From NCBI RefSeq assembly GCF_008973485.1, contig NZ_CP031223.1, positions 3,100,001 to 3,164,000 on the forward strand: a DNA stretch of 64,000 nucleotides. Reading direction: 5' to 3'. The notes under the pieces are model-generated. The model was not told where the DNA came from. It did not search any database and saw only the letters and a list, made by a program, of their open reading frames with translations. The position numbers were made by a program, and so were the translations under genes. Shown here one piece after another: positions 1-64,000 of the stretch. The DNA comes from Psychrobacillus glaciei (GTDB lineage Bacteria; Bacillota; Bacilli; Bacillales_A; Planococcaceae). Position 1 is the stretch's first letter, and each line of letters starts with the position of its first letter.

Positions 1-84
1 ACTGCTTTTAGTACTTCCCCAAAAAATAAAAAATGCTTCACGAAAGTTAACCAAACTAATGATAAGACTTTTTATTTTCTGTAA

Positions 85-930
85 TCAAAGAGTTAAATCA
101 AAAACCGATATCTCTGAAGGATCCCAAAACCGAATTGGAATTCTCGTAGTACCTATTCCGCTATTCACATAAAGATGATGATCATTCCCAAGCTTATACA
201 TCCCTTTAGTGTATTTCTTGGCTAGAGGGGGTGTCACTATTGGGCCCACAACTGGAAGAACTACCTGCCCTCCGTGACTATGCCCAGCAAGTGCCAGATC
301 AAAATTTTCATGCCCTACTTCGTCCACAAGGTCTGGTTGGTGTAATAGAAGAAGAGTAGCACCTTGCTCATCAACACCCGAATATGCTTTTTGAACATTA
401 GGGTTTCCAAGCATCGCATCATCCAACCCTATAACATTTAATACTTTTCCATTTCCAAGGTCTATTATGCTACTCTCGTTTCGAAGTACCTTAAAACCAG
501 ATTTCACCATAATATCCGCGTAAAATCGGTTCCCTCCTCCTCCGTGGTCATGATTTCCCCAAACAGCATAATTTCCATACGTGCTTTTCAGCTTTCCCAG
601 AACATCGCTTATATTCAACCTACCCTCGAACTGAGATGGTACATCCATAAGATCTCCTGTAAAAGCTATTACGTCAGGTTTCAGTCTGTTAATTTTTATT
701 ACCAACTTTTCTAGCTGCTTTAGTGAAAAATTCGGACCTAGATGTACATCGGAAAATTGCACTACTCTTATGGAATTCTCTCCTCCAGTTGTGAGCTCGA
801 GTTGATACTCCCTAGTAATAAGACGTTTTGGTTCTATTTTAAATGAATAAGTAACTATTCCCACTGCTAGCATGCTTCCTATAATCGCGCATTTTATTAT
901 TCTAAGAATTATTTTTTTTGTTTTTTTCAT
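85..930 (-). CDS. membrane-anchored calcineurin-like metallophosphoesterase (YkuE/YaeI type)
   Basis: About 281 aa. The N-terminus is lysine-rich and followed by one hydrophobic segment (about residues 10-30), which would anchor the enzyme with its catalytic domain outside. All metal-binding motifs of the family are visible in order: FSDVHLG (D-x-H), GDLMD, GNHDHG and GHSHGGQ. Length and layout fit the YkuE/YaeI group of phosphoesterases, some of which act on lipid substrates; the substrate here is not known. The ATG at 930 is preferred; an in-frame TTG at 945 is possible. The gene stands alone, facing away from the tRNA gene. Confidence 0.85.
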   Translation of the reverse strand: MKKTKKIILRIIKCAIIGSMLAVGIVTYSFKIEPKRLITREYQLELTTGGENSIRVVQFSDVHLGPNFSLKQLEKLVIKINRLKPDVIAFTGDLMDVPSQFEGRLNISDVLGKLKSTYGNYAVWGNHDHGGGGNRFYADIMVKSGFKVLRNESSIIDLGNGKVLNVIGLDDAMLGNPNVQKAYSGVDEQGATLLLLHQPDLVDEVGHENFDLALAGHSHGGQVVLPVVGPIVTPPLAKKYTKGMYKLGNDHHLYVNSGIGTTRIPIRFWDPSEISVFDLTL

Positions 931-1077
931 TTTTATCACTACCAATCATCTGTATAATTAATAACCGCTATCTAACGGTTTATACTAATCCACTTTTGTG
1001 ACGCGAATGTTACAACATAATTGGGATGGTTTATTGGAAGAAAATGTGGGGCAATAATACTATTAATAATGTAGAAA

Positions 1078-1115
1078 AGCACTCCAAACATTGATATTAC
1101 AATGTTTGGAGTGCT
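1078..1115 (-). terminator. Rho-independent terminator after tRNA-Arg
   Basis: A perfect 16-bp stem (arms 1078-1093 and 1100-1115) with a six-base loop lies 29 bp downstream of the tRNA on the minus strand and is followed there by TTTTCT. Confidence 0.8.
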
Positions 1116-1143
1116 TTCAGGAAAAGTTATTATATTTTAGTAA

Positions 1144-1215
1144 TGCCCTCGGCGAGGATCGAACTCACATTACAAGCTTCGGAGGCTTGTGTGTTATCCA
1201 TTACACTACAAGGGC
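1144..1215 (-). tRNA. tRNA-Arg (anticodon CCG)
   Basis: On the minus strand the sequence folds as a cloverleaf of 72 nt. The acceptor stem is GCCCTTG/CGAGGGC with discriminator A, the D-arm is GTGT...ACAC, the anticodon stem is CAAGC/GCTTG with loop CTCCGAA (anticodon CCG), and the T-arm contains GTTCGATCC. CCA is not encoded. CCG reads the arginine codon CGG. Confidence 0.95.
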
Positions 1216-1279
1216 AAGCGACTTATCTATTATACAAATAGAACGGGCAAAATTCAACCTTTCATTTTGAAGCTTAAAA

Positions 1280-1296
1280 TTTGACCTTCCTTGACC
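1280..1296 (+). promoter_or_regulatory. CtsR operator upstream of clpP
   Basis: Two heptads TTTGACC and CTTGACC are separated by 3 bp, matching the reverse orientation of the CtsR direct repeat (RGTCAAA-NAN-RGTCAAA) with one substitution. The first heptad supplies the TTGACC -35 box of a promoter whose -10 is TATGAT at 1305-1310 (18-bp spacer), so CtsR binding would block RNA polymerase. This implies heat-shock derepression of clpP. Confidence 0.85.
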
Positions 1297-1310
1297 ATAA
1301 TGTGTATGAT
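1281..1310 (+). promoter_or_regulatory. clpP promoter (SigA-like)
   Basis: The -35 TTGACC is at 1281-1286 and the -10 TATGAT at 1305-1310, preceded by TG. It overlaps the CtsR operator and lies about 70 bp upstream of the clpP start. Confidence 0.7.
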
Positions 1311-1379
1311 AAAGTTACAACTGAGAGAATATTTCTCAGTAATCAACTTACAATACCACTTTTGAAGGAGGCAATCAGG

Positions 1380-1976
1380 ATGAATTTAATTCCTACAGTT
1401 ATTGAACAAACAAATCGTGGGGAACGCGCATATGACATTTACTCACGATTACTAAAAGACCGTATTATCATGCTTGGAAGTGCTATTGATGACAACGTTT
1501 CAAACTCCATCGTTGCCCAATTATTATTTTTAGAAGCAGAAGATCCAGAAAAAGATATCTCCATCTATATTAATAGCCCAGGCGGAAGCATCACTTCTGG
1601 AATGGCAATCTACGATACAATGCAGTTCATCAAACCAGATGTACAAACGATCTGTATCGGTATGGCTGCTTCTATGGGTGCATTCTTACTAACAGCTGGA
1701 GCAAAAGGAAAACGTTATGCGCTTCCTAACGCAGAAGTTATGATTCACCAACCACTTGGTGGAGCACAAGGGCAAGCAACAGAAATCGAAATTGCGGCTA
1801 AACGTATCTTACACTTACGCGATAAATTAAATGGCATTATGGCGGAACGTACTGGCCAACCTCTAGAAGTCGTTTCAAGAGATACAGACCGTGATAACTT
1901 CATGACTGCAGAACGTGCAAAAGAATACGGTTTAATCGACCATATCATTAGCCGTAGCGAAATGAAAAAAGCTTAA
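1380..1976 (+). CDS. clpP: ATP-dependent Clp protease proteolytic subunit ClpP
   Basis: 198 aa, normal ClpP length. ClpP forms a tetradecameric cytosolic barrel that degrades proteins fed to it by ClpC, ClpX or ClpE. The catalytic triad is visible: Ser in GMAASMGA, His in MIHQPLGG, and Asp in the SRDTDRDN region. The oxyanion-hole segment NSPGGS is also present. The frame is open 33 codons further upstream, but the ATG at 1380 follows a strong AAGGAGG (from 1364) and gives the family N-terminus [11 protein letters not shown] CtsR box controls the promoter and a terminator follows the stop. Confidence 0.98.
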
Positions 1977-1985
1977 TAAAAATCG

Positions 1986-2023
1986 TACCCAAGGAAATTT
2001 TTAATTTCCTTGGGTATTTTTTT
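1986..2023 (+). terminator. clpP terminator
   Basis: An inverted repeat ACCCAAGGAAAT...ATTTCCTTGGGT lies ten bases after the clpP stop and is followed by a run of T. Confidence 0.85.
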
Positions 2024-2029
2024 GGCGTA

Positions 2030-3450
2030 GGATAGCTATTTTCTGACCTAGAAAATGGCTACCCAATCCTACATAGCGTTAATAAACCCATAAACTGCTG
2101 CTATGAACCTAGTGAGTCGCTATCCGCCCCTACCGAGCATGTATAAACCCACAAAGTGGAGCTATGTCCCCATAAACAGCGGCTATAGACTCCTTAACAC
2201 ATGCTTCGAACCTAGTGTGCCGCTATCTGCCCCTACTGAGCATGTATAAACCCATAAAGTGGCGCTATGTCCCCATAAACAGCGGCTATATACTCCTTAA
2301 CAGCTGCTTCGAACCTAGTGTGTCGCTATCTGCCCCTACCGAGCGCGTATAAACCCATAAAGTGGAGCTATGTTCCCATAAACAGCGGCTATATACTCCT
2401 TAACACGTGCTTCGAACCTAGCGAGCCGCTATCTGCCCCTACCGAGCATGTATATACCCATAAAGTGGCGCTATCTCCCCATAAACAAAGGCTATAAACT
2501 CCTTAACGGTTGCTTCGAACCTAGTGGGCCGCTATCTGCCCCTACCGAGCATGTATATCCCCATAAAGTGGAGCTATGTCCCCATAAACAGCGGCTATAT
2601 ACTCCTTAACGGCTGCTTCGAACCTAGTGAGCCGCTATCTGCCCCTACTAAGCGCGTATAAGCACATAAAGTGGAGCTATGTCCCCATAAACAGCGGCTA
2701 TAAACACCTTAACAAGTGCTTCGAACCTTGTGTGTCGCTATCTGCCCCTACCGAGCATGTATATACCCATAAAGTGGAGCTATGTCCCCATAAACAAAGG
2801 CTATAAACTCCTTAACACGTGCTTCGAACCTAGTGAGTCGCTATCTGCCCCTACTGAGCGCGTATAAGCACCTTAAGTAGCGCTATCTCCCCATAAACAG
2901 CGCCTATAAACTCCTTAACCGCTGCTTCGAACCTAGTGAGTCGCTATCTGCCCCTACTGAGCGCGTATAAGCACCTTAAGTAGCGCTATATCCCCATAAA
3001 CAGCGCCTATAAACTCCTTAATACGTGCTTCGAACCTAGTGTATCGCTATCTGCCCCTAACCGAGCATGTATAAACACATAAAGTGGCGCTATGTCCCCG
3101 TAAACGGCGGCTATATACTCCTTAACAGCTGCTTCGAACCTAGTGAGCCGCTATCTGCCCCTACCGAGCATGTATAAACCCATAAAGTGGAGCTATGTCC
3201 CCATAAACGGAAGCTATATACTCCTTAACGGCTGCTTCGAACCTAGTGTGTCGCTATCTGCCCCTACTGAGCATGTATAAACCCATAAAGTGGAGCTATG
3301 TCCCCATAAACGGCGGCTATAAACACCTAGATAGTGGCTTCGAATTTAGAAAGTCGCTATCTGCCCCTACATTGCCTGTATGAACCCATAAAGTAGTGCT
3401 ATATCCCCATAAACAGCAGCTATAAGCCCCTTAACTATGGCTTCAAACTT
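2030..3450. repeat. tandem array of about 14 copies of a 103-bp higher-order unit
   Basis: The marker GCTTCGAACCTAG (or a close variant) recurs at 2100, 2203, 2306, 2409, 2512, 2615, 2718, 2821, 2924, 3027, 3131, 3234, 3337 and 3440. The spacing is 103 bp every time except once (104). Each unit can be cut into five diverged subunits of 19-22 bp, most containing GCTAT or a variant (GCTATgtcc, GCTATatact, GCTTCgaacct, GCTATctgcc, GTATAaaccc). Both ends are degenerate. The period is not a multiple of three and no long ORF crosses it, so it is non-coding. It fills the whole clpP-crh interval between their two terminators. Confidence 0.95.
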
Positions 3451-3452
3451 AC

Positions 3453-3500
3453 AAAAAAAAAAAAACGCCTTTTCGTCTGTAATGACGAGTGAGGCGTTTT
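3453..3500 (-). terminator. terminator of the yvcI-crh operon
   Basis: On the minus strand, directly after the crh stop, AACGCCTCACTCGTC pairs with GACGAAAAGGCGTT and is followed by a run of T (the A-run at 3453-3465 on the plus strand). Confidence 0.85.
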
Positions 3501-3502
3501 TT

Positions 3503-3760
3503 CTATTCTTCATTTGTAATAAATTTCGCTAGCGCTTCTACTGCTTCTTCTTCATCCGAACCTTCTGCACTTAAGTTTACAGTTATCCCTTTACTTATCG
3601 CTAAGCTCATAATTCCCATAATACTTTTGGCATTTACTTTCTTGTCATCTTTTTCGACATATACATCTGCTATATAACGATTTGCCTCTTGAACAAATAA
3701 TGCTGCTTGTCTCGCTTGTAATCCTGCTGGTAATTTTACTTCGACATGTTTTTCTGTCAT
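3503..3760 (-). CDS. crh: HPr-like catabolite repression protein Crh
   Basis: 85 aa, the same length as B. subtilis Crh. It resembles HPr but carries Gln where HPr has the phosphorylatable His15 (GLQARQA), so it cannot act in PTS phosphotransfer. The Ser46 region AKSIMGIMSL, the target of HPrK/P, is intact. P-Ser-Crh is a CcpA corepressor. The frame is open upstream, but the start MTEKHVEVKL matches the family and has GGAG 9 nt ahead. The residue after AR is Gln rather than the usual Pro. It is the last gene of the yvcI-rapZ-yvcK-whiA-crh cluster; its partner hprK is at 20.7 kb. Confidence 0.93.
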   Translation of the reverse strand: MTEKHVEVKLPAGLQARQAALFVQEANRYIADVYVEKDDKKVNAKSIMGIMSLAISKGITVNLSAEGSDEEEAVEALAKFITNEE

Positions 3761-3779
3761 CATTCTACGCTCCATTTCA

Positions 3780-4721
3780 CTAAATTGTTTCGCCTCTACG
3801 AAGTGCATCTGCAATTTCATCTATTTTTCGTAAACGATGATTAATACCTGATTTACTAACGTTCCCAGTCGAAACCATTTCACCTAATTCTTTCAATGTA
3901 ACATCTTGATATTCAACACGCAACCTTGCAATTTCTCGTAATTTTTCTGGCAATTGATCTAGACCAACCGAATTTTCGATAAATCGTATATTTTCTACTT
4001 GTCTAATAGCCGCACTAATCGTTTTATTTAGATTCGCCGTTTCACAATTAACGAGACGATTTACACTGTTCCGCATATCTCGTATTATCCGAACATCCTC
4101 GAATTTCAATAATGCATAATGTGCACCAGCAATGCTTAGGAAGTCCGAAATCTTTTCTGCTTCCTTCAAATACGCGACAAAGCCTTTTTTACGTTCAATT
4201 GTTTTTGCATTTAACTCGAATTCATTCATCAAGTCTACTAATGCATCACTATGTGTTTTATATAATGAGTAAACTTCCAAATGATAGGAAGACGTCTCCG
4301 GATTATTAACAGAGCCTCCTGCCAAGAATGCTCCTCTTAAATAAGCACGCTTACAGCAATTCTTTTTCACGAGTTCTTTGGAAATCGAATATTCAAATTG
4401 AAAGCCCTCATTTAATATTTTCAAATCCTCTAATAAGCTCTTTGCCCCTTCTCGGACACGACAAATATAGACATTATTTTTTTTCAATCTCATTTTTTTT
4501 CGGACAAGCAACTCTACTTGATATGGATATAAAGATTTTATCAATGTATATAGTCTTCTTGCGATTGCAGCATTCTCTGTTTGGACATCTAAACTAAGCA
4601 TTTTATTGCTAAATGACAAAGAACCATTCATCCGAATAAGTGCGGAAAGTTCTGCTTTAGCACAACATGGTTTTGACTCTTCTTGCGTCATTTCTTTTTT
4701 TGTTTCAGAAGCAAACGACAT
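3780..4721 (-). CDS. whiA: sporulation/cell-division regulator WhiA
   Basis: 313 aa. WhiA combines an N-terminal degenerate LAGLIDADG-like domain with a C-terminal helix-turn-helix domain. It is a DNA-binding protein conserved in Gram-positives and affects cell division and chromosome segregation in Bacillus. The N-terminus [13 protein letters not shown] and the segment [17 protein letters not shown] are typical. The C-terminal HTH (about 265-305) includes the stretch [19 protein letters not shown]. It lies between yvcK and crh as in B. subtilis, where it is called yvcL. Confidence 0.95.
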
Positions 4722-4778
4722 ATCCGTTTCCCCCTTTCTTGCTAGAGACTGCTATCGATCAGTTTCAAAGTGCTCTTA

Positions 4779-5738
4779 TTAACCTGCATACTCTACTAGC
4801 CATTTTGCTACTTTTATGGAATCATGGCGAACTGCACCGTCATAAACCACCGAAATATCTTTCTTTATGATTTCTATGTTTAATGTTTCTAAAACTTCAA
4901 CATCTATTTTGACAGGCGATGCTTTTTCTTGTTTGTATAAATATTGTACATTTTCTGGGATCTCTTCCTTGCTAATTAAAACTGTATCGATGAAATTTTC
5001 ACCTATATGATTTATAAGTGCTTGAACATGATCAGACGCAGTATAATTACTCGTTTCCCCAGCTTGGGTCATTAAATTACAAATATATACTTTCTTTGCT
5101 TTTGAGCTGATTATCGCTTTTTTTATATCTAATACTAATAAGTTTGGAAGAATGCTTGTATAAAGACTCCCAGGTCCAATTGCTATTATATCTGCTTCTG
5201 CAATGGTTTTAAGTGTTTCTGGTAACGGTTTCACATCTTCAGGAGTAATAAACACTTTCTTTATTTTCTGCCCATACTTTGGAATTTTTGATTCCCCAGT
5301 TATTATTGTATTATCCTCATATTGCGCATGAAGTGTCACTATCTGATTTGCAGCCGGAAGTACTTTTCCGTGCACTTTTAATACTTGGCTCATTTCCCTG
5401 ATTGCATTGGCAAAATCACCCGTAATAGAAGTTAAAGCAGTAAGCATTAAATTTCCTAATGAATGACCTTCTAATTCAGTAGAATTGGAAAAACGATACT
5501 GGAACATTTCCTCCACTAAGGGCTCGACATCTGAAAGAGCTGCTAAAACATTTCGAACATCACCAGGTGGGGGAATATCATATTCATCTCGTAATCGCCC
5601 AGAACTTCCACCATCATCTGCTACAGTAACAATTGCTGTAATATCGAGTGGAAAATTCTTCAAACCACGAAGTAAGGTAGATAATCCTGTACCTCCACCA
5701 ATTATAACTATTTTTTTCTGGTGTTTAGTACGATTCAT
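4779..5738 (-). CDS. yvcK: gluconeogenesis/morphology factor YvcK (CofD-like)
   Basis: 319 aa. It is a CofD-like fold protein binding UDP-sugars, needed in B. subtilis for growth on gluconeogenic substrates and for normal cell shape. The N-terminal glycine-rich motif VIIGGGTGLSTLLRG and the following VADDGGSSGRLRDE are the family signatures; GDVRNVLAAL and GHSLGNLML follow. The GPGSLYTSILPNL motif lies near residue 195. It is preceded by AAAGGA and sits 4 bp after rapZ, so the two are likely co-transcribed and coupled. Confidence 0.95.
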   Translation of the reverse strand: MNRTKHQKKIVIIGGGTGLSTLLRGLKNFPLDITAIVTVADDGGSSGRLRDEYDIPPPGDVRNVLAALSDVEPLVEEMFQYRFSNSTELEGHSLGNLMLTALTSITGDFANAIREMSQVLKVHGKVLPAANQIVTLHAQYEDNTIITGESKIPKYGQKIKKVFITPEDVKPLPETLKTIAEADIIAIGPGSLYTSILPNLLVLDIKKAIISSKAKKVYICNLMTQAGETSNYTASDHVQALINHIGENFIDTVLISKEEIPENVQYLYKQEKASPVKIDVEVLETLNIEIIKKDISVVYDGAVRHDSIKVAKWLVEYAG

Positions 5739-5742
5739 TACT

Positions 5743-6627
5743 TCAATCCTTTCTTATTGTAACATCTCTATGCGTAATAATCGTCTTATCTTCTGCTTTT
5801 AATTGTTTTCCAAAGAATTCAGCAAGTGTTACGGAGCGATGTTGCCCACCAGTACATCCAAATGCAATGACAAGCTGAGTTTTACCTTCCCGTTTATATT
5901 GAGGAATCATAAATAAAAACAAATCTGTTAACTTGTCAATTAACGTTTTTGTGTCCACCCATTTTAGAACATAACTAGAAACTTCCTCATCTAGTCCCGA
6001 TTTCAATCGTAATTCCTCTATATAGTAAGGATTTGGTAGAAAACGAACATCAAATACTAAATCCGCATCTATCGGAATACCATGTTTAAAACCAAATGAC
6101 ATGACATTAACCGTAAATACTTTACTACCTTTAGCTGAAAATTCATCTTGTATTTTTTCCCTTAATTCACGTGGTTTCATTTTAGATGTATTATATATGA
6201 ATTGTGCTCTTCCTTTTAAATCAGACAGTAATTCTCTCTCTTTTTTAATACCATCTAAAGGAAGTCCAGAGTTTGCTAAGGGGTGAGACCTCCTAGTTTC
6301 CTTATATCGTCTCACTAATACTTCATCTTCTGCATCCAAAAACAAAACTTTTGGCGTAACAGATGTTGCTTCTTGTAGATTATTAACCGAATCAGCTAAT
6401 GAATGAAACATTTCTCCTCCTCGCAAATCCATTACTGCTGCAATATTGCGAGGCTGTTTATTGGAATCTATCATTAAAGTGATAAATGTCCCTAAAAGTT
6501 CCGGCGGCAAATTATCGATACAATAATAACCAAGGTCTTCGAAACTTTGAATTGCTACTGTCTTTCCCGCCCCTGACATTCCAGTGATAATCACCACTTC
6601 AGTTTCAAGCTTTTGCTGACTTTCCAT
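5743..6627 (-). CDS. rapZ: RNase adapter/nucleotide-binding protein RapZ (YvcJ)
   Basis: 294 aa. It is a P-loop protein (Walker A GMSGAGKT near residue 16) of the YvcJ/RapZ family. In E. coli RapZ guides RNase E to the GlmZ sRNA; in B. subtilis YvcJ binds and hydrolyses nucleotides and influences competence. The C-terminal domain keeps the conserved [13 protein letters not shown] motif. The gene overlaps the 3' end of the upstream Nudix gene by 23 bp, indicating translational coupling. Confidence 0.94.
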
Positions 6628-7102
6628 TGTCTACTTCTCCCTCCACGGACTGTTGAATCGTTTCTTTTATTAACGTAAAGTCGGGTGTGTATACAAATGT
6701 TCCATATTGTATTCCTTGCTCTCGAACCGCAAATAGCAGATTCGTTCGATCACCTTCAGCCATAGGCAGTACGTATAAGTCTTCTACTGCATGCCATTCT
6801 AAAATGCCTTCTGTCGTTTCCTCAAAAGGGGTTCCTTCTATATTTGTTGCAACAAATGTAAATAGCATCCATTCGTCTATTTGAATACCATTTTCTTCAA
6901 TGACCATCGTATAAATTCCCTTTAAATGAGGATTAATTGGAATCGTATTTGTCTCTTCTGTAAACTCTCGAATTGCAGAGTTCAGTATAGACTCCCCCAC
7001 TTCCATTTTACCTCCTGGAGCAACATACCAGTTTCTTCTAGGCTTTTTCAATAAAAGAACTTGCCCATCTTTGTATATGAGTAAATTTGCGATTCGCTGC
7101 AC
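6605..7102 (-). CDS. yvcI: Nudix hydrolase YvcI
   Basis: 165 aa. The Nudix box is complete: GGKMEVGES at about residues 31-39, then REFTEETN, which supplies the catalytic RE...EE glutamates. It hydrolyses a nucleoside diphosphate-linked substrate; B. subtilis YvcI has been linked to NTP/RNA-related pyrophosphohydrolase roles, but the substrate here cannot be read. It starts at a GTG (7102) behind GGAGTG. It is the first gene of the cluster ending with crh. Confidence 0.88.
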
Positions 7103-7160
7103 GAATTATCACTCCAAAACTATCTTTACTTATTACTATATATTATACATGAAAACCCTT

Positions 7161-7460
7161 AGAAATGCGCAAGCGTCCTCTAAGTACATCTTGTCTTTAC
7201 CGATTCCAGAGTGCTTTGGACGAAATATCTGCTCCTGCGGTTACTCGTCGCAAATAACATTAGCTATACTATTAAGGAGGGAATTTTTGTGGCGAGTATT
7301 TGTCCGTCACCCTCTTGAAATATGTAGAGACAAGGTACATAAGGTTTGGATAATGAGAGAATAAATCTTCTCCTATTCTTTTAAAAGCGGACGAAGAGTC
7401 AGTTTTGTCCGCTCAGCGCTTCTTTATCAATAAATACTATCTATTTTTATCAGGTTCCAC
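7161..7460. repeat. dispersed intergenic repeat family A, copy 1
   Basis: About 290 bp sharing ordered blocks with 16580-16902, 17161-17430 and 29980-30305. The blocks are GCAAGCGTCC, GAGTGCTTTGGACGAAA, TTTGTCCGTC, CTATTCTTTTAAAAGC and a 3' hairpin at 7386-7413 (AGCGGACGAA pairing with TTTGTCCGCT, with a G-T pair). It lacks the central hairpin seen in copies 2, 4 and 5. No ORF is convincing. Confidence 0.8.
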
Positions 7461-7700
7461 CAACTTGCATAACGTAACCCTTAATTCATATAAACTTTAT
7501 ATCTTAAAAGAAATGAAAAAAATCCTACTACAGATGGTAAATGGATAGAAATCAACAACCAGATAGGTGAATTCAATCTAAGATAAACATTACACATATT
7601 GGAAATCCCAAAAAAATAGGGCTTAGAATCATCTTGAATACTGAATTCCTAGTGTACCAAATTTATATAGTAGTATAGTTTACACTTTCTCTTAATACTC
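7461..7700. other. intergenic stretch with no recognised feature
   Basis: AT-rich sequence between repeat copy 1 and the trxB terminator. I see no ORF with a ribosome binding site, no repeat and no clear promoter. Confidence 0.5.
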
Positions 7701-7741
7701 AAAAAGAGGCTGCTTCATCGATTAAAATCGAGAAACAGCCT
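7701..7741 (-). terminator. trxB terminator
   Basis: The imperfect hairpin AGGCTGcTTcatCGATT / AATCGagAAaCAGCCT is followed on the minus strand by CTTTTTGAG. It lies about 100 bp past the trxB stop. Confidence 0.7.
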
Positions 7742-7838
7742 GTCCAAATATTTCTTATATAAAAAGGGGTATTTATAATCCTTAATATACACCTTATTTA
7801 TTTCAATAAGGTTACAATCGGATTAAAATAACATTAAA

Positions 7839-8801
<963 letters not shown>

Positions 8802-8859
8802 CTACAATTCTACTCACACTCAATCTATAGGATTTTTATGCCCGCTTCAACTATTTTGC

Positions 8860-10386
8860 TTATGCATTAAACAGCGGCAAAAACTGAATTAGTTCATTGA
8901 CATATTTGGTTAAGGTATTTGTAGTAATTCCATATTGATCCGCATAATACTTTTTCGTCACATTCTTAGTACGAGATGATTCAAACATATATTCTGTTGC
9001 AGCAGCTAACGCTTTTGGGTTTTTAAAGTCATATCCCTTTTCAAGTGCACGTTCTATCAACATAAACCACATTTGAAACAGGTAAGTAGCAGATTGTGCA
9101 AGCGGTTTATATTTTTCATAAAGCAAATCTGTTGCTGCGATTGCTCGTAAAAAAGCTTTCTCCGCCACTGAGTTTTCATCAAATGAATGTCCTAATGACT
9201 GTGCTAAAAACAATTTTTCCATCGTGCCTAACTCGTCTACAACAATCCACTTGGGATGAGAAATTATTTCTGACCGATGTTTTGATTTTCCTAACAAATA
9301 AAATCCAAAGATACGTTCACTTACATGTTCGTTTTGAAGCTTCTCCAAAATGAATTCCTTTTGATGTTCCGTACCTTGATCATTTATTTCCTTAATTTGA
9401 GGTAGCCATGGCTCGAATCCTGCTTTTTCTGGGTCCAGTTTCAGCAATGCCTTCCAAGCATTTCGAGCAATTTCCTCATGTCCTGCAAAGTATGCGGAAT
9501 GAGCTAACCAGAAATAAAATCCTGGATCTCCTTCAAAGCCTTTTCGCTGTAAACTTCTCAACCATTTAAAAGCTTCTTCATATTTTCCAATTAAGGCAAA
9601 AGTTGCGCCCATTTTATATCGATGCTCGATAAAATACGGATTGATCTTCGATAAGAAATCAGTAATTTCTTCTAATTCTTCTGTGTTTTTTTCATAATAA
9701 TGAATTACAGCTAAATTACAAAGGGCATGAATATTCCCTCTGTTTTCGCTTAAGACTTTATGAAGTAACGCTTTTGCTTGTTCCTCTTCTCCAACATAGA
9801 AATAGGCAAGTGCCAAGTTATTGTATGCAGCCCAAAAGTCTGGGTTATCAATAATCAATGATTCTAGCAATTCTACTGCTTCCTGAAATTTTCCTTGTTC
9901 CATTAAGCGTCTAGATTTTTCTTGAAGAAAAAGAGCTTCGCTAGATGGACTGTCCATTTCCATGGATTCTAAATCTTCTTGCTCTGTGAAATCTACAATT
10001 TCCATTGCTTCTTCTGTATATTCCCCGCGAATATCCATTTCCACATACATTTTTGCAAATCGATTGGCGTCCATAAAATTTCCTAAATGCGCATTCACTT
10101 CTGCAAGGAAAAACACGATTTCTGACTCATTTGGGTCAATATCATGTGCATTTCTTAGAAGCTCATGTGCCCAATCAAAGTTATCTAATTCCATTTGTAA
10201 AATGGCATATTGCATTAATATTAATGGATCATCTGGACTCAAATCTGCTGCTCTTTTTAAATATTTATGTGCTTTTTCATATTGTTCTTTTTGAAGCTCA
10301 TCTAATGCTTTTTTATAGTAGTATTCGCCTGTAGGCAAAAATGAAATAATATTTTCTTTTAAAACCTTTTTATTTTTTTTATTCAA
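8860..10386 (-). CDS. yvcD: TPR-repeat protein (YvcD-like)
   Basis: About 508 aa, starting at a TTG (10384-10386) behind CGGAGG. The frame stays open 36 codons further upstream through a structured repeat, but that part has no ribosome binding site and the N-terminus NKKNKKVLKE looks native. Tetratricopeptide-type helix pairs recur (for example around residues 20-90, 160-260 and 290-330, with ALDELQKEQYEKAHKYLKRA as the first). The C-terminal half is family-specific. TPRs mediate protein contacts; no enzymatic role is visible. It is cytosolic, with no signal or membrane segment. Confidence 0.85.
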   Translation of the reverse strand: MNKKNKKVLKENIISFLPTGEYYYKKALDELQKEQYEKAHKYLKRAADLSPDDPLILMQYAILQMELDNFDWAHELLRNAHDIDPNESEIVFFLAEVNAHLGNFMDANRFAKMYVEMDIRGEYTEEAMEIVDFTEQEDLESMEMDSPSSEALFLQEKSRRLMEQGKFQEAVELLESLIIDNPDFWAAYNNLALAYFYVGEEEQAKALLHKVLSENRGNIHALCNLAVIHYYEKNTEELEEITDFLSKINPYFIEHRYKMGATFALIGKYEEAFKWLRSLQRKGFEGDPGFYFWLAHSAYFAGHEEIARNAWKALLKLDPEKAGFEPWLPQIKEINDQGTEHQKEFILEKLQNEHVSERIFGFYLLGKSKHRSEIISHPKWIVVDELGTMEKLFLAQSLGHSFDENSVAEKAFLRAIAATDLLYEKYKPLAQSATYLFQMWFMLIERALEKGYDFKNPKALAAATEYMFESSRTKNVTKKYYADQYGITTNTLTKYVNELIQFLPLFNA

Positions 10387-10394
10387 GATAATCC

Positions 10395-10560
10395 TCCGAA
10401 AAATAATAAGGGACGTATCACATACGCCTCGGCATATGTGCGCCCAGATTTTTATCGAGCTTCCTCGATAAATTCCTTTAAAAATCTGTGGCATCCGCCG
10501 GAGGCATTAATCTCATTCAGCCTAAGTGCTGAATGAAGTAATAACGTCCCTTATCAGTAT
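10395..10560. repeat. multi-hairpin structured intergenic element (family C)
   Basis: An outer stem of ATAAGGGACGT at the left edge and ACGTCCCTTAT at the right edge encloses three inner hairpins. They are CACATACGCC/GGCATATGTG, a CAGATTTTT/AAAAATCTG arm pair with an inner ATCGAG/CTCGAT stem, and TCATTCAG/CTGAATGA. The whole looks like a multibranch fold between hisIE and the TPR gene. It may be a mobile palindromic element or a structured RNA; no protein is encoded. Confidence 0.7.
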
Positions 10561-10586
10561 ATTCTTCAGTATATCATAAACAATTA

Positions 10587-11210
10587 TTATTTATGTGTTT
10601 TACTCTCATGTCTTTTTTGTAATACTTGTAAAAGGTCATAGAAGCTCACTTTTTGATTTTGTAAGAGCACTAACAAGTGGTAAATTAGATCCGCTGCTTC
10701 CCACTTCAATTCCTCTGCATCATTATTTTTAGACGCTATAATCACTTCAGCAGACTCTTCCCCAACCTTTTTACAAATTTTATCTACACCTTTTTCAAAT
10801 AAGTAAGTGGTGTATGCCCCTTCTGGCATTTCTTTTTCTCTTTCTTCAATGATATTAATTAAGGAAGTGATTGTATTGTAACCAACTGTATCATCGAACT
10901 TCTCAACTGTTTTATGAAAGCAAGTTTCTTCGCCTGTGTGACAAGCTACTCCATTTGGCAATACTTCCACCACTAGCGCATCAGAATCACAATCTTCTCG
11001 AATCGAAATGACTTGCTGCGTATGCCCGGAAGTTTCCCCTTTATGCCATAATTCTTGTCTACTTCTACTGAAAAACCAAGTTTCCTTGGTCTCAACTGTT
11101 TTTGTATATGCTTCTTTATTCATATAAGCAAGTGTTAATACCTCTCTCGTAATTGCATGTTGAACTATAACAGGTATAAGTCCTTTTTCATCAAATTGTA
11201 AATTTGTCAT
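10587..11210 (-). CDS. hisI: bifunctional phosphoribosyl-AMP cyclohydrolase / phosphoribosyl-ATP pyrophosphatase
   Basis: 207 aa, a HisI-HisE fusion catalysing steps 2 and 3 of histidine synthesis. The HisI half contains YMNKEAYTKT, WHKGETSGHTQ, DCDSDALVV and CHTGEETCF (metal and zinc-binding Cys/His/Asp). The HisE half (from about residue 115) has YLFEKGVDKICKKVGEE and AADLIYHLLVL. The ATG at 11210 is chosen over an upstream in-frame start because it gives the family N-terminus and follows AAGGAG. It is the last gene of the his operon. In B. subtilis hisF lies immediately upstream; here hisA does. Confidence 0.95.
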   Translation of the reverse strand: MTNLQFDEKGLIPVIVQHAITREVLTLAYMNKEAYTKTVETKETWFFSRSRQELWHKGETSGHTQQVISIREDCDSDALVVEVLPNGVACHTGEETCFHKTVEKFDDTVGYNTITSLINIIEEREKEMPEGAYTTYLFEKGVDKICKKVGEESAEVIIASKNNDAEELKWEAADLIYHLLVLLQNQKVSFYDLLQVLQKRHESKTHK

Positions 11211-11252
11211 TTTAGCTCTTCTCCTTCTTTTACCAGCCGAATACATCCCAGT

Positions 11253-12005
11253 CTATTTATCTTCACATTCCGTTACTTTCTGCAATGCTTCAGTCAAAGA
11301 AAATCGATTGTTGTATAATGCCATTCCTGTTATCACACCACGAACTGTTGTATCTTTTGCTAGCTTCACAACTTCTCCGATATCTTCTAGTGAGCTAATC
11401 CCTCCGGATATGATAATCGATAGACCAGTTGCTTCTGCAAGCTCTTTATTGGCCGCTAAATTTGGCCCTTGAAGCGTACCATCCGTCGCAATGTCAGTAA
11501 AAATGACATGTATAGCACCTTTAGATGCAAAATACTGTCCTACTTCAACGGCTGATTGTGTCGATGTTTCTAGCCAACCATGTGTAGCCACCATTCCATC
11601 TTTCGCATCAAGTCCAATAACAATTCTTTCTCCACCAAACTCCTCGATTAAATCGGCAACTGTTTCTGGTTGTGATATTGCAAGGCTGCCAAGAATGACA
11701 CGATCCACACCATTTTCTAAATAAAAACGAACATCCTCTTTCGTACGAATTCCACCACCAATTTGGACATGTACAGGAAGTTCTTTTGCAATCCGAATGA
11801 CTTCATTTGCATGAATTTTCTCCCCGTCTTTTGCACCATCTAAATCTACTAGATGAATCCAAGTTGCCCCTTCATCCGCAAACTTTTTAGCCATTTCAAA
11901 TGGAGAATCCCCGTAAATCGTTTCTTGCGCATAATCCCCTTGATAAAGACGGACACATTTTCCGCCTTTCATGTCAATCGCTGGGTATATTTGAATAGAC
12001 GTCAT
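11253..12005 (-). CDS. hisA: ProFAR isomerase HisA
   Basis: 250 aa, a (beta-alpha)8 barrel that isomerises ProFAR to PRFAR (step 4). The N-terminus IYPAIDMKGGKCVRL is that of HisA, not HisF. Catalytic Asp residues are in PAIDMKGG and FTDIATDGT, with phosphate loops VQIGGGIR and IISGGI. It starts 14 bp after hisB with GGGAG ahead. The next enzyme, the HisH-HisF synthase that would consume PRFAR, is not encoded in this operon. Confidence 0.95.
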   Translation of the reverse strand: MTSIQIYPAIDMKGGKCVRLYQGDYAQETIYGDSPFEMAKKFADEGATWIHLVDLDGAKDGEKIHANEVIRIAKELPVHVQIGGGIRTKEDVRFYLENGVDRVILGSLAISQPETVADLIEEFGGERIVIGLDAKDGMVATHGWLETSTQSAVEVGQYFASKGAIHVIFTDIATDGTLQGPNLAANKELAEATGLSIIISGGISSLEDIGEVVKLAKDTTVRGVITGMALYNNRFSLTEALQKVTECEDK

Positions 12006-12019
12006 CTTTTTTTGCTCCC

Positions 12020-12616
12020 TTATGTAAGTAATCCTTTGGTTGAAGGTACGCCTTTCACACGTTCGTCTATTGTAATGGCATCATCAATTGCACGTGCTAA
12101 TGCTTTAAAAATAGCTTCAATTATATGATGAGTATTCATGCCATAATGGACAATGACATGCACATTCATTCGAGCTTCCAGTGCAAATTTCCATAAGAAC
12201 TCATGTACAAGTTCTGTATCAAAATTTCCTACTTTTTGTGTCGGAAACTGAGCACGGAATTCTAAATGCGGACGATTTGAAATATCAATCACTACTTGCG
12301 CTAATGCATCATCCATTGGTACAAATGCATTTCCATATCGTTTAATGCTTTTTTTATCGCCTAATGCTTCTTTCACAGCTTGACCTAGTACGATTCCGAT
12401 ATCCTCCGTAGTATGATGATCATCGATATGTGTATCGCCATTTGCTTTTATTGTTGCATTGAATAACCCATGTTTCGTAAATAAATCGAGCATATGATCC
12501 ATAAAAGGAACGCCCGTATTAATTACCGCATTTCCTTCACCATCTAGATCTATTTCAACAAATACTTTAGTTTCATTTGTCATTCTTTCCATTTTAGCTG
12601 TTCTTTTATTAATCAA
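12020..12616 (-). CDS. hisB: imidazoleglycerol-phosphate dehydratase HisB
   Basis: 198 aa, the monofunctional dehydratase of step 6. Signature metal-binding segments are present: FMDHMLDLF, DDHHTTEDIGI, DISNRPHLEF, ELVHEFLWKFA and GMNTHHIIEAIFKALARA. The start is a TTG at 12616 placed 7 nt after GGAGG, giving the family N-terminal pattern RTAKMERMTNET. In this operon it should be followed by hisH, but hisA follows 14 bp later. Confidence 0.94.
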   Translation of the reverse strand: MINKRTAKMERMTNETKVFVEIDLDGEGNAVINTGVPFMDHMLDLFTKHGLFNATIKANGDTHIDDHHTTEDIGIVLGQAVKEALGDKKSIKRYGNAFVPMDDALAQVVIDISNRPHLEFRAQFPTQKVGNFDTELVHEFLWKFALEARMNVHVIVHYGMNTHHIIEAIFKALARAIDDAITIDERVKGVPSTKGLLT

Positions 12617-12719
12617 TTGAATTCCTCCAAGTCTGTTGATTATCCATCTTCTTCTATTTAATGAGACGAGATACTGGCTTACATTTTTATGTTTCAGTTG
12701 GCTTTTTAGATATAGTGCG

Positions 12720-12845
12720 CCTTAACACAAGAAATGCTAAGCCTTCGCACTTGCCGCACCTTGCATGAGCCAACTCGTGCTTCGCCCGAGTGGGTCTCAT
12801 GACTTCGGCTCATGCGGCCCGGCGCGCTACGGCATAAGGATCTGG
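12720..12845. repeat. GC-rich palindromic element
   Basis: The nested inverted repeats GCATGAGCC...GGCTCATGC (from about 12771) with an inner ACTCG/CGAGT hairpin, and other GC-rich blocks (GTGCGCC, GCGCGCTACGGC), stand out against the AT-rich surroundings. A frame of 68 codons on the minus strand crosses it but looks spurious. Confidence 0.6.
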
Positions 12846-13089
12846 CTATTTTATATTGTGAAAGGCTATTCCAAATAATAAAAAGTATTTCCCTTATTAC
12901 TAAGGCCACCACAGTACAGTTGCATAATGTTGCTATTATCCATTCAAACCATAATCGTTTCTAATAATTCGATACCAATCACTAGATAGTCTGTCACATT
13001 AAACGAATCATGGATTTTAACCTATAGAAAATGCAACTTAATACTAGATTAAATGCAGCATTTTTGGTTAAGTAGCAAGCTCTATTAGA

Positions 13090-13210
13090 TTGTAGCGAAA
13101 GGCGGCGACTCCAGCGGGATGAGTGAGACAGATGAGCGAACGCGTAGCGTCGGTGAAGGCTCATCGCTCACCCGGCGGAAAGCGTCCGCCATGCATCGGA
13201 AATCCCAGCG
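13090..13210. repeat. dispersed repeat family B, copy 1
   Basis: It begins GTAGCGAAAGGCGGCGACTC and ends with GCGGAAAGCGTCCGCC and GGAAATCCCAGCG. The first and last parts (GGCGGCG...GCGTCCGCC) could pair. Related to 17508-17648 and, shorter, 30396-30466. I recall similar GC-rich palindromic intergenic sequences in many Bacillaceae genomes. Confidence 0.75.
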
Positions 13211-13295
13211 ATCACTAAGACGCACTTTATCTACAGTAAGACCGAAAACTAATGGTACATCAACCTAAATGTATTAGATGGAAAAAATATGATAA

Positions 13296-14585
13296 TCAAC
13301 AGTCATGGAATTCTTCCTTACTCCAACTTCTTGATTCGACTGAACGTGCATGTCCTTCTAATTGTTCTAATCTTGCTAACCGAGCTATTTTCGGATAATG
13401 TTTTTGCCACATTTCTTCTGAGTAATAAACAACGCTTGTTTTCTTGATGAAATCATCCACGCTTAATCCACTTGAAAATCTAGCCGTACTATTGGTAGGA
13501 AGTACATGATTTGTCCCAACAAAATAATCACCCACTGGTTCACTGCTAAATCTTCCGATAAAGATTGCCCCGGCATGCCTAATTTGTTCACTGATTATTT
13601 CTGGTTGCTCCGTTATAATTTCTAAATGCTCTGGTGCTAGCTCATTAACTGCATCAACTGCTTTTGCTAATGATTCCGCAATATAAATACATCCGAAGTT
13701 TTCAATTGATGCTCTCGCAATATCTTCTCGAGGAAGTTGTTTTAATTGTCTCTCCACTTCTAATTGGACTTCTCTTGCAAGCTTTTCGCTCGTTGTAATT
13801 AAGACAGAACTTGCAAATCGATCATGCTCTGCTTGCGCTAATAAATCAGATGCCACTTCATCCGCAAAAGCTGTATCATCCGCTATTATCGCGATTTCAC
13901 TTGGTCCTGCAATCATATCAATGGCTACTCTTCCGAATACTTCTCTTTTAGCAAGTGCTACGTAGCTATTCCCTGGACCTGTAATTTTATCTACAGATTT
14001 GATTGTTTCTGTCCCATAGGCAAGAGCAGCAATCGCTTGAGCTCCTCCCACTTTATAAATTTCTGTTATTCCGGCAATGCGGGCAGCTACAAGTACCGAA
14101 GCTGGAAGCTTTCCTTCTTTTGATGGCGGTGACACAATGACTACTCGTTTGACTCCGGCAACTACTGCTGGAATGGCATTCATTAATACAGAAGAAGGAT
14201 AAGCAGCAGTTCCTCCAGGGACATACAATCCTACAGCATCTAATGGAGTAATTTTATATTTTATATAAGAACTTTCATCTAATTGAAAATCGATATTTGG
14301 ACGTACTTGCTGCGTGTGAAATGCACGAATATTAGCTGCGGCTTCCTCTAAATCTTGAACCAATTGTGGGTCAAAATCAGCAAATGCTGCTTCAACCTCT
14401 TCTTTCGTCACTTGCAGGTTAGTAAGCTTTGCCCCGTCCCATTTCTCCGTATAGTCAAAAAGAGCTTTGTCCCCATTTTGACGCACATGATCAATGACTT
14501 CACGCACAGTTTTTACATGATTCACATTTGCTTGTTCCACTGAGCGTTGTAATGACATTGCATTAGAAAGCTTTGCTATTTTCAT
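13296..14585 (-). CDS. hisD: histidinol dehydrogenase HisD
   Basis: 429 aa. It catalyses the last two oxidations from L-histidinol to L-histidine with NAD+ and zinc. Visible signatures: YVPGGTAAYPSSVLM, GGAQAIAALAYGTE, GPGNSYVALAKREV, DMIAGPSEIAI, LLAQAEHD (zinc His), APEHLEI (catalytic Glu-His) and FVGTNHVLPT. Length is normal and the frame intact. It lies 8 bp after hisG. The downstream neighbour hisB is separated by an unusual 679-bp gap. Confidence 0.97.
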   Translation of the reverse strand: MKIAKLSNAMSLQRSVEQANVNHVKTVREVIDHVRQNGDKALFDYTEKWDGAKLTNLQVTKEEVEAAFADFDPQLVQDLEEAAANIRAFHTQQVRPNIDFQLDESSYIKYKITPLDAVGLYVPGGTAAYPSSVLMNAIPAVVAGVKRVVIVSPPSKEGKLPASVLVAARIAGITEIYKVGGAQAIAALAYGTETIKSVDKITGPGNSYVALAKREVFGRVAIDMIAGPSEIAIIADDTAFADEVASDLLAQAEHDRFASSVLITTSEKLAREVQLEVERQLKQLPREDIARASIENFGCIYIAESLAKAVDAVNELAPEHLEIITEQPEIISEQIRHAGAIFIGRFSSEPVGDYFVGTNHVLPTNSTARFSSGLSVDDFIKKTSVVYYSEEMWQKHYPKIARLARLEQLEGHARSVESRSWSKEEFHDC

Positions 14586-14593
14586 CGGATTCC

Positions 14594-15223
14594 CTACCTT
14601 TTGTTCAATTCATTTTTTAATTGCGCAACGAACTCTTTTATTCGTTCCTGTTTCACCCGATAGCTTACAGGATTGACGATTAACCTTGAAGAGATGTCTA
14701 CGATTTTTTCATATTGAACAAGTCCATTCTCTTTTAACGTTCTACCAGAAGATACGATATCGACGATTCGATCTGCTAATCCAATCATTGGTGCTAACTC
14801 GATAGAACCATTAAGCTCAATAATTTCCACTTGCTCTCCTTTTTCCTTATAGAAGGTCGTAGCTATAGTCGGATATTTTGTTGCAACTCTTGGTGCTATA
14901 TCATTCATCTTCGTATTTGGAAGGCCTGCTGTAGCGATATAGCAATTACTAATACGTAAATCCAATAATTCATGGACATCTCGTTGCTGCTCTAACAACA
15001 CATCTTTCCCTGCAATTCCTATGTCAGCAACGCCATGTTCTACATAAACAGGTACGTCCATTGGTTTTGCTAAAATAAATTGAATCCGCTCATTAGGAGC
15101 TTCCACGATCAACTTTCTTGAATCATTTATTTCTTTAGGTAAATCGAATCCAGCTTGTACAAATAATGTATATGCTTCTTCGAAAATGCGCCCTTTCGGC
15201 ATTGCAATTGTTAACTCATTCAC
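14594..15223 (-). CDS. hisG: ATP phosphoribosyltransferase, catalytic subunit HisG (short form)
   Basis: 209 aa, the short HisG that needs the regulatory partner HisZ. It condenses ATP and PRPP in the first committed step. N-terminal [14 protein letters not shown] and the PRPP-binding segment [16 protein letters not shown] are typical. The GTG at 15223, behind AAGGTGG, gives [12 protein letters not shown] and overlaps the hisZ stop by 8 bp, so translation is probably coupled. An in-frame GTG four codons upstream (15235) is also possible. Confidence 0.94.
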
Positions 15224-16394
15224 AAAAAGAACCACCTTCTGGGACGATTATTACTTCATCAAAACTTTTTATATATGCATCCAAATCAGTTACACCCGTT
15301 ATATACTGAAGCGTTACTCGTTCTGCTTTTTTTCTTCTTTCTTCTGCAAGGTTGTTTGCCTTGGAATAATAACCTTCTTCAAATAAAAGCAGCGTATGCT
15401 TTTCCTTTATTTTATTTCTAGGTAATACTTCTAAAAGTCTGTCTACCCTTATTCCAAATCCAGTAGCCCCAACTTTTTCATTAAATTGCTTAAATAATTC
15501 ATCATATCTTCCCCCGTTTCCAATCGGGAAGCCGCTTCCTACCGCGTGAATTTCAAATAACATACCTGTGTAATAACTCATATGACTCGCTAGTGTAAAA
15601 TCAAAAGATACAATAGAAGAATCGCTTAATTGTATGTCTAATAAACTTTCCAATTGTTTTACTTGATCTATTAAATACTGCTGTTCATCTGTAAAAAATT
15701 CGCTATACTCTTCTAGTCTTTTAGATTCCACAGTACTATCAATCCATTTTGTCAGTGTCTCTTTTTTCGTATCTTGCAACTGCATCTCTTCCAGCATTTG
15801 TTCAAATCCAACAAAGTTTTTCTCTACCAAAAGTTGTCGCAAAGAATCTACTTGTTCTTTTGTATTAGTATTATTCGTTAAAATGGCTGATAGCATTCCG
15901 GCATGTCCAATCGTAATTCGAAAGTTTTCCACTCCTAGTGCTTTTACGAGTTCCACCGCTGTATGAATAATTTCACTATCCCCATAAGCACTAAAATCAC
16001 CAATCAATTCAAGCCCTAGTTGCTCAAATTCTGCTGGTCTTCCACCTTCTCGCTGTTGTGCACGAAAAACGTTTGCGTAATAAGCAAGACGTAATGGATT
16101 TTTTTCTTTTAAAAGTTTGGATGCAGCAATTCTCGCTATCGGAGTCGTCATATCTGGACGTAGGACGAGCATTTCCCCTTGATTGTCTACTAGTTTAAAT
16201 AATGATGACTCATCTATGGCAGAAGCTTTTCCAATCGTTTCAAAGTACTCAACAGATGGAGTTTTTATAAAGTCATATCCTTTGTTCCGAATAAAATCTC
16301 TCGCTGTCGAACGAATATATTCCTTCTGCTCATTTACTTCCGGAAAAGAATCTCTCATTCCTAAAGGTTTCTCAAACATTCGAATCTTAGCCAT
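15216..16394 (-). CDS. hisZ: ATP phosphoribosyltransferase regulatory subunit HisZ
   Basis: About 392 aa. It is a paralogue of histidyl-tRNA synthetase that lacks aminoacylation and forms an octamer with HisG, giving histidine feedback. Class II synthetase-like motifs are seen: GMRDSFPEV near the start, [14 protein letters not shown] (motif 2 region), [27 protein letters not shown] and [16 protein letters not shown]. The ATG at 16394 sits 8 nt after TAGGAG; an in-frame start 7 codons upstream has a weaker site. It is the first gene of the his operon. Confidence 0.94.
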
Positions 16395-16423
16395 TCTATT
16401 CACTCCTAATTTCACTTTAATAC

Positions 16424-16437
16424 ACTAGAGTGCTAGT
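16424..16437 (-). promoter_or_regulatory. TrpR-type palindromic operator upstream of hisZ
   Basis: ACTAG-AGTG-CTAGT is a perfect inverted repeat with a 4-bp centre. It has the CTAG-N4-CTAG layout of the E. coli TrpR operator and the outer flanks (TAC / GTACA) also resemble it. Bacillales carry a TrpR-superfamily protein (YerC/HisR) that I recall being predicted to regulate histidine genes. The site lies about 15-25 bp downstream of the predicted transcription start, a repressing position. Confidence 0.6.
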
Positions 16438-16456
16438 ACAATAAATTATTTTAAAT

Positions 16457-16483
16457 ATTATACTATTTCCTTCAATTCGTCAA
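16457..16483 (-). promoter_or_regulatory. putative his operon promoter
   Basis: On the minus strand TTGACG (16478-16483) and TATAAT (16457-16462) are separated by a short 15-bp spacer, about 65 bp upstream of the hisZ start. The TrpR-like palindrome follows directly. Confidence 0.55.
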
Positions 16484-16579
16484 CAATCCCTATTTATTTT
16501 ATGAGATAATACAGTCCTATTCGTAACCTTAAAGTAACCAATACTACATGTAGAGTTACCAATTTAATCGAAATAGAAA

Positions 16580-16902
16580 CTAAATGAATAAATAAGAAAA
16601 ATGCAATGACCCTTTAGCGCACTTGTCTTTACCAATTTCCGAGTGCTTTGGACGAAACATTGGCTACACGAATTTTAAAGAGGATCTGGAAGTGACTGCG
16701 TCACTTCCAGATCCTCTCTTTTCGGTAATCTTGTAGCGGATGTTTGTCCGTCTCCCTTTTGAAATATGTATAGTCACGGTGCATTAAGTGTAGTTAATGA
16801 GAGAATAAATCATTTCCTATTCTTTTAAAAGCGGACGAAGATGCAATTTCGTCCGCTCAGCGCTTCTATATTAATGGATACTATCTATTCTTTCAGGTTC
16901 CA
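16580..16902. repeat. dispersed repeat family A, copy 2 (with central hairpin)
   Basis: Shares the ordered blocks of copy 1. It includes a perfect 18-bp hairpin at 16679-16717 (AGAGGATCTGGAAGTGAC, loop TGC, matching right arm) and the 3' hairpin AGCGGACGAA/TTCGTCCGCT at 16830-16857. Non-coding. Confidence 0.85.
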
Positions 16903-16959
16903 TAGGATTACTAGTATTATTAGTTTAAATGCCGAACTAAAAAGATAAAAATTGTCATA

Positions 16960-17050
16960 GAGCGACTAATTGTAAGGTGAAAGCTACAGATTCTACACTG
17001 AAAGCAACAAAATCCTTGACGAAAGCAACCAATTTTATCGTGAAAGCAAC
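16960..17050. repeat. minisatellite of about 21-bp units
   Basis: Four contiguous diverged units built on TGAAAGCAACCA (GTGAAAGCTACA, CTGAAAGCAACA, CGAAAGCAACCA, TGAAAGCAACCA), each about 21-22 bp long. Read on the minus strand this gives a 60-codon frame with a VAF heptad, but it has no ribosome binding site and is best seen as a by-product of the period. Confidence 0.8.
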
Positions 17051-17160
17051 CATTTCTCTTTGTAAAGAGTTAACTTTATGTGAGATGGCACAAATCAGCG
17101 TTAGACAATCCTGTGCAATTAAAAACACAATGAACACGGTATTTCTTGTACTTAATCATT

Positions 17161-17430
17161 AAGAAATACGCAAGCGTCCTTTAAGTGCATCTTGTCTTTA
17201 CTATTTCCAGAGTGCTTTGGACGAGACATCGCTACACTATTAACGAGGGAATTTTTGTGGATGGTGTTTGTCCGTCGCCCTCTTGGAATATGTAGAGACA
17301 AGGTGCGTAAGGTTTGTTTAATGAGAGATTAGATGCTTTCCTATTCTTTTAAAAGCGGACGAAGATGCAATTTCGTCCGCTCAGCACTTCTTTATTCATG
17401 GATGCTATCTATTTTTTCAGCTTCCACTTG
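17161..17430. repeat. dispersed repeat family A, copy 3
   Basis: Contains GCAAGCGTCC, GAGTGCTTTGGACGA, TTTGTCCGTCGCCC, AGAGACAAGGTGC and the 3' hairpin AGCGGACGAA/TTCGTCCGCT at 17354-17381. The central hairpin is missing, as in copy 1. Non-coding. Confidence 0.85.
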
Positions 17431-17507
17431 CCCTATTAATAAAAAACGGAGAATACTGGATCGTTATTTCTTCCAAGTATATTGTCTTTCTTAATTGCAC
17501 TGTTGAT

Positions 17508-17648
17508 TGTAGTGAAAGGTGGCGACTCCAGCCGGAGGCCAACAGGATGTTGGTCACGAAGGCGTTGTCACACGATGTGGCGCTCTTAGCCTTCGTTCCT
17601 CATCGCTCACCCCGCGGAACGCGTCCACCTGAAACGGAAATCCGCGAT
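17508..17648. repeat. dispersed repeat family B, copy 2
   Basis: Begins GTAGTGAAAGGTGGCGACTC and ends with CATCGCTCACCCCGCGGAACG, GCGTCCACC and GGAAATCCGCG. GTGGCG could pair with the CGTCCACC side, as in copy 1 (a paired change from GGCGGCG/GCGTCCGCC). The middle differs from copy 1. Confidence 0.75.
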
Positions 17649-17716
17649 ATTATTTAATTCTTTCAGGTACTATGAACACTTCGCAGGACGATAATCCATA
17701 TACTTTCTTATCTTTT

Positions 17717-17753
17717 AAAAAAAGCCATCTTCCTTTAGAAAGATAGCTTTTTT
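17717..17753 (-). terminator. terminator of the hprK-yvoF operon
   Basis: AAAAAGCCATCTT pairs with AAGATaGCTTTTT just after the yvoF stop. The minus strand continues with a T-run. Confidence 0.8.
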
Positions 17754-17756
17754 GTA

Positions 17757-18263
17757 TTATTTAGTTCGCTCTAACATTTCTTCTTTCGTATAGATCACCC
17801 GCATGGGGTTTCCACCGACAAAGCAACCTTCAGGAACATCACGGTGTATGAGCGTTGCTGCAGAAACTATGGCATCATTACCGATTGTTACTCCGGGAAG
17901 AATAGTAGTATTGGCACCGATTAACACTCGATCTCCTATAATTACATCTCCAATTCGATACTCGTCAATTAAATACTCATGTGCCAATATCGTCGTATTA
18001 TAACCAATTATCGAGTTGTTACCGACTTTAATACGCTCTGGGAACATTACATCTACCATTACCATTAACGCAAAAGATGTCTCTTCTCCAATTTTCATTT
18101 TCAAAAATACTCGGTAGAAAAAGTTCTTCCAACTTAAAAATGGTGAGTATCTCGCTGCTTGTATGAATATAAAATTCTTTATTACTTTCCAAAAAGGAAC
18201 TGTATCATATACATGCCAAAGGGAATTTGCCCCACTAACAGGATACCTCTCTGTTTTTCTCAT
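17757..18263 (-). CDS. yvoF: hexapeptide-repeat acyltransferase YvoF
   Basis: 168 aa. A left-handed beta-helix acetyltransferase of the LacA/NodL/WbbJ kind, with hexapeptide repeats from about residue 85 on (IGDVIIGDRVLIGANTTI and LPGVTIGNDAIVSA). The end has VGGNPMRVIY, typical of this superfamily. It would acetylate a sugar or similar acceptor in the cytosol; the acceptor is unknown. Its start overlaps the ppaX stop by 4 bp, so it is co-translated with ppaX at the end of the hprK operon, as in B. subtilis. Confidence 0.88.
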   Translation of the reverse strand: MRKTERYPVSGANSLWHVYDTVPFWKVIKNFIFIQAARYSPFLSWKNFFYRVFLKMKIGEETSFALMVMVDVMFPERIKVGNNSIIGYNTTILAHEYLIDEYRIGDVIIGDRVLIGANTTILPGVTIGNDAIVSAATLIHRDVPEGCFVGGNPMRVIYTKEEMLERTK

Positions 18264-18916
18264 ACCGGTTGACCTTTTGCTATAGTAATCACTTCACTTA
18301 TATGATGAATCATATAGGTCGGAAGGAAGGTAGCTAGAAACGCTTCCCCTTTCATGGACCATGCGACAGCAGCAGTATCTACTCCAGCCCGTTGACCGCC
18401 AACAATATCATGTAAATTGTCACCAATCATTAATGCATGCTCTTTTTCGACACCAAGTCTTGTTAATGCTAACTCAATTGGCTCTGGATCTGGCTTAGCA
18501 TTTTTTACATCATCCAAGCCCACAATTGTGTCGAAAAGATTTCCGCATTCCATTAGCTGAATGCCTCTATCAATCATATCTCTTCTTTTTGTCGAAACGA
18601 CCGCTAATTTGTACCCTTGCTCTTTTAGTTTGTATAAAGTATCTACAACCCCATCGAAAGGAACCACCATTTGATCATGCATGTTCATATTCCAAGTGCG
18701 ATATGCCTCTATTAATGAACCTGTTAGAGCAGGATCAACTGTATTGAATGACTCTACTAAAGTAGGTCCTAAAAAGGGCAGTACGCTTTCTCTGTCATAT
18801 TTCCCAGGAAATCCTTCTCCCAAAACATGTAAAAAGGTTTCGATAATTAATTCATTTGTATTTAATAGTGTCCCATCTAAATCAAACAATATAGCAGTAT
18901 AAGGTTCTCTTTTCAT
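18260..18916 (-). CDS. ppaX: pyrophosphatase PpaX (HAD superfamily)
   Basis: 218 aa. It hydrolyses pyrophosphate released when HPrK/P dephosphorylates P-Ser-HPr, fitting its place in the hprK operon. HAD motifs: FDLDGTLLNTNE (catalytic Asp), VVSTKRRDM (motif II Ser/Thr), KPDPEPIELAL (motif III Lys) and MIGDNLHDIVGG (motif IV). Starts and stops overlap both neighbours by 4 bp (ATGA), so the genes are translationally coupled. Confidence 0.93.
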   Translation of the reverse strand: MKREPYTAILFDLDGTLLNTNELIIETFLHVLGEGFPGKYDRESVLPFLGPTLVESFNTVDPALTGSLIEAYRTWNMNMHDQMVVPFDGVVDTLYKLKEQGYKLAVVSTKRRDMIDRGIQLMECGNLFDTIVGLDDVKNAKPDPEPIELALTRLGVEKEHALMIGDNLHDIVGGQRAGVDTAAVAWSMKGEAFLATFLPTYMIHHISEVITIAKGQPV

Positions 18917-19851
18917 GAAGTAACCACGTCCTCTTGTTTTGTCTGATGTGCCTTATTCCAAATAAAGGCGACAATAATCGTCAAAATAAATGCAGTTAAT
19001 ATCCTGATTAAAAATAATGGCAAAATAGGTATTCCTAATGGAATAAAGATTAGTGTATCTTCTATTACTGCATGACATGCAACTAAGAAGATAAAAGCGA
19101 TCGTTGCATCTTTTTTACTTACTCCATCTTCTCTAACAGCTTGTATCATTACACCAGCCCCAATAGCTAACCCTGTGATAAGTCCTGCAACTAACGTTAA
19201 GGATGCATTTGGCTTCAATCCAATTATTTTAGTAAAAGGACCAATCGCTTTTGAAAATTTTTGCAAATAATTCTTTTCTTTTAAATATTGAATGATAACC
19301 ATTAAAGGGATAACTATAACAGCCAAGTGTAAAACACCAAAAGTTGCTTTTTGTAAGCCAAGGTACACAATCTCTCCCCATCCATTTGGTATATGCTGAG
19401 TCGCCGTTGCTACTCCATATTTAGCCATTTCTCCCCCACCATGCCAAACTAAATTAATAATAATGGCAGAAAGAATAGCTAAGCCAAATCGTACGACCAA
19501 CACTATCCAAAGTTTAACCCCCACACGAAGAGCAACTCCTGTTTCGATAAAAATATTATGAGAAAAAGAAAGCATTGTCGCTAATATAAATACTTCTTTT
19601 ACCGTAAGATCCATGGAAAGTATTCCTGCAATTGCCGCATATAAATTCAGTCCATTTCCTAGAACTAACGGAATTGCTGCTTCCCCACGCAGACCTATTA
19701 ACTCCATAAAAGGAGTTATGAACTGAATGATCCAAGGCAGAACAGGTGTATATTGTAAAATGACAACAATTAACGTTATAGGAAATATGATTTTACTTAA
19801 CGCCCACGTCGTTTTTAAACCAGCAAACAATCCCCTTTTTATAATGCCCAA
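18913..19851 (-). CDS. yvoD: nucleoside-recognition domain membrane protein YvoD
   Basis: 312 aa integral membrane protein with roughly eight hydrophobic segments and two Gate-like domains (FITPFMELIGL...GNGLNLYAAI, later repeated as FTKIIGLKPNASLTLVAGLITGL in type). Such proteins are related to spore-maturation and nucleoside-transporter gate proteins; the real substrate is unknown. It lies between lgt and ppaX as in B. subtilis. Confidence 0.88.
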   Translation of the reverse strand: MGIIKRGLFAGLKTTWALSKIIFPITLIVVILQYTPVLPWIIQFITPFMELIGLRGEAAIPLVLGNGLNLYAAIAGILSMDLTVKEVFILATMLSFSHNIFIETGVALRVGVKLWIVLVVRFGLAILSAIIINLVWHGGGEMAKYGVATATQHIPNGWGEIVYLGLQKATFGVLHLAVIVIPLMVIIQYLKEKNYLQKFSKAIGPFTKIIGLKPNASLTLVAGLITGLAIGAGVMIQAVREDGVSKKDATIAFIFLVACHAVIEDTLIFIPLGIPILPLFLIRILTAFILTIIVAFIWNKAHQTKQEDVVTS

Positions 19852-19868
19852 AGCTTGCCCTACTTTCT

Positions 19869-20678
19869 TTACTTATCTAGATAACGCACTGCAGGTTTGA
19901 TCGTTAATCTTCTATATATAAATAGAATAATTGAAATTGCAATCGCAAGTAACGAAACTACTTGAGCGGTTCTTAATTCCCCTACTAAATACAGGCTATC
20001 TGTACGCATTCCTTCTATAAAGAATCGCCCTACAGAGTACCATGTTAAATAGAACAAGAACATCTCGCCTCTAAGTAAGTTTACTTTACGAAGTAAAATT
20101 AATATAATGACTCCAATAATATTCCATACTGATTCATATAAAAATGTTGGATGATAATATATTCCTTCAATATGCATTTGCTCGATAATCCAATTCGGTA
20201 GCTTCAAGTTTTCTAAAAAAGTTCTAGTCACTTCTCCACCATGTGCCTCTTGGTTCATGAAGTTCCCCCAACGCCCCACTGCTTGGCCAATTAACAAACT
20301 AGGCGCCATTATATCCATTAGTTTCCAAAAAGAAGTACCTCTTTTTCGGGTAAAGAAATAAGCCGTTAAGAAAGATGCAATTAATGCACCATGTATTGCA
20401 ATTCCACCATGCCATATTTGAATAATCTTTTCTGGATTCTGGCTATAGAAATCCCATTTAAATATAACGTAATATATTCTTGCACCTATAATTGCTAAAG
20501 GCACTCCCCAAATAAGTAAATCTGTTAAATATTCTTGATGGAACCCTCGCTTTACCATTTCCCGTTGTGCCACTGTAAAAGCTAATATAATGCCACATGC
20601 AATAATTATTCCATACCATCTAACTTCTATTGGTCCAAGCGAAAAAGCCACTGGATTAATTGCTTGTAATAAATTCAT
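19869..20678 (-). CDS. lgt: prolipoprotein diacylglyceryl transferase
   Basis: 269 aa polytopic membrane enzyme that transfers diacylglycerol from phosphatidylglycerol to the lipobox cysteine of prelipoproteins. The signature GRWGNFMNQEAHGG (about residues 138-151) carries the conserved Arg, Asn and Glu; the N-terminal VRWYGI and WHGGIAIHGAL are also typical. It would process the lipoproteins at 43.1 and 43.8 kb in this window. It lies 26 bp after hprK. Confidence 0.97.
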   Translation of the reverse strand: MNLLQAINPVAFSLGPIEVRWYGIIIACGIILAFTVAQREMVKRGFHQEYLTDLLIWGVPLAIIGARIYYVIFKWDFYSQNPEKIIQIWHGGIAIHGALIASFLTAYFFTRKRGTSFWKLMDIMAPSLLIGQAVGRWGNFMNQEAHGGEVTRTFLENLKLPNWIIEQMHIEGIYYHPTFLYESVWNIIGVIILILLRKVNLLRGEMFLFYLTWYSVGRFFIEGMRTDSLYLVGELRTAQVVSLLAIAISIILFIYRRLTIKPAVRYLDK

Positions 20679-20704
20679 ATGTAAAACTCCCTTCTACCAT
20701 ATCA

Positions 20705-21640
20705 TTAATATTCATTTTCTCCATTTTGGCTTATCACATCGTCTAAACGCTTTGCAAAGTCCTCTGCAGCATTCATACCCATTCGCTTTAACCGATGATT
20801 CATTGCTGCTACTTCAATAATTACAGACAAGTTTCTCCCTGGCCGTACTGGGATTGTAAGTTTTGTGATAGCTGCATCTATTATCTCCATTTTTTCTTCT
20901 TCCAGCCCAAGCCGATCATATGTTTTCTCTGCATCCCATAATTCTAATTCAATTACTAGTGTGATCCGCTTATAACTACGAATTGCACTAGCTCCAAATA
21001 AAGTCATGATATCGATAATACCTAACCCACGAATTTCAAGAAGATGCTCAATTAACTTTGGAGCACTTCCGACAAGTGTGTCTTCACCTTCTTGTCTAAT
21101 CTCTACACAGTCATCTGCTACTAAACGATGACCCCTTTTTACTAGCTCTAGTGCGGTTTCACTTTTCCCAACACCACTTTTCCCAGTGATTAATACACCT
21201 ACCCCGTATATATCCACCAATACTCCGTGAACAGCTGTTGTTGGAGCTAATCGACTTTCTAAAAAATTGGTAAGCTTACTTGAGAATCTTGTAGTTGGCA
21301 TATTAGTCGTTAATACGGGAACTGAATTTTTATTGGAAGCGACAATTAATTCTTCTGGAACTTCCATTCCGTGCGAAATAATAATGACTGGTGTATCTGG
21401 TGCGCATAATTTTCTCATTCGTTCTTCTTTTTCTTTTGGTTTTAATAGCTGAAAAAAGGAAACTTCTGTTTTCCCTAAAAGTTGAATGCGATTGGATGGG
21501 TAATGCATGAAGTAACCTGCCATTTCAATCCCTGGTCGAGAAATATCACTCATTGCAATATGCCGACCAACTCCTTCTTCCCCACTTACTAATGTAAGTT
21601 TGAACATTTCTTTAACGTCCTTTGTCGTCACATGAGGCAT
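20705..21640 (-). CDS. hprK: HPr kinase/phosphorylase
   Basis: 311 aa. A bifunctional enzyme that phosphorylates HPr and Crh on Ser46 with ATP or PPi and removes the phosphate with Pi, setting carbon catabolite repression. The Walker A motif [10 protein letters not shown] (about residue 152), ADDCVEI and the HPrK signature [16 protein letters not shown] are visible. The ATG at 21640 gives MPHVTTKDV and follows AAAGGAG; an upstream GTG in frame is less likely. It is the first gene of hprK-lgt-yvoD-ppaX-yvoF. Confidence 0.96.
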
Positions 21641-21763
21641 ACAAAAGGGCTCCTTTCGTGCTACTGTTTTCACATAGTTCTTATTTTAGCATGATTATTC
21701 CATTTAATAGTATCCATTTATCTTTTCTCTTTCTATTTATTAAGAGAAAGGAGTGAGTTGTTG

Positions 21764-22312
21764 ATGAAAATTATGCTCGATGCGGGTCATGGTCCAGAAA
21801 CACCGGGAAAACGAACACCCGATGGGAAAATGAGAGAATTTGAATTTAATCAAGCAGTTGTACAACTAATGAAAGAGGAACTACAGCAATCTGGAGTAAT
21901 CGTCATTCTAAGCCATCTAGGAACTTCAGATGTGCCGCTTAACGAAAGGACTGCATTAGCAAATAAACTAGGAGTAGATGCATTCATTTCCATTCATGCA
22001 AATGCGTTTGGTTCTTCATTTAATGATGTAAGTGGAATTGAAACTTTTACGTATACAAAGCCTTCCAACTATTCTAAAATTCTTGCACAAAATATTCAAG
22101 ACTCCTTGTATTCGACTACAAAACGTAACAATCGTGGAGTGAAACAAGGCAATTTCGCCGTGCTCCGCGATACAAAAATGCCTGCCGTTTTAGTAGAATG
22201 TGGCTTTATGACAAACAAAGCAGAAGCAGCATTACTACAATCTGCTCCTTATAGAAGTCTTTGTTCTAAAGCCATAGCACACGCTATCCTAAATTGGAAA
22301 CAGAAAAGCTGA
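21764..22312 (+). CDS. N-acetylmuramoyl-L-alanine amidase (Amidase_3)
   Basis: 182 aa, the catalytic domain only. Zinc ligands are visible: His in LDAGHGPETPG, Glu in REFEFNQ, His in ISIHANAFG; the catalytic Glu is in VLVECGFMTN. It cleaves the bond between muramic acid and L-alanine in peptidoglycan. There is no signal peptide and no cell-wall binding repeat, as in lysis-type or sporulation enzymes such as CwlC. AAAGGAG precedes TTG-TTG-ATG; the ATG at 21764 is given, but TTG at 21761 has better spacing. Confidence 0.9.
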   Translation: MKIMLDAGHGPETPGKRTPDGKMREFEFNQAVVQLMKEELQQSGVIVILSHLGTSDVPLNERTALANKLGVDAFISIHANAFGSSFNDVSGIETFTYTKPSNYSKILAQNIQDSLYSTTKRNNRGVKQGNFAVLRDTKMPAVLVECGFMTNKAEAALLQSAPYRSLCSKAIAHAILNWKQKS

Positions 22313-22339
22313 CAGAAGCATACGCCTCTGTCAGCTTTT
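22304..22339. terminator. bidirectional terminator between amidase and yvlB
   Basis: AAAAGCTGACAGA and TCTGTCAGCTTTT form a 13-bp perfect stem overlapping the amidase stop, with A- and T-runs on either side, serving both convergent genes. Confidence 0.85.
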
Positions 22340-22343
22340 CTGA

Positions 22344-23486
22344 TTACTCATCATCTACAGTATATCGAACAAGGACAGTTCCAGTTTTTGCATTTCCATA
22401 TACCTTCAAAGTCTCTGATTCAGATTCTACTATTTTCGTGAATCTAACTTTTTTATTCAATAATTGTTCTGATTGATTAAGTTGTGTTACATCTGCTAGC
22501 TGCACATCTATTTTTCCTAATTGAGAAGTAGCTTCTCCTTTTAACGAAACATCTTTCCGTACATATAATTCGACAGTTCCTGCTACTGCAGTTCCTTCTA
22601 TTTTACGGGCTTCCTTATCTTTCGTCGTTAGAATAACATGTCCGCTGACAGACGAACCTTCTACTTCCTTCAACTTTCCATCTACATAAATGCGTCCATT
22701 AATCGTTTCCACTTCAATGGAATCACCTATCACTTGTTGAACTTGAACCGATCCATTTACCGTCTCAATATCCGCTCTTCCAAATTTTAATTCTTCCAAT
22801 TTCACTTTTCCGTTAGTCGTTTTCACTTTAAATGAATTTGCTTCGATGTGTTTCGCCCTAAAATCACCATTAAATAAACGGGCCGATATATCATTATAAG
22901 CTTGTTTTGGGACATATAATGCCACTTGAACAGATGTTGTTTTCATATCACTATATAGTCGTAATTTATTTCCATCTGTTTTAAAAAGAAAATCCGAGTG
23001 GAAACGATTTTTCGCCTCTTCTTCTGACGTGTTTTTATAAGATTTAACCGTCACATCTGCATGTGTATCAGACTCTTCCGTTGGGAAAATCTCCACTTTA
23101 CCATTTGCAATATCAATCGATATATCCTGATATTGCCCCTGCCCTGCTACTAACTTTTCTTGGAAAATCACTGGTTCACCAAAAGGCATTTCAAAATCAA
23201 ATTCTTTTATTTTATCTACGGTTCCTTGCAAGAACTGCATAAAACGTTCTCCTACTACCGTAAAATCTCTTTTCAAATCTTCTATAAAATCAGAGCTTTG
23301 TTGCTTGTGATGCGAATGTGGATCAGCTTGATCCGTTGATGTGTATTCCTGTTTTTGTTCTTGGTTTACAGGCTGAGCTACAGGTGCTGTTTGCTTGCCA
23401 AGTGCTTCCAATAAAACTAATGCTTCTTGTGCAGTAATTGTGCCATTTTCAACCATATCTAAAATACGTTTACGTTCTTCTTGCAT
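22344..23486 (-). CDS. yvlB: DUF4097 beta-strand-rich protein YvlB
   Basis: 380 aa. The N-terminal helical hairpin ERKRILDMVENGTITAQEALVLLEAL is the SHOCT-like module found in YvlB and related envelope-stress genes. After a Gln/His-rich linker (about 45-75) comes a DUF4097 right-handed beta-helix-like region with repeats of the type VETINGRIYVDG and VKTTNGKVKLEE. The ATG at 23486 follows GAGGAGG. In B. subtilis yvlB lies near uvrBA too. Function is not established; an envelope-stress adhesin-like or scaffold role is usually proposed. Confidence 0.85.
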   Translation of the reverse strand: MQEERKRILDMVENGTITAQEALVLLEALGKQTAPVAQPVNQEQKQEYTSTDQADPHSHHKQQSSDFIEDLKRDFTVVGERFMQFLQGTVDKIKEFDFEMPFGEPVIFQEKLVAGQGQYQDISIDIANGKVEIFPTEESDTHADVTVKSYKNTSEEEAKNRFHSDFLFKTDGNKLRLYSDMKTTSVQVALYVPKQAYNDISARLFNGDFRAKHIEANSFKVKTTNGKVKLEELKFGRADIETVNGSVQVQQVIGDSIEVETINGRIYVDGKLKEVEGSSVSGHVILTTKDKEARKIEGTAVAGTVELYVRKDVSLKGEATSQLGKIDVQLADVTQLNQSEQLLNKKVRFTKIVESESETLKVYGNAKTGTVLVRYTVDDE

Positions 23487-23563
23487 AGCGAAAGGCCTCC
23501 TCATAAGTTAAAAGTCTGATTAACTTCTTACTCTACTTAATACGATTAAATGGAAAAAAGGTT

Positions 23564-26455
23564 TCACTTGGATTCTACTGCAACTTTTTTCTTTTTAGTC
23601 GCTTTTAATATTACTTCGTCCATTCTCCCTCGGTCGCGTTCCAAAATGGTTTTTAAATATTTCCCTGTGTAAGAGTCTTTTGTTTCAGCTATTTTTTCCG
23701 GTGTGCCTACTCCAATAATCATTCCACCTTTGTCGCCGCCTTCGGGACCCAAATCGATCATATAATCCGCTGTCTTAATCACATCTAAATTATGTTCAAT
23801 AACTAGTACGGAGTCCCCATTTTCTACAAGACGTTGTAGTACCACAAGTAAACGTGCAATATCATCTACGTGCAAACCAGTTGTTGGCTCATCGAGAATA
23901 TAAAATGATTTTCCGTTGGATCTTTTATGCAACTCGGAAGCAAGTTTTACACGTTGGGCTTCTCCCCCTGAGAGTGTCGTAGCTGGTTGACCTAACTCCA
24001 TATATCCTAGACCAACGTCCACAATAGTTTGTAATTTACGGCTAATTTTTGGATGGTTTTCAAAAAACGCTAATCCATCCTCCACTGTCATTTTTAATAC
24101 TTCCGCTATATTTTTCCCTTTATAATGTACTTCTAATGTTTCCCGATTATACCGTTTTCCATGACAAACTTCACAAGGTACATAGACGTCTGGTAAAAAG
24201 TGCATTTCAATTTTAATAATTCCATCTCCGCGACATGCTTCACAGCGTCCACCTTTTACGTTAAAACTAAACCTACCTTTTTTATACCCTCTTACTTTTG
24301 CTTCATTTGTCGCTGCATATAAGTCACGGATATCATCAAATACTCCTGTATAAGTAGCGGGATTTGATCTTGGTGTTCGTCCGATAGGAGATTGGTCAAT
24401 CTCAATTACTTTTTCCAATTCCTCTATTCCTTCTATGCTTTTGTTTGCCCCCGGTTTCACTTTAGATCGGTTAAGCTTTTGTGCAAGCGACTTATAAAGA
24501 ATTTCATTCACAAGTGTACTTTTCCCTGAACCAGAAACACCAGTTACTGCTGTAAATACCCCTAAAGGAATATCTACATTGACATTTTTTAAGTTATTTT
24601 CAGAAGCCCCTTTAATTTTGATAAAACGACCATCTGGCTTTCTTCTTTCTGTTGGTAAAGGGATGAATTTCTTTCCACTTAAATACTGACCCGTTAGTGA
24701 TTTTTTATTTTTCATTACTTGTTCAGGTGTGCCTGCAGCGACGATTTCTCCTCCACGAATCCCAGCACCAGGGCCAACATCGATTAAATAATCGGCTGCC
24801 ATCATTGTGTCTTCATCATGCTCTACTACTATCAGTGTGTTTCCAATATCACGCATATTCTTTAAAGTTTCGATCAATCGATCATTATCTCTTTGGTGTA
24901 AACCAATGGAAGGTTCATCTAAAATATATAAAACCCCTGTAAGCCTTGATCCTATTTGAGTAGCTAGACGAATGCGCTGTGCTTCTCCACCAGATAATGT
25001 ACCCGATGCACGATTCAACGTTAAGTAATCTAGACCGACATTTTCTAAAAAGCCAAGGCGTTCATTAATTTCTCTAAAAACTAATCGTGCAATTTGCATA
25101 TCTTTTTCTGATAGTGTTAACTGATTAAAAAATCGATTTGCTTCTTCAATCGAAAACTCCGTTACTTGACCTATATGTAAGGAATCCACTTTTACTGCAA
25201 GGGTTTCTTCTTTTAATCGATAGCCTTTACAAGTAGGGCAATTATGTTGAGCCATATATTTTTCCATTTGTTCACGAATATAATCAGAGGATGTATCTTT
25301 ATATCGACGTTCAATATTAGATAAAACCCCTTCAAATTGAATCTTGCTGTCTCTTACTTGCCCAAATTCATTTTCATAGCGAAAATGGATTTTATCTTCT
25401 CCCGAGCCATACATAATCTTATTCCACTGGTCGATTGGCAATTTCTCCACAGGTACCTTCATTTTAATTTTGTAATGTTTGCATACCGCTTCTAATAACT
25501 TGGGATAATACTGGGAACTTGTTGGTTGCCAGGCGATAATAGCCCCTTCTTCGAGTGTTAGTGTTTTATCGGGAACAACTAATTCTGGATCCACTTCTAG
25601 TTTCGTTCCTAACCCATCACACTCTGGGCATGCACCAAATGGACTGTTGAAAGAAAACATACGTGGTTCTAACTCACCGATAGAAAAACCGCAAATGGGA
25701 CATGCATGATGCTCACTAAATAATATTTCTTCATGTTCCATCACATCAATTAATACTCTTCCATCTGCAATTCGAAGTGCGGATTCCAACGAATCACTTA
25801 AACGAGGTGCTACGCCTTCTTTCATCACAATTCGGTCAATCACTACTTCTATATTATGCTTTTTATTTTTATCTAAATTGATATCGTCATCCAAATCCAT
25901 TAACTCACCGTCAACTCGAACACGTACATATCCTTGCTTCTTCATATCTTCCAGCAACTTTACATGAGTGCCTTTTCTGCCTGATACGATGGGAGCTAAT
26001 ACTTGCATACGTGTTTTTTCAGCGTACTCGCTCAAACGATCGACCATTTGCTCAATTGTTTGTGAACTTATCTCAATCCCGTGTGTGGGGCATATCGGTT
26101 TTCCAACTCGAGCAAATAATAGACGCAAATAATCGTAAATTTCCGTTACAGTCGCCACCGTAGAACGTGGATTTTTACTCGTCGTTTTTTGGTCAATGGA
26201 TATGGCGGGTGAAAGACCCTCAATTACATCTACATCCGGTTTATCCATCTGCCCTAAAAATTGTCGTGCATAAGCCGATAATGACTCGACATAACGTCTT
26301 TGTCCTTCTGCATAAATCGTATCAAATGCTAGAGAGGATTTTCCAGAACCAGATAAGCCGGTCATTACAACAAGCTTATCCCTTGGTATTTTTAAACTTA
26401 CATTTTTTAAATTATGTGCGCGAGCACCTTGTATAACAATCTCTTGATTTTTCAC
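23564..26455 (-). CDS. uvrA: excinuclease ABC subunit A
   Basis: 963 aa. It is a tandem ABC ATPase that senses DNA damage and loads UvrB. Two Walker A sites ([12 protein letters not shown] and [12 protein letters not shown]), two signature motifs ([12 protein letters not shown] and [12 protein letters not shown]) and two zinc-finger Cys quartets (CPICGFSIG...FGACPEC and CEACRGDG...CEVCHGKRY) are visible. It starts at a GTG 4 bp after the uvrB stop. The C-terminus is Lys-rich ([13 protein letters not shown]). Confidence 0.98.
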
Positions 26456-26459
26456 ACTA

Positions 26460-28442
26460 TCATCCTTCCAGCTTCAATTCCAGGATTGCATCACGTAATT
26501 CTGCAGCACGTTCAAAGTTTAGCGCCTTAGCCGAATCCTTCATTTCTTTTTCAAGATTTACTAATAAGGCCGCTTTTTCTTCTTTTGTTAGTGCTTTTCC
26601 ACTCGTTAACTTTTGTGCATAAGTTGCTTCTTCTTCTGCAACTTGTGATGCACGAATAACTTCTCTTATTTTCTTCTCGATTGTTTTCGGGGTAATTCCA
26701 TGCTTTTCATTGTATTCCATTTGAATGGTACGTCTACGGTCTGTTTCATCGATTGCTTTGCGCATGGAATCAGTCATTCTATCCGCGTACATTATTACTG
26801 TTCCATGTGAATTTCGTGCAGCTCGTCCAATCGTTTGAATTAAGGAACGTTCGGAGCGTAAAAATCCTTCTTTATCGGCATCTAAAATAGCAACTAGGGA
26901 TACTTCTGGAATGTCGATACCTTCACGAAGTAAGTTAATCCCGATCAATACATCATACGTTCCTAAACGGAGTTCTCGTATAATTTCAATTCGTTCCAAT
27001 GTTTTTATTTCTGAGTGTAGATATTGAACTTTAATTCCTATTTCTTTTAAATAGTCGGTTAAATCCTCTGACATTTTCTTCGTTAATGTTGTTATTAGAA
27101 CTCGCTCATTTTTCAAGGCTCTCTCATGTATTTCATTGATTAAGTCATCTATTTGACCTTCAATTGGTTTTACTGTAATGACTGGATCTAGTAGCCCTGT
27201 TGGACGAATAATTTGTTCGACCATATCAGGAGTATGTTCTAATTCATATGGACCCGGCGTCGCTGATACGAAGATAGCTTGATGAACATGATCTTCAAAT
27301 TCTCCAAAAGTAAGTGGACGGTTATCAAGCGCAGATGGTAATCGAAAACCATGATTTACTAGCACCGATTTTCTTGCTTGGTCACCATTAAACATTCCTC
27401 TTACTTGAGGCAATGAAACATGACTTTCATCTACTACTAGTAAAAAATCTTTTGGGAAATAGTCAAGGAGTGTATATGGTGTCGCCCCTGCCTCCCGTAA
27501 AGTTAGATGACGTGAGTAGTTTTCAATCCCTGAACAAAAACCCATTTCTCTCATCATTTCTAAATCATAGTTTGTCCGCTGTTCCAATCGTTGTGCTTCG
27601 AGTAACCTATCTTCCTTACGTAAAATTTTAAGCTGTTCCACTAATTCTTTTTCTATATTTTCTATTGCAAAAAGCATTTTTTCTTCACGTGTAACGAAGT
27701 GAGATGCTGGAAATATTGCTACATGATCTCGTTCCGCTAATATTTCCCCTGTCAATGCATTAACTTCCCGTATTCGATCGATTTCATCTCCAAAAAACTC
27801 CACACGGAGACAATTTTCATCTCGAGAAGCTGGAAAAATTTCCACAACATCCCCTCTTACCCGAAAAGTCCCACGTGTAAAACTAATATCATTTCGTTCA
27901 TATTGAATATCAACTAATTTTCGAAGTAATTGGTTCCGCTCAATTTCCATGTTAGTTCGAAGTGAAACGACCATTTCTTTATATTCTTCAGGATTTCCCA
28001 AACCATATATACATGAAACCGATGCAATAATAATGACATCTTTTCGCTCGAATAAAGAAGATGTGGCGGAGTGACGAAGCTTATCAATTTCTTCGTTTAT
28101 ACTCGAATCCTTTTCTATATATGTATCGGTTTGTGGCACGTACGCTTCCGGTTGAAAATAATCATAATAGCTCACGAAATATTCTACTGCATTATTTGGA
28201 AAGAACTCTTTAAATTCACTATACAGTTGCCCTGCAAGTGTTTTATTATGAGCCATCACCAGTGTCGGTTTGTTTATTTGTTGAATAACATTTGAGATCG
28301 TAAACGTTTTCCCAGTACCAGTTGCACCAAGCAACGTTTGATGTTTTTTTCCTTCTCGAACGCCTTCTACTAATTGTTCAATTGCTTTTACTTGATCCCC
28401 TGCTGGCTCATACGGAGCTTGCAAATCGAATAGTTGATCCAT
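26460..28442 (-). CDS. uvrB: excinuclease ABC subunit B
   Basis: 660 aa. A damage-verifying helicase-like protein of nucleotide excision repair. Walker [11 protein letters not shown], the beta-hairpin region [30 protein letters not shown], helicase motif [11 protein letters not shown] and the C-terminal UVR domain ([14 protein letters not shown]) are present. It starts 6 nt after GGAGG. The operator upstream implies SOS control together with uvrA. Confidence 0.98.
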
Positions 28443-28506
28443 AGTATGCCTCCTAAGGTTTAGATGTCTTTAGTTTAACATAATACGTTTTTAAAAACGA
28501 AGAAAA

Positions 28507-28520
28507 CGAACGTATGTTTT
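28507..28520 (-). promoter_or_regulatory. LexA (SOS) box upstream of uvrB
   Basis: CGAACGTATGTTTT matches the Bacillus LexA consensus CGAAC-RNRY-GTTYG at all but the last base. It lies 65 bp upstream of the uvrB start, consistent with SOS induction of uvrBA. Confidence 0.75.
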
Positions 28521-28533
28521 TTGAGTTAGAAAA

Positions 28534-28561
28534 GAAAAACCGCTTTGCATAAGCGGCTTTT
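28534..28561 (-). terminator. terminator of the IDEAL-domain gene
   Basis: AAAGCCGCTT-ATGCA-AAGCGGTTTTTCTTTTC on the minus strand, overlapping the gene's stop codon. Confidence 0.8.
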
Positions 28562-28796
28562 ACTTTGTATTTTGTAATTGTTGTAATGCTTTCGTATACT
28601 TCATAAACTTTGTTCGATCTTTTTGATCAAGTGCCTCATCTATCAATCTTAATAATCGAAAACTACTTTGTTCCCGGTGGATAATGTTCAAAAACATATC
28701 AAGATATATTTCATTTAACAATTTTTCTGCAGAACTTTCTTTTCCAGTTTGACCCATTGCTTTCAAAAAATCTGCATATGAATATTGTTTGTCCAT
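28560..28796 (-). CDS. small IDEAL-domain protein
   Basis: 78 aa. The C-terminal half carries the IDEAL motif (RLIDEALDQKDRTKFMKYTKAL). This short helical domain of Firmicutes is named for the sequence and found in YpiB and in some regulatory proteins. The function of this stand-alone form is unknown; the domain is thought to mediate protein contacts. The ATG at 28796 is favoured by a GGGG tract 8 nt upstream; an alternative ATG/GTG lies 2-3 codons earlier. It is monocistronic, between uvrB and comK. Confidence 0.8.
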   Translation of the reverse strand: MDKQYSYADFLKAMGQTGKESSAEKLLNEIYLDMFLNIIHREQSSFRLLRLIDEALDQKDRTKFMKYTKALQQLQNTK

Positions 28797-28973
28797 TTCC
28801 ATCACCCCGATGTCTTTTTACCATTATATAAAAGTAAAACAAGAGTTGCAATCATTTTGAGAAAATTTTGATTTTAATGTTTATTTTAAAATTTTAAATA
28901 TTCGTTATATTTACTTGATTTTTTTCCATATTTAACTATACTTGATGTATAAACTACTAAGGAGTGAATATGT

Positions 28974-29516
28974 ATGACAATAAAAGCAGATGATAAATCC
29001 TTCCTAGTTTCATTTGAAACTGCGGTACTACAGCCGGTTCGAATAAATAACAAGATTTATACGAGGGTTACTAATATTTCAGGAGAATCCACCACAATAG
29101 GAAAAAAGCCTTACGACATTGTCCGTCAATCATGCGCCTACTACGGTTCTACTTTTCAACAAGCTAAACAACTTTCCAAAGATACTCTAGGTAATTACCT
29201 TAAACTCCCTATAGTAGTTGCTCATGACTATGGAAATCCTTTTATTTTAATACCACTTTTGTCTCCTAAATCGGATTTAAATGTTTGGTTTTCACTTAAA
29301 GCCATTGAAAGACTCGAAGCAAGTGAGGGTGGCTGTACGGTAGTATTAACAAACGGGGCAAAGATTACAGTAAATTCTTCCATTGTTACGTTAAGTAAAC
29401 AAGTTGGGTTTGCAAATCTTTTAAATACACATTTTCTTAAACGGATGAGTCGCCTATCACATAACGAATTTATAACATCCCGAAATCAATTTTTCCAAAA
29501 AGAGTTCCAAGATTAA
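28974..29516 (+). CDS. comK: competence transcription factor ComK
   Basis: 180 aa. It is the master activator of competence genes and binds the minor groove of AT-boxes. The family pattern is seen throughout: IYTRVTNISGES, SCAYYGSTFQQAKQLSK, LKLPIVV, ILIPLLSPKSDLNVWFSLKAI and TNGAKITVNSS. The start at 28974 follows AAGGAG; an overlapping ATG at 28968 is out of frame. The upstream 110 bp is very AT-rich with several AAAA/TTTT runs, compatible with autoregulation, but no exact AAAA-N5-TTTT pair was found. The stop overlaps that of the convergent gene. Confidence 0.9.
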   Translation: MTIKADDKSFLVSFETAVLQPVRINNKIYTRVTNISGESTTIGKKPYDIVRQSCAYYGSTFQQAKQLSKDTLGNYLKLPIVVAHDYGNPFILIPLLSPKSDLNVWFSLKAIERLEASEGGCTVVLTNGAKITVNSSIVTLSKQVGFANLLNTHFLKRMSRLSHNEFITSRNQFFQKEFQD

Positions 29517-29878
29517 CGAATCTTTTCCGCAAGGGCAAAGTATATAGAAAGTAGTTCTTCCACTCTGTTACGAAGGCGGACGTTTAGGTAACGACGATGT
29601 TCTTCATACCCACCATGAAAAAAAACATACTCAGTGAACATATCATCCCCTTCACCTCGAAGAACCTTCATACTATGTCGTCTCATATAAATATGCGTTT
29701 CTTTTAACTCTTTTTGTACTTGCTTGGCAGCTTCTTCTACCATAGATATATATGGACGTTTCAGCTTGAAGGGGGCTTGCTCGAAAATCATTCGATCTTT
29801 TTCTAAAATCGTTAATACCATCGGGAGATAGATCATGTTTTCTAAATATGGTATGGATTCTTCCGGTATTAGCGGCAT
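29513..29878 (-). CDS. conserved hypothetical protein (YhjD-like)
   Basis: 121 aa with start ATG at 29878 behind AAAGGAG (the frame extends 22 codons further without a ribosome binding site). It is mostly helical and soluble. It resembles, from memory, the B. subtilis YhjD group (YLPMVLTILEKDR, HIYMRRHSMKV, FHGGYEEHRRYLN). No function is known. Its stop codon overlaps the comK stop in convergent orientation. Confidence 0.7.
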   Translation of the reverse strand: MPLIPEESIPYLENMIYLPMVLTILEKDRMIFEQAPFKLKRPYISMVEEAAKQVQKELKETHIYMRRHSMKVLRGEGDDMFTEYVFFHGGYEEHRRYLNVRLRNRVEELLSIYFALAEKIR

Positions 29879-29979
29879 GTCGCATTCTCCTTTTAGGAAC
29901 ACCTGTTCTTTTCTTAATTGTACATCTTTTATAAGAAAATGCAACTTTATTGATCAAGTATTTTCTACCAATTGAATGA

Positions 29980-30305
29980 ATAAGAAAAATGCAAGCGTCC
30001 TTTAAGTGCATCTTGTCTTCTCTATTTCAAGAGTGCTTTGGACGAAACATTGGCTACACTATTATCAGGAGAATTTTTGTGGATTGAAAAGTAATTGCGT
30101 CACTTCTTAATCCACTTTTTTCGGTAATTTTGTGGCGGATGTTTGTCCGTCGCCTTCTTGAAATATGTAAAGACATAATGCATTAGGTTTGGATAATGAG
30201 AAAATAAATCCTATTTTACTCTTTTAAAAGCGGACGAAGATACAATTTCGTCCGCTCAGCGCTTCTTTATCTATGAATACTATCTATTTTTTTCAGGTTC
30301 CTCTT
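29980..30305. repeat. dispersed repeat family A, copy 4 (with central hairpin)
   Basis: Same block order as the other copies. The central hairpin (30079-30115, arms GTGGATT/AATCCAC) differs in sequence from copy 2 yet still pairs. The 3' hairpin AGCGGACGAA/TTCGTCCGCT is at 30229-30256. Non-coding. Confidence 0.85.
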
Positions 30306-30395
30306 ACCATATTGATAGACAATAGAAAGAACTAGTTCATTATATCGTCTTGAGTTTGCGATAATAGCGTGTGAATTAGCAATATACCCATATAT

Positions 30396-30466
30396 TGGAG
30401 CGTAGCGAAGGAAGCAGCTTGATATTCCCCCCCAAAATGCGTCCGCCTGCAGCGGAAATCAACCTG
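30396..30466. repeat. dispersed repeat family B, short copy 3
   Basis: Contains GGAGCGTAGCGAAGGAAGCAG and GCGTCCGCCTGCAGCGGAAATC, matching the ends of copies 1 and 2, with most of the middle missing. Confidence 0.6.
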
Positions 30467-30504
30467 TCCATATCATAAAAATTTATATACTTTTCCTTAA
30501 TAAG

Positions 30505-30545
30505 AAAAATCTCGATGAGCAAGCGAAAAGCTCATCGAGATTTTT
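30505..30545. terminator. terminator downstream of yuxH
   Basis: A 16-bp perfect stem AAAAATCTCGATGAGC / GCTCATCGAGATTTTT with a nine-base loop lies just past the yuxH stop. Confidence 0.85.
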
Positions 30546-30556
30546 TATTAAAAGCG

Positions 30557-31786
30557 TTAATTTATTATTTCAGCAGCCCAACGACGTGCTTCTAGATAAA
30601 AATTATTTAATACGGCGTGATCAATTTCAAGTATTGCAGCCCCAACTATCATGTCATTCCAACGAACTTCATCACAAGCAATGGCTAGCTCTAAAATAGG
30701 GGTCATTACAGTTTCAGTGCCAGCCAATGTTGCTGCCACTTCATCTGAAAGGGGGAGTTCCTGAAGTAGTTGGTCCATCGAACGATGTAATAATGTATCA
30801 ATTAAAGAAAACATCCCTATGATGAAATATTCAGAAGCATTTGGTAGAAACTTACGTCTTGCTAGTAAATCGCAAAACTTTGCTCGAAATAATGACGCTT
30901 CAATGAGGGCCATGCCATCACCTGAATGGCTTACCTTTGTTTCTCTAAGCAATAAAACATATAACCAGTGACTCAATTCTTCTAAACCAAGCATGAGTAC
31001 TCCTTGCTTAATAGAGCGAACCTTTGACTTCGTGCGAATTGCAGGTGAATTAATCATCTTTAAAACTTTAAAAGAAAGAGATACATCCCGTTCTATTTCA
31101 TCTGCAACCTCCTCGATTGATGCAGATTTATCCTGTAACAAGCTAATGATTCGAAAATATTGTGCCATATTTGTTGGTATTTCAGTTCCTTTAATAATTT
31201 CTGGTTTAGCAAAGAAATAGCCTTGAAAAAGCGTATAGCCTGAAGCTTTAGCCTCATAAAATACCGCTCGTGTTTCCACTTTTTCCGCAAGCAAAACGAC
31301 ATTCGGATAATTTGTTTTTACAATTTGTTCAATTGCTAGTCTTTCTTTTGATGTGCTCGCAAGGAAATCTACTTTAATGAAGTTAACAAGAGAAAATAGC
31401 TCATCATACAAAGTAACATTTTTTTGAAGAACAAAATCATCTAAAGCGATTAAAAAGCCAAGAGATTTAATTACTCTTATTTTTTGAATTAATGAAATCG
31501 TAATCGGAATATCCTCTAATATTTCTACGACTATTCGATCCGTTGGAAATTTCTCAAACACTTCTTTTTCTAATAAATTTTCTGTAAAATTAATAAAACA
31601 TAGTTTTTCTCCCGCTAGTTCATTAATACCTATAGTAAGAAATGAATGTACAAGTACATCTAAAGTAGCAGTATCACCGTCTAGAGCGGCAAAAGAATTT
31701 CTTTGTCCATCTCTATATAATAATTCATATGCAAAAATACGTTCATTTTTAGTAAAAATCGGTTGTCTCGCAACAAAGATGTCCAC
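30557..31786 (-). CDS. yuxH: EAL-HDOD signalling protein (YuxH type)
   Basis: 409 aa. It has an N-terminal EAL-like domain (about 1-190) followed by an HDOD domain (about 200-400). The catalytic EAL motif is replaced by YELLYRD, as in YuxH, and several metal ligands seem lost, so phosphodiesterase activity on cyclic di-GMP is unlikely; a sensing or regulatory role is more probable. The HDOD part shows VSLSFKVLKMINSPA and SIKQGVLMLGLEELSHWL. It is cytosolic with no membrane segment, monocistronic and opposite to the enoyl-CoA hydratase gene. Confidence 0.85.
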   Translation of the reverse strand: MDIFVARQPIFTKNERIFAYELLYRDGQRNSFAALDGDTATLDVLVHSFLTIGINELAGEKLCFINFTENLLEKEVFEKFPTDRIVVEILEDIPITISLIQKIRVIKSLGFLIALDDFVLQKNVTLYDELFSLVNFIKVDFLASTSKERLAIEQIVKTNYPNVVLLAEKVETRAVFYEAKASGYTLFQGYFFAKPEIIKGTEIPTNMAQYFRIISLLQDKSASIEEVADEIERDVSLSFKVLKMINSPAIRTKSKVRSIKQGVLMLGLEELSHWLYVLLLRETKVSHSGDGMALIEASLFRAKFCDLLARRKFLPNASEYFIIGMFSLIDTLLHRSMDQLLQELPLSDEVAATLAGTETVMTPILELAIACDEVRWNDMIVGAAILEIDHAVLNNFYLEARRWAAEIIN

Positions 31787-31944
31787 GTAAATTCCTCAAA
31801 TCTTTAAAATTTCAATAACATAATTGTACCAAACTGGAAAAGGAAAATCGACCTATTATGAATCCATTGCCTATAGATGACAGACTAGTAATAAAATGAT
31901 ATGTTTTGTAAGGGGAAGTAATTGTATTTTTAGGGGGATAAGAA

Positions 31945-32721
31945 ATGAAATCGATTTATTATGAACAGCATGGAAATTTGGCATATGTAACACTAAATAG
32001 ACCTGATGCGCTAAATGCATTTAATTACGAGATGCTTCGAGAGCTAGGCGATATTACAGAATCTATCCGCATAAATCCAGATATCCGTGTCGTAATTTTC
32101 ACTGGAGCTGGAGAAAAATCGTTTAGTGTGGGAGCAGACTTAAAAGAACGAAAAAATTTAACAGATCAACAAGTAAAACGAAATATTTATAAAATTGGAG
32201 AAGTATTCTCAGCAATTGAAAATCTACCACAACCAACGATTGCTATGCTAAATGGCTACGCATTTGGTGGGGGTACAGAGCTTGCACTTGCATGTGATTT
32301 CCGAATTGCAGCAGATGATATTCAACTAGGATTAACCGAAACAAGTTTAGCCATTATACCAGGCGCGGGGGGAACGCAACGTCTACCGCGCCTTATCGGA
32401 GAAGCAAAAGCACTAGAGCTAATTTTAACTGCCAAAAGACTAAAAGCAGAAGAAGCATTAGCTTACGGATTAGTTACTAAAGTTACCTCTCGTGAAACAC
32501 TAATAACAGAAACAGACAGCTTCGCAGCGCTGATGCTTGCCAATGGACCAATCGCACTTCAACAAGCAAAGTTTGCGATCAAACACGGCATGAATGTAGA
32601 TTTACATACAGGGTTAAACATTGAACGTAAAGCCTACGAAATCACTATTCCAACAGAAGATCGAATAGAAGCTTTAAATGCATTTAGTGAAAAAAGAAAA
32701 CCAGTTTTTAAAGGGAAATAA
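31945..32721 (+). CDS. enoyl-CoA hydratase/isomerase family protein
   Basis: 258 aa crotonase-fold enzyme. The oxyanion-hole segments are SVGADLKER and GYAFGGGTELALACDFRIAA; the two catalytic glutamates expected of a hydratase are plausible at LGLTETSLAIIPGAGG. It most resembles the methylglutaconyl-CoA/enoyl-CoA hydratase branch (YngF-like) used in leucine or fatty acid breakdown. The start follows AGGGGG. No other beta-oxidation gene is next to it, so the substrate is open. Confidence 0.88.
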   Translation: MKSIYYEQHGNLAYVTLNRPDALNAFNYEMLRELGDITESIRINPDIRVVIFTGAGEKSFSVGADLKERKNLTDQQVKRNIYKIGEVFSAIENLPQPTIAMLNGYAFGGGTELALACDFRIAADDIQLGLTETSLAIIPGAGGTQRLPRLIGEAKALELILTAKRLKAEEALAYGLVTKVTSRETLITETDSFAALMLANGPIALQQAKFAIKHGMNVDLHTGLNIERKAYEITIPTEDRIEALNAFSEKRKPVFKGK

Positions 32722-32729
32722 TAAGAGGA

Positions 32730-32880
32730 GTCCAAATCCTTTTAACATAGGAAATTTTAGGAGTGCGAAGTGACTATGTCACTTCACACTCCTTTATTTA
32801 TTTCGATAATTTTGTGGCGGATATTTGTTCGTTTTCCTATTGGAAAGTGAGCGAAATGGTGCATATAGTACCCATTGAAA
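32730..32880. repeat. dispersed repeat family A, partial copy 5
   Basis: Retains the central hairpin (32759-32793: AGGAGTGCGAAGTGAC, loop TAT, GTCACTTCACACTCCT with one mismatch) and TTTGTGGCGGATATTTGTTCG. The 5' and 3' parts are diverged or missing. The hairpin may also terminate the enoyl-CoA hydratase transcript. Confidence 0.7.
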
Positions 32881-32934
32881 CATACCCGTTTAGAGTAAAA
32901 AGCCATAAAAACCATCTAAAGCCTACTTGATAAG

Positions 32935-33125
32935 TGGATATGTGGTGCTCGGGCATTCAGACTAGGTTAAGTGGTACTTAATCTGGTATGTGGTACTCAG
33001 ACTAGCTTATGTGGTGCTCAATCTGGTATGTGGCACTCAGACTTGGTTATTTGGTATTCAATTCAAGTTATGTGGTACTCAGACTAGCTTATGTGGTACT
33101 TGGGCTAGGTTATGCGGTATCTAAA
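32935..33125. repeat. minisatellite of about 21-bp TATGTGGTACTCAGACTAGCT units
   Basis: About nine contiguous diverged units of 19-21 bp on the pattern TATGTGGTACTCAGACTAGCT. Examples: TATGTGGTGCTCAATCTGG, TATGTGGCACTCAGACTTGGT, TATTTGGTATTCAATTCAAGT, TATGTGGTACTTGGGCTAGGT. Non-coding, between the hydratase and the FAD oxidase genes. Confidence 0.85.
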
Positions 33126-33193
33126 ATCTTATCTTTCGAAATATTATTTTAAATAGTAAAATCTAGATAAAGTTAAAAAAGGAGGCGAGACTA

Positions 33194-34624
33194 ATTTTCA
33201 AAAATCGCTATTTTGCTATTATTTTATATGCTGTCTTATTAATTTGCTCCTTTAAACTATTTCAATTTCAATTGTCCCACCCAATCGTAGAGGATTATGG
33301 GCGGCTTTTACCTATTAAGATGATGGCTGTGAAATCAAGCGATGATGAGGAAAATCTCCGTAAAATTATTGAACAAGCGAATATTCATGATGATCCAATT
33401 TCTATTGCAGGAATGCAGCATAGTCAAGGAGGTCAAACCCTCTATCCAAATGGCATCCTACTCGACATGAAAAACTATAATAAAATTCTAGCATTAGATA
33501 AAGAGAATAAACTCATCACTGTACAAAGTGGAGTAACTTGGGCTGCCATCCAATCCTATATCAACCCATATGGACTCGCTTTAATGGTTAGTCAATCCCA
33601 AAATATTTTCACAGTCGGTGGGTCGTTAAGTGTGAATGTGCACGGCCGCGACATTCGAAATACTTCTTTGATTGAATCCGTAGCATCATTTAGATTACTT
33701 AATGCAGAAGGGAATATTATTCATGTCAGTCGTGAAGAGAATTCTGAGCTCTTTCGGTTGGTAATTGGGGGTTACGGGTTATTCGGTGTAATTCTTGATG
33801 TAACATTGCAATTGACGGTTGATGAACTCTATCAAGTTCAAACAAAATCGCTAGCTTACGATGAATATAGTTCTTATTTCGCTACTAATGTCCTTGGAAA
33901 GGATACTGTAAAAATGCATCTGGCAAGAATTTCAGTTGCACCAGATAACTATTTGACGGATATGTATATAACGAACTATTTCACCACTGACCAATCAGTG
34001 CTAAATAAACACTCTACATTAAAACGGGAGAGCATCATCGCTGTCCCAAAATTCTTTCTTGGTCTTTCTCGTATCAATGATTGGGGAAAGAATATGTTTT
34101 GGAAAACACAAGAAACATACAATAAGAAGATTGATGGCTCTTATATTTCAAGAAATAATGTGATGCGCTCGGAATCAGCCTTTATGGAATATGACAGTAC
34201 GAGTAAAACGGAAATATTGCAAGAATATTTCGTACCAATAGATGAGTTTACCAACTACATAGATGACTTAAGAGAAATGCTCCAAAAAGAAAAAGATTTT
34301 AATTTGCTGAACATTACCATTCGATATGTGAATAAGAATGATGAAGCAATCCTTTCTTATGCAAAAGAAGACATGTTTGCCCTCGTTTTGCTTATAAATC
34401 AAGGAACTAGTAAAGACAGTATCGAAGAAACAGGTCAAGTCATTCGGAAAATGATTGATATTACGTTAGCTCATGATGGAAGCTATTATCTTCCCTACTA
34501 TAACTACCCTACAAAAGAACAGTTGGAAGAGGCATATCCTAGAGCAGAAGAATTCTTTGAAATGAAGGAAAAATATGATCCTAATCACCGGTTCATGAAT
34601 CTTTTCTATGAGGAGTATCATTGA
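33194..34624 (+). CDS. membrane-anchored FAD-dependent oxidase (FAD_binding_4)
   Basis: About 476 aa if it starts at the ATT codon at 33194, 8 nt after AAAAGGAGG. The next possible start is TTG at 33272 without a ribosome binding site. The upstream part encodes a basic start and a hydrophobic stretch (FKNRYFAIILYAVLLICSF), a signal anchor the protein would otherwise lack. The FAD domain is clear: PISIAGMQHSQGG, VQSGVTWAAI, NIFTVGGSLSVNVHGRD and GGYGLFGVILDV. The C-terminus KYDPNHRFMNLF is typical. The electron donor is unknown. It overlaps the MFS gene downstream. Confidence 0.8.
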   Translation: MFKNRYFAIILYAVLLICSFKLFQFQLSHPIVEDYGRLLPIKMMAVKSSDDEENLRKIIEQANIHDDPISIAGMQHSQGGQTLYPNGILLDMKNYNKILALDKENKLITVQSGVTWAAIQSYINPYGLALMVSQSQNIFTVGGSLSVNVHGRDIRNTSLIESVASFRLLNAEGNIIHVSREENSELFRLVIGGYGLFGVILDVTLQLTVDELYQVQTKSLAYDEYSSYFATNVLGKDTVKMHLARISVAPDNYLTDMYITNYFTTDQSVLNKHSTLKRESIIAVPKFFLGLSRINDWGKNMFWKTQETYNKKIDGSYISRNNVMRSESAFMEYDSTSKTEILQEYFVPIDEFTNYIDDLREMLQKEKDFNLLNITIRYVNKNDEAILSYAKEDMFALVLLINQGTSKDSIEETGQVIRKMIDITLAHDGSYYLPYYNYPTKEQLEEAYPRAEEFFEMKEKYDPNHRFMNLFYEEYH

Positions 34625-35163
34625 TGAATTACAGAAGATTTATTGTCTATCAAAGTACTATAGGAATGGCGGCAAGTATGATTTTTCCGTTCTATGTGTT
34701 GCTGTTAAAAAATGTTGGGAGCAGCTATTCACAGTTCGGATGGGCATACGGAATATTTGCACTGACTGCTGCATTAAGTTACCCAATGATTGGCAAGCTT
34801 GCTGATAAAACCGGAGATAAAATTCTATTGATCCTTTATTCTTGGGGTATGGCACTAATTTTACTAGTCTTCCCTCTTGCCTTTGAAATCTGGCATGTTT
34901 ATGTCCTTCAAGTAGTAATGGGATTACTAGGTGCCGTTCAGAAAAATTCCGAAAAAACAGTTCTAGCTCGTACAGTCAATAAAGAGACGGCAGGCAAAGA
35001 AATTGGTCGCTATCATATTTGGACATCGGTTGGTGCAGCTTTAGCGGTTATAGTTACGGGGTATTTAGTTGATTTTCTGACGATTGGGAGCATTTTTTAT
35101 GTAGCTTCTATTGTATTTGCTTGGAGTGGGGTTTATATGATGAATATGAAATCAACAGGATAA
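34624..35163 (+). CDS. half-size MFS-type membrane protein
   Basis: 179 aa with six hydrophobic segments and the MFS loop motif GKLADKTGDK between helices 2 and 3. Ordinary MFS carriers have 12 helices and about 400 aa, so this is either a genuine half-transporter that dimerises or a truncated gene; I see no remainder downstream, where a hairpin follows at once. The ATG overlaps the stop of the FAD oxidase and has GAGGAG ahead, so the two are co-translated. Confidence 0.75.
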   Translation: MNYRRFIVYQSTIGMAASMIFPFYVLLLKNVGSSYSQFGWAYGIFALTAALSYPMIGKLADKTGDKILLILYSWGMALILLVFPLAFEIWHVYVLQVVMGLLGAVQKNSEKTVLARTVNKETAGKEIGRYHIWTSVGAALAVIVTGYLVDFLTIGSIFYVASIVFAWSGVYMMNMKSTG

Positions 35164-35213
35164 ATAAAAATGCTCTTCCAACCTTTGTAACTGTAAGATA
35201 GGTTGGAAGAGCA
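35164..35213 (-). terminator. terminator of the CcdC-like gene
   Basis: TGCTCTTCCAACCT and AGGTTGGAAGAGCA form a 14-bp stem; TTTTTATTTA follows on the minus strand. It may also stop the plus-strand MFS transcript. Confidence 0.75.
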
Positions 35214-35223
35214 CCAATATTTC

Positions 35224-35697
35224 TTAGTACTTATAAGATGCTTTATATACTTTACGAAATTTAAGAAATGAGATTAGTCTCCAAGGAATTATATAACTGA
35301 TTGCAACAATCATAAATAGTGCCATTACGTTGCTAGGATCTATTTCGTTTAAGTATCTTCTAAGAATAAAACGAATTGCTAAGATTATAATGAAAGCAAC
35401 AAAAAATGAAATATTTTTCTTTGCATATATGCATTGATCTTCCCTAATTTCAAATTGTGTTGTCCAAATCAATGGGATAGAAAGAATCATGCCAACTAAT
35501 ATAGCAATGCTGCTCCATATCCATGTTACATGCATATTAGGGCTGAATAATAAACCTAATGCTGGAAAAAAGTATAGAATGGGAAGTAATATTCTCTTTC
35601 CATTACCCTTGATAGGACGGTACATGCTTCTACCTTTTCTCCATAAAACAAGAATTGCAATAATAATTATTAATCCATAAAATGAACTTGTATCCAT
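35224..35697 (-). CDS. CcdC-like membrane protein (DUF1453 type)
   Basis: 157 aa with about five membrane helices. The segment SMYRPIKGNGKRILLPI resembles the CcdC family of Bacillus, associated with cytochrome c maturation, though a direct role has never been clear. The ATG follows AAGGAGGGG. It is monocistronic with its own terminator and is not next to other cytochrome genes. Confidence 0.65.
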   Translation of the reverse strand: MDTSSFYGLIIIIAILVLWRKGRSMYRPIKGNGKRILLPILYFFPALGLLFSPNMHVTWIWSSIAILVGMILSIPLIWTTQFEIREDQCIYAKKNISFFVAFIIILAIRFILRRYLNEIDPSNVMALFMIVAISYIIPWRLISFLKFRKVYKASYKY

Positions 35698-35864
35698 ATG
35701 CCCCTCCTTCTATTATTAAGAACACTACATTAGCACTTTAAATAGTCATAATAAGTAAGACCGCAACATTATATGCGCAATCCAAGAAAATTATCCGCCA
35801 CATCCCTCTCACAACATCAATTGTATTATTTGTCGCATTACTAAGATATTTTATTTGTTCCTCA

Positions 35865-36662
35865 TCATTTTGCAGCTATTAATGTATATAATCCAGGTAT
35901 ATTATTTTCTACCCCTTCAGGTGAATTTGCAGGAAATGCCCACTTAACTCCTGCTTCTTCATCAAGATAACTTATATTAAGCCCGGAACATGAAATAGCT
36001 GTAACAATTTCACCTAAAGTCCATCTTCGAATATTCACTTTACTCAAAGCGGCTCTCTCTTCCTCTGGTAGCAAGATGCTATAAGCTACATCCTCTTCCA
36101 CCACTTCTTTACTAAAATAATCTCCATTTGCGATCATTTTATTTCCTTCAACATGCACTAATTTTGAAACGATAGGATGATAATCTCTTAAAATAAATTG
36201 ACCGCCTGGCTTAAGTGAATCGTAAACCACTCTAAATAGAGGAAGTAAATCGACGAAGTAATGCAATACACCAAGTTCTAATATCACGCAATCAAAATCC
36301 GCTATTCCTTCATTTTTCGGAACTTCTAAAATATCTGAAACTATGTACTTGATATTTACAAGCGCTTCTTTTGCTAGCTCCATCGCATATTTTCGATTAT
36401 CTTCCGATATATCCACTACCGTAACATCTGCTCCTAATAGCGCAAAAGATACCGCTTTATTCCCTTTTGAACCTAAGAAATTAGCAATTTTTTTACCATT
36501 AACATCGCCTATGAGATTCAAATAGTCAGATACAGCATCCTCTGGTTTTTCCATTAACTTTTCAGCATATTCTTTAGGTGAGCCATGTCGATTAGTCCAA
36601 GCTTGATAAGCAGATTGATTCCACCCTATTTGATTTACCCGACTAAGTGTTTTTTGTTCCAT
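35865..36662 (-). CDS. class I SAM-dependent methyltransferase
   Basis: 265 aa, starting at the ATG at 36662 right after AGGAGGTGG. The SAM-binding core shows KKIANFLGSKGNKAVSFALLGADVTVVDISEDN (motif I variant with FLGSKG in place of the usual GxGxG) and DCVILELGVLHYF. The substrate cannot be read; a small molecule is likely. The start region overlaps the 3' end of the phosphatase gene by 20 bp. Confidence 0.85.
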   Translation of the reverse strand: MEQKTLSRVNQIGWNQSAYQAWTNRHGSPKEYAEKLMEKPEDAVSDYLNLIGDVNGKKIANFLGSKGNKAVSFALLGADVTVVDISEDNRKYAMELAKEALVNIKYIVSDILEVPKNEGIADFDCVILELGVLHYFVDLLPLFRVVYDSLKPGGQFILRDYHPIVSKLVHVEGNKMIANGDYFSKEVVEEDVAYSILLPEEERAALSKVNIRRWTLGEIVTAISCSGLNISYLDEEAGVKWAFPANSPEGVENNIPGLYTLIAAK

Positions 36663-37212
36663 TACTCCACCTCCTAACCTCATTTTTACCGAGATTATAT
36701 ACTTTATATTTACCATTATTTGAGGAAAATCTTAGTATATTTTTATCTTTTGGTATACCTTCAAAATAAGCACCAATACAGCCAGTTGTACATTTGTGTC
36801 CAGATATTAAAATGTTTAGTTGTCTTTTGCCATAGTCAGCTTCTAGTTCCTTCATGAAGAGAAAAACCCTCTTTATATAGCTATGGATGTCTTCAACGCT
36901 CTTATAAACACTAGAATCAGGAACTACTCCATCCATTTTTACTTCTGCTTTTTTTAATCGATCAGCTTCTCCTAAATCAAATACATCCAGTCTAGTATCG
37001 ATTATTACTTTTATACCCGTTACTAGCTTTGCTGTTTGAATAGCTCTTTCTTGTGGGGAAGAAAAAACATAATCGAATTTTATGTTTTGAAGTTCGTCTC
37101 TTAATAGTTCCGCTTGTTCTATGCCATACACATTTAATGGCAAGCCTAATCTTCCTTGCATTCTTCCTTCTTTATTCAAATCAGTTTGTCCATGCCTAAC
37201 TACGTAAATCAA
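36643..37212 (-). CDS. histidine phosphatase family protein
   Basis: 189 aa when started at the TTG at 37212, behind AGGGGTG, giving the usual start IYVVRHGQTDLN. The RHG motif carries the phosphorylated His; the second His is in ISGHKCTTG. It is a broad-specificity phosphatase or phosphoglycerate mutase homologue. The frame runs 17 codons further upstream to an ATG, so that start cannot be excluded. Confidence 0.85.
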   Translation of the reverse strand: MIYVVRHGQTDLNKEGRMQGRLGLPLNVYGIEQAELLRDELQNIKFDYVFSSPQERAIQTAKLVTGIKVIIDTRLDVFDLGEADRLKKAEVKMDGVVPDSSVYKSVEDIHSYIKRVFLFMKELEADYGKRQLNILISGHKCTTGCIGAYFEGIPKDKNILRFSSNNGKYKVYNLGKNEVRRWSNGTKNT

Positions 37213-37263
37213 TTTTTCACCCCTAATCCAAGACTGATATAATTTGGTTAAATTCAGCATCAT

Positions 37264-37743
37264 TTACAGCAACCGTTTCTGGAACATCATTATATTAAAC
37301 AATTTAAGTAGCGCAATAACTATTAGTAAAATGCCCATTAAAAGAAAACAATTGAAAAAAGATTTCAAACCAATAGTTGGTGAACTTGGTACAAGAACAC
37401 TTAATACTATAAATAAAACGCCAATACAAGAAAGGAAATAGGGAAACTTCTTACCTTTACGTTTAAGTAGAGCATATCCTAGAAGGATTATAATGTACGT
37501 ACTACTGAGTAACATAAGTAAAGGAAATGAAGAAGCAAATTTAGCAGCATATACAAAATAATCAATTATTAAAATGTCGGTTCCTTGCTTCACCGGACCA
37601 TGTACCATCTCTGAAAAAATAGCAGTATATTTCCATTCCCATGGAGTATGTACTATTTCACTTCCTTCATACCACGCAACAAGAGTCGAAAATACCAAAA
37701 ACATGCAAGCTACACTTAATTGTAGAATAATCTTAAAAGACAT
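37264..37743 (-). CDS. membrane protein, possibly DUF4306 (YjdJ-like)
   Basis: 159 aa, four membrane helices. The extracellular loop after helix 1 contains TLVAWYEGSEIVHTPWEWKYTAIFS, a pattern I associate with the YjdJ/DUF4306 group. Function unknown. GGTG precedes the ATG. It lies 50 bp upstream of the phosphatase gene on the same strand. Confidence 0.65.
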   Translation of the reverse strand: MSFKIILQLSVACMFLVFSTLVAWYEGSEIVHTPWEWKYTAIFSEMVHGPVKQGTDILIIDYFVYAAKFASSFPLLMLLSSTYIIILLGYALLKRKGKKFPYFLSCIGVLFIVLSVLVPSSPTIGLKSFFNCFLLMGILLIVIALLKLFNIMMFQKRLL

Positions 37744-37848
37744 TTTTTCACCTCCACTATATTGTACTAAATTGCCAGTTAGTCGAATGACAATAAGTGT
37801 ATCATTTATTCATTTGGTTAAAAATTACCCCAATGATTAGAAATTGTT

Positions 37849-38256
37849 TTACTTCTTCAAAATATCTAAGATGCAGTAACCTAGTACAATTCCTGCTGCT
37901 ACAGTGAATGGAGTACTAATAGTCATACCAACATAATCTGCAAACAAAAATTGTTCTCCGAATGAAGTATAAGTCCAAATTGGAGAAGTCGCGATATATA
38001 GAGATGGTGTACCGATAGCTAATAATTTTACCCAATCGAATGTCCATTTTTTCTGTTGCTGAATGTCTTTGACCAATGCAGGTAGTTTAAATAACATCCC
38101 AATAATTATAGGAAACACAAAATTGAATATAAATATTCTTTTGTAATCAAACGTTTCTTCTGCATTGGATTTTAAATTCATATAGTACACGCTACTTAAG
38201 TAGCAGATAAAACCAATAAATATGGTCCAACCAAAATAATACATAAATCGCTTCAT
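37849..38256 (-). CDS. hypothetical membrane protein
   Basis: 135 aa with four predicted membrane helices and a basic cytosolic loop near KDIQQQKKW. The ATG at 38256 follows AAGGATG. I do not recognise the family. It stands between the YjdJ-like and Nudix genes on the same strand with gaps of about 40-100 bp. Confidence 0.65.
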   Translation of the reverse strand: MKRFMYYFGWTIFIGFICYLSSVYYMNLKSNAEETFDYKRIFIFNFVFPIIIGMLFKLPALVKDIQQQKKWTFDWVKLLAIGTPSLYIATSPIWTYTSFGEQFLFADYVGMTISTPFTVAAGIVLGYCILDILKK

Positions 38257-38298
38257 CAAAAATCATCCTTCCAAATGGATTACAAGTTCAGATAATAA

Positions 38299-38799
38299 TT
38301 AATTTATATCCCCAACAAAAGATGTAGCTTTTCCACTTACAAAAAAAGAAATTAAATGTGTTCTCAAAGCTTGAGGATATAGCTTATAATCTAACAACTC
38401 GGTAATTGGTAGCCATTCCGTTCCTATTTGGCCCTTGTCTGGACTATCTCCATCATTAAAAGTGTCTTGATTAACATTACATAAAAACATAAATTCAGTC
38501 TGATGAGCATGAGAATGATATGCAGCAAGTTCATGATTTTCCCCAATATATTCACGCACAAATATCAATTCTCCAATTTCCACTTCCGCTCCTAGCTCTT
38601 CTCTACACTCTAGTGCTTGATGAAGATTTTCACCATGCTTTTGACCACCACCAGGTAGAATATAATATGTTCCACCATTTTCATGTAATTTAATAGTTAA
38701 TAATTTGCCGTCTTTTACTATAACTGCTTTTGCTGAATTTCTTATTCCCATTTTAAATACTTTAACGATAACTTTTTGTGCTAGATTTTTTATGGTCAT
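38299..38799 (-). CDS. Nudix family protein with shortened Nudix box
   Basis: 166 aa. The overall fold and motifs GIRNSAKAVIVKDGKLL and ILPGGGQKHGENLHQAL are those of a Nudix hydrolase. The box then reads ECREELGAEV, two residues shorter than the canonical G-x5-E-x7-RE-x2-EE-x-G spacing: the RE pair is displaced or lost while the EE pair remains. Activity is therefore uncertain. Start at ATG 38799; GGTGAG lies 9 nt upstream. Confidence 0.8.
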   Translation of the reverse strand: MTIKNLAQKVIVKVFKMGIRNSAKAVIVKDGKLLTIKLHENGGTYYILPGGGQKHGENLHQALECREELGAEVEIGELIFVREYIGENHELAAYHSHAHQTEFMFLCNVNQDTFNDGDSPDKGQIGTEWLPITELLDYKLYPQALRTHLISFFVSGKATSFVGDIN

Positions 38800-38913
38800 T
38801 TAAAATACTCACCAATCAATATCAATTAATCATCCAGCTTACCTACTTATCTATTCTCCAACATTATCCAAAATTCCTTCATCTTGTGATAAGCTTGACT
38901 AGAGGTGAAACGA

Positions 38914-39816
38914 ATGAAGAGGAAAGCCATATATGTTGAAACAACTATTAATACCGAAATAGAAAAGTTATGGGATGCCACGCAGAATCCGGAACAACAT
39001 GAACAATGGGATCTGCGCTTTTCTTCTATCACCTATTTACCAAAAGAAGAACATGAGCCGCAGCATTTTGAATATAAAACGAATATCGGGTTGGGCTTGA
39101 ATATTGCTGGTTGGGGAAAAAGCGTTGGTACTTTTCATGCAAAGGACGATTCGAGAACATCCTCCTTACACTTTGGAACGGATCAAGCGATTTCCATCAT
39201 TCGCGAAGGAAAAGGCTATTGGAAGTATAAGCCTGAACAAAATTCGATTAAATTTCTAACACAATACGATTATGAAACTAATTTTGGCGCAATAGGTAGA
39301 TTCTTTGACCATCTTATTTTCCGACCACTTATTGGGTGGGCGACAGCGCTAAGCTTTGATGTATTAAAGAGATGGCTTGAAAAAGGAGAATCTCCATCTG
39401 CACAATATAGTCGATTTTTCAGTCATTGGATCATCACACTCTTATTCTTTTTCGTATGGGTATATCAAGGCTTAGTACCTAAATTGATAATGATGCATCC
39501 AGAAGAAGTGTCTATGACGAAAAGATTACTAGCTATCACAACAAGTGAAGCAGCTGGCATTGTCGGGAAAATTGGCATGGCGGAAATAATCTTTGGTTTC
39601 ATTTGGTTACTCTATTCTAATAAAAAAAGATTACTAGGAATACAATTAATCCTTTTCCCATTGCTCACCTTATCAGCCATTCTTGCGGATCCTGCTATTC
39701 TTAGTCATCCATTTAATCCTTTAACTTTTAACGTAACTTTATTTGGTCTTTCTATTATTGGATTTTTCATGAGGAAGGATATTCCGACTGCTAAAAGCTG
39801 TAAACGAACGAGATAA
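38914..39816 (+). CDS. yndG: SRPBCC domain fused to DoxX-like membrane domain (YndG-like)
   Basis: 300 aa. The first 160 residues form an SRPBCC/START-like domain (IYVETTINTEIEKLWDATQNPEQHEQWD). The second half has four membrane helices of DoxX type (FSHWIITLLFFFVWVYQGLVPKL). Start at ATG 38914 with AGAGGTG ahead. It begins a three-gene plus-strand operon with DUF4166 and YndJ proteins, the same association as yndG-yndH-yndJ of B. subtilis. The function of the set is unknown; the fold suggests lipid or hydrophobic ligand binding at the membrane. Confidence 0.75.
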   Translation: MKRKAIYVETTINTEIEKLWDATQNPEQHEQWDLRFSSITYLPKEEHEPQHFEYKTNIGLGLNIAGWGKSVGTFHAKDDSRTSSLHFGTDQAISIIREGKGYWKYKPEQNSIKFLTQYDYETNFGAIGRFFDHLIFRPLIGWATALSFDVLKRWLEKGESPSAQYSRFFSHWIITLLFFFVWVYQGLVPKLIMMHPEEVSMTKRLLAITTSEAAGIVGKIGMAEIIFGFIWLLYSNKKRLLGIQLILFPLLTLSAILADPAILSHPFNPLTFNVTLFGLSIIGFFMRKDIPTAKSCKRTR

Positions 39817-39827
39817 GGAGCATTTAA

Positions 39828-40439
39828 ATGTCTATCTATAAACAAATACTTGGTGATCAATTTTATCGACTTCAGCCAATGCTCCAAAAAAGATATACAC
39901 TTCCTGATGGGAAACCTTTTAAAGCAACCGGCACCATGAATAAAATAAGCGGAGGACCTAAATGGCTGCTCCCTTTGTTTTTGCTTGGAACTCGTTGGAA
40001 GTTTTTATTTCCAGAGCAAGGAGAAAACATTCCTTTTTCTATAGTAAACAGTAGTCGAATCGGGGCAAACGGCGAGAACCAAGTCCACTGGGAAAGAATC
40101 TTTCAGTTTCCTAAAAAGAAAAGATATTTTAATGCACTTATGAGCCTAGATTTTAATGAAGGCGTCGTAAAAGATTATCTAGGAGAACCGAGTTTATTTT
40201 ACTCTGAACTGGCTTTCTTTGTTTCGAAAGAAGGACATATGCGAATTGAATCAAGAAAACAGCGATTTGTTATTGGATCAATTGAAATTCCTTTATCTAA
40301 AATTTTTCAAGGTATTTTACAAGTAAATGAATATTATATAGAAGAAAGAGACGTTTTTTCTATACATGTCGTCATTACAAATCCGTTAATCGGCAATTTA
40401 TTTGAATACGAAGGAGAATTTCGAGCGGATGACTTTTAA
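39828..40439 (+). CDS. yndH: DUF4166 protein (YndH-like)
   Basis: 203 aa soluble protein matching the DUF4166 pattern (LGDQFYRLQPMLQKRY, ATGTMNKISGGP, WERIFQFPKKKR, FSIHVVITNPLIGNLFEYEG). No enzymatic motif is visible. It starts 9 nt after AAGGAG, 12 bp behind yndG, and its end overlaps yndJ, so the three are co-translated. Confidence 0.8.
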   Translation: MSIYKQILGDQFYRLQPMLQKRYTLPDGKPFKATGTMNKISGGPKWLLPLFLLGTRWKFLFPEQGENIPFSIVNSSRIGANGENQVHWERIFQFPKKKRYFNALMSLDFNEGVVKDYLGEPSLFYSELAFFVSKEGHMRIESRKQRFVIGSIEIPLSKIFQGILQVNEYYIEERDVFSIHVVITNPLIGNLFEYEGEFRADDF

Positions 40440-41991
40440 ACGAATTATGTTATTGCATATTATTTTATTTCTAGCTACTATGTTTTTTAGTGAAACTCCT
40501 TGGTATTTTTTAATGCTCACAGTCGCTCAGCTTTTATTTGTACCAATCACTTTACAATTAATCTTGAAACAAGAGAATCGAGTGTATTATTATTTTGCAA
40601 TACCAGCTTTTACGTCTGTTTTTATTTTACAAATAACGACGGATACTAAGTTGGACCTATTATTAGCAGCCATTTATCTTCTTTTTACATTAGTCATTGC
40701 TTTATATGGATTCGGTCGTTTTATCCGCCGAGGCTTTGCGCATTTAGAAGAATTTTCGATTGATGCTGGGATGATTTATTTATTCATCGGGGGTATTTGG
40801 TTCTTTGCTTCTGTTGCCGAAATTGATACTGATTTTTCACCTATTCTTACATGGTTAACTGGAATTCACTTTCATTATTCAGCTTTCTTATTGCCCATTT
40901 TCGTAGGATTTCTTGGTCGTTTATATAAGACAACTGCATATAAAATATTCTGTACCATCATTTTAATTTCTCCGATCGTTGTAGCAATAAGTATAACCTT
41001 CTTCCCTTGGCTTGAAGTTGTTTCAGTGCTTCTTTATATTATTGGGATTTATGGACTAATTGTATTAACTATTAAAACCACATTTGCAAGTGTACGACAA
41101 AAAGTGTTCGTGCTTATATCATTCGGTTCGTTAGGGGTTACCATTATTTTCTCTTTACTGTATGCAACTAGAATTTTTAGTATAGGCATTGATTTCATGT
41201 TACGCTTTCATGGATTTTTTAATTGTATTTTATTCGCACTATGTGGAATTATCGGTTGGTCTATTTTCACACCTCCCTCTAAAGGACAAGGTTGTCTTTT
41301 TCCAGTTAGCAAAATTAGAGGAAAGCTCGTTATTGGTGAGCAAATTTTGACTGATCATCTGGAGAAGAGAACTTACAAAGGGCTTGTCGATGATATGAAT
41401 ATGTATATGGAGAAGGAAACCATATCTTCTACCATCATCGATTTTTACGAAAATACAACTCAATACAGATTATTCTCTGAGGTGCATTGGCACACTTGGT
41501 TTAAGCCATTTGCAGCTATTTATAAACTTATTAGTAGGAGAATACAGCAACTCAACCTACCTTATTCTAATAAACAGATGGAAATGACTGGCGACATAGT
41601 TGCCGTAGAGGATGGCCGCTCCGATACGAGAGCATGGGTACGAAAAATCAACAAAGAAGTCATCTTTGTCGCTCTCTACTCATCCCATCGAGGGAATAAT
41701 AAAACGTATATGAATATTGCTTTGCCACTACCTTGGTCATCAATGATTGGAATACTGGAATTACATCAGCAAGGAGAAAAGCTTCTCTTAACAAGTAAAG
41801 GAACTAGCGATTCCGATGCGGGGATTTATTTAGCTACTAAGAAATACGTATTTAAATTACCACTACAAGAGCAATTTTTACTTGAGGAAATAAAAGAAGG
41901 AGAGCTTCGTGCAAAACATCAAATGCGGATATTCTCTATACCTTTTTTAACGATTAATTACAGGATTCATAGAAAAGAAATCTTTAATTAA
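40429..41991 (+). CDS. yndJ: YndJ-like multi-pass membrane protein
   Basis: 520 aa. The first ~300 residues contain eight or nine hydrophobic helices; the last ~210 residues form a soluble domain rich in beta strands. Family: YndJ of Bacillus, function unknown. The ATG at 40429 overlaps the yndH stop; an in-frame TTG at 40402 is also possible. A terminator follows about 90 bp after the stop. It is the last chromosomal-type gene before the cassette-like region. Confidence 0.8.
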   Translation: MTFKRIMLLHIILFLATMFFSETPWYFLMLTVAQLLFVPITLQLILKQENRVYYYFAIPAFTSVFILQITTDTKLDLLLAAIYLLFTLVIALYGFGRFIRRGFAHLEEFSIDAGMIYLFIGGIWFFASVAEIDTDFSPILTWLTGIHFHYSAFLLPIFVGFLGRLYKTTAYKIFCTIILISPIVVAISITFFPWLEVVSVLLYIIGIYGLIVLTIKTTFASVRQKVFVLISFGSLGVTIIFSLLYATRIFSIGIDFMLRFHGFFNCILFALCGIIGWSIFTPPSKGQGCLFPVSKIRGKLVIGEQILTDHLEKRTYKGLVDDMNMYMEKETISSTIIDFYENTTQYRLFSEVHWHTWFKPFAAIYKLISRRIQQLNLPYSNKQMEMTGDIVAVEDGRSDTRAWVRKINKEVIFVALYSSHRGNNKTYMNIALPLPWSSMIGILELHQQGEKLLLTSKGTSDSDAGIYLATKKYVFKLPLQEQFLLEEIKEGELRAKHQMRIFSIPFLTINYRIHRKEIFN

Positions 41992-42013
41992 ATGAAGGAG
42001 CTTTCCGTCAAGT

Positions 42014-42031
42014 AACGGGTTCCGTTACCTA
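42014..42031. repeat. left member of an 18-bp inverted repeat bracketing the accessory region
   Basis: TAACGGGTTCCGTTACCT here is the exact reverse complement of 52791-52808. Each copy is also internally palindromic (GTAACGG/CCGTTAC). Confidence 0.85.
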
Positions 42032-42083
42032 TTGCAAAACTAGAATTTACACACATAATTGTAAGTAAAAATGTAATATTAAG

Positions 42084-42110
42084 AGCACCGTAAATTACGG
42101 TGCTTTTGTT
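42084..42110 (+). terminator. terminator of yndGHJ
   Basis: AGCACCGTAA / TTACGGTGCT forms a hairpin followed by TTTTGTTT, in the direction of yndJ. Confidence 0.85.
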
Positions 42111-42113
42111 TAC

Positions 42114-42150
42114 AAAAAAATAGCCCAGTTCAATTTCGAACTGGGCTATT
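42114..42150 (-). terminator. terminator at the left end of the cassette array
   Basis: On the minus strand AATAGCCCAGTTC pairs with GAACTGGGCTATT and is followed by a T-run (A-run at 42114-42120 on the plus strand). Confidence 0.85.
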
Positions 42151-42173
42151 GCCTGTGTTTAAATGCCAAACGC

Positions 42174-42200
42174 TTGTTCAACTAAAGCACCAATTAGCCA
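42174..42200. repeat. cassette repeat site, short form (site 1)
   Basis: TTGTTCAACTAAAGCACC directly joined to AATTAG. It fuses the CAACTAAA arm to the GCACC-NG-TTAG arm of the full site. The stop codon of the 34-aa ORF lies in its TTAG. Confidence 0.65.
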
Positions 42201-42298
42201 TCCATGCAGCACAAAATCAGGGCTGCACCACAGAGAATGAAAATGATCAGGAAGTGCCAATACTGATACTGACCTTTATCCAGTCTACCGTAATCCAT
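42194..42298 (-). CDS. tiny membrane peptide (34 aa)
   Basis: Reading from ATG at 42298, the peptide starts MDYGRLDKGQYQYWHF and continues with a hydrophobic helix (LIIFILCGAALILCC) ending in MDG. One membrane pass is predicted. GAGGAG lies about 15 nt upstream, rather far. Its stop codon lies within a cassette repeat, exactly as for the genes ending at 43064 and 45292, which supports it being real. Family not recognised. Confidence 0.5.
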   Translation of the reverse strand: MDYGRLDKGQYQYWHFLIIFILCGAALILCCMDG

Positions 42299-42444
42299 AG
42301 ACTTATTTACGCTCTCCTCTTTTTTTAACAATTAAGCAGAGGTCTTCTTAAGTATTGTCATTTTTCTTTTGTTTAAGAAACTAATTTTCATGGTAGTTTA
42401 AGTACATTATTTAACATTCTTACTTGAATCCGATATTATACGCT

Positions 42445-42537
42445 CTATAAAAAATAATTAAAGAGAAAAGGAACTAATAAAACTAAAATAGAACCTATAC
42501 CAAAAACAGATACCACTTTTATCATGTCTTTTTTCAA
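42445..42537 (-). CDS. tiny membrane peptide (30 aa)
   Basis: TTG start (42535-42537) 7 nt after AGGGGG. The peptide has a basic start (MKKDMIKVV) then a hydrophobic stretch up to the end (GSILVLLVPFLF). Single membrane helix, no known family. Same strand as its neighbours. Confidence 0.5.
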   Translation of the reverse strand: MKKDMIKVVSVFGIGSILVLLVPFLFNYFL

Positions 42538-42642
42538 GATAATCCCCCTAAGCGTTTTTTATAATTGTTAATACGTTCCAAAACGAAAAAGATTCCAAAA
42601 TAATCCACCTAAAATAGATTAGACTTATTCAAGTAAGGGGTG

Positions 42643-42715
42643 CTTAGTTCAATAACAATAATGGCTTTTTACTGACAGACCTATTCTGCTAAAGCACCCG
42701 TTAGTGCAATAAGGA
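42643..42715. repeat. cassette repeat site 2
   Basis: Has CTTAGTTCAATAA, an inner hairpin with TGCTAAAGCACCCG, then TTAGTGCAATAAGG. A variant inner hairpin contains CTGACAG, as in the site at 47208-47298. Confidence 0.7.
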
Positions 42716-42732
42716 CTTTTAAAACTCTAATA

Positions 42733-42945
42733 TTATTTAGAACTTCTTATGACTCTAAAAGACAAACTCGACAAAATAAACGAAACAACAATTAGTATTG
42801 GAGTTACAACAAAAATTGTTAATAGGTCAGTTGTAACATTCCAAGGCACATAAGCATTCCACATCAAACCCATAAATTTCCACAAAGTACAAAAAATAAA
42901 TATTACGAATAAAAAATAAATAATATTCGCTAATACTTGATTCAT
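42733..42945 (-). CDS. small hypothetical membrane protein
   Basis: 70 aa from the ATG at 42945, six nt after a run of G. Two membrane helices (NIIYFLFVIFIFCTLWKF and LLTIFVVTPILIVVSFIL). No recognised family. It lies between cassette sites 2 and 3 on the minus strand, one gene per interval. Confidence 0.65.
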   Translation of the reverse strand: MNQVLANIIYFLFVIFIFCTLWKFMGLMWNAYVPWNVTTDLLTIFVVTPILIVVSFILSSLSFRVIRSSK

Positions 42946-42997
42946 TTTATATACCCCCCCCAAAGCATTGAAATGTTATTTGTTACAAAATACAATA

Positions 42998-43078
42998 TCC
43001 TTGTTCAACTAACCTGACCCGTTAGTAAAAAAGGCTCTACTCCTTATTGAAGTAAAGCACCCGTTAGTCCAAGAAGGT
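42998..43078. repeat. cassette repeat site 3
   Basis: On the minus strand: ACTAACGGGT, the hairpin GCTTTACTTC...GGAGTAGAGC, a T-run, then ACTAACGGGTCAGGTTAGTT. The stop codon of the 165-aa lipoprotein gene is the TAA of its first ACTAAC. Confidence 0.85.
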
Positions 43079-43561
43079 TTGTTCTTTGTTAGGTTTAATG
43101 TATAAATCAATTCTTTCTTTAGCACTTTCACTCTTACCCCGCCATTTAACAATCATGTAAATATTATTTATTTCGTTTAATGTAATAGGTGTTCCATCTT
43201 CGTTCAGATATGTCCCACATTCAATTGCCCCAGTATATTCCTCTTCAATATCCTTTCCAGTACTACTTACTCCACCTGTATGTACTACTAGGTCTTTATC
43301 GTTAATAACTACATGGGTTTCGAAATGAAAAAAATCTACATTAGATTTATTTCCATTTTTCACATGTAAAGTTCCATTACCCGCTTTAAAACTTTCTGGT
43401 GTTATCACAACTTCGTATCCAGTTAAATTCCAAGTCTGACTTTCTCCCATTAATGATAAATAGTAATTACTAACTGACTTCTCATTACCATTACATCCCG
43501 AAAGTAAAACGACAAGTACTAAAAAAAGCATATAAAAAATTCTTTTACTTTTCAGTATCAT
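43064..43561 (-). CDS. putative lipoprotein
   Basis: 165 aa. A signal peptide with basic start and lipobox LLSGC (Cys about residue 23) predicts a lipid-anchored extracellular protein processed by Lgt and LspA. The mature part is beta-rich (GYEVVITPESFKAGNGTLHV) with no known domain. The stop codon TAA is inside the cassette repeat. ATG preceded by GGGGG. Confidence 0.75.
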   Translation of the reverse strand: MILKSKRIFYMLFLVLVVLLSGCNGNEKSVSNYYLSLMGESQTWNLTGYEVVITPESFKAGNGTLHVKNGNKSNVDFFHFETHVVINDKDLVVHTGGVSSTGKDIEEEYTGAIECGTYLNEDGTPITLNEINNIYMIVKWRGKSESAKERIDLYIKPNKEQTFLD

Positions 43562-43620
43562 AACGACCCCCTTTTTCCGCTATAATTGTATCATTTTAAC
43601 TTTTATAAAGGTGATTTCAT

Positions 43621-43695
43621 CTTACACTAAACTGCTTCGTTAGTAAAAAGGGCTCTACTCCTATTTAAGTAAAGCACCCGTTAGTTTAAGTGTAG
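43621..43695. repeat. cassette repeat site 4
   Basis: Plus strand order: CACTAAACTGCTTCGTTAGT, AAAAAG, GGCTCTACTCC...AAGTAAAGC, ACCCGTTAGTTTAAG. Same architecture as site 3. Confidence 0.85.
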
Positions 43696-43757
43696 ACTTT
43701 CACAATCTTATTCCTCTACAAAAGAGAGCCATAAAAAATACCCTTAAGAGAGCCCTA

Positions 43758-44192
43758 TTAGTTATTAATTGTTTTAATTCGGAAAGCATAAATTCCATCA
43801 CCTTCATCCCAACTTGCGTGAATGACAAAAATGAATTCGCCTTCTTCCTCTGGTAATGTAAATTCATGGGTATTAAATCTTTCAAGATCCACGCCATTGT
43901 TTTCCCAAATACCAATTTCGATTGAAGAAGGTTTGTAGTCAAAGTTAATTAAAATTGTTTTCCCGCTTGGAACTTCATTCACCTTCACCTTTTCTACAAG
44001 TTCAGCAGGGGATGCCGAATCAGCAATAACAACTTTTCCATTTTTCGTCCAAGAATATGTCCCCATTGCATAAGAAATTTCTTGATTATCAACTGTTATA
44101 GTCGGATGTGGTGGTTTCAAATCTTTATTTTCATTTGATTGGCATCCAGTTATAAAAAATATAAAAACAAATATCCATAGGCATCTTTTCAT
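43758..44192 (-). CDS. putative lipoprotein
   Basis: 144 aa with a signal peptide and lipobox FITGC (Cys about residue 17). The mature region is short and acidic, with a C-terminal beta-rich part (EGEFIFVIHASWDEGDGIYAFRIKT). It is unrelated in sequence to the 165-aa lipoprotein next to it, as far as can be seen. AGGGAGG precedes the ATG. It lies between site 4 and the site carrying the first intron. Confidence 0.75.
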   Translation of the reverse strand: MKRCLWIFVFIFFITGCQSNENKDLKPPHPTITVDNQEISYAMGTYSWTKNGKVVIADSASPAELVEKVKVNEVPSGKTILINFDYKPSSIEIGIWENNGVDLERFNTHEFTLPEEEGEFIFVIHASWDEGDGIYAFRIKTINN

Positions 44193-44308
44193 TCTAATCC
44201 TCCCTCTATAAATGTGAATGTATATGGTTTGTTCATTCTATATTTTTCCTTTTTACTTAAATGATGAGCTTCGGCTTTAAAATATTTGATTGTTATTTGT
44301 TCTAATTC

Positions 44309-44323
44309 CTTCTTCAACTAAAC
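44309..44323. repeat. cassette repeat arm at the 3' side of intron copy 1
   Basis: CTTCTTCAACTAAAC, the right arm of the small hairpin; its partner arm TGCTGCGTTAGTTTAAG is at 45178-45194 on the other side of the intron. Confidence 0.8.
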
Positions 44324-44327
44324 GTTA

Positions 44328-45177
44328 GTAATAGGTAAACGTTTGAAGTTATCTCCGGCTTTTCCCCTACTCCGCACGGAACGTGCCAGTTTCCAAGCAT
44401 TCCGCGTTCCATCTAACGATGGTATTATTAATTATAAGTTTCAAGTTACTCTTCATCGAAGAGCTTGCACTGTGGCATCATTCTTATATGAAATGATGTT
44501 CCCACGTTCTTACCAGACCGGTGCAATGCACAGTTGAAAAATAATTATTACCTATCGCTAGACTTGGGGCTGTTCCTCCACCTCCATTACAGAGGTTTCA
44601 CTGGTCGTACCCCTACCCTCATAAGGACCAATGCATTTCGCCATTTAGCTTATAGCAACCGTTTCGGGTGACAGCCCTTGATCCAACGTTCCTTATTTTC
44701 CAAGTACCTTATAACCTAGCTATCTTTTTCTAAACTTAGGTGCTTCCTGTAAGCCTATGAGCTGGATACCGCCATTGTTCGGTATAACGTGTTTCAGAGC
44801 AGCAATTTTTACTCCACGTCACTCACCCCATCGTTGGATGGTACACAAGTTTCCTTATGCTCTAACTTTAGACCCGTACATTCGGAAGTTCGTCTGTTCT
44901 TTTCCGTAAGAAAATTCTCACCATATTTAGTTTTTCAGCCATCCGACATATCCATTGGCATACCTTTTCCGTGAGGAGTGGCTTCAGCCTTTGTTCTGCC
45001 GACTTTACCTGAGCTTCAGACCCCATAATCTGTCTATTATGACGCATGCAGGAGTATCAATGGGATAGTTTCAAAATACGTGGTTTTATCATTCCTATCC
45101 TCGGTTATAAAGTTAGGATTTCCGAAGAAATCCCTTGTTTTTTCACACATTAGTGCTTATAACAAAACTTGTCGCGC
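44328..45177 (-). mobile_element. ORF-less group II intron, copy 1
   Basis: About 850 bp, apparently identical to 51623-52472. On the minus strand it begins GCGCGAC (a variant of GTGYG) and has near its 3' end a domain V-like hairpin: GGAACG...GGAAAC...CGTTCC with a GAAA loop, followed by GTGCGGAG. The end reads TTTACCTATTAC, with an A eight bases from the end suited to be the branch point. Domains before it contain CACCCGAAACGG and other intron-like motifs. No reverse transcriptase ORF is present. It interrupts the small hairpin of a cassette site. The exact 3' boundary may be up to 4 bp off. Confidence 0.75.
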
Positions 45178-45248
45178 TGCTGCGTTAGTTTAAGTGTAAC
45201 ATTTCACATTGTATCGCCGAAATCTTCTTGATGTTTAGGACGTAAAAA

Positions 45249-45272
45249 TAGACCATCGAAAAATGATGGTCT
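45249..45272 (-). terminator. terminator after the 129-aa membrane protein gene
   Basis: AGACCATC-ATTTTTC-GATGGTCT on the minus strand, followed by ATTTTTA, about 20 bp past the stop. Confidence 0.75.
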
Positions 45273-45300
45273 TGTTTAACTAAAGCACCCGTTAGTCAAT
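45271..45300. repeat. cassette repeat site, short form (site 5)
   Basis: CTTGTTTAACTAAAGCACCC-GTTAGTCAAT. The stop codon of the adjacent gene is the TAA inside its TTAG. Confidence 0.75.
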
Positions 45301-45681
45301 TTTCGGCTTTTTAACTTTTAATATCGCCTTTAAGGATAAGATAGATATTCTTAAAAATCCTCTTACTAATAATTGTCCTATTAACTGAACACCTGCCACA
45401 AGTATTACAGCAACATCTCTACTAACTGGCTTAAACCAACTGCCATCATTTGGGATAAAATACATAGCCAAAAATATGGATAGTAACCCTGCAATAATAT
45501 TAACCCAGATAACGTACTTAATCTTTATGTAAACAGACAAAGAACCTATTATAACAACAAACAATACAAGACCTAAAAATAAGAAAGAAGCTTCTTCCCC
45601 CTTAATATGTTGCCCATATTCATAAAAATGAAAGAAGAAAGCTACAGGCACTAAAGAAAGAATCAACCACAAAATCTTCAT
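45292..45681 (-). CDS. hypothetical membrane protein
   Basis: 129 aa from the ATG at 45681 behind AAAGGAGG. Three or four hydrophobic segments and a basic C-terminus (LKAILKVKKPKID). Family not recognised. The stop codon lies within a cassette repeat. Confidence 0.7.
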   Translation of the reverse strand: MKILWLILSLVPVAFFFHFYEYGQHIKGEEASFLFLGLVLFVVIIGSLSVYIKIKYVIWVNIIAGLLSIFLAMYFIPNDGSWFKPVSRDVAVILVAGVQLIGQLLVRGFLRISILSLKAILKVKKPKID

Positions 45682-45761
45682 AATAACCTCCTTTATTTTC
45701 ATAATACTTGCCGATGATAAAGAAAAAACTAATTTAAAACTTCGACGTAAATCAATTTATT

Positions 45762-45850
45762 CCTTCTTCAACTAAACTGCGGCGTTAGTTCAATAAGAAA
45801 AAAGGCTTTACTCCATCTTGAAGTAAAGCACCCGTTGGTTTAAGAAGAAT
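45762..45850. repeat. cassette repeat site 6 (full form)
   Basis: CTTCTTCAACTAAACTGC-GGCGTTAGTTCAATAAG, A-run, GGCTTTACTCC...GAAGTAAAGC, ACCCGTTGGTTTAAG. It shows all three AACTAA/TTAGTT arms and both hairpins. The stop of the 73-aa gene lies in the final TTTAAG. Confidence 0.9.
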
Positions 45851-46061
45851 TTTTTACTTCTTTCTTCTGTTTCCTACGGTAAAAAAAACGCCATATATAA
45901 AAGATAGTATATGTAATTACTAACACTGACAAAGGAATATACGGATAGTTTTGTCCACCATAAAATATAAGGATGCTTCCTATAATAAACGCTGGTACCG
46001 CCAAATAAAACCACATTCTTACTTCCTTGTTTTTAAAACTTAATTCAAATCGTTCACTCAT
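45840..46061 (-). CDS. small hypothetical membrane protein
   Basis: 73 aa from the ATG at 46061 (8 nt after GGGGG). Two membrane helices separated by the short loop YGGQNYPYIP and a very basic C-terminus (YRRKQKKEVKNSS). No known family. It ends at the edge of cassette site 6. Confidence 0.65.
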   Translation of the reverse strand: MSERFELSFKNKEVRMWFYLAVPAFIIGSILIFYGGQNYPYIPLSVLVITYTIFYIWRFFYRRKQKKEVKNSS

Positions 46062-46166
46062 ATACCCTACCCCCTTTATAACTTTCTTCAATTAAACTTC
46101 CCTTTAAATGTTTGAAACGAATTGTTGAGGTTCTGATTTCCCCCCATTATTAAACAAAATACATTA

Positions 46167-46205
46167 CCTTCTTCAACTAAACTGCTTCGTTAGTTCAATA
46201 AAAAG
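46167..46205. repeat. cassette repeat site 7 (small hairpin only)
   Basis: CTTCTTCAACTAAACTGC-TTCGTTAGTTCAATAA, without the terminator-type half. Confidence 0.8.
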
Positions 46206-46319
46206 ACTTTTAATAAATATTCCCAAATTCATTACCTTGAAATTCACTTGTAAACCCTTTTTCAGTTGAACATGCAAAGGAGAACTTTTAAACAGCTCAA
46301 TGAACTTCAATTATATTCC

Positions 46320-47189
46320 CTATTTGAATAGTTCATAGTTGCTCAAATATATTGCTCCATTTCTTCTTGTTACTTGAAAATTTAATTCGTCTTTAACCTT
46401 AAGCACAGAACCAGTAATCTCTAAATTTTTTCTTTTTATAAAGGATATACCATATCCATTATTATCGGGATACCCATAAATATAACAGACTACTTTTCCA
46501 TCATTTAAAAAAACAATTTGATTCATTGAATCACTTACTGTATCCGCTATATTATCCCATTTATATCCAACTTCTTCATATATCGTATCTTTAGATGTAT
46601 ATGGATCAAATGAATATATAACATCCCATTCAAAGGGGGTAACATCTAATAAATTTATTGTATCAACGGATTCTTCAATTGATAACACTTCTTTTTTTAA
46701 TAACTCTTCATTTACATCCCACAAATCTTTTTTTAATGGATTCAATAATATAGCAATAAATAGGATGCAAAGAACAATAATCACTCTAGTTTTTGTAAAT
46801 TTCAAATCAAATCTACCTCTTGCCTCTTTTATCCTAAGAAGCTCATCTATACACCAAAAGAAACTGGAAGATAATATAGGAATAAGTAAAAAGAACTGTA
46901 AGTCAGGAAGTATAAAATCCCTTCCCAATTCTGAAAACAAAGCTGGAATCAAAACTACTAAAGTGGCAAGGAATAAATGAATGAACAATGCCAAGATCCC
47001 TCTATACTTCCCTTTTAATTTTTTAGTTAGATAATCAGAGAAAACAGATACTGGTACTCCATAAAACAAAATAATAGGGAATAAGTAAACACCTAAAATG
47101 ATGATAAACCATGATTGGTAAAATAAAAAAAAAATTATCATAAACAACGCATAAGTCACTACCGCAGAAATAAGCTTTCTTTTAATCAT
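46320..47189 (-). CDS. hypothetical membrane protein with extracellular C-terminal domain
   Basis: 289 aa. Five or so membrane helices in the first 160 residues, then a soluble beta-rich domain (about 165-289) with FEWDVIYSFDPYTSKDTIYEEVGYKW and FLNDGKVVCYIYGYP. No recognised family, although similar cassette-borne proteins are common in Bacillus accessory regions. ATG preceded by GGGGTG. Confidence 0.7.
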   Translation of the reverse strand: MIKRKLISAVVTYALFMIIFFLFYQSWFIIILGVYLFPIILFYGVPVSVFSDYLTKKLKGKYRGILALFIHLFLATLVVLIPALFSELGRDFILPDLQFFLLIPILSSSFFWCIDELLRIKEARGRFDLKFTKTRVIIVLCILFIAILLNPLKKDLWDVNEELLKKEVLSIEESVDTINLLDVTPFEWDVIYSFDPYTSKDTIYEEVGYKWDNIADTVSDSMNQIVFLNDGKVVCYIYGYPDNNGYGISFIKRKNLEITGSVLKVKDELNFQVTRRNGAIYLSNYELFK

Positions 47190-47207
47190 TTGAACACCCC
47201 AATCATT

Positions 47208-47300
47208 TCTTCTTCAACTAAACTGCGACTTTAGTTGAATAATAAGGGCTGTTTCCTGACAGCGCTTTTTTGCTAAAGCACACCGTTAGTTGAAGATGTT
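47208..47300. repeat. cassette repeat site 8 (full form, variant inner hairpin)
   Basis: CTTCTTCAACTAAACTGC-GACTTTAGTTGAATAATAAG, inner hairpin GGGCTGTTTCCTGACAGC, then TGCTAAAGCACACCGTTAGTTGAAGATG. The outer arms CTTCAACTAA/TTAGTTGAAG pair perfectly. Confidence 0.85.
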
Positions 47301-47350
47301 ATTTTTTATTTTTCATTAAATTACTTCCATTTACATCTGTTGAAAAACCA

Positions 47351-47390
47351 ACTTTACTCCTTCTGGAAGTAAAGCACTCGTTAGAGTTCG
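47351..47390. repeat. cassette repeat site 9 (terminator half only)
   Basis: CTTTACTCC-TTCT-GGAAGTAAAG, CACTCGTTAGAG. It lies 75 bp past the csaA stop. Confidence 0.7.
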
Positions 47391-47462
47391 TTGCCGACAT
47401 TTTTGCAAGATAGCACCGTTACTATTTTACTGAAAACAAGTAGGATGTTCCTTTTATCATGC

Positions 47463-47792
47463 CTATGCTATTGGTGTTCCATTTTTAACAGATTCATCTG
47501 GCTTTAAAAGTACCACGTCACCTTCCTCTGGTACACCTCCAATTACCAATACCTCCGATTTAAAACCAGCAATACGTCTTGGAGGGAAATTTACTACTGC
47601 AACCACCTGATGTCCAATAAGTTGTTCTGGTGTATATCTTTTTGTAATTTGTGCAGAAGAATGTTTAATACCAATTTCTCCAAAATCAATTTCTAATTTT
47701 ATTGCAGGTTTTCGTGCTTCTGGAAAGGGTTCTGCGTTAATAACAGTACCAATACGGATGTCCAATTTCAAAAAGTCCTCAATTGTTACCAC
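47463..47792 (-). CDS. csaA: tRNA-binding-domain chaperone CsaA
   Basis: 109 aa. The single OB-fold tRNA-binding domain is typical of Csa[61 protein letters not shown]. CsaA binds tRNA and acts as an export-related chaperone as a dimer in Bacillus. GTG start 8 nt after GGAGG. It lies between cassette sites 9 and 10, so a widely conserved gene sits in the array as cargo. Confidence 0.92.
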
Positions 47793-47899
47793 AAATTTAG
47801 CCTCCAGTCATTTACAATTAGTACCATCTTAACAAATTGAATCAAAAATTTAAATCATCAAATAATTCAGCTCGATTTTTGAACACAGTTAATCATCGC

Positions 47900-47967
47900 T
47901 CTTCTACTAAACTGCCGCTTTAGACTATACTCCTTCTTGAAGTAAAGCACCCGTTCGTATTATAAGG
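47900..47967. repeat. cassette repeat site 10 (internally shortened)
   Basis: CTTCTACTAAACTGC-CGCTTTAG, then ACTCC-TTCTT-GAAGTAAAGC, ACCCGTTCGTATTATAAGG. The spacer between the two halves is shortened. Confidence 0.75.
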
Positions 47968-47999
47968 TTAGCCAGATATTTCTGGTTGACCTTTTTTTA
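47965..47999 (+). terminator. terminator-like hairpin upstream of the IS110 element
   Basis: GGTTAGCCAGA-TATT-TCTGGTTGACC followed by seven T. It would shield the transposase gene from upstream transcription. Confidence 0.65.
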
Positions 48000-48002
48000 T
48001 AT

Positions 48003-48182
48003 CGATATATGATTGCGGTAGCCGGGGTAGAACGTAAGCACCCGTGGGGCTATTGATCCCGTCAACTAAACAGTTCGCCCCCTACTTGTAGAAACATGAT
48101 TGAGGCTGGTTGGGACTCTGATCTCGTATAACAAGCGAAGCTATGATACTACATGGAGGAATAGGGGTTACCGGTTAATTGT
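48003..48182 (+). ncRNA. putative IS110 bridge-RNA region
   Basis: About 180 bp of GC-richer, hairpin-prone sequence directly upstream of the transposase, where IS110-group elements encode the bridge RNA that specifies donor and target DNA. One clear hairpin has GGGGC and GCCCC arms around a 26-nt loop (about 48051-48086). This loop contains TCAACTAAAC; AAGCACCCGT lies just before the hairpin (48037-48046). Both 10-mers occur in the cassette repeats. The RNA ends are not known. Confidence 0.5.
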
Positions 48183-48200
48183 ATGACAAGGAGGAAAATA

Positions 48201-49439
48201 ATGATGAATCCAGTAATTGGTCTGGATGTGGCAAAAGGCGAAAGTCAGGTTCAAGCATTCTTAGATAAAAAACAACCGTATAAAAAGAGCTTTAAAGTAG
48301 CACACACACTGGAAGGGCTGACAATTCTTTTAGAGTTTATGAGAGAAATAGAAGTGGCTTCTGGAGAAAGGCCCCCCATTGTTTTGGAATCCACTGGCCA
48401 CTATCATACACCAGTTGTCCAATTTTTCGAAGACAGAGGTTATTTAATAATCATGGTTAATCCACTCGTTTCGTATCGAGCAAAAAGTTCCAGTTTACGT
48501 AAAGTAAAGACAGATATCATAGATGCTCGTCATCTCTGCGAGATGTTTTATAAAGAGGACTTAGAGCCTTATAAACAGCGAGGGATCCAGCTCTTAAATT
48601 TACGTCATCTTACAAGACAACATGAAAATATTACAGGTATGTATGTACAAACTAAACTACAATTCCAATCCGTTTTAGATCAAGTATTTCCTGAATACTG
48701 TGGGGTCTTTGGAGATCTTTATTCAGATGTCTCCTTACTGACCTTACAAGCATTTCCTACTTCTGAGGAAGTGATGGCAACACGTGAAGAAACAGTCGCC
48801 AAAAAAATAAAGGAATTCTGTAAAAGTCGTTCTCAAAAATGGGCAAACAGTCAGTCAGAAAAGTTAAAAGCTGCCGCAGATCGCAACCCATTCCAGAAAA
48901 CCTTATACAATAGTCTTATCTTAAGCATAAATATGTATATTAAGATGCTTCTAGAATATAAAAAACATCTATCAGATCTGGAAAGAGAGATAGATGCTTT
49001 AGCGAAAAGCATGGAAGAATATAAGATTCTCCAATCCATCCCCGGTATTGGTGAGAAAATCGCAGCAACGATTATTTCGGAGATTGGGGAGATTGATCGG
49101 TTTAATCATCCTAAAAAGTTAGTTGCCTTTGCAGGAATTGATCCAAGTGTTTTTGAATCTGGTACATTCAAAGGTACTTTGAATCGGATTACCAAAAGAG
49201 GTTCTAGTAGACTACGACATGCCTTATATATGGCCGTTAAAAGTGCCATTCGTGATAGTCGCAAGAAGAAAACGACAGATGAACTCATTCCTCGAAATAA
49301 GAGGTTAAGGGAGTTTTATGATAAGAAACGTGAAGAAGGAAAGCCCTTTAAAGTAGCTGTAATAGCATGTGCAAATAAGCTTTTACATTGGATTTATGCA
49401 CTTTTAAAAAACAATTCATTTTTCCAATATCTTACCTAG
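48201..49439 (+). mobile_element. IS110-family insertion element, transposase gene
   Basis: 412 aa with ATG at 48201 after AAGGAGG. The N-terminal RuvC-like DEDD domain shows VIGLDVAKGES, VLESTGHYHTP and KVKTDIIDARHL. The C-terminal Transposase_20 domain has LQSIPGIGEKIAATIISEIG, FAGIDPSVFESG and RGSSRLRHAL, with the likely catalytic Ser. Such enzymes recombine DNA under guidance of a bridge RNA. No terminal inverted repeats are expected or seen; the element probably spans about 48.0-49.56 kb. The frame is intact, so it may be active. It is the only large plus-strand gene in the array. Confidence 0.92.
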
Positions 49440-49563
49440 TATTAAAATATAACTAAAAAGCCTAAACCTTTCCAAATACAGAAAATTGAAAGGTTATTTG
49501 GCATGCACAATTTTAGTATAGCATGAACTAATTTGTTTTTTATTAATAAATATTGACAAACTA

Positions 49564-49585
49564 TTGGCTGGTTTAGTTGAATAAT
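49564..49585. repeat. cassette repeat half-site at the right edge of the IS region
   Basis: GGCTGGTTTAGTTGAATAATGG, equivalent to the right arm of the small hairpin of site 8, without a left partner next to it. Confidence 0.6.
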
Positions 49586-49724
49586 GGAGTATTAGAAATT
49601 AATTAATATCACCTACATATTAATCCAAATTCTATTTTCAATCTTTCACATTTTTAAATATTGAAACTTTTCATTTTTTGCAACGTATCTAATAACAACC
49701 TATTACCTGATTGGAAGTGAAGTA

Positions 49725-49805
49725 ATGAGCTTTGGTACCTGGATTGCTATCGCAGTAGCACTTTTTGCAGCTATATTCTTCTCAAGAAAAAAGAAAAGTA
49801 AATAG
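49725..49805 (+). CDS. tiny membrane peptide with basic tail (26 aa)
   Basis: ATG at 49725; the peptide is MSFGTWIAIAVALFAAIFF followed by SRKKKSK. One membrane helix and a strongly basic end, resembling in form the toxins of type I toxin-antitoxin loci, though no antisense RNA could be identified. The ribosome binding site is weak (GGAAGTG). A good terminator follows 8 bp after the stop. It is on the plus strand, against the direction of the cassette genes. Confidence 0.5.
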   Translation: MSFGTWIAIAVALFAAIFFSRKKKSK

Positions 49806-49811
49806 CCTTCC

Positions 49812-49850
49812 CGGAGATTAATTCAACTTGATTAATCTCTTTTCTTTCAT
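49812..49850 (+). terminator. terminator after the 26-aa ORF
   Basis: GAGATTAAT-TCAACTTG-ATTAATCTC followed by TTTTCTTTC. Confidence 0.8.
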
Positions 49851-49882
49851 ATTTTGGTTCAAAAGCTACATAAAAACTCCCC

Positions 49883-49972
49883 TTCTCTTATTGAACTAAC
49901 CTGCGGCGTTAATTCAATAAGAAAAAAGGATTTACCCCTTCTTGAAGTAAAGCACCCGTTAGTTTAAGTGAA
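49883..49972. repeat. cassette repeat site 11 (full form)
   Basis: CTTATTGAACTAACCTGC-GGCGTTAATTCAATAAG, A-run, GGATTTACCCC...GAAGTAAAGC, ACCCGTTAGTTTAAG. Nearly the same as site 6. Confidence 0.9.
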
Positions 49973-50004
49973 ATGTTTCACAAATTTTTTTCATGGATAT
50001 ACAT

Positions 50005-51468
50005 TTAAAATTTTTTGCGTTTCTTCGGAGTCTTAATTTCTTCCCATGAATAATTTGGTACTGTGGCAACCCATATCGTATCTCCCATCATATCCACATC
50101 CGAAATAATAGTATCGTTCGCTTCAAACACTTTTTCAGATTTGCTTTCATATTCCGTACTGATGGAATAGATAGCTTCACCTCTATTGCTATATCCCAAT
50201 AACTTCTCTCCTTTTTTAATGAATTGAACTATCTCTTCATCCACGTTGATTTTTCTCCAATTTACCTCTTGAAGATTTCGCGTCCAAATTCCACTCTCTG
50301 TGGTTATGAATAGCCTATTACTAATCACTTTCATATTCCACGGTACATCCTTACTATTCGGCATGGTGATTTCGTTCCATCCATCATTTATCTTTTGTAA
50401 AAGCTTTCTTTCTTCTGTGAGTCCTAACAAATCTCCATTATCCGATATTTGAATCACATAAAATGGGTTAGGAACAATAGCTTTTTCCCAACTTTTCCCT
50501 TGATTACTTGTATAATAAATAGTTCCATTTGATAGCACAGCTATATGATTGTTGATAGAATAATCGACGTTCTCAATCGGGTGGTCTAATGAAAGAATTT
50601 TCCTTCCTTTACTTTTGGATGTAATACCCACCCATATTTCGTTTTCCGTAACTGCATATAATTCATCATTCCTATCAAACCAAGCGTGTGTCACATAATT
50701 ATCAGCTCGTAGTGCGGTCCATTTTTTTCCACCGTTCTCGCTCCATTCAATAAAAGGTTGATTACTTGTACTAAATTGGGTTGGCTTTTTGTCTCCCCAT
50801 ACGACTAATTTTTTGTTTCCAGCGACAAACCCTGTAATCGCCATCCCTTTTTTAGATAGCTTTTCGGTATCAATACGTTTGGATATTAATCCTCCACCGT
50901 ATGGTAATTTATGAATGGCACTGACTATATCACCGTTTCTGGCATTGAATGAAATTCGAGTAAATCGTTTATCTCGATCATTTCCAATCACTGTTAAAAT
51001 TGGTGTACCCTCGATATTATCCAATGTAAAATGATATCCTGTTGCCCAACCTTTTCCTTGTTTTAGACCATATTTATCCTTTGCAAGTTGGAGAACATCC
51101 GAGCTATCCAATTTGATCTCATCGTATTGAATTGTAGGAACCTGAGATTGCTTGAACGATTCAAACACGGTAATTTTCTTTTCTGAGATACCAATTAGTA
51201 AATGTTCATCTGTACCTAAAGCCATAAATTGCATAAACCAATTAAAGCGTTTCCCTGTTTCTCCTCTCGAGCCACCCATCGTTTCATCCACAGTATTTAC
51301 ACTGGTAAGTGTTGCGTTTGCATTCCATTCTTTCGCTCGCTGAAATCCAATATCAATCGCTTCTTTAAGCGTAAGTTCCCCCTCTGAAGCGATTGTTTCA
51401 CGACCAATCAAATTTACAAAAACTAAAAAAATAACTAACAAACAAGAGACTTTTTTTATGAAACTCAA
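50005..51468 (-). CDS. secreted protein with Asp-box beta-propeller
   Basis: 487 aa from a TTG start. A signal peptide (KKVSCLLVIFLVFVNLIG) is followed by a region resembling PepSY-type folds (about 30-200). From about 220 onward there are repeated strands with Asp-box/BNR motifs (WSENGGKKWTAL, YTSNQGKSWEKA), the sign of a sialidase-like or YCF48-like beta-propeller. It is probably extracellular; the ligand is unknown. It is by far the largest cassette-type gene and is followed by cassette site 11. Confidence 0.7.
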   Translation of the reverse strand: MSFIKKVSCLLVIFLVFVNLIGRETIASEGELTLKEAIDIGFQRAKEWNANATLTSVNTVDETMGGSRGETGKRFNWFMQFMALGTDEHLLIGISEKKITVFESFKQSQVPTIQYDEIKLDSSDVLQLAKDKYGLKQGKGWATGYHFTLDNIEGTPILTVIGNDRDKRFTRISFNARNGDIVSAIHKLPYGGGLISKRIDTEKLSKKGMAITGFVAGNKKLVVWGDKKPTQFSTSNQPFIEWSENGGKKWTALRADNYVTHAWFDRNDELYAVTENEIWVGITSKSKGRKILSLDHPIENVDYSINNHIAVLSNGTIYYTSNQGKSWEKAIVPNPFYVIQISDNGDLLGLTEERKLLQKINDGWNEITMPNSKDVPWNMKVISNRLFITTESGIWTRNLQEVNWRKINVDEEIVQFIKKGEKLLGYSNRGEAIYSISTEYESKSEKVFEANDTIISDVDMMGDTIWVATVPNYSWEEIKTPKKRKKF

Positions 51469-51488
51469 AATACCACCATCCCATAACT

Positions 51489-51526
51489 AAATAAGCACAT
51501 TAATCACAGGATTAATGTGCTTATTT
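51489..51526. terminator. strong hairpin upstream of the propeller gene
   Basis: A perfect 17-bp stem AAATAAGCACATTAATC / GATTAATGTGCTTATTT with a four-base loop. It sits 20 bp upstream of the start of the minus-strand gene, so it may terminate transcription coming from the intron side. Confidence 0.6.
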
Positions 51527-51602
51527 AGGATGGAGTAAATACTTCGCTATATTCCCTCATAGATCCAATATAACAAACAAAATACTCCTTTTATCAGAGA
51601 AT

Positions 51603-51618
51603 CCTTCTTCAACTAAAC
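51603..51618. repeat. cassette repeat arm at the 3' side of intron copy 2
   Basis: CCTTCTTCAACTAAAC; the other arm TGCTGCGTTAGTTTAAG is at 52473-52489. Confidence 0.8.
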
Positions 51619-51622
51619 GTTA

Positions 51623-52472
51623 GTAATAGGTAAACGTTTGAAGTTATCTCCGGCTTTTCCCCTACTCCGCACGGAACGTGCCAGTTTCCAAGCATTCCGC
51701 GTTCCATCTAACGATGGTATTATTAATTATAAGTTTCAAGTTACTCTTCATCGAAGAGCTTGCACTGTGGCATCATTCTTATATGAAATGATGTTCCCAC
51801 GTTCTTACCAGACCGGTGCAATGCACAGTTGAAAAATAATTATTACCTATCGCTAGACTTGGGGCTGTTCCTCCACCTCCATTACAGAGGTTTCACTGGT
51901 CGTACCCCTACCCTCATAAGGACCAATGCATTTCGCCATTTAGCTTATAGCAACCGTTTCGGGTGACAGCCCTTGATCCAACGTTCCTTATTTTCCAAGT
52001 ACCTTATAACCTAGCTATCTTTTTCTAAACTTAGGTGCTTCCTGTAAGCCTATGAGCTGGATACCGCCATTGTTCGGTATAACGTGTTTCAGAGCAGCAA
52101 TTTTTACTCCACGTCACTCACCCCATCGTTGGATGGTACACAAGTTTCCTTATGCTCTAACTTTAGACCCGTACATTCGGAAGTTCGTCTGTTCTTTTCC
52201 GTAAGAAAATTCTCACCATATTTAGTTTTTCAGCCATCCGACATATCCATTGGCATACCTTTTCCGTGAGGAGTGGCTTCAGCCTTTGTTCTGCCGACTT
52301 TACCTGAGCTTCAGACCCCATAATCTGTCTATTATGACGCATGCAGGAGTATCAATGGGATAGTTTCAAAATACGTGGTTTTATCATTCCTATCCTCGGT
52401 TATAAAGTTAGGATTTCCGAAGAAATCCCTTGTTTTTTCACACATTAGTGCTTATAACAAAACTTGTCGCGC
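51623..52472 (-). mobile_element. ORF-less group II intron, copy 2
   Basis: Same length and, as far as can be read, the same sequence as 44328-45177, in the same orientation and at the same position of a cassette site. Flanking sequences beyond the site differ (GTTTAAGTTC here, GTTTAAGTGT at copy 1), so this is a second insertion or a recombination product rather than a large tandem duplication. Without its own reverse transcriptase it would need a maturase in trans. Confidence 0.75.
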
Positions 52473-52494
52473 TGCTGCGTTAGTTTAAGTTCAA

Positions 52495-52790
52495 TGTTTC
52501 ACATTCTATATATTTATTTGAACATAAGTATTCAGAATACCTTTTAAAATCAGGTTAATAAGTATTGTTTTTCAGTATATCCATGGCATTATGCTAGTTA
52601 ATTTGAAGACGATTTGTAGGTAAAAATGCAAACGTACACCAGCCATTGTACTCTTTCCAATTGTGTTGCAATTTGTTATGCTTTTATTAAGTATATTTGG
52701 TATGTATTCCTTTTATATCAACAAAAATTGACCAACAAAATGATATACAAATTGATGGTCATTTAAGTTACATTTTTAATGTTTGCGACA
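52495..52790. other. AT-rich intergenic stretch without recognised gene
   Basis: Between intron copy 2 and the right boundary repeat. I see no ORF with a ribosome binding site. A weak hairpin (TTGACCA...TGATGGTCA near 52727-52763) is the only structure. Confidence 0.5.
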
Positions 52791-52808
52791 GGTAACGGAA
52801 CCCGTTAT
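52791..52808. repeat. right member of the 18-bp bracketing inverted repeat
   Basis: AGGTAACGGAACCCGTTA, the exact reverse complement of 42014-42031, followed by TCCGTTAGGGGACC, which again resembles the cassette arm GTTAG. Confidence 0.85.
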
Positions 52809-52843
52809 CCGTTAGGGGACCTCCTTTTCACTTGCTATTCACT

Positions 52844-53299
52844 CTACATTTTCTTATATTTTTCATTAAATGCATTTAACCAATCCATATCAATTGGACC
52901 GTTAACTACTTTATAATAATCCCCATTATAAATATGAACATAATTTTCTTCCATCGTAACCATAGTAGGATTAGATTTATTATGATGGATTGTGAATCCA
53001 AATCTCTTCCCTTTGTAATTAGTATCAAAGAAATTCTCTTTTTGCTTCTTCGCTTGATACTGGCTTAAAAAATTTAGAAGTTCATCTACTGGCTCTATAT
53101 CCTCGGTTCCCCACCCATCACTGCTGTCGTCTGGAATAGGATAGCCTCTATTAGTAAATGAAAAACCTATAAAATCACTTTTTTTCAATCGGATTAAATC
53201 CTCTAAATCTCGTTCACGATAATCATTCCAATACTTGAATGAAAAAAATGCAATAACTACAATGAAAAAAATCAAATATATTTTATTTTTCTTTTTCAT
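52844..53299 (-). CDS. hypothetical membrane-anchored protein
   Basis: 151 aa: a basic start, one N-terminal hydrophobic helix (IYLIFFIVVIAFFSF) and an extracellular part of about 125 residues with aromatic-rich C-terminus. No lipobox Cys and no known domain. AGGGAAG precedes the ATG. It lies just outside the bracketing repeat, 12 bp downstream of the methyltransferase gene. Confidence 0.65.
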   Translation of the reverse strand: MKKKNKIYLIFFIVVIAFFSFKYWNDYRERDLEDLIRLKKSDFIGFSFTNRGYPIPDDSSDGWGTEDIEPVDELLNFLSQYQAKKQKENFFDTNYKGKRFGFTIHHNKSNPTMVTMEENYVHIYNGDYYKVVNGPIDMDWLNAFNEKYKKM

Positions 53300-53311
53300 A
53301 CTTCCCTCTCG

Positions 53312-54094
53312 CTAAATCTGCTTTCTACATACATAGATCATTTCATAGCTATCATTACTAATAGGTGTTCCTTTCCAATCCGTATTCACATGTAAAATAT
53401 CAAAACCATTTTCCAATAATAATCTTTCCATTTCTTTTGGATATGTATACCTCAAGCTTATATGCGTTCTTGTTTCATCAACGACAATGCCATCCGCATT
53501 TTTAAACTTCCTAATTGTAGTATAGTGTTGCATTTGACTCAATGCATCGTAGTTACTTATGGTATAAACGTCTACCTCTTTATTACAAGTTGTATCGGTA
53601 TACGTTTTCCAATATTCTTCGGTACTCGGTTGCAGTAACTCTTCTGCGCTAGGAAACCTCGTTCCAAAAATAAAAATTCCATCTTCCTCTAAATGTGTTT
53701 GGATAGAAGATAAAAGCATGTTTTGTGATTCATTCGTATGAAAATGTTGAATCGAGTTTCCAACCATATAGATTAATGGGCTTTTACAATTTAAATCTAG
53801 TTGAGTGCAGTCTTGCTCCAACCATTCAATCTTTAATTGAAGTTCTTCTGCTTTTTTCTTTGCTTGTTCAAGCATACCCGCATGTAGGTCAACCCCAATT
53901 AAGTTAAAGCCATTTTGTGCTAGGGGAATCGTTATTCTTCCTGTACCACAAGCTAAATCAATGATGGTACCTCTTTTCTTTGAAGCCCATTCTATTAAAA
54001 ATGGAATTTCCCCCACATAAGCATTATTTTCGATATCATATGAAATTGGATTATCATATTCTTCCATATTGTCATTCATTACTTTACTTGTCAT
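53312..54094 (-). CDS. class I SAM-dependent methyltransferase
   Basis: 260 aa from the ATG at 54094, six nt after AAGGAG. Motif I TIIDLACGTGRITIPLAQNG is textbook, followed by GVDLHAGMLEQAKKKA (motif II) and LIYMVGNSIQHF. Substrate unknown. It is the last of five genes on the minus strand starting with the Nudix gene at 57632, separated from the metalloprotease gene by 10 bp. Confidence 0.88.
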   Translation of the reverse strand: MTSKVMNDNMEEYDNPISYDIENNAYVGEIPFLIEWASKKRGTIIDLACGTGRITIPLAQNGFNLIGVDLHAGMLEQAKKKAEELQLKIEWLEQDCTQLDLNCKSPLIYMVGNSIQHFHTNESQNMLLSSIQTHLEEDGIFIFGTRFPSAEELLQPSTEEYWKTYTDTTCNKEVDVYTISNYDALSQMQHYTTIRKFKNADGIVVDETRTHISLRYTYPKEMERLLLENGFDILHVNTDWKGTPISNDSYEMIYVCRKQI

Positions 54095-54104
54095 GAGATT
54101 CTCC

Positions 54105-54956
54105 TTATTCGTTATCATTTTGAAACAACCATTGTCTGACTTGCTCTTCGAAGTCCTTATTTTTCCATGCTACTATAGCGGCCATTTCGCCCAGTTTATT
54201 CATTTCGTATTGGAAAAACAAATCTCCAATAAAATAGGCTAATCTACTGTGACCAAATGTTTTTCCTCCATTGATGGAAAACCACTCATGAAATAGTTCA
54301 TCCCTTGTTAAAGATAAATAATCAGCTGTAAATGCTTTCTTTATTTCGCTTGTATTTGCATGTGTAAAAGTTAGCCACTCTAAGCCTTCGTCGTTATAAG
54401 AAAAATAGATAGAAGGATGTACGTTTACAACTGTCTTTCGAGATAAATGGGTTGCTGCTCCCTCTTGATAAAGCCCAATAAGTGGGCTAGTCCATTGGAT
54501 CTTTGTCCAATCTATACCAACTTGATCTGATAGTATGTTTTGTGCTGCATGGCCAAATTCATGTGCAACAATTACGCGCAAATGGTCGGGGTCTGGTGAT
54601 AATTTTTCTAATGCGAACGTGATGTTCGGAATGATTTGGTGATGCGTGTAGGCGTTAGAACCAAAACCTCCAACGATTAAATTAATATCAACTGGGAAAG
54701 TAATTTGATACAGTTTCCTATATTCTTCAGCTATTTCTTCAATTATCGGTAAAATATTTTCGTGTACTTTCTTTATAACTGTAAAATGCTGAGAATATTT
54801 TTTAATTGATTCACTATGTCTTTCGTCCGTGTCCTTACAATGAGAATCAAAATACTCTGCAAAGATATCCGGATACTTTTCATAATAACTTCTTAAAAAA
54901 TCAATAGATGGTTCATAATTATTTAGAAAGTATGGAACAGTATCATAGATTTTCAA
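54105..54956 (-). CDS. gluzincin-type zinc metalloprotease (DUF2268-like)
   Basis: 283 aa, TTG start behind AGGAGG. The active site HEFGHAAQ (about residue 132, HExxH) and a downstream Glu in GLYQEGAATHLSR give the HExxH...E arrangement of gluzincins such as the DUF2268 group. There is no signal peptide, so it is cytosolic. Substrate unknown. It sits between two methyltransferase genes. Confidence 0.75.
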   Translation of the reverse strand: MKIYDTVPYFLNNYEPSIDFLRSYYEKYPDIFAEYFDSHCKDTDERHSESIKKYSQHFTVIKKVHENILPIIEEIAEEYRKLYQITFPVDINLIVGGFGSNAYTHHQIIPNITFALEKLSPDPDHLRVIVAHEFGHAAQNILSDQVGIDWTKIQWTSPLIGLYQEGAATHLSRKTVVNVHPSIYFSYNDEGLEWLTFTHANTSEIKKAFTADYLSLTRDELFHEWFSINGGKTFGHSRLAYFIGDLFFQYEMNKLGEMAAIVAWKNKDFEEQVRQWLFQNDNE

Positions 54957-54968
54957 TTAATCTTCCTC

Positions 54969-55715
54969 CTAAAGCTTTCTACTTTTAATAATTAACGTAG
55001 TTGGTATAGATTTTGCCTTTTCGAAAGAGTACCATCTATTTTCATGCCTTTGTATATCTTCTTCAGAACACCAGACATCTTCAATCACTTTCTCAATCTG
55101 AAAACCATGACTAATTAATGTATTCATATAAGTACTGATTCTAAACTGCTGCATAATTGCGGGATTCCCCCACCCTTCATGGTCATAAGGACCTTCCTCA
55201 TGATAGGATTTGTTGAAAGTTAGGGCTCCACCTTCATTACTTACTCGACTATGCAATGGATGCTCCCAGCTAAAAACAAATACACCCCCTTGTTTCAAGT
55301 ATTTATTAATATTGGATAACGTCTTGTCTAGATCAGTTGTCCATCCAAGCGCATAGATGGAGTAGACAATGTCAAAATAGTTTTCTGGTAATCCAGGATT
55401 CAATTCCATTGGTGATTGAAATAATTGAACAGACGAACCACAATTCACTAATAATGATCTCGCTGCATTTATTTGTTTTTCCGATAGGTCTAAGCCCCAT
55501 AGTTCAGCTGCATTTCGCTGATTCATATATTGTAATGAATGCCCACTGCCACACCCTATATCTAACACTTTTAAATTCGTAATATCCCCAAATAGATTAA
55601 GATCATCTTCAAGTGGCGCCATCGGTCCATACTCAGGAAGTGGATTTCTTCCATAAAAACGTTCTGCAGCAGCTTCCCAACTATGTTTGTTTTTCTCTAG
55701 TGACTTAGTGTTCAT
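54969..55715 (-). CDS. class I SAM-dependent methyltransferase
   Basis: 248 aa from the ATG at 55715, 8 nt after GGGGG; two in-frame ATGs upstream are possible. Motif I KVLDIGCGSGHSLQYM and post-motif GLDLSEKQINAAR, then YFDIVYSIYALGW, are clear. It differs from the methyltransferase at 53312 in all but the core motifs. The start overlaps the amidase stop by 11 bp. Confidence 0.88.
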   Translation of the reverse strand: MNTKSLEKNKHSWEAAAERFYGRNPLPEYGPMAPLEDDLNLFGDITNLKVLDIGCGSGHSLQYMNQRNAAELWGLDLSEKQINAARSLLVNCGSSVQLFQSPMELNPGLPENYFDIVYSIYALGWTTDLDKTLSNINKYLKQGGVFVFSWEHPLHSRVSNEGGALTFNKSYHEEGPYDHEGWGNPAIMQQFRISTYMNTLISHGFQIEKVIEDVWCSEEDIQRHENRWYSFEKAKSIPTTLIIKSRKL

Positions 55716-57198
55716 TCCTAAAACCCCCATCATTTTTTCCTAATAAGCATGGGCTTCTACGATGCTTAGTAGCTTGCTCAAAAGCATAAGCAAGCTTAAT
55801 TAAAATCCCCTCACTAAAAGCAGTTCCTGCAAAAGTTACTCCGAATGGTTTTCCACTTTTCATATATCCTGCAGGCATTGCTATAGAGGGATATCCTGCT
55901 TTTGCAGATATGGTGGATCCTATGTAGGAAGGAAAAAGAATTGCATCTAGATTATATTTTTTAACAGCAAAATCGATTCCTTGTTCTTGAGAAAAATACA
56001 AGTCTTCCAATCTTGCAATTAAATATTCTGGATTTCTTAATGTATTAGGAAAATGTTCTCTCTTCTCTAGCTTATCTTGCCCGTACTTTAATGCTTTTTC
56101 TCCTAAACTTTTATTAAACTGAATTAACTCACTGAATGAATGAACAGGTAGTTGCGGAGGTAATTTCGAAAGATAATTATCCAAGCTATGTTTCAGCTCA
56201 TATAATGACACTCCCCAACTCCATTCTCTATGGAAAGAAGGAATTTCTATCTCTTGAATAACGATTGCTCCTTCATCTCCAAGTGTTTGAATGGCAGAAT
56301 TAAATAATTCTTCATCATATTCATCCGATTCATTAGAAGCAATATTGAACACACCAATTCTTGCACCTTTTAAACCATTCGTATCTAAATAAATAGTGTA
56401 ATCTTGCAGAGATCTCCCTTCACTTTTTAATGTTGCAGGATCTGATGAATCCACACCAGTTAGTGCTCCTAATAAAATTGCTGCATCGGTGACGTTTCTC
56501 GCAAATGGTCCAGCTGTATCTTGAGAATATGTAAAAGGAATAACACCTGTTCTGCTTATTAAGCCAACAGTAGGTTTAATACCAACTACTGAGTTTTGTG
56601 TAGCAGGACTAAGAATAGAAGCATCTGTCTCAGTGCCTACCGATAATACAGTGAAATTAGCAGCAACCGCTACTGCTGATCCGGAACTCGAACCTCCAAC
56701 AAAAAGATTCTCATCCCCATAAGGATTTTTTACTTGTCCACCTCTTGCACTATAGCCAGCCCACATTTCCGAAGACATTCCATTAGCTAATTCTGTCATA
56801 TTCGCCTTTCCTAAGATGATGGCACCTGCTTTGCGAAGCCGTGCAACAAGAAAAGCATCTTGAGCGCTAATATGATTTTCTAATGCTATTGTTCCTGCAC
56901 TTGTATGCATGGAGTCATTTGTTTCAATATTATCTTTCAGTAAAACTGGAATTCCATGTAAAGGTCCTCTTGATCCCTTTATCTTTCTTTCATGATCTAA
57001 TGCTTCTGCGATAAAAATGGCGTGAGGATTTATTTCCAAAACAGAGTTAATCTTTAAACCGTCTTGATCATATTTTGCGATTCTATGTAAGTAATACATG
57101 GTTAGCTCTTTTGAAGTTATTATTCCGTCTTCCATTCCGGGTTGTATTTCTTGAATGGTTAATTCTTCTCTGAAAAATTTATTAAATTTAATTTCCAT
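55705..57198 (-). CDS. amidase signature family enzyme
   Basis: 497 aa. The Ser-cisSer-Lys triad is visible: Lys in VLLKDNIET (about 88), cis-Ser in GGSSSGSAVA, nucleophile Ser in GTETDASILSPA. Closest in layout to stand-alone amidases and not to GatA, given its length and the absence of gatCB neighbours. It hydrolyses a linear amide; the substrate is unknown. The ATG overlaps the TAA stop of the Nudix gene and follows AGAGGAG. Confidence 0.9.
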   Translation of the reverse strand: MEIKFNKFFREELTIQEIQPGMEDGIITSKELTMYYLHRIAKYDQDGLKINSVLEINPHAIFIAEALDHERKIKGSRGPLHGIPVLLKDNIETNDSMHTSAGTIALENHISAQDAFLVARLRKAGAIILGKANMTELANGMSSEMWAGYSARGGQVKNPYGDENLFVGGSSSGSAVAVAANFTVLSVGTETDASILSPATQNSVVGIKPTVGLISRTGVIPFTYSQDTAGPFARNVTDAAILLGALTGVDSSDPATLKSEGRSLQDYTIYLDTNGLKGARIGVFNIASNESDEYDEELFNSAIQTLGDEGAIVIQEIEIPSFHREWSWGVSLYELKHSLDNYLSKLPPQLPVHSFSELIQFNKSLGEKALKYGQDKLEKREHFPNTLRNPEYLIARLEDLYFSQEQGIDFAVKKYNLDAILFPSYIGSTISAKAGYPSIAMPAGYMKSGKPFGVTFAGTAFSEGILIKLAYAFEQATKHRRSPCLLGKNDGGFRNEH

Positions 57199-57632
57199 TA
57201 ATACTCTCCTCTGATCCTCAAAGCCTCGGCTGCAACAATACTGTCGCGCAAATAATATTGTATTTCTTCGTTTTTAACAATTTCATCCGTCGTCATCCAG
57301 TGAATCGATTCCACCTCATCCGGACTTTTTGCGTACGGTTCCCCTTTATCGAATTCACAAAGAAATACAATGTCCACAACTTCTTTGCCATTTGCTAAAA
57401 CAAAAGAAGTATTTCGTACATATTGAATAGGATCCTTCACTTCCACCCCAACTTCTTCAAATAACTCACGTCGAAGTGTTCTCTCCAAAATATTTTGAGA
57501 ATCACCTTCTTGTTCTACAGTTCCACCTACTAAGGCCAATCCTCCTCCAGCATGCGCTTCCTTTGTGCTCCTTCTAATTAAGAGCCACTTATCCTCTTTA
57601 AATACTGCACCTTCCACATTTATAAAAAACAT
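57198..57632 (-). CDS. Nudix hydrolase
   Basis: 144 aa. The Nudix box is complete, although with a longer loop before it: VGGTVEQEGDSQNILE then RRELFEEVGVEV. ATG behind AAGGAG. It is the first gene of the five-gene operon Nudix-amidase-methyltransferase-metalloprotease-methyltransferase. Substrate unknown. Confidence 0.88.
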   Translation of the reverse strand: MFFINVEGAVFKEDKWLLIRRSTKEAHAGGGLALVGGTVEQEGDSQNILERTLRRELFEEVGVEVKDPIQYVRNTSFVLANGKEVVDIVFLCEFDKGEPYAKSPDEVESIHWMTTDEIVKNEEIQYYLRDSIVAAEALRIRGEY

Positions 57633-57712
57633 TTGTATTCTCCTTCCACAAAGCCATTATGTATTCTTCGTGATGTGTAACAATATTTCCTTTTCTTTTT
57701 ACAAAAAGCATA

Positions 57713-57751
57713 AAAAAACTGACAACCCTGTATTAGGGTTATCAGTTTTTT
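57713..57751 (-). terminator. terminator of the DUF378 gene
   Basis: AAAAAACTGAcAACCCT / AGGGTTaTCAGTTTTTT with a five-base loop, next to the stop of the gene at 57760. Confidence 0.85.
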
Positions 57752-57759
57752 ATTGCAGG

Positions 57760-58083
57760 CTAATCTTTATCATAGTCCTTTTTAGAAACGTCCTTTATAT
57801 CTGTAAAGTCTGGTTCCTCACCAAGTTCAGTACCAAGATTAGGATTTCTGTAGCTTTTATGATCTCTGTCTGTAACTACATCCACGTCTCCTACAGGGTC
57901 AAACAGAAGTGGTAAGCATAGTAGTCCACTTAAACCAACAAGACCAAAAATAATTCTAGATAATCCTGCTGTCTCTCCACCAAAGATGGAGGAGACTAAA
58001 TCGTACTTGAAAAATCCTATTAGACCCCAGTTGATTGCACCGATTATTACTAATACTAAAGCAATCCGAGATATAATTCTCAT
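57760..58083 (-). CDS. yuzA: DUF378 membrane protein (YuzA-like)
   Basis: 107 aa. The DUF378 core is the first 65 residues with two membrane helices and the motif GAINWGLIGFFKYDLVSSIFG, typical of YuzA-like proteins. An extra acidic tail of about 40 residues (DVDVVTDRDHKSYRNP...) extends beyond the usual length. Function unknown. AAGGAGGTG precedes the ATG. Confidence 0.85.
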   Translation of the reverse strand: MRIISRIALVLVIIGAINWGLIGFFKYDLVSSIFGGETAGLSRIIFGLVGLSGLLCLPLLFDPVGDVDVVTDRDHKSYRNPNLGTELGEEPDFTDIKDVSKKDYDKD

Positions 58084-58143
58084 GGATTAACACCTCCTTT
58101 TTTTTATGCAAAGGAAGGAAAGAATACCTTCCTTTACGAATCT

Positions 58144-58320
58144 TTAGCGACGATGTTCGACTAAATCGATTGCCCCTAATACAATATGGGCTAAACCAAA
58201 GCCAATAATCGAACCCGATATTAACGGTGTAATGCTTCTATTATTACGCAATACCACACCCGTAGTTGTTACGGCTGTCCCAAGTACCGTAGGGATTAAA
58301 CCTTCACGTAAATTCTCCAT
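58144..58320 (-). CDS. small conserved hydrophobic protein (58 aa)
   Basis: ATG at 58320 with AAAGGAG ahead. The peptide begins MENLREGLIPTVLGTAVTTTG and has a second hydrophobic part (SGSIIGFGLAHIVLGAIDLV) ending in EHRR. The pattern NLREGLIPT...GFGLAHIVLGAIDLV is conserved in short Bacillus proteins that are often, without basis, named asparagine synthase. Two membrane helices are likely. It lies 60 bp upstream of the DUF378 gene on the same strand. Confidence 0.75.
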   Translation of the reverse strand: MENLREGLIPTVLGTAVTTTGVVLRNNRSITPLISGSIIGFGLAHIVLGAIDLVEHRR

Positions 58321-58542
58321 AAAAACACTCCTTTCGTTAATTGCTATGATTCGCCCTTATCTTTCGCAATTAACACCCGTTTAATACAGACCAATGAAAT
58401 TAATGTTTTATAAAAATTTTTTGTATTAAAAAGGGCTTTTATTAATATGTGCTAAAATTATTAATTTATTTTCGAAACGTTTTTATAAAATCAAAAAAGT
58501 CGATATCCTGATTGTTAAGGAATCGACTCTTCATTATTCTGC

Positions 58543-59472
58543 TTAACTGGAAGCATTCTTTTGTATATGAACACCAGCAATCCACCAATCGATCCCCACA
58601 AAATCCAATCGATTTTTCTTCCCATTCAACACATCTAGACCATGAGATGTTAACTCTAACTTAGCATTTGATGGAGAAAGTTTATAATTTGGCAAAGGAA
58701 GATCACTTGAAAGTAACGGATTCATTCCCTTCATTAATTCGTTTAAAATAGCAGCAAAATGCAAATCACTTAATCCGTCATTCACTCTTTTTTCAGTTAC
58801 GATTTTAAATAACCCGTAGAATTGACATACTCCTTCGTTAATTAGTTGTAGAGATAAAAGTTCAACTTCATTTAGGCCCGTTTTTGAAGAAGGAAAATAA
58901 CTTCCATGCTCTTTAAAAACTGGAAGTAGAAAAGGAAGAAAATGCTGTTCTGTTTGAATCCATTTTTCAATATCCTCTTTATTATTCGAGTTATACGCAA
59001 TCCAACCTGAAACAGCCTCACGAATTTGTTCCTTTGTTATCTCTTTTTTATCATCTACTAGCGCCGTTAATTGTTGGGAAGTTAACTGACCCAATCCATG
59101 GAAAGGATAAATACCAGGGTATTGGTCAATACTTATCATTGATAGTTTTTCAAATTCCATTGAGGATAGTACTGTTAATAGATACATGAGCATCGTTTGG
59201 TCATACCGATCATGTTCAAACCAAAGAACAACCTCATCATTTGTCGATATATTTTTTAGAAGGGAATCTTGTTTTTCACAATTGGAAATAAAAAATGCTT
59301 CAGGAATACCTAGTCTTTCCTCGAAAAAAATCGCACGCTTTTGTATTTGCTCCTCTTTTGACCATTCTAAATTTAATGGACCAAAATCATACATTTCTCT
59401 CCACACAATAATTTCGCCATCTATTCCTTGAATCTTATTTCCTACTGCATCTCCATTTACAATATGTATCAT
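58543..59472 (-). CDS. DUF1835 domain protein
   Basis: 309 aa with ATG at 59472 behind AAGGTGG. The N-terminal DUF1835 domain begins IHIVNGDAVG and includes WREMYDFGPL and EVVLWFEHDRYDQTML; the C-terminal half matches the DUF3658-type partner (GLNEVELLSLQLINEGV...LELTSHGLDVLNG). Soluble, function unknown. It is monocistronic and divergent from the SDR gene. Confidence 0.8.
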   Translation of the reverse strand: MIHIVNGDAVGNKIQGIDGEIIVWREMYDFGPLNLEWSKEEQIQKRAIFFEERLGIPEAFFISNCEKQDSLLKNISTNDEVVLWFEHDRYDQTMLMYLLTVLSSMEFEKLSMISIDQYPGIYPFHGLGQLTSQQLTALVDDKKEITKEQIREAVSGWIAYNSNNKEDIEKWIQTEQHFLPFLLPVFKEHGSYFPSSKTGLNEVELLSLQLINEGVCQFYGLFKIVTEKRVNDGLSDLHFAAILNELMKGMNPLLSSDLPLPNYKLSPSNAKLELTSHGLDVLNGKKNRLDFVGIDWWIAGVHIQKNASS

Positions 59473-59671
59473 GTACATCCACCTTCATTTCTATTCGTAT
59501 TTTCAAGCCTTTCAACAACCCATTGCTTTCTAATTCTCCATTAATTAAACTTTTTCCTTTTTATCACTCTAAAATTTGAAACTAGCTCTGGAACAAATGG
59601 ACTTATCCTTATTACGTTCCAAGATCAAATAAAAATGTGTTAAAATATGGTTATTAAAGGAGGAGGAGTAT

Positions 59672-60439
59672 TTGAATAGCAATAAAATTGCAGTTATTAC
59701 TGGAGCAAGTCGCTTAAAGGGAATAGGAGCCGCAATTTGTAGAGAACTTGCTGATGTGGGCTATGATATATTTTTTTCATACTGGACTAGTTATGACAAA
59801 GAAATGCCTTGGAACATAAATATAGAAGAACCTATCTTGTTAAAAGAAGAATTATCAAAAAAAGGTGTTGAAGTATCGAGTTTGGAACTAGATTTATCTA
59901 ATCCAAATGCATCTCAGCAACTTATTAATGCTGTAATTGAAAAACTTGGCCCTCCCACAGTTTTAATTAATAATGCTGCATATTCAACTAATAATAACTT
60001 TGCTAGTTTAACACACGAAGAATTAGATAAGCATTATATGATCAATGTTCGTGCTACTACACTTTTAAGTATTGAATTTGCTAAGCAGTTCAGTAATTCA
60101 CATGGTGGAAGAATTATTAACCTTACTTCTGGACAATTTCGGGGACCAATGCCTGGTGAATTAGCTTACGCAACCACAAAAGGAGCAGTAGATGCATTAA
60201 CCCTAACTCTTTCAGCAGAACTAGCTCCACTTGGAATCACAGTAAATGCGGTGAATCCAGGTCCAACAGATACAGGTTGGATGAGCGAAAAAACAAAAAA
60301 AGAGCTCTTACCTTTGTTTCCTTTTGGTAGATTGGGAGACCCAGGGGATGTAGCTAGAATTATTAAGTTTTTAGTAAGTGAGGAGGCAGAATGGATAACT
60401 GGGCAAGTAATTAATTCAGAAGGCGGTTTTAAAAGGTAA
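59672..60439 (+). CDS. short-chain dehydrogenase/reductase
   Basis: 255 aa from a TTG start, five nt after GGAGGAGG. The cofactor motif is TGASRLKGIGAAI, with two residues more than the canonical TGxxxGxG, as in some reductases. LINNAAY, the catalytic Ser in NLTSGQFR and YATTKGA (Y-x3-K) follow. The C-terminal GQVINSEGGF is typical. The arrangement resembles 3-oxoacyl-ACP-reductase-like SDRs; the substrate is unknown. A terminator follows. Confidence 0.88.
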   Translation: MNSNKIAVITGASRLKGIGAAICRELADVGYDIFFSYWTSYDKEMPWNINIEEPILLKEELSKKGVEVSSLELDLSNPNASQQLINAVIEKLGPPTVLINNAAYSTNNNFASLTHEELDKHYMINVRATTLLSIEFAKQFSNSHGGRIINLTSGQFRGPMPGELAYATTKGAVDALTLTLSAELAPLGITVNAVNPGPTDTGWMSEKTKKELLPLFPFGRLGDPGDVARIIKFLVSEEAEWITGQVINSEGGFKR

Positions 60440-60451
60440 ATTTTTATATGT

Positions 60452-60489
60452 AAAAAAGCGTCTTTACCTATTGTAAAAACGCTCTTTTT
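60452..60489. terminator. bidirectional terminator between SDR and EamA genes
   Basis: AGCGTcTTTAC-CTATT-GTAAAaACGCT flanked by A6 and T5. Confidence 0.8.
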
Positions 60490-60490
60490 C

Positions 60491-61372
60491 TTAAATTACT
60501 TCTTCTATACTTTTCTTTTTCAAAAAACCAAATTTAGTTTCAGAAATAATTATGGCACAAAGAATAAGAGTTGCACCTATAATCATTTTAAAAGTCATTA
60601 CTTCACTTAAAATTATAATTGAAAATGCCATTCCCCAGAAGGATTCTGTTGATAAAATAATTGCTGCTTTTGTTTCCGAAAGGTATTTTTGAGCAACTGT
60701 TTGCATTAAAAAAGCGATCGTAGTTGAAAAAACGCCTAGATAAAGTAGATTGAACATTCCTTCTGTTTCCAAAGAAAAAGAAGATTCCCCTCTAAACAGA
60801 ATAACAGTACATCCAACAATAGCTGCCACTATCATTTGAACAATCGTAAGAGCAACGGGATCCTCATTTTTTACAAACTTAGATGTATAAAATATGTGAA
60901 ATGCAAAACAAATCGCACAACATATAGTTAGCATGTCCCCTACATTAATTTCAGAGGATAACTTAAGAGATAATACCGCTATACCAATTACGGCCAGAAT
61001 AGCACCAATTAATTCGAACATATCGATTTTCCTCTTATAGAAGAAAAATCCGATAAAAGGTACAATTACAACGTTTACTGATGTTAAGAATGCATTTTTC
61101 GAAGGAGTCGTATATTGCAGCCCTACAGTTTGAAGAGCAAAACCAAGATATAGAATGATTCCTAATAACGTTCCTTTAATTATTATACTTTTATCTACTT
61201 TCTTCAGCTTTTTGTAAAACAAAATACTTAAAATAACAGCACCAATTACGAACCGCCCCGCTAAAATCTGATAGGGAGTATAGTATTCTAGCGATATGGC
61301 GGTCGAAACAAATCCACTTCCCCATATAATTGCTATAATAATCAACATTATTTCACCAATATATTTTTGCAT
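60491..61372 (-). CDS. EamA/DMT family transporter
   Basis: 293 aa with about ten membrane helices in two EamA halves. The first helix has IIWGSGFVSTAISLEYY and the end of the first half GLQYTTPSKNAFLTSVNVVIVP, both typical of the drug/metabolite exporters. The second half starts near residue 150. Substrate unknown. The ATG at 61372 is chosen; TTG and GTG starts four and three codons earlier are possible. It converges on the SDR gene. Confidence 0.87.
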   Translation of the reverse strand: MQKYIGEIMLIIIAIIWGSGFVSTAISLEYYTPYQILAGRFVIGAVILSILFYKKLKKVDKSIIIKGTLLGIILYLGFALQTVGLQYTTPSKNAFLTSVNVVIVPFIGFFFYKRKIDMFELIGAILAVIGIAVLSLKLSSEINVGDMLTICCAICFAFHIFYTSKFVKNEDPVALTIVQMIVAAIVGCTVILFRGESSFSLETEGMFNLLYLGVFSTTIAFLMQTVAQKYLSETKAAIILSTESFWGMAFSIIILSEVMTFKMIIGATLILCAIIISETKFGFLKKKSIEEVI

Positions 61373-61546
61373 GTAATTCACCAACCTTTTTTCAATATTC
61401 TTAGTATAACGTAATATCTTTTAAAAAAAGTGACTAATTTCTACAATATTCGCACAAGTAGAAGAAGCTGCTATCAACTATGAAGTATTACGCCAAAAAT
61501 TTTTCCTAATTGGCCACATTTTTATTCATTCTTTACAAAAGTGCAT

Positions 61547-61574
61547 AAAAAAAAGACCATTATTTTGGTCTTTT
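61547..61574 (-). terminator. terminator of the DUF2089 operon
   Basis: AAGACC-AAAATAAT-GGTCTT followed by a run of T on the minus strand, about 20 bp past the last stop. Confidence 0.75.
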
Positions 61575-61595
61575 CATCAAAATCTTTATTTGAGT

Positions 61596-61877
61596 TTATA
61601 ACCTTATAAAAACTTCTGTTCCATCTTTTGCTTTAACGTCGACTATATTAAGCCCTCTATGCCTTTTCAGTTCATTTACAATTTCTTTTAGTTCATTTTT
61701 GTTAAATTGTGGAATCATAAATGGTATTTCTTTTTCCTTCATACTTTCTTTCGTCCATTTGTTTATCATTTTATTCAACAATTGTGAAGAAAGTATAGTA
61801 ATACAGATGTTTAACACAAGATAAGGAACTGGAATGGAGAGTCTTACTGCTTTTGATTTCACTTTTACGTTTAGCAT
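61596..61877 (-). CDS. hypothetical protein with one membrane helix
   Basis: 93 aa. A basic start (MLNVKVKSKAVRL) and a hydrophobic segment (about 15-35), then a soluble part ending KDGTEVFIRL. The end resembles that of the next gene upstream (NGDTISVTIE), so the two may share a small beta-hairpin domain. The ribosome binding site is weak. Last gene of the three-gene operon. Confidence 0.65.
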   Translation of the reverse strand: MLNVKVKSKAVRLSIPVPYLVLNICITILSSQLLNKMINKWTKESMKEKEIPFMIPQFNKNELKEIVNELKRHRGLNIVDVKAKDGTEVFIRL

Positions 61878-61886
61878 ATGGGTACT

Positions 61887-62273
61887 CTATTCAATCGTAA
61901 CGGAAATTGTGTCGCCATTTGCAGATCTAACATCGACAATTTGTCCGTCTAATTCATTTTCAATTGCATCCAAAATTAAACTAATATCGATATCCTTTAC
62001 AAATTTTTGCGATTGAGGAATACTCGAAGCAATATTGTGACCAGCTAATAATACAACTTTCACAAGCTTAATTGGCAAATTGACATTAACATTGTCATTT
62101 TCAGCAGAAACAACACGTACTTTCAACATTTTGTCTGTATAGGAAGATGACTTTGGTGCAGTAGTACTTCCAGATTCTCTAACTTTTAATACTTGGATAA
62201 GCTCAGATGCCTTTGCTGCATCCACTTTCCCTTCCTGTACCATATTTAATACTTTTTCAATTTCTGCATTCAT
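61887..62273 (-). CDS. SHOCT-like helical hairpin protein
   Basis: 128 aa. The first 30 residues (IEKVLNMVQEGKVDAAKASELIQVLK) form the same short helical module as the N-terminus of YvlB at 23.4 kb and the C-terminus of the DUF2089 gene next to it. A Ser-rich linker follows, then a region with LPIKLVKVVLLAGHNIASSIP. Function unknown; the operon context suggests an envelope or membrane stress regulator system. AGGGGG precedes the ATG. Confidence 0.75.
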   Translation of the reverse strand: MNAEIEKVLNMVQEGKVDAAKASELIQVLKVRESGSTTAPKSSSYTDKMLKVRVVSAENDNVNVNLPIKLVKVVLLAGHNIASSIPQSQKFVKDIDISLILDAIENELDGQIVDVRSANGDTISVTIE

Positions 62274-62285
62274 CTCTAATTCCCC

Positions 62286-62651
62286 CTATTCATCTTTTAA
62301 AAGCTTAAGCGCTTCTTCCGAAGTTATTTCTCCGCTTTCTAACATTTCAATAACTTTTTTCTCGTCCACTTCGTTTTTCTTCTTTGTTTCGTATCCAAGG
62401 GAACTAACAACCTCATTAAGTTTTCCACGAACTGTTGGATATGAAATCCCCAATTCCTTTTCAACTTCCTTAATATTGCCTCGACATGTTAGAAATACTT
62501 CAACAAATCGAAGTTGTTCACTTGAAAGGGAAGCCAATTTGGATAATTCAAATTCATTTTCAATCGTTGTTTGACAATGAGAGCAATGCAGCTTCGTGAT
62601 TTTTAATGTTTCACTACATACAGGGCAATGACTAATAACTGGATATCCCAT
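62286..62651 (-). CDS. DUF2089 family putative transcriptional regulator
   Basis: 121 aa. N-terminal zinc-ribbon-like Cys pairs (CPVCSETL and LHCSHCQTT), then a helix-turn-helix region with CRGNIKEVEKELGISYPTVRGKLNEV. The last 25 residues (EKKVIEMLESGEITSEEALKLLKD) are the SHOCT-like hairpin shared with the neighbouring gene and YvlB. It probably binds DNA and controls its own operon. ATG at 62651 follows GGAGGG by about 13 nt; an ATG at 62675 in frame is possible. Confidence 0.85.
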   Translation of the reverse strand: MGYPVISHCPVCSETLKITKLHCSHCQTTIENEFELSKLASLSSEQLRFVEVFLTCRGNIKEVEKELGISYPTVRGKLNEVVSSLGYETKKKNEVDEKKVIEMLESGEITSEEALKLLKDE

Positions 62652-62884
62652 ATAACTGTTAATCCCTCCTTTCATTTGTATTCATCATATATCATCTTAT
62701 TAATAAAATCAATATGCAAATTAATATTATTAATATTTTTATTTAAATTATTAAACATGATTAATACGTACGTAAATATAGCGGTATTTGTTATTACTTT
62801 GGAAATAAAACAAATGAAAAATCATCTTCTTTCTACAAAATATTTGTAATGAAAGATGCTTCACTTTAGATAATGAAATAATAG

Positions 62885-62934
62885 AAAAAAACAGCCCACG
62901 AATACCAAATGTTAATGGCTCTCGTGGACTGTTT
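62885..62934 (-). terminator. terminator of the ABC exporter operon
   Basis: AAACAGtCCACGA...TCGTGGgCTGTTT on the minus strand followed by TTTTCTATTATT, just past the ATPase stop. Confidence 0.75.
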
Positions 62935-62944
62935 CTAATTTAGA

Positions 62945-63619
62945 TTATAAAACTAATCCATCTTTCATTGTAATGATATGATCCGCGTAAGGCAGCATCT
63001 CTTCGTCATGGGTTACCATTAACGTTGTAATGTTCAACGTTTTCGTCAACTCTCGAATCAATGTCATGACGTCTTTAGATCTTTTTGAGTCTAAACTTGC
63101 TGTTGGCTCATCCGCAAATAGCATTTTAGGCTTGTGGATGATTGCACGGGCAATTGCCACTCGCTGTTTTTCTCCTCCTGATAATGATGCAGGGTAAGCT
63201 TCTTTTCGATGATCCATATCTACCAATTTGAGTATTTTTTCAACTTCTTCTTTTTGTACGCGTTTGCTCGTCTTCGTTTCTGACACGTCTAGCATTAGCA
63301 TTAGTTGTTCCTCTACTGTGAGGAAAGGTACGAGATGGGATGATTGAAAGACAAATCCAAACTCGCTTGCTCTGATTTTTCGAATCTGCTCTTGGTTCAT
63401 GTTGGTCATATTTTTCCCTTGGAAGATTACTTTGCCATCTGATGCGCGTTGCAGTCCTGCGGCGATGGTAAGGATTGTACTTTTACCAGATCCAGATGCA
63501 CCTACTAAGGCTGTTATTTCTCCTTCTTTAAGAGAAAGGTTAATACCTTTTAATACCTGTTCTTCCACTTCGCCATTTTTGAACGTTTTTGTTACTTCAT
63601 CAATTGTAAAGATTGTCAT
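62945..63619 (-). CDS. ABC transporter ATP-binding protein (MacB/LolD-like)
   Basis: 224 aa. Walker A GASGSGKST, Q-loop FVFQSSHLVPFLTVEEQL, signature SLSGGEKQRVAIARA, Walker B MLFADEPTASLD and switch His in MVTHDEEML are all present. This belongs to the MacB/FtsE-type group that works with FtsX-like permeases. The ATG at 63619 (AGAGGTG ahead) is one base past the stop of the permease gene. The in-frame extension upstream lacks a ribosome binding site. Confidence 0.92.
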   Translation of the reverse strand: MTIFTIDEVTKTFKNGEVEEQVLKGINLSLKEGEITALVGASGSGKSTILTIAAGLQRASDGKVIFQGKNMTNMNQEQIRKIRASEFGFVFQSSHLVPFLTVEEQLMLMLDVSETKTSKRVQKEEVEKILKLVDMDHRKEAYPASLSGGEKQRVAIARAIIHKPKMLFADEPTASLDSKRSKDVMTLIRELTKTLNITTLMVTHDEEMLPYADHIITMKDGLVL

Positions 63620-63620
63620 A

Positions 63621-64000
63621 TTACACCTCTCCTTGTTGGATAGCTTGCAGTGGTTCAACTTTTTTAATTTGAAGACCAGAAAGCGTTGCGCCAATAAATC
63701 CGATGATTAAGAATATGATCGATAATTGAATAGTTGTTCCGAGTGTTAAACTGAAAGGCATTCCTTCAGGCGCAATCGTCGCAAAACCTTGGCTTAACGC
63801 AACGGACAATACAAGTGCAATCACGGTGATGACAATCATTTGGTACCACATCATACCGAACAATCGGCTTGTTTTAACACCTAGAGCTTTCAAGATTCCG
63901 TATAACCCAATCTTTTGAACGTTCATCATGTAGAAGAATATTGCGAACAACATACCACTAATGACAACCAAAAACCAAACAATCATATTCAGTGACATCT
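63621..64000 (-). CDS. ABC transporter permease, FtsX family (partial, cut by window end)
   Basis: The C-terminal 125 or so residues are in the window. They show three membrane helices and the FtsX-domain pattern VQKIGLYGILKALGVKTSRLFGMMWYQMIVI, ending KKVEPLQAIQQGE. It pairs with the ATPase gene one base downstream as an exporter of the MacB type. The start lies outside the window. Confidence 0.88.
   Translation of the reverse strand, partial: MSLNMIVWFLVVISGMLFAIFFYMMNVQKIGLYGILKALGVKTSRLFGMMWYQMIVITVIALVLSVALSQGFATIAPEGMPFSLTLGTTIQLSIIFLIIGFIGATLSGLQIKKVEPLQAIQQGEV

Follow-up and report, generated by a model that had tools for sequence, protein, structure and literature searches.

The window analysed here is a stretch of 64,000 nucleotides from Psychrobacillus glaciei, whose genome contains several cassette arrays; one of them occupies the part between 42.0 and 52.8 kb (Table 1). 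Eight open reading frames of at least 70 aa, plus a possible one of 34 aa, lie on the minus strand, while a position-weight matrix (PWM) scan placed 17 short cores of two kinds, A and B, on the plus strand between 42.19 and 49.96 kb. Four of these cores are weak (14-20 bits, at 42191, 47281, 47378 and 47915). Beyond the 17, two A cores are interrupted by group II introns, and the sole minus-strand core match of the array, at 49567, is formed by one end of an IS110 element. An earlier note, made from the letters of the window, had described repeat sites with one gene per site in a shared direction, and both the PWM scan and the list of reading frames bear this out. The two sites that it took as full examples (45762-45850 and 49883-49972) do carry, on the minus strand, a terminator-type hairpin followed by a small hairpin. 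Among its gene calls, csaA stands, with a match to PF01588, while the propeller protein has a Sortilin/Vps10 match below threshold. Two kinds of crossover site, the two introns and the IS110-family transposase gene were not among its observations.

Table 1. Features of the window array, in window coordinates.
Feature	Coordinates	Strand	Evidence or remark
26-bp inverted repeat bounding array, left copy	42013..42038	+	
B core, degenerate, array left edge	42181..42201	+	PWM, 18 bits
Possible 34-aa reading frame	42194..42298	-	End inside B core; probably no conserved protein
B core	42688..42708	+	PWM scan
Cassette gene, 70-aa small membrane protein	42733..42945	-	No Pfam match (query 42733-42942)
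Complete site	A core 43007..43027; hairpin 43034-43058; B core 43051-43071	+	PWM and hairpin scan
Cassette gene, 165-aa lipoprotein-like	43064..43561	-	No Pfam match
Complete site	43625..43688 (A core 43625-43645; hairpin 43652-43675; B core 43668-43688)	+	
Cassette gene, 144-aa lipoprotein-like	43758..44192	-	No Pfam match
A core interrupted by ORF-less group II intron (~44324-45181)	44307..45198	-	RF02004, RF00029; flanks are A core halves, 44307-44323 and 45182-45198
B core	45279..45299	+	PWM scan
Cassette gene, 129-aa membrane protein	45292..45681	-	No Pfam match
Complete site	45762..45850 (A core 45770-45790; B core 45822-45842)	+	Terminator hairpin 45805-45829 (minus strand)
Cassette gene, 73-aa membrane protein	45840..46061	-	Sub-threshold UbiA match
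A core	46175..46195	+	PWM scan
Cassette gene, 289-aa membrane protein	46320..47189	-	No Pfam match
A core	47216..47236	+	Then weaker cores at ~47281 (scored A, B-like by eye) and 47378 (B)
Cassette gene csaA, tRNA-binding domain protein, 109 aa	47463..47792	-	PF01588, E 3e-19
Weak A core 47905-47925 and B core 47941-47961	47905..47961	+	IS110 element begins right after B
IS110-family element	47969..49584	+	Transposase 48201-49439; PF01548, PF02371; after B core
Complete site	49883..49972 (A core 49894-49914; B core 49946-49966)	+	PWM and hairpin
Cassette gene, 487 aa, possible beta-propeller	50005..51468	-	Sub-threshold Sortilin/Vps10 match
A core interrupted by second group II intron copy (~51619-52476)	51606..52492	-	A core halves 51606-51618 and 52477-52492
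26-bp inverted repeat bounding array, right copy	52782..52807	+	

The cassette cargo of the arrays comprises GNATs and many small genes of unrecognised family. Defence-system models gave one weak match among 57 cassette proteins, a set chosen without transposases, reverse transcriptases, recombinases and many very short reading frames. A 34-aa peptide cassette after some B cores was considered and rejected, the frame not being conserved across 27 similar stretches. The 26-bp inverted repeats were also rejected as transposon ends, their 17-bp part being present at two places only in the genome (at up to 2 mismatches); the palindromic pattern of these repeats occurs at 3 of 155 loci, two of which overlap the window region.

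The A site has the consensus CTTnTTnAACTAAmCTGCnnCGTTAGTTnAAnAAG, in which a spacer of some 7-8 bp separates two arms of roughly 14 bp each. The B site core, AACTAAAGCACCCGTTAGTT, differs from the A core in the left arm and the spacer. A and B usually stand on either side of a short terminator hairpin, and the intervals from B to A mostly hold one small gene. In 1.56 Mb of sequence (the window and loci L001-L086, threshold 10) the A matrix gave 996 matches and the B matrix 707, against a single match for each in the reversed sequence, which excludes a chance origin of the cores. Nearly all cores of a locus lie on one strand (1197 co-oriented versus 47), and the longest reading frame ran opposite to A in 64 of the 75 own segments that have one. 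Successive cores followed each other as AB 370, BA 377, AA 215 and BB 153 times, so that alternation is not strict. The overlapping loci L013/L065 and L027/L058 were kept, and some sites are therefore counted twice in the scan, order, linkage and neighbour counts. The genome and its relatives hold the sites mostly in clusters, with some single matches elsewhere, and the locus of the window is empty in one relative (G007); the sites are thus associated with variation in gene content, as the cassette idea of the earlier note demands.

Neighbours change at these cores. At A, 26 of the 46 right-flank families that recur had changed neighbours, as had 28 of the 50 left-flank families; at B the counts were 22 of 38 (right) and 22 of 34 (left). 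In controls taken 250-400 bp away the values were 1-4 of 22-32 (right) and 1-7 of 25-33 (left) for A, and 0-6 of 15-28 (right) and 0-4 of 15-28 (left) for B. Longer flanks gave 25/36 and 25/37 families with changed neighbours for A and 18/26 and 17/25 for B. With the shorter flanks, the neighbour at the core was retained in about two fifths of the recurring families. The point where linkage passes from one side to the other falls within the A core, from position -1 to position 21; at spacer positions 6, 11 and 12 the linkage to either side is close to background. When most recombinase flanks were removed by motif, some remaining, spacer position 12 stood at 0.76 versus 0.61. Linkage also switches within the B core, where terminators change independently of the gene, and several terminator types exchange. 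Gene segments, too, shift as units from one context to another, among genomes and across named genera (59 of the 87 sources, those given a genus); recombinase units are included in these cross-genome matches, as they are in the neighbour-change families. The 487-aa gene of the window, for example, has an 84% relative in another array of the same genome, and the match spans from A core to A core. These comparisons support an exchange of units at the cores. Units of gene and site have changed neighbours, with breaks inside cores, between species, as expected from the unit shuffling that the earlier note had proposed to look for.

The same results bear on the alternative raised in that note, namely repeated terminators without a role in recombination, whose neighbours would be changed by ordinary homologous recombination between repeats. 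The segments between A and B do hold terminator-like hairpins (21 found against 6.6 expected between 41900 and 53000), and homologous recombination between repeats of about 90 bp is possible in principle. However, the breakpoints fall inside short cores, terminators are replaced at B independently of the gene, and the sites are clustered, co-oriented and tied to one recombinase family. We consider this explanation very unlikely.

Gene content also varies between sister species: one species has an array of 20 kb of which no more than about 1 kb finds a match of at least 90% (over 200 bp) among the listed matches to its sister (40 of 201 candidates scored). In the close species pair L067/L068, on the other hand, the array is colinear over 20 kb. 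The sole large indel of this pair, of 299 bp, was set aside as a clean gain or loss of a unit, since it deletes the start of a gene beside a core and not a whole unit.

No recombinase lies in the window, as had been noticed, but recombinase genes occur in other arrays of the same genome, where the earlier note had proposed to look for a tyrosine recombinase. The protein, whose gene lies for instance at L001:14083-14922, has 279 aa, is XerA-like, is encoded between an A core and a B core and has relatives across Bacillales. Its gene is accessory and sometimes present in several copies. In 26 of 63 loci (of 78) an A core starts 95-99 bases upstream of it, and in the close clade the unit reads A - recombinase - terminator - B. 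This unit ends in B, and in many loci it is bordered by sites to the left and to the right and lies within the array instead of at a fixed end; no clearly fixed platform for insertion, such as the attI of integrons, was evident. Its flanks differ from place to place: the 25 A sites of one family have 24 left neighbours between them, and the 29 B sites of another have 29 right neighbours. Such a unit could be an insertion element running from A to B, with the A-terminator-B repeats as its MITE-like non-autonomous copies and the genes as bystanders moved indirectly. The changing flanks and the exchange among several terminator types fit this idea, yet gene segments too move as units, and the sites form dense clusters in which most intervals are one small gene. 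An insertion element of this sort appears unlikely to us.

The recombinase matches PF00589, and structure comparison supports an Xer-type tyrosine recombinase fold, although confidence in the AlphaFold model is middling (pLDDT 70, pTM 0.50). The residues R138, K162, H228, H254 and Y263, in all of 20 relatives, and R231, in nearly all, are conserved; we take them to be of catalytic type. The protein scored 223 bits with the XerA-type model (cut-off 220) and 88 bits with the IntI family TIGR02249 (cut-off 265). IntI integrases have an additional domain around patch III (PMC9668308). In the alignment with IntI4, residues 199-267 align to 238-306 and the whole chains 1-279 to 1-314, with about 35-39 residues absent from the array recombinase. 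IntI4 ranked below XerA and XerH in the fold comparison, yet within about 3 Z units, so that fold alone does not separate them.

These scores also weigh on whether the array is a true integron or attC cluster under IntI, with A and B together forming a degenerate attC that folds single-stranded. Much of the layout resembles integrons and CALINs: long arrays of single small genes mostly in one direction, a recombination site 3' of each, varied cargo with GNATs and many unknowns, and unit-by-unit exchange of neighbours. A full site can be read as two inverted simple sites, with core boxes matching by eye in 6 of 7 letters, and the complementary arms of A could form a hairpin. On the contrary, the recombinase lacks the IntI insertion, each unit has two crossover sites with a terminator between them, and recombinase units sit inside the arrays in many loci. 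The A cores are strongly conserved in sequence, unlike attC sites, which are described as lacking sequence conservation (PMC2727003). No Watson-Crick covariation was found at four arm pairs across 416 A cores (z -0.1, 1.5, 1.0 and 0.5), and 24 A-B letter pairs gave z values from -3.9 to 2.6 without pattern; a covariance model of these sites, in which no base pairs emerged, was set aside. The array is not a canonical integron, and a reading as attC under IntI is highly unlikely. The earlier wording, integron-like at best, was apt, and its cassette interpretation is partly supported by the sequence.

Group II introns and one IS110 element are inserted inside cores. The introns are a further likeness to integrons, where group IIC-attC introns lie in the sites (PMC7923331). 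The same source places those introns opposite to the genes, whereas the array introns point the same way as the cassette genes. The two copies in the window lack a reading frame, are identical over the 858 bp of the query and exceed the gathering scores of RF00029 (domain V) and RF02004 (D1-D4 core); a longer copy elsewhere has a reading frame with RVT_1 and GIIM. The window IS110 element has a 99.8% copy in L005, with which its ends were compared using hand-chosen borders and leaving out fragments.

We also compared the distribution of sites and recombinase. A close recombinase (at least 80% identity, partial copies counted as present) occurs in 26 of 151 genomes, a sample to which G004 and G013 do not belong. 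The median number of A sites is 54.5 in these 26 genomes and 0 in the other 125, and at least 10 A sites are found in 22 of the 26 versus 8 of the 125 (Fisher p 4e-16). The 16 genomes that have distant relatives of the recombinase only carry 0-9 A sites. Conceivably the host XerC/XerD acts on the cores, as at the plasmid dif modules of Acinetobacter, the array recombinase being a passenger; the dif-like A core, with two arms and a short spacer, and the eight genomes rich in sites without a close recombinase would suit this. Host Xer enzymes are presumably present in all genomes examined, yet 73 of the 151 have no A match at all and the number of sites tracks the array recombinase family. The symmetric arms, moreover, suit one enzyme rather than two, and we hold the passenger reading to be very unlikely.

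Considering these data together, we regard as quite probable, from sequence comparison, an integron-like cassette-shuffling system of Bacillales with a dedicated recombinase working on double-stranded dif-like A and B cores. The 279-aa protein, a single-chain enzyme of XerA/XerC/D type, is presumably the one that acts on the cores and would swap DNA at two short inverted-repeat core kinds, probably as double strands. A would pair with A and B with B, as the difference in spacers suggests, and a crossover within the spacer (A x A or B x B) would add, remove or swap single units. As A and B flank the linker with the terminator, a cassette gene typically ends in B, terminator and A; the recombinase gene, being a linker-type unit, could travel along with the cassettes and serve, in trans, those arrays that lack it. 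Against this explanation may be set the eight of 151 genomes with at least 10 A sites and no close recombinase, the colinear pair L067/L068, the non-strict alternation and the recurring families whose neighbour stays unchanged. A more specific reading, to which we give somewhat less than an even chance, is integron-independent cassette capture by a stand-alone XerA-like recombinase on mutually incompatible, double-stranded A and B sites that alternate. Unlike sites around each gene would then protect it from simple excision, genes would change places through an A x A crossover coupled to a B x B one, a natural counterpart of recombinase-mediated cassette exchange, and terminators, genes and recombinase would be separate exchangeable modules.

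Integrons are the textbook cassette platform, and their cassettes are usually described as expressed by read-through from a common promoter. Terminators within the sites would set the expression of array cassettes apart from this. Soil and cold-loving relatives of Bacillus appear to own a gene-shuffling system with parts unlike those of known integrons: its output is similar, but its recombinase comes from another branch. If this is true, cassette arrays evolved more than once, or by another route from a common Xer ancestor, and the system would account for some of the accessory genes found in Psychrobacillus, Sporosarcina, Lysinibacillus and their relatives. One could then also test which of the features single-strand folding, IntI domain and attI cassette capture requires, and which of them belong to integrons alone.

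A search of open-licence papers in PubMed Central listed no such system in Bacillales. Related in layout are also the pdif modules of Acinetobacter plasmids, where Xer-type sites flank genes in varied contexts (PMC6449649, PMC7399989). Compared by these descriptions, the arrays differ in the large number of their sites, which within a locus share one strand almost throughout, in their mostly chromosomal location and in having their own recombinase family. The Xer subgroup is described as acting mainly in chromosome dimer resolution (PMC8138268); unlike the single-chain XerA and XerH, the array enzyme is accessory, sometimes multi-copy and seated in cassette arrays. Repeated 12-mers near the most distant recombinases (62-65% identity, 3 of 9 loci) were rejected as sites, their spacing being unlike that of sites; at L112 and L113 they proved to be tandem repeats of local extent, at L114 two hairpins. 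In phage records the recombinase relatives are all below 60% identity (15 records).

The window array carries 17 repeat cores on the + strand in a matrix scan, 4 of them weak, and 2 further A cores that are each split by an intron. Read along the + strand, a complete site consists of an A core, a terminator hairpin (on the minus strand) and a B core; since the cassette genes lie on the minus strand, the order at the gene end is B, terminator, A, and 8 ORFs of at least 70 aa fit this gene-B-terminator-A plan. The products are small membrane and lipoprotein-like proteins lacking a Pfam family above the cut-off, together with csaA and a 487-aa possible propeller. Between window 41900 and 53000 there are more terminator-like hairpins than in shuffled sequence (21 versus a mean of 6.6), and at 4 sites a minus-strand hairpin was predicted (z-score relative to shuffles, -1.7 to -3.9). 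We also observed that a 26-bp inverted repeat, itself partly palindromic, borders the array; its 17-bp part has no further copy in the P. glaciei genome at up to 2 mismatches. Another stretch recurs right behind some B cores, once in the window and as 26 similar stretches in the fetched loci. It ends reading-frame-like (...FMDG or CMDG, then stop), a conserved frame was not found in these stretches, and it may be a non-coding element or the eroded end of a gene. Self-matches revealed separate repeats within the first 4 kb of the window.

Coordinates of the array, its parts and the related features
Feature	Sequence	Position	Remark
Repeats	window	2082-3455	offset by about 103 bp
Array	window	42.0-52.8 kb	
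Bordering inverted repeat	window	42013-42038 and 52782-52807	
Stretch behind B core	window	42194-42298	
Group II introns	window	44324-45181 and 51619-52476	
487-aa gene unit	window	49888-51616	
Match of 487-aa gene unit	locus L003	14204-15924	84%, core to core
Duplicate unit	loci L001 and L006	17206-17676 and 11963-12433	95%, core to core
Intact recombinase genes	P. glaciei genome	1.954 and 2.341 Mb	
A-match clusters	P. glaciei genome	about 0.59, 1.95-2.02, 2.31-2.34, 3.05, 3.14, 3.21-3.23, 3.49-3.50, 4.06 and 4.27 Mb	from 100 matches listed
Recombinase and sites	plasmid pSP10-266k (L154)	12119-20592	

The consensus of 468 A cores, CTTnTTnAACTAAmCTGCnnCGTTAGTTnAAnAAG, has a short spacer between two mirror-image arms. 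The B core reads AACTAAAGCACCCGTTAGTT, and its left arm varies more. Scanning 1.56 Mb with the matrices yielded 996 hits for A and 707 for B; the reversed sequence gave 1 for each. In the window and loci L001-L086, 1197 sites lie on the commoner strand of their locus versus 47 on the other, and successive pairs are AB (370), BA (377), AA (215) and BB (153). The median distance is 61 bp from A to B (below 120 bp in 261/370) and 636 bp from B to A. Where a segment of 250-2000 bp contains an ORF of at least 50 aa, the longest one is oriented against A in 64 of 75 cases in the P. glaciei genome and in 413 of 520 in relatives; a further 11 and 41 segments contain none, and random stretches of window 1-37000 gave 162 versus 148, with 90 lacking an ORF.

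Three sequence-based tests of unit exchange agree in indicating that units are exchanged at these cores. Between loci, 691 of 3114 blastn match ends, recombinase matches included, fell within 150 bp of an A core (9.5% expected), most of them at -15 to +10. Compared with random sites of the same loci as background, A pairs with a common right flank only (185 pairs) match from about position 21 rightward and drop to background at -1 and leftward, and the pattern is reversed in the 25 pairs sharing only the left flank. At spacer positions 6, 11 and 12, agreement is close to background on both sides, which fits the expectation of strand cuts at both spacer edges; with the recombinase-reduced set, position 12 gave 0.76 versus 0.61, and left-shared pairs show an elevated position 14. 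Linkage switches at B cores as at A (40 right-only and 386 left-only pairs, 262 of the latter marked as recombinase ends, plus 6 common on both sides), and the B-core comparison showed that one gene can be joined to different terminators. Recurring flank families change neighbour at A cores (26/46 and 28/50) and B cores (22/38 and 22/34), versus 0-7 of 15-33 at control points 250-400 bp off. Duplicate units within the P. glaciei genome are also matched core to core, as between L001 and L006 or between the window and L003 (see table). Taking that genome apart from other Psychrobacillus, 148 cross-group matches (at least 90% and at least 250 bp, recombinase matches included) had both query ends within 60 bp of a core in 48 cases and one end in 67.

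Five of the 21 PF00589 hits of the P. glaciei genome fall in A-match clusters; two are intact genes of the 279-aa recombinase, 99% identical, and the remaining 3 in-cluster copies are interrupted by stop codons. In the recombinase unit, about 77 bp separate the A core from the gene, which is followed by a terminator and then B. At 26 of 63 loci the distance from the start of an upstream A core to the matched recombinase start is 95-99 bases; at 7 of 63, in a Peribacillus-like clade, an other-strand A core lies 53-58 bases 3' of the gene. Judged by sequence, this is a XerA/XerC/D-type tyrosine recombinase: XerC-like 4a8e and XerD 1a0p are its top-scoring solved relatives, and XerA ranks first in fold comparison. 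Relatives came from named Psychrobacillus, Sporosarcina, Lysinibacillus, Paenisporosarcina, Viridibacillus, Solibacillus, Neobacillus, Peribacillus, Domibacillus and others; loci were fetched for 78 of the 105 found, and at E <= 1e-40 the matches comprise 1052 cluster representatives. Among 151 family genomes, the median number of A matches was 54.5 in the 26 with an at least 80% recombinase relative and 0 in the other 125, and at least 10 A matches occur in 22/26 versus 8/125. The association of recombinase and sites is claimed for the close clade, because 16 genomes with distant relatives only have 0-9 A matches; A/B sites are almost absent from genomes with 62-65% relatives (L112-L116; G055, G080, G119, G129, G151). 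We infer that this recombinase is the enzyme of unit exchange, and that A would recombine with A and B with B, probably as duplex DNA.

The earlier note had called the array integron-like at best; the system is not a canonical integron. Archaeal integrons, as described in PMC9668308, were identified by an IntI-specific domain, single-stranded attC folds and attI, and a catalytic-domain insertion is described as separating integron-like recombinases from Xer (PMC8138268). Unlike in integrons, the recombinase here has no IntI domain, and about 35-39 residues of IntI4 are absent from it. The core arms are complementary, so that folding is possible; no covariation was found at variable arm positions in 416 cores, and no clear fixed attI platform stands out in this system. 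Among systems with Xer-type sites, the Acinetobacter dif module, as described in PMC6449649 and PMC7399989, comes closest.

The cores also host mobile elements. Full-length ORF-less copies of the window's group II intron number 8 in the P. glaciei genome (858 bp, 97-100% identity), and additional copies are split by an insert, one such copy containing an ORF for a reverse transcriptase/maturase; in the intron family of contig C1 (L124-L149), ORF-less and ORF-bearing forms lie inside recombination cores. The 8 near-identical copies suggest that the ORF-less intron may move in trans via the maturase of longer copies. CTAACGn closes all 18 distinct 5' flanks listed; of 16 3' flanks, 15 open with the remaining half of a core (A or B), and one, an 81% partial match, does not. 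These introns run with the cassette genes, whereas the group IIC-attC introns that target attC in integrons are described as opposite to cassettes (PMC7923331). A 425-aa IS110 element lies inside the A spacer in 5/5 copies compared; the window's own IS110 is a different one that sits behind a B core; the copy of it in L005 lacks a left-hand core.

Each neighbour gene of the window array is present in 17 of 19 genus genomes, P. glaciei included. In one of these (G007), about 60 bp separate the two directly adjoining genes. Compared with G007, the array is therefore additional DNA; of 13 relatives inspected, two (G011 and G016) have sites at the locus. At the window locus, 94% identity was found between Psychrobacillus sp. 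NEAU-3TGS (G013) and G004; matching coordinates identify G004 as the genome with the P. lasiicapitis contig of L022. Among the matches listed (40 of 201 candidates scored), about 1 kb of the 20-kb array of NEAU-3TGS has a match of at least 90% over 200 bp in G004, and some other parts match at 73-87%. Another array (L067/L068) is colinear and 98-99% identical between the two; arrays can thus be stable at some positions and mostly dissimilar at others.

The P. glaciei genome has 108 A-type matches at up to 2 mismatches (control 0); a few of the 100 listed lie outside clusters, and 1 is on contig C2. On contig C1, where dnaA is at 0.3 kb, 97 of 99 matches listed occupy the - strand if they lie before 2.02 Mb and the + strand if they lie after 2.24 Mb. 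As the strand switches between these points, cassette genes are co-directional with the replication fork; in G015, 83/94 sites agree with replication orientation, the origin there being assumed by synteny. Genes in this group are biased to the leading strand, which may explain part of this orientation. The system extends beyond chromosomes, since the 266-kb plasmid pSP10-266k of Sporosarcina psychrophila, which also has mercury-resistance genes, carries a 93% identical recombinase and 9 sites.
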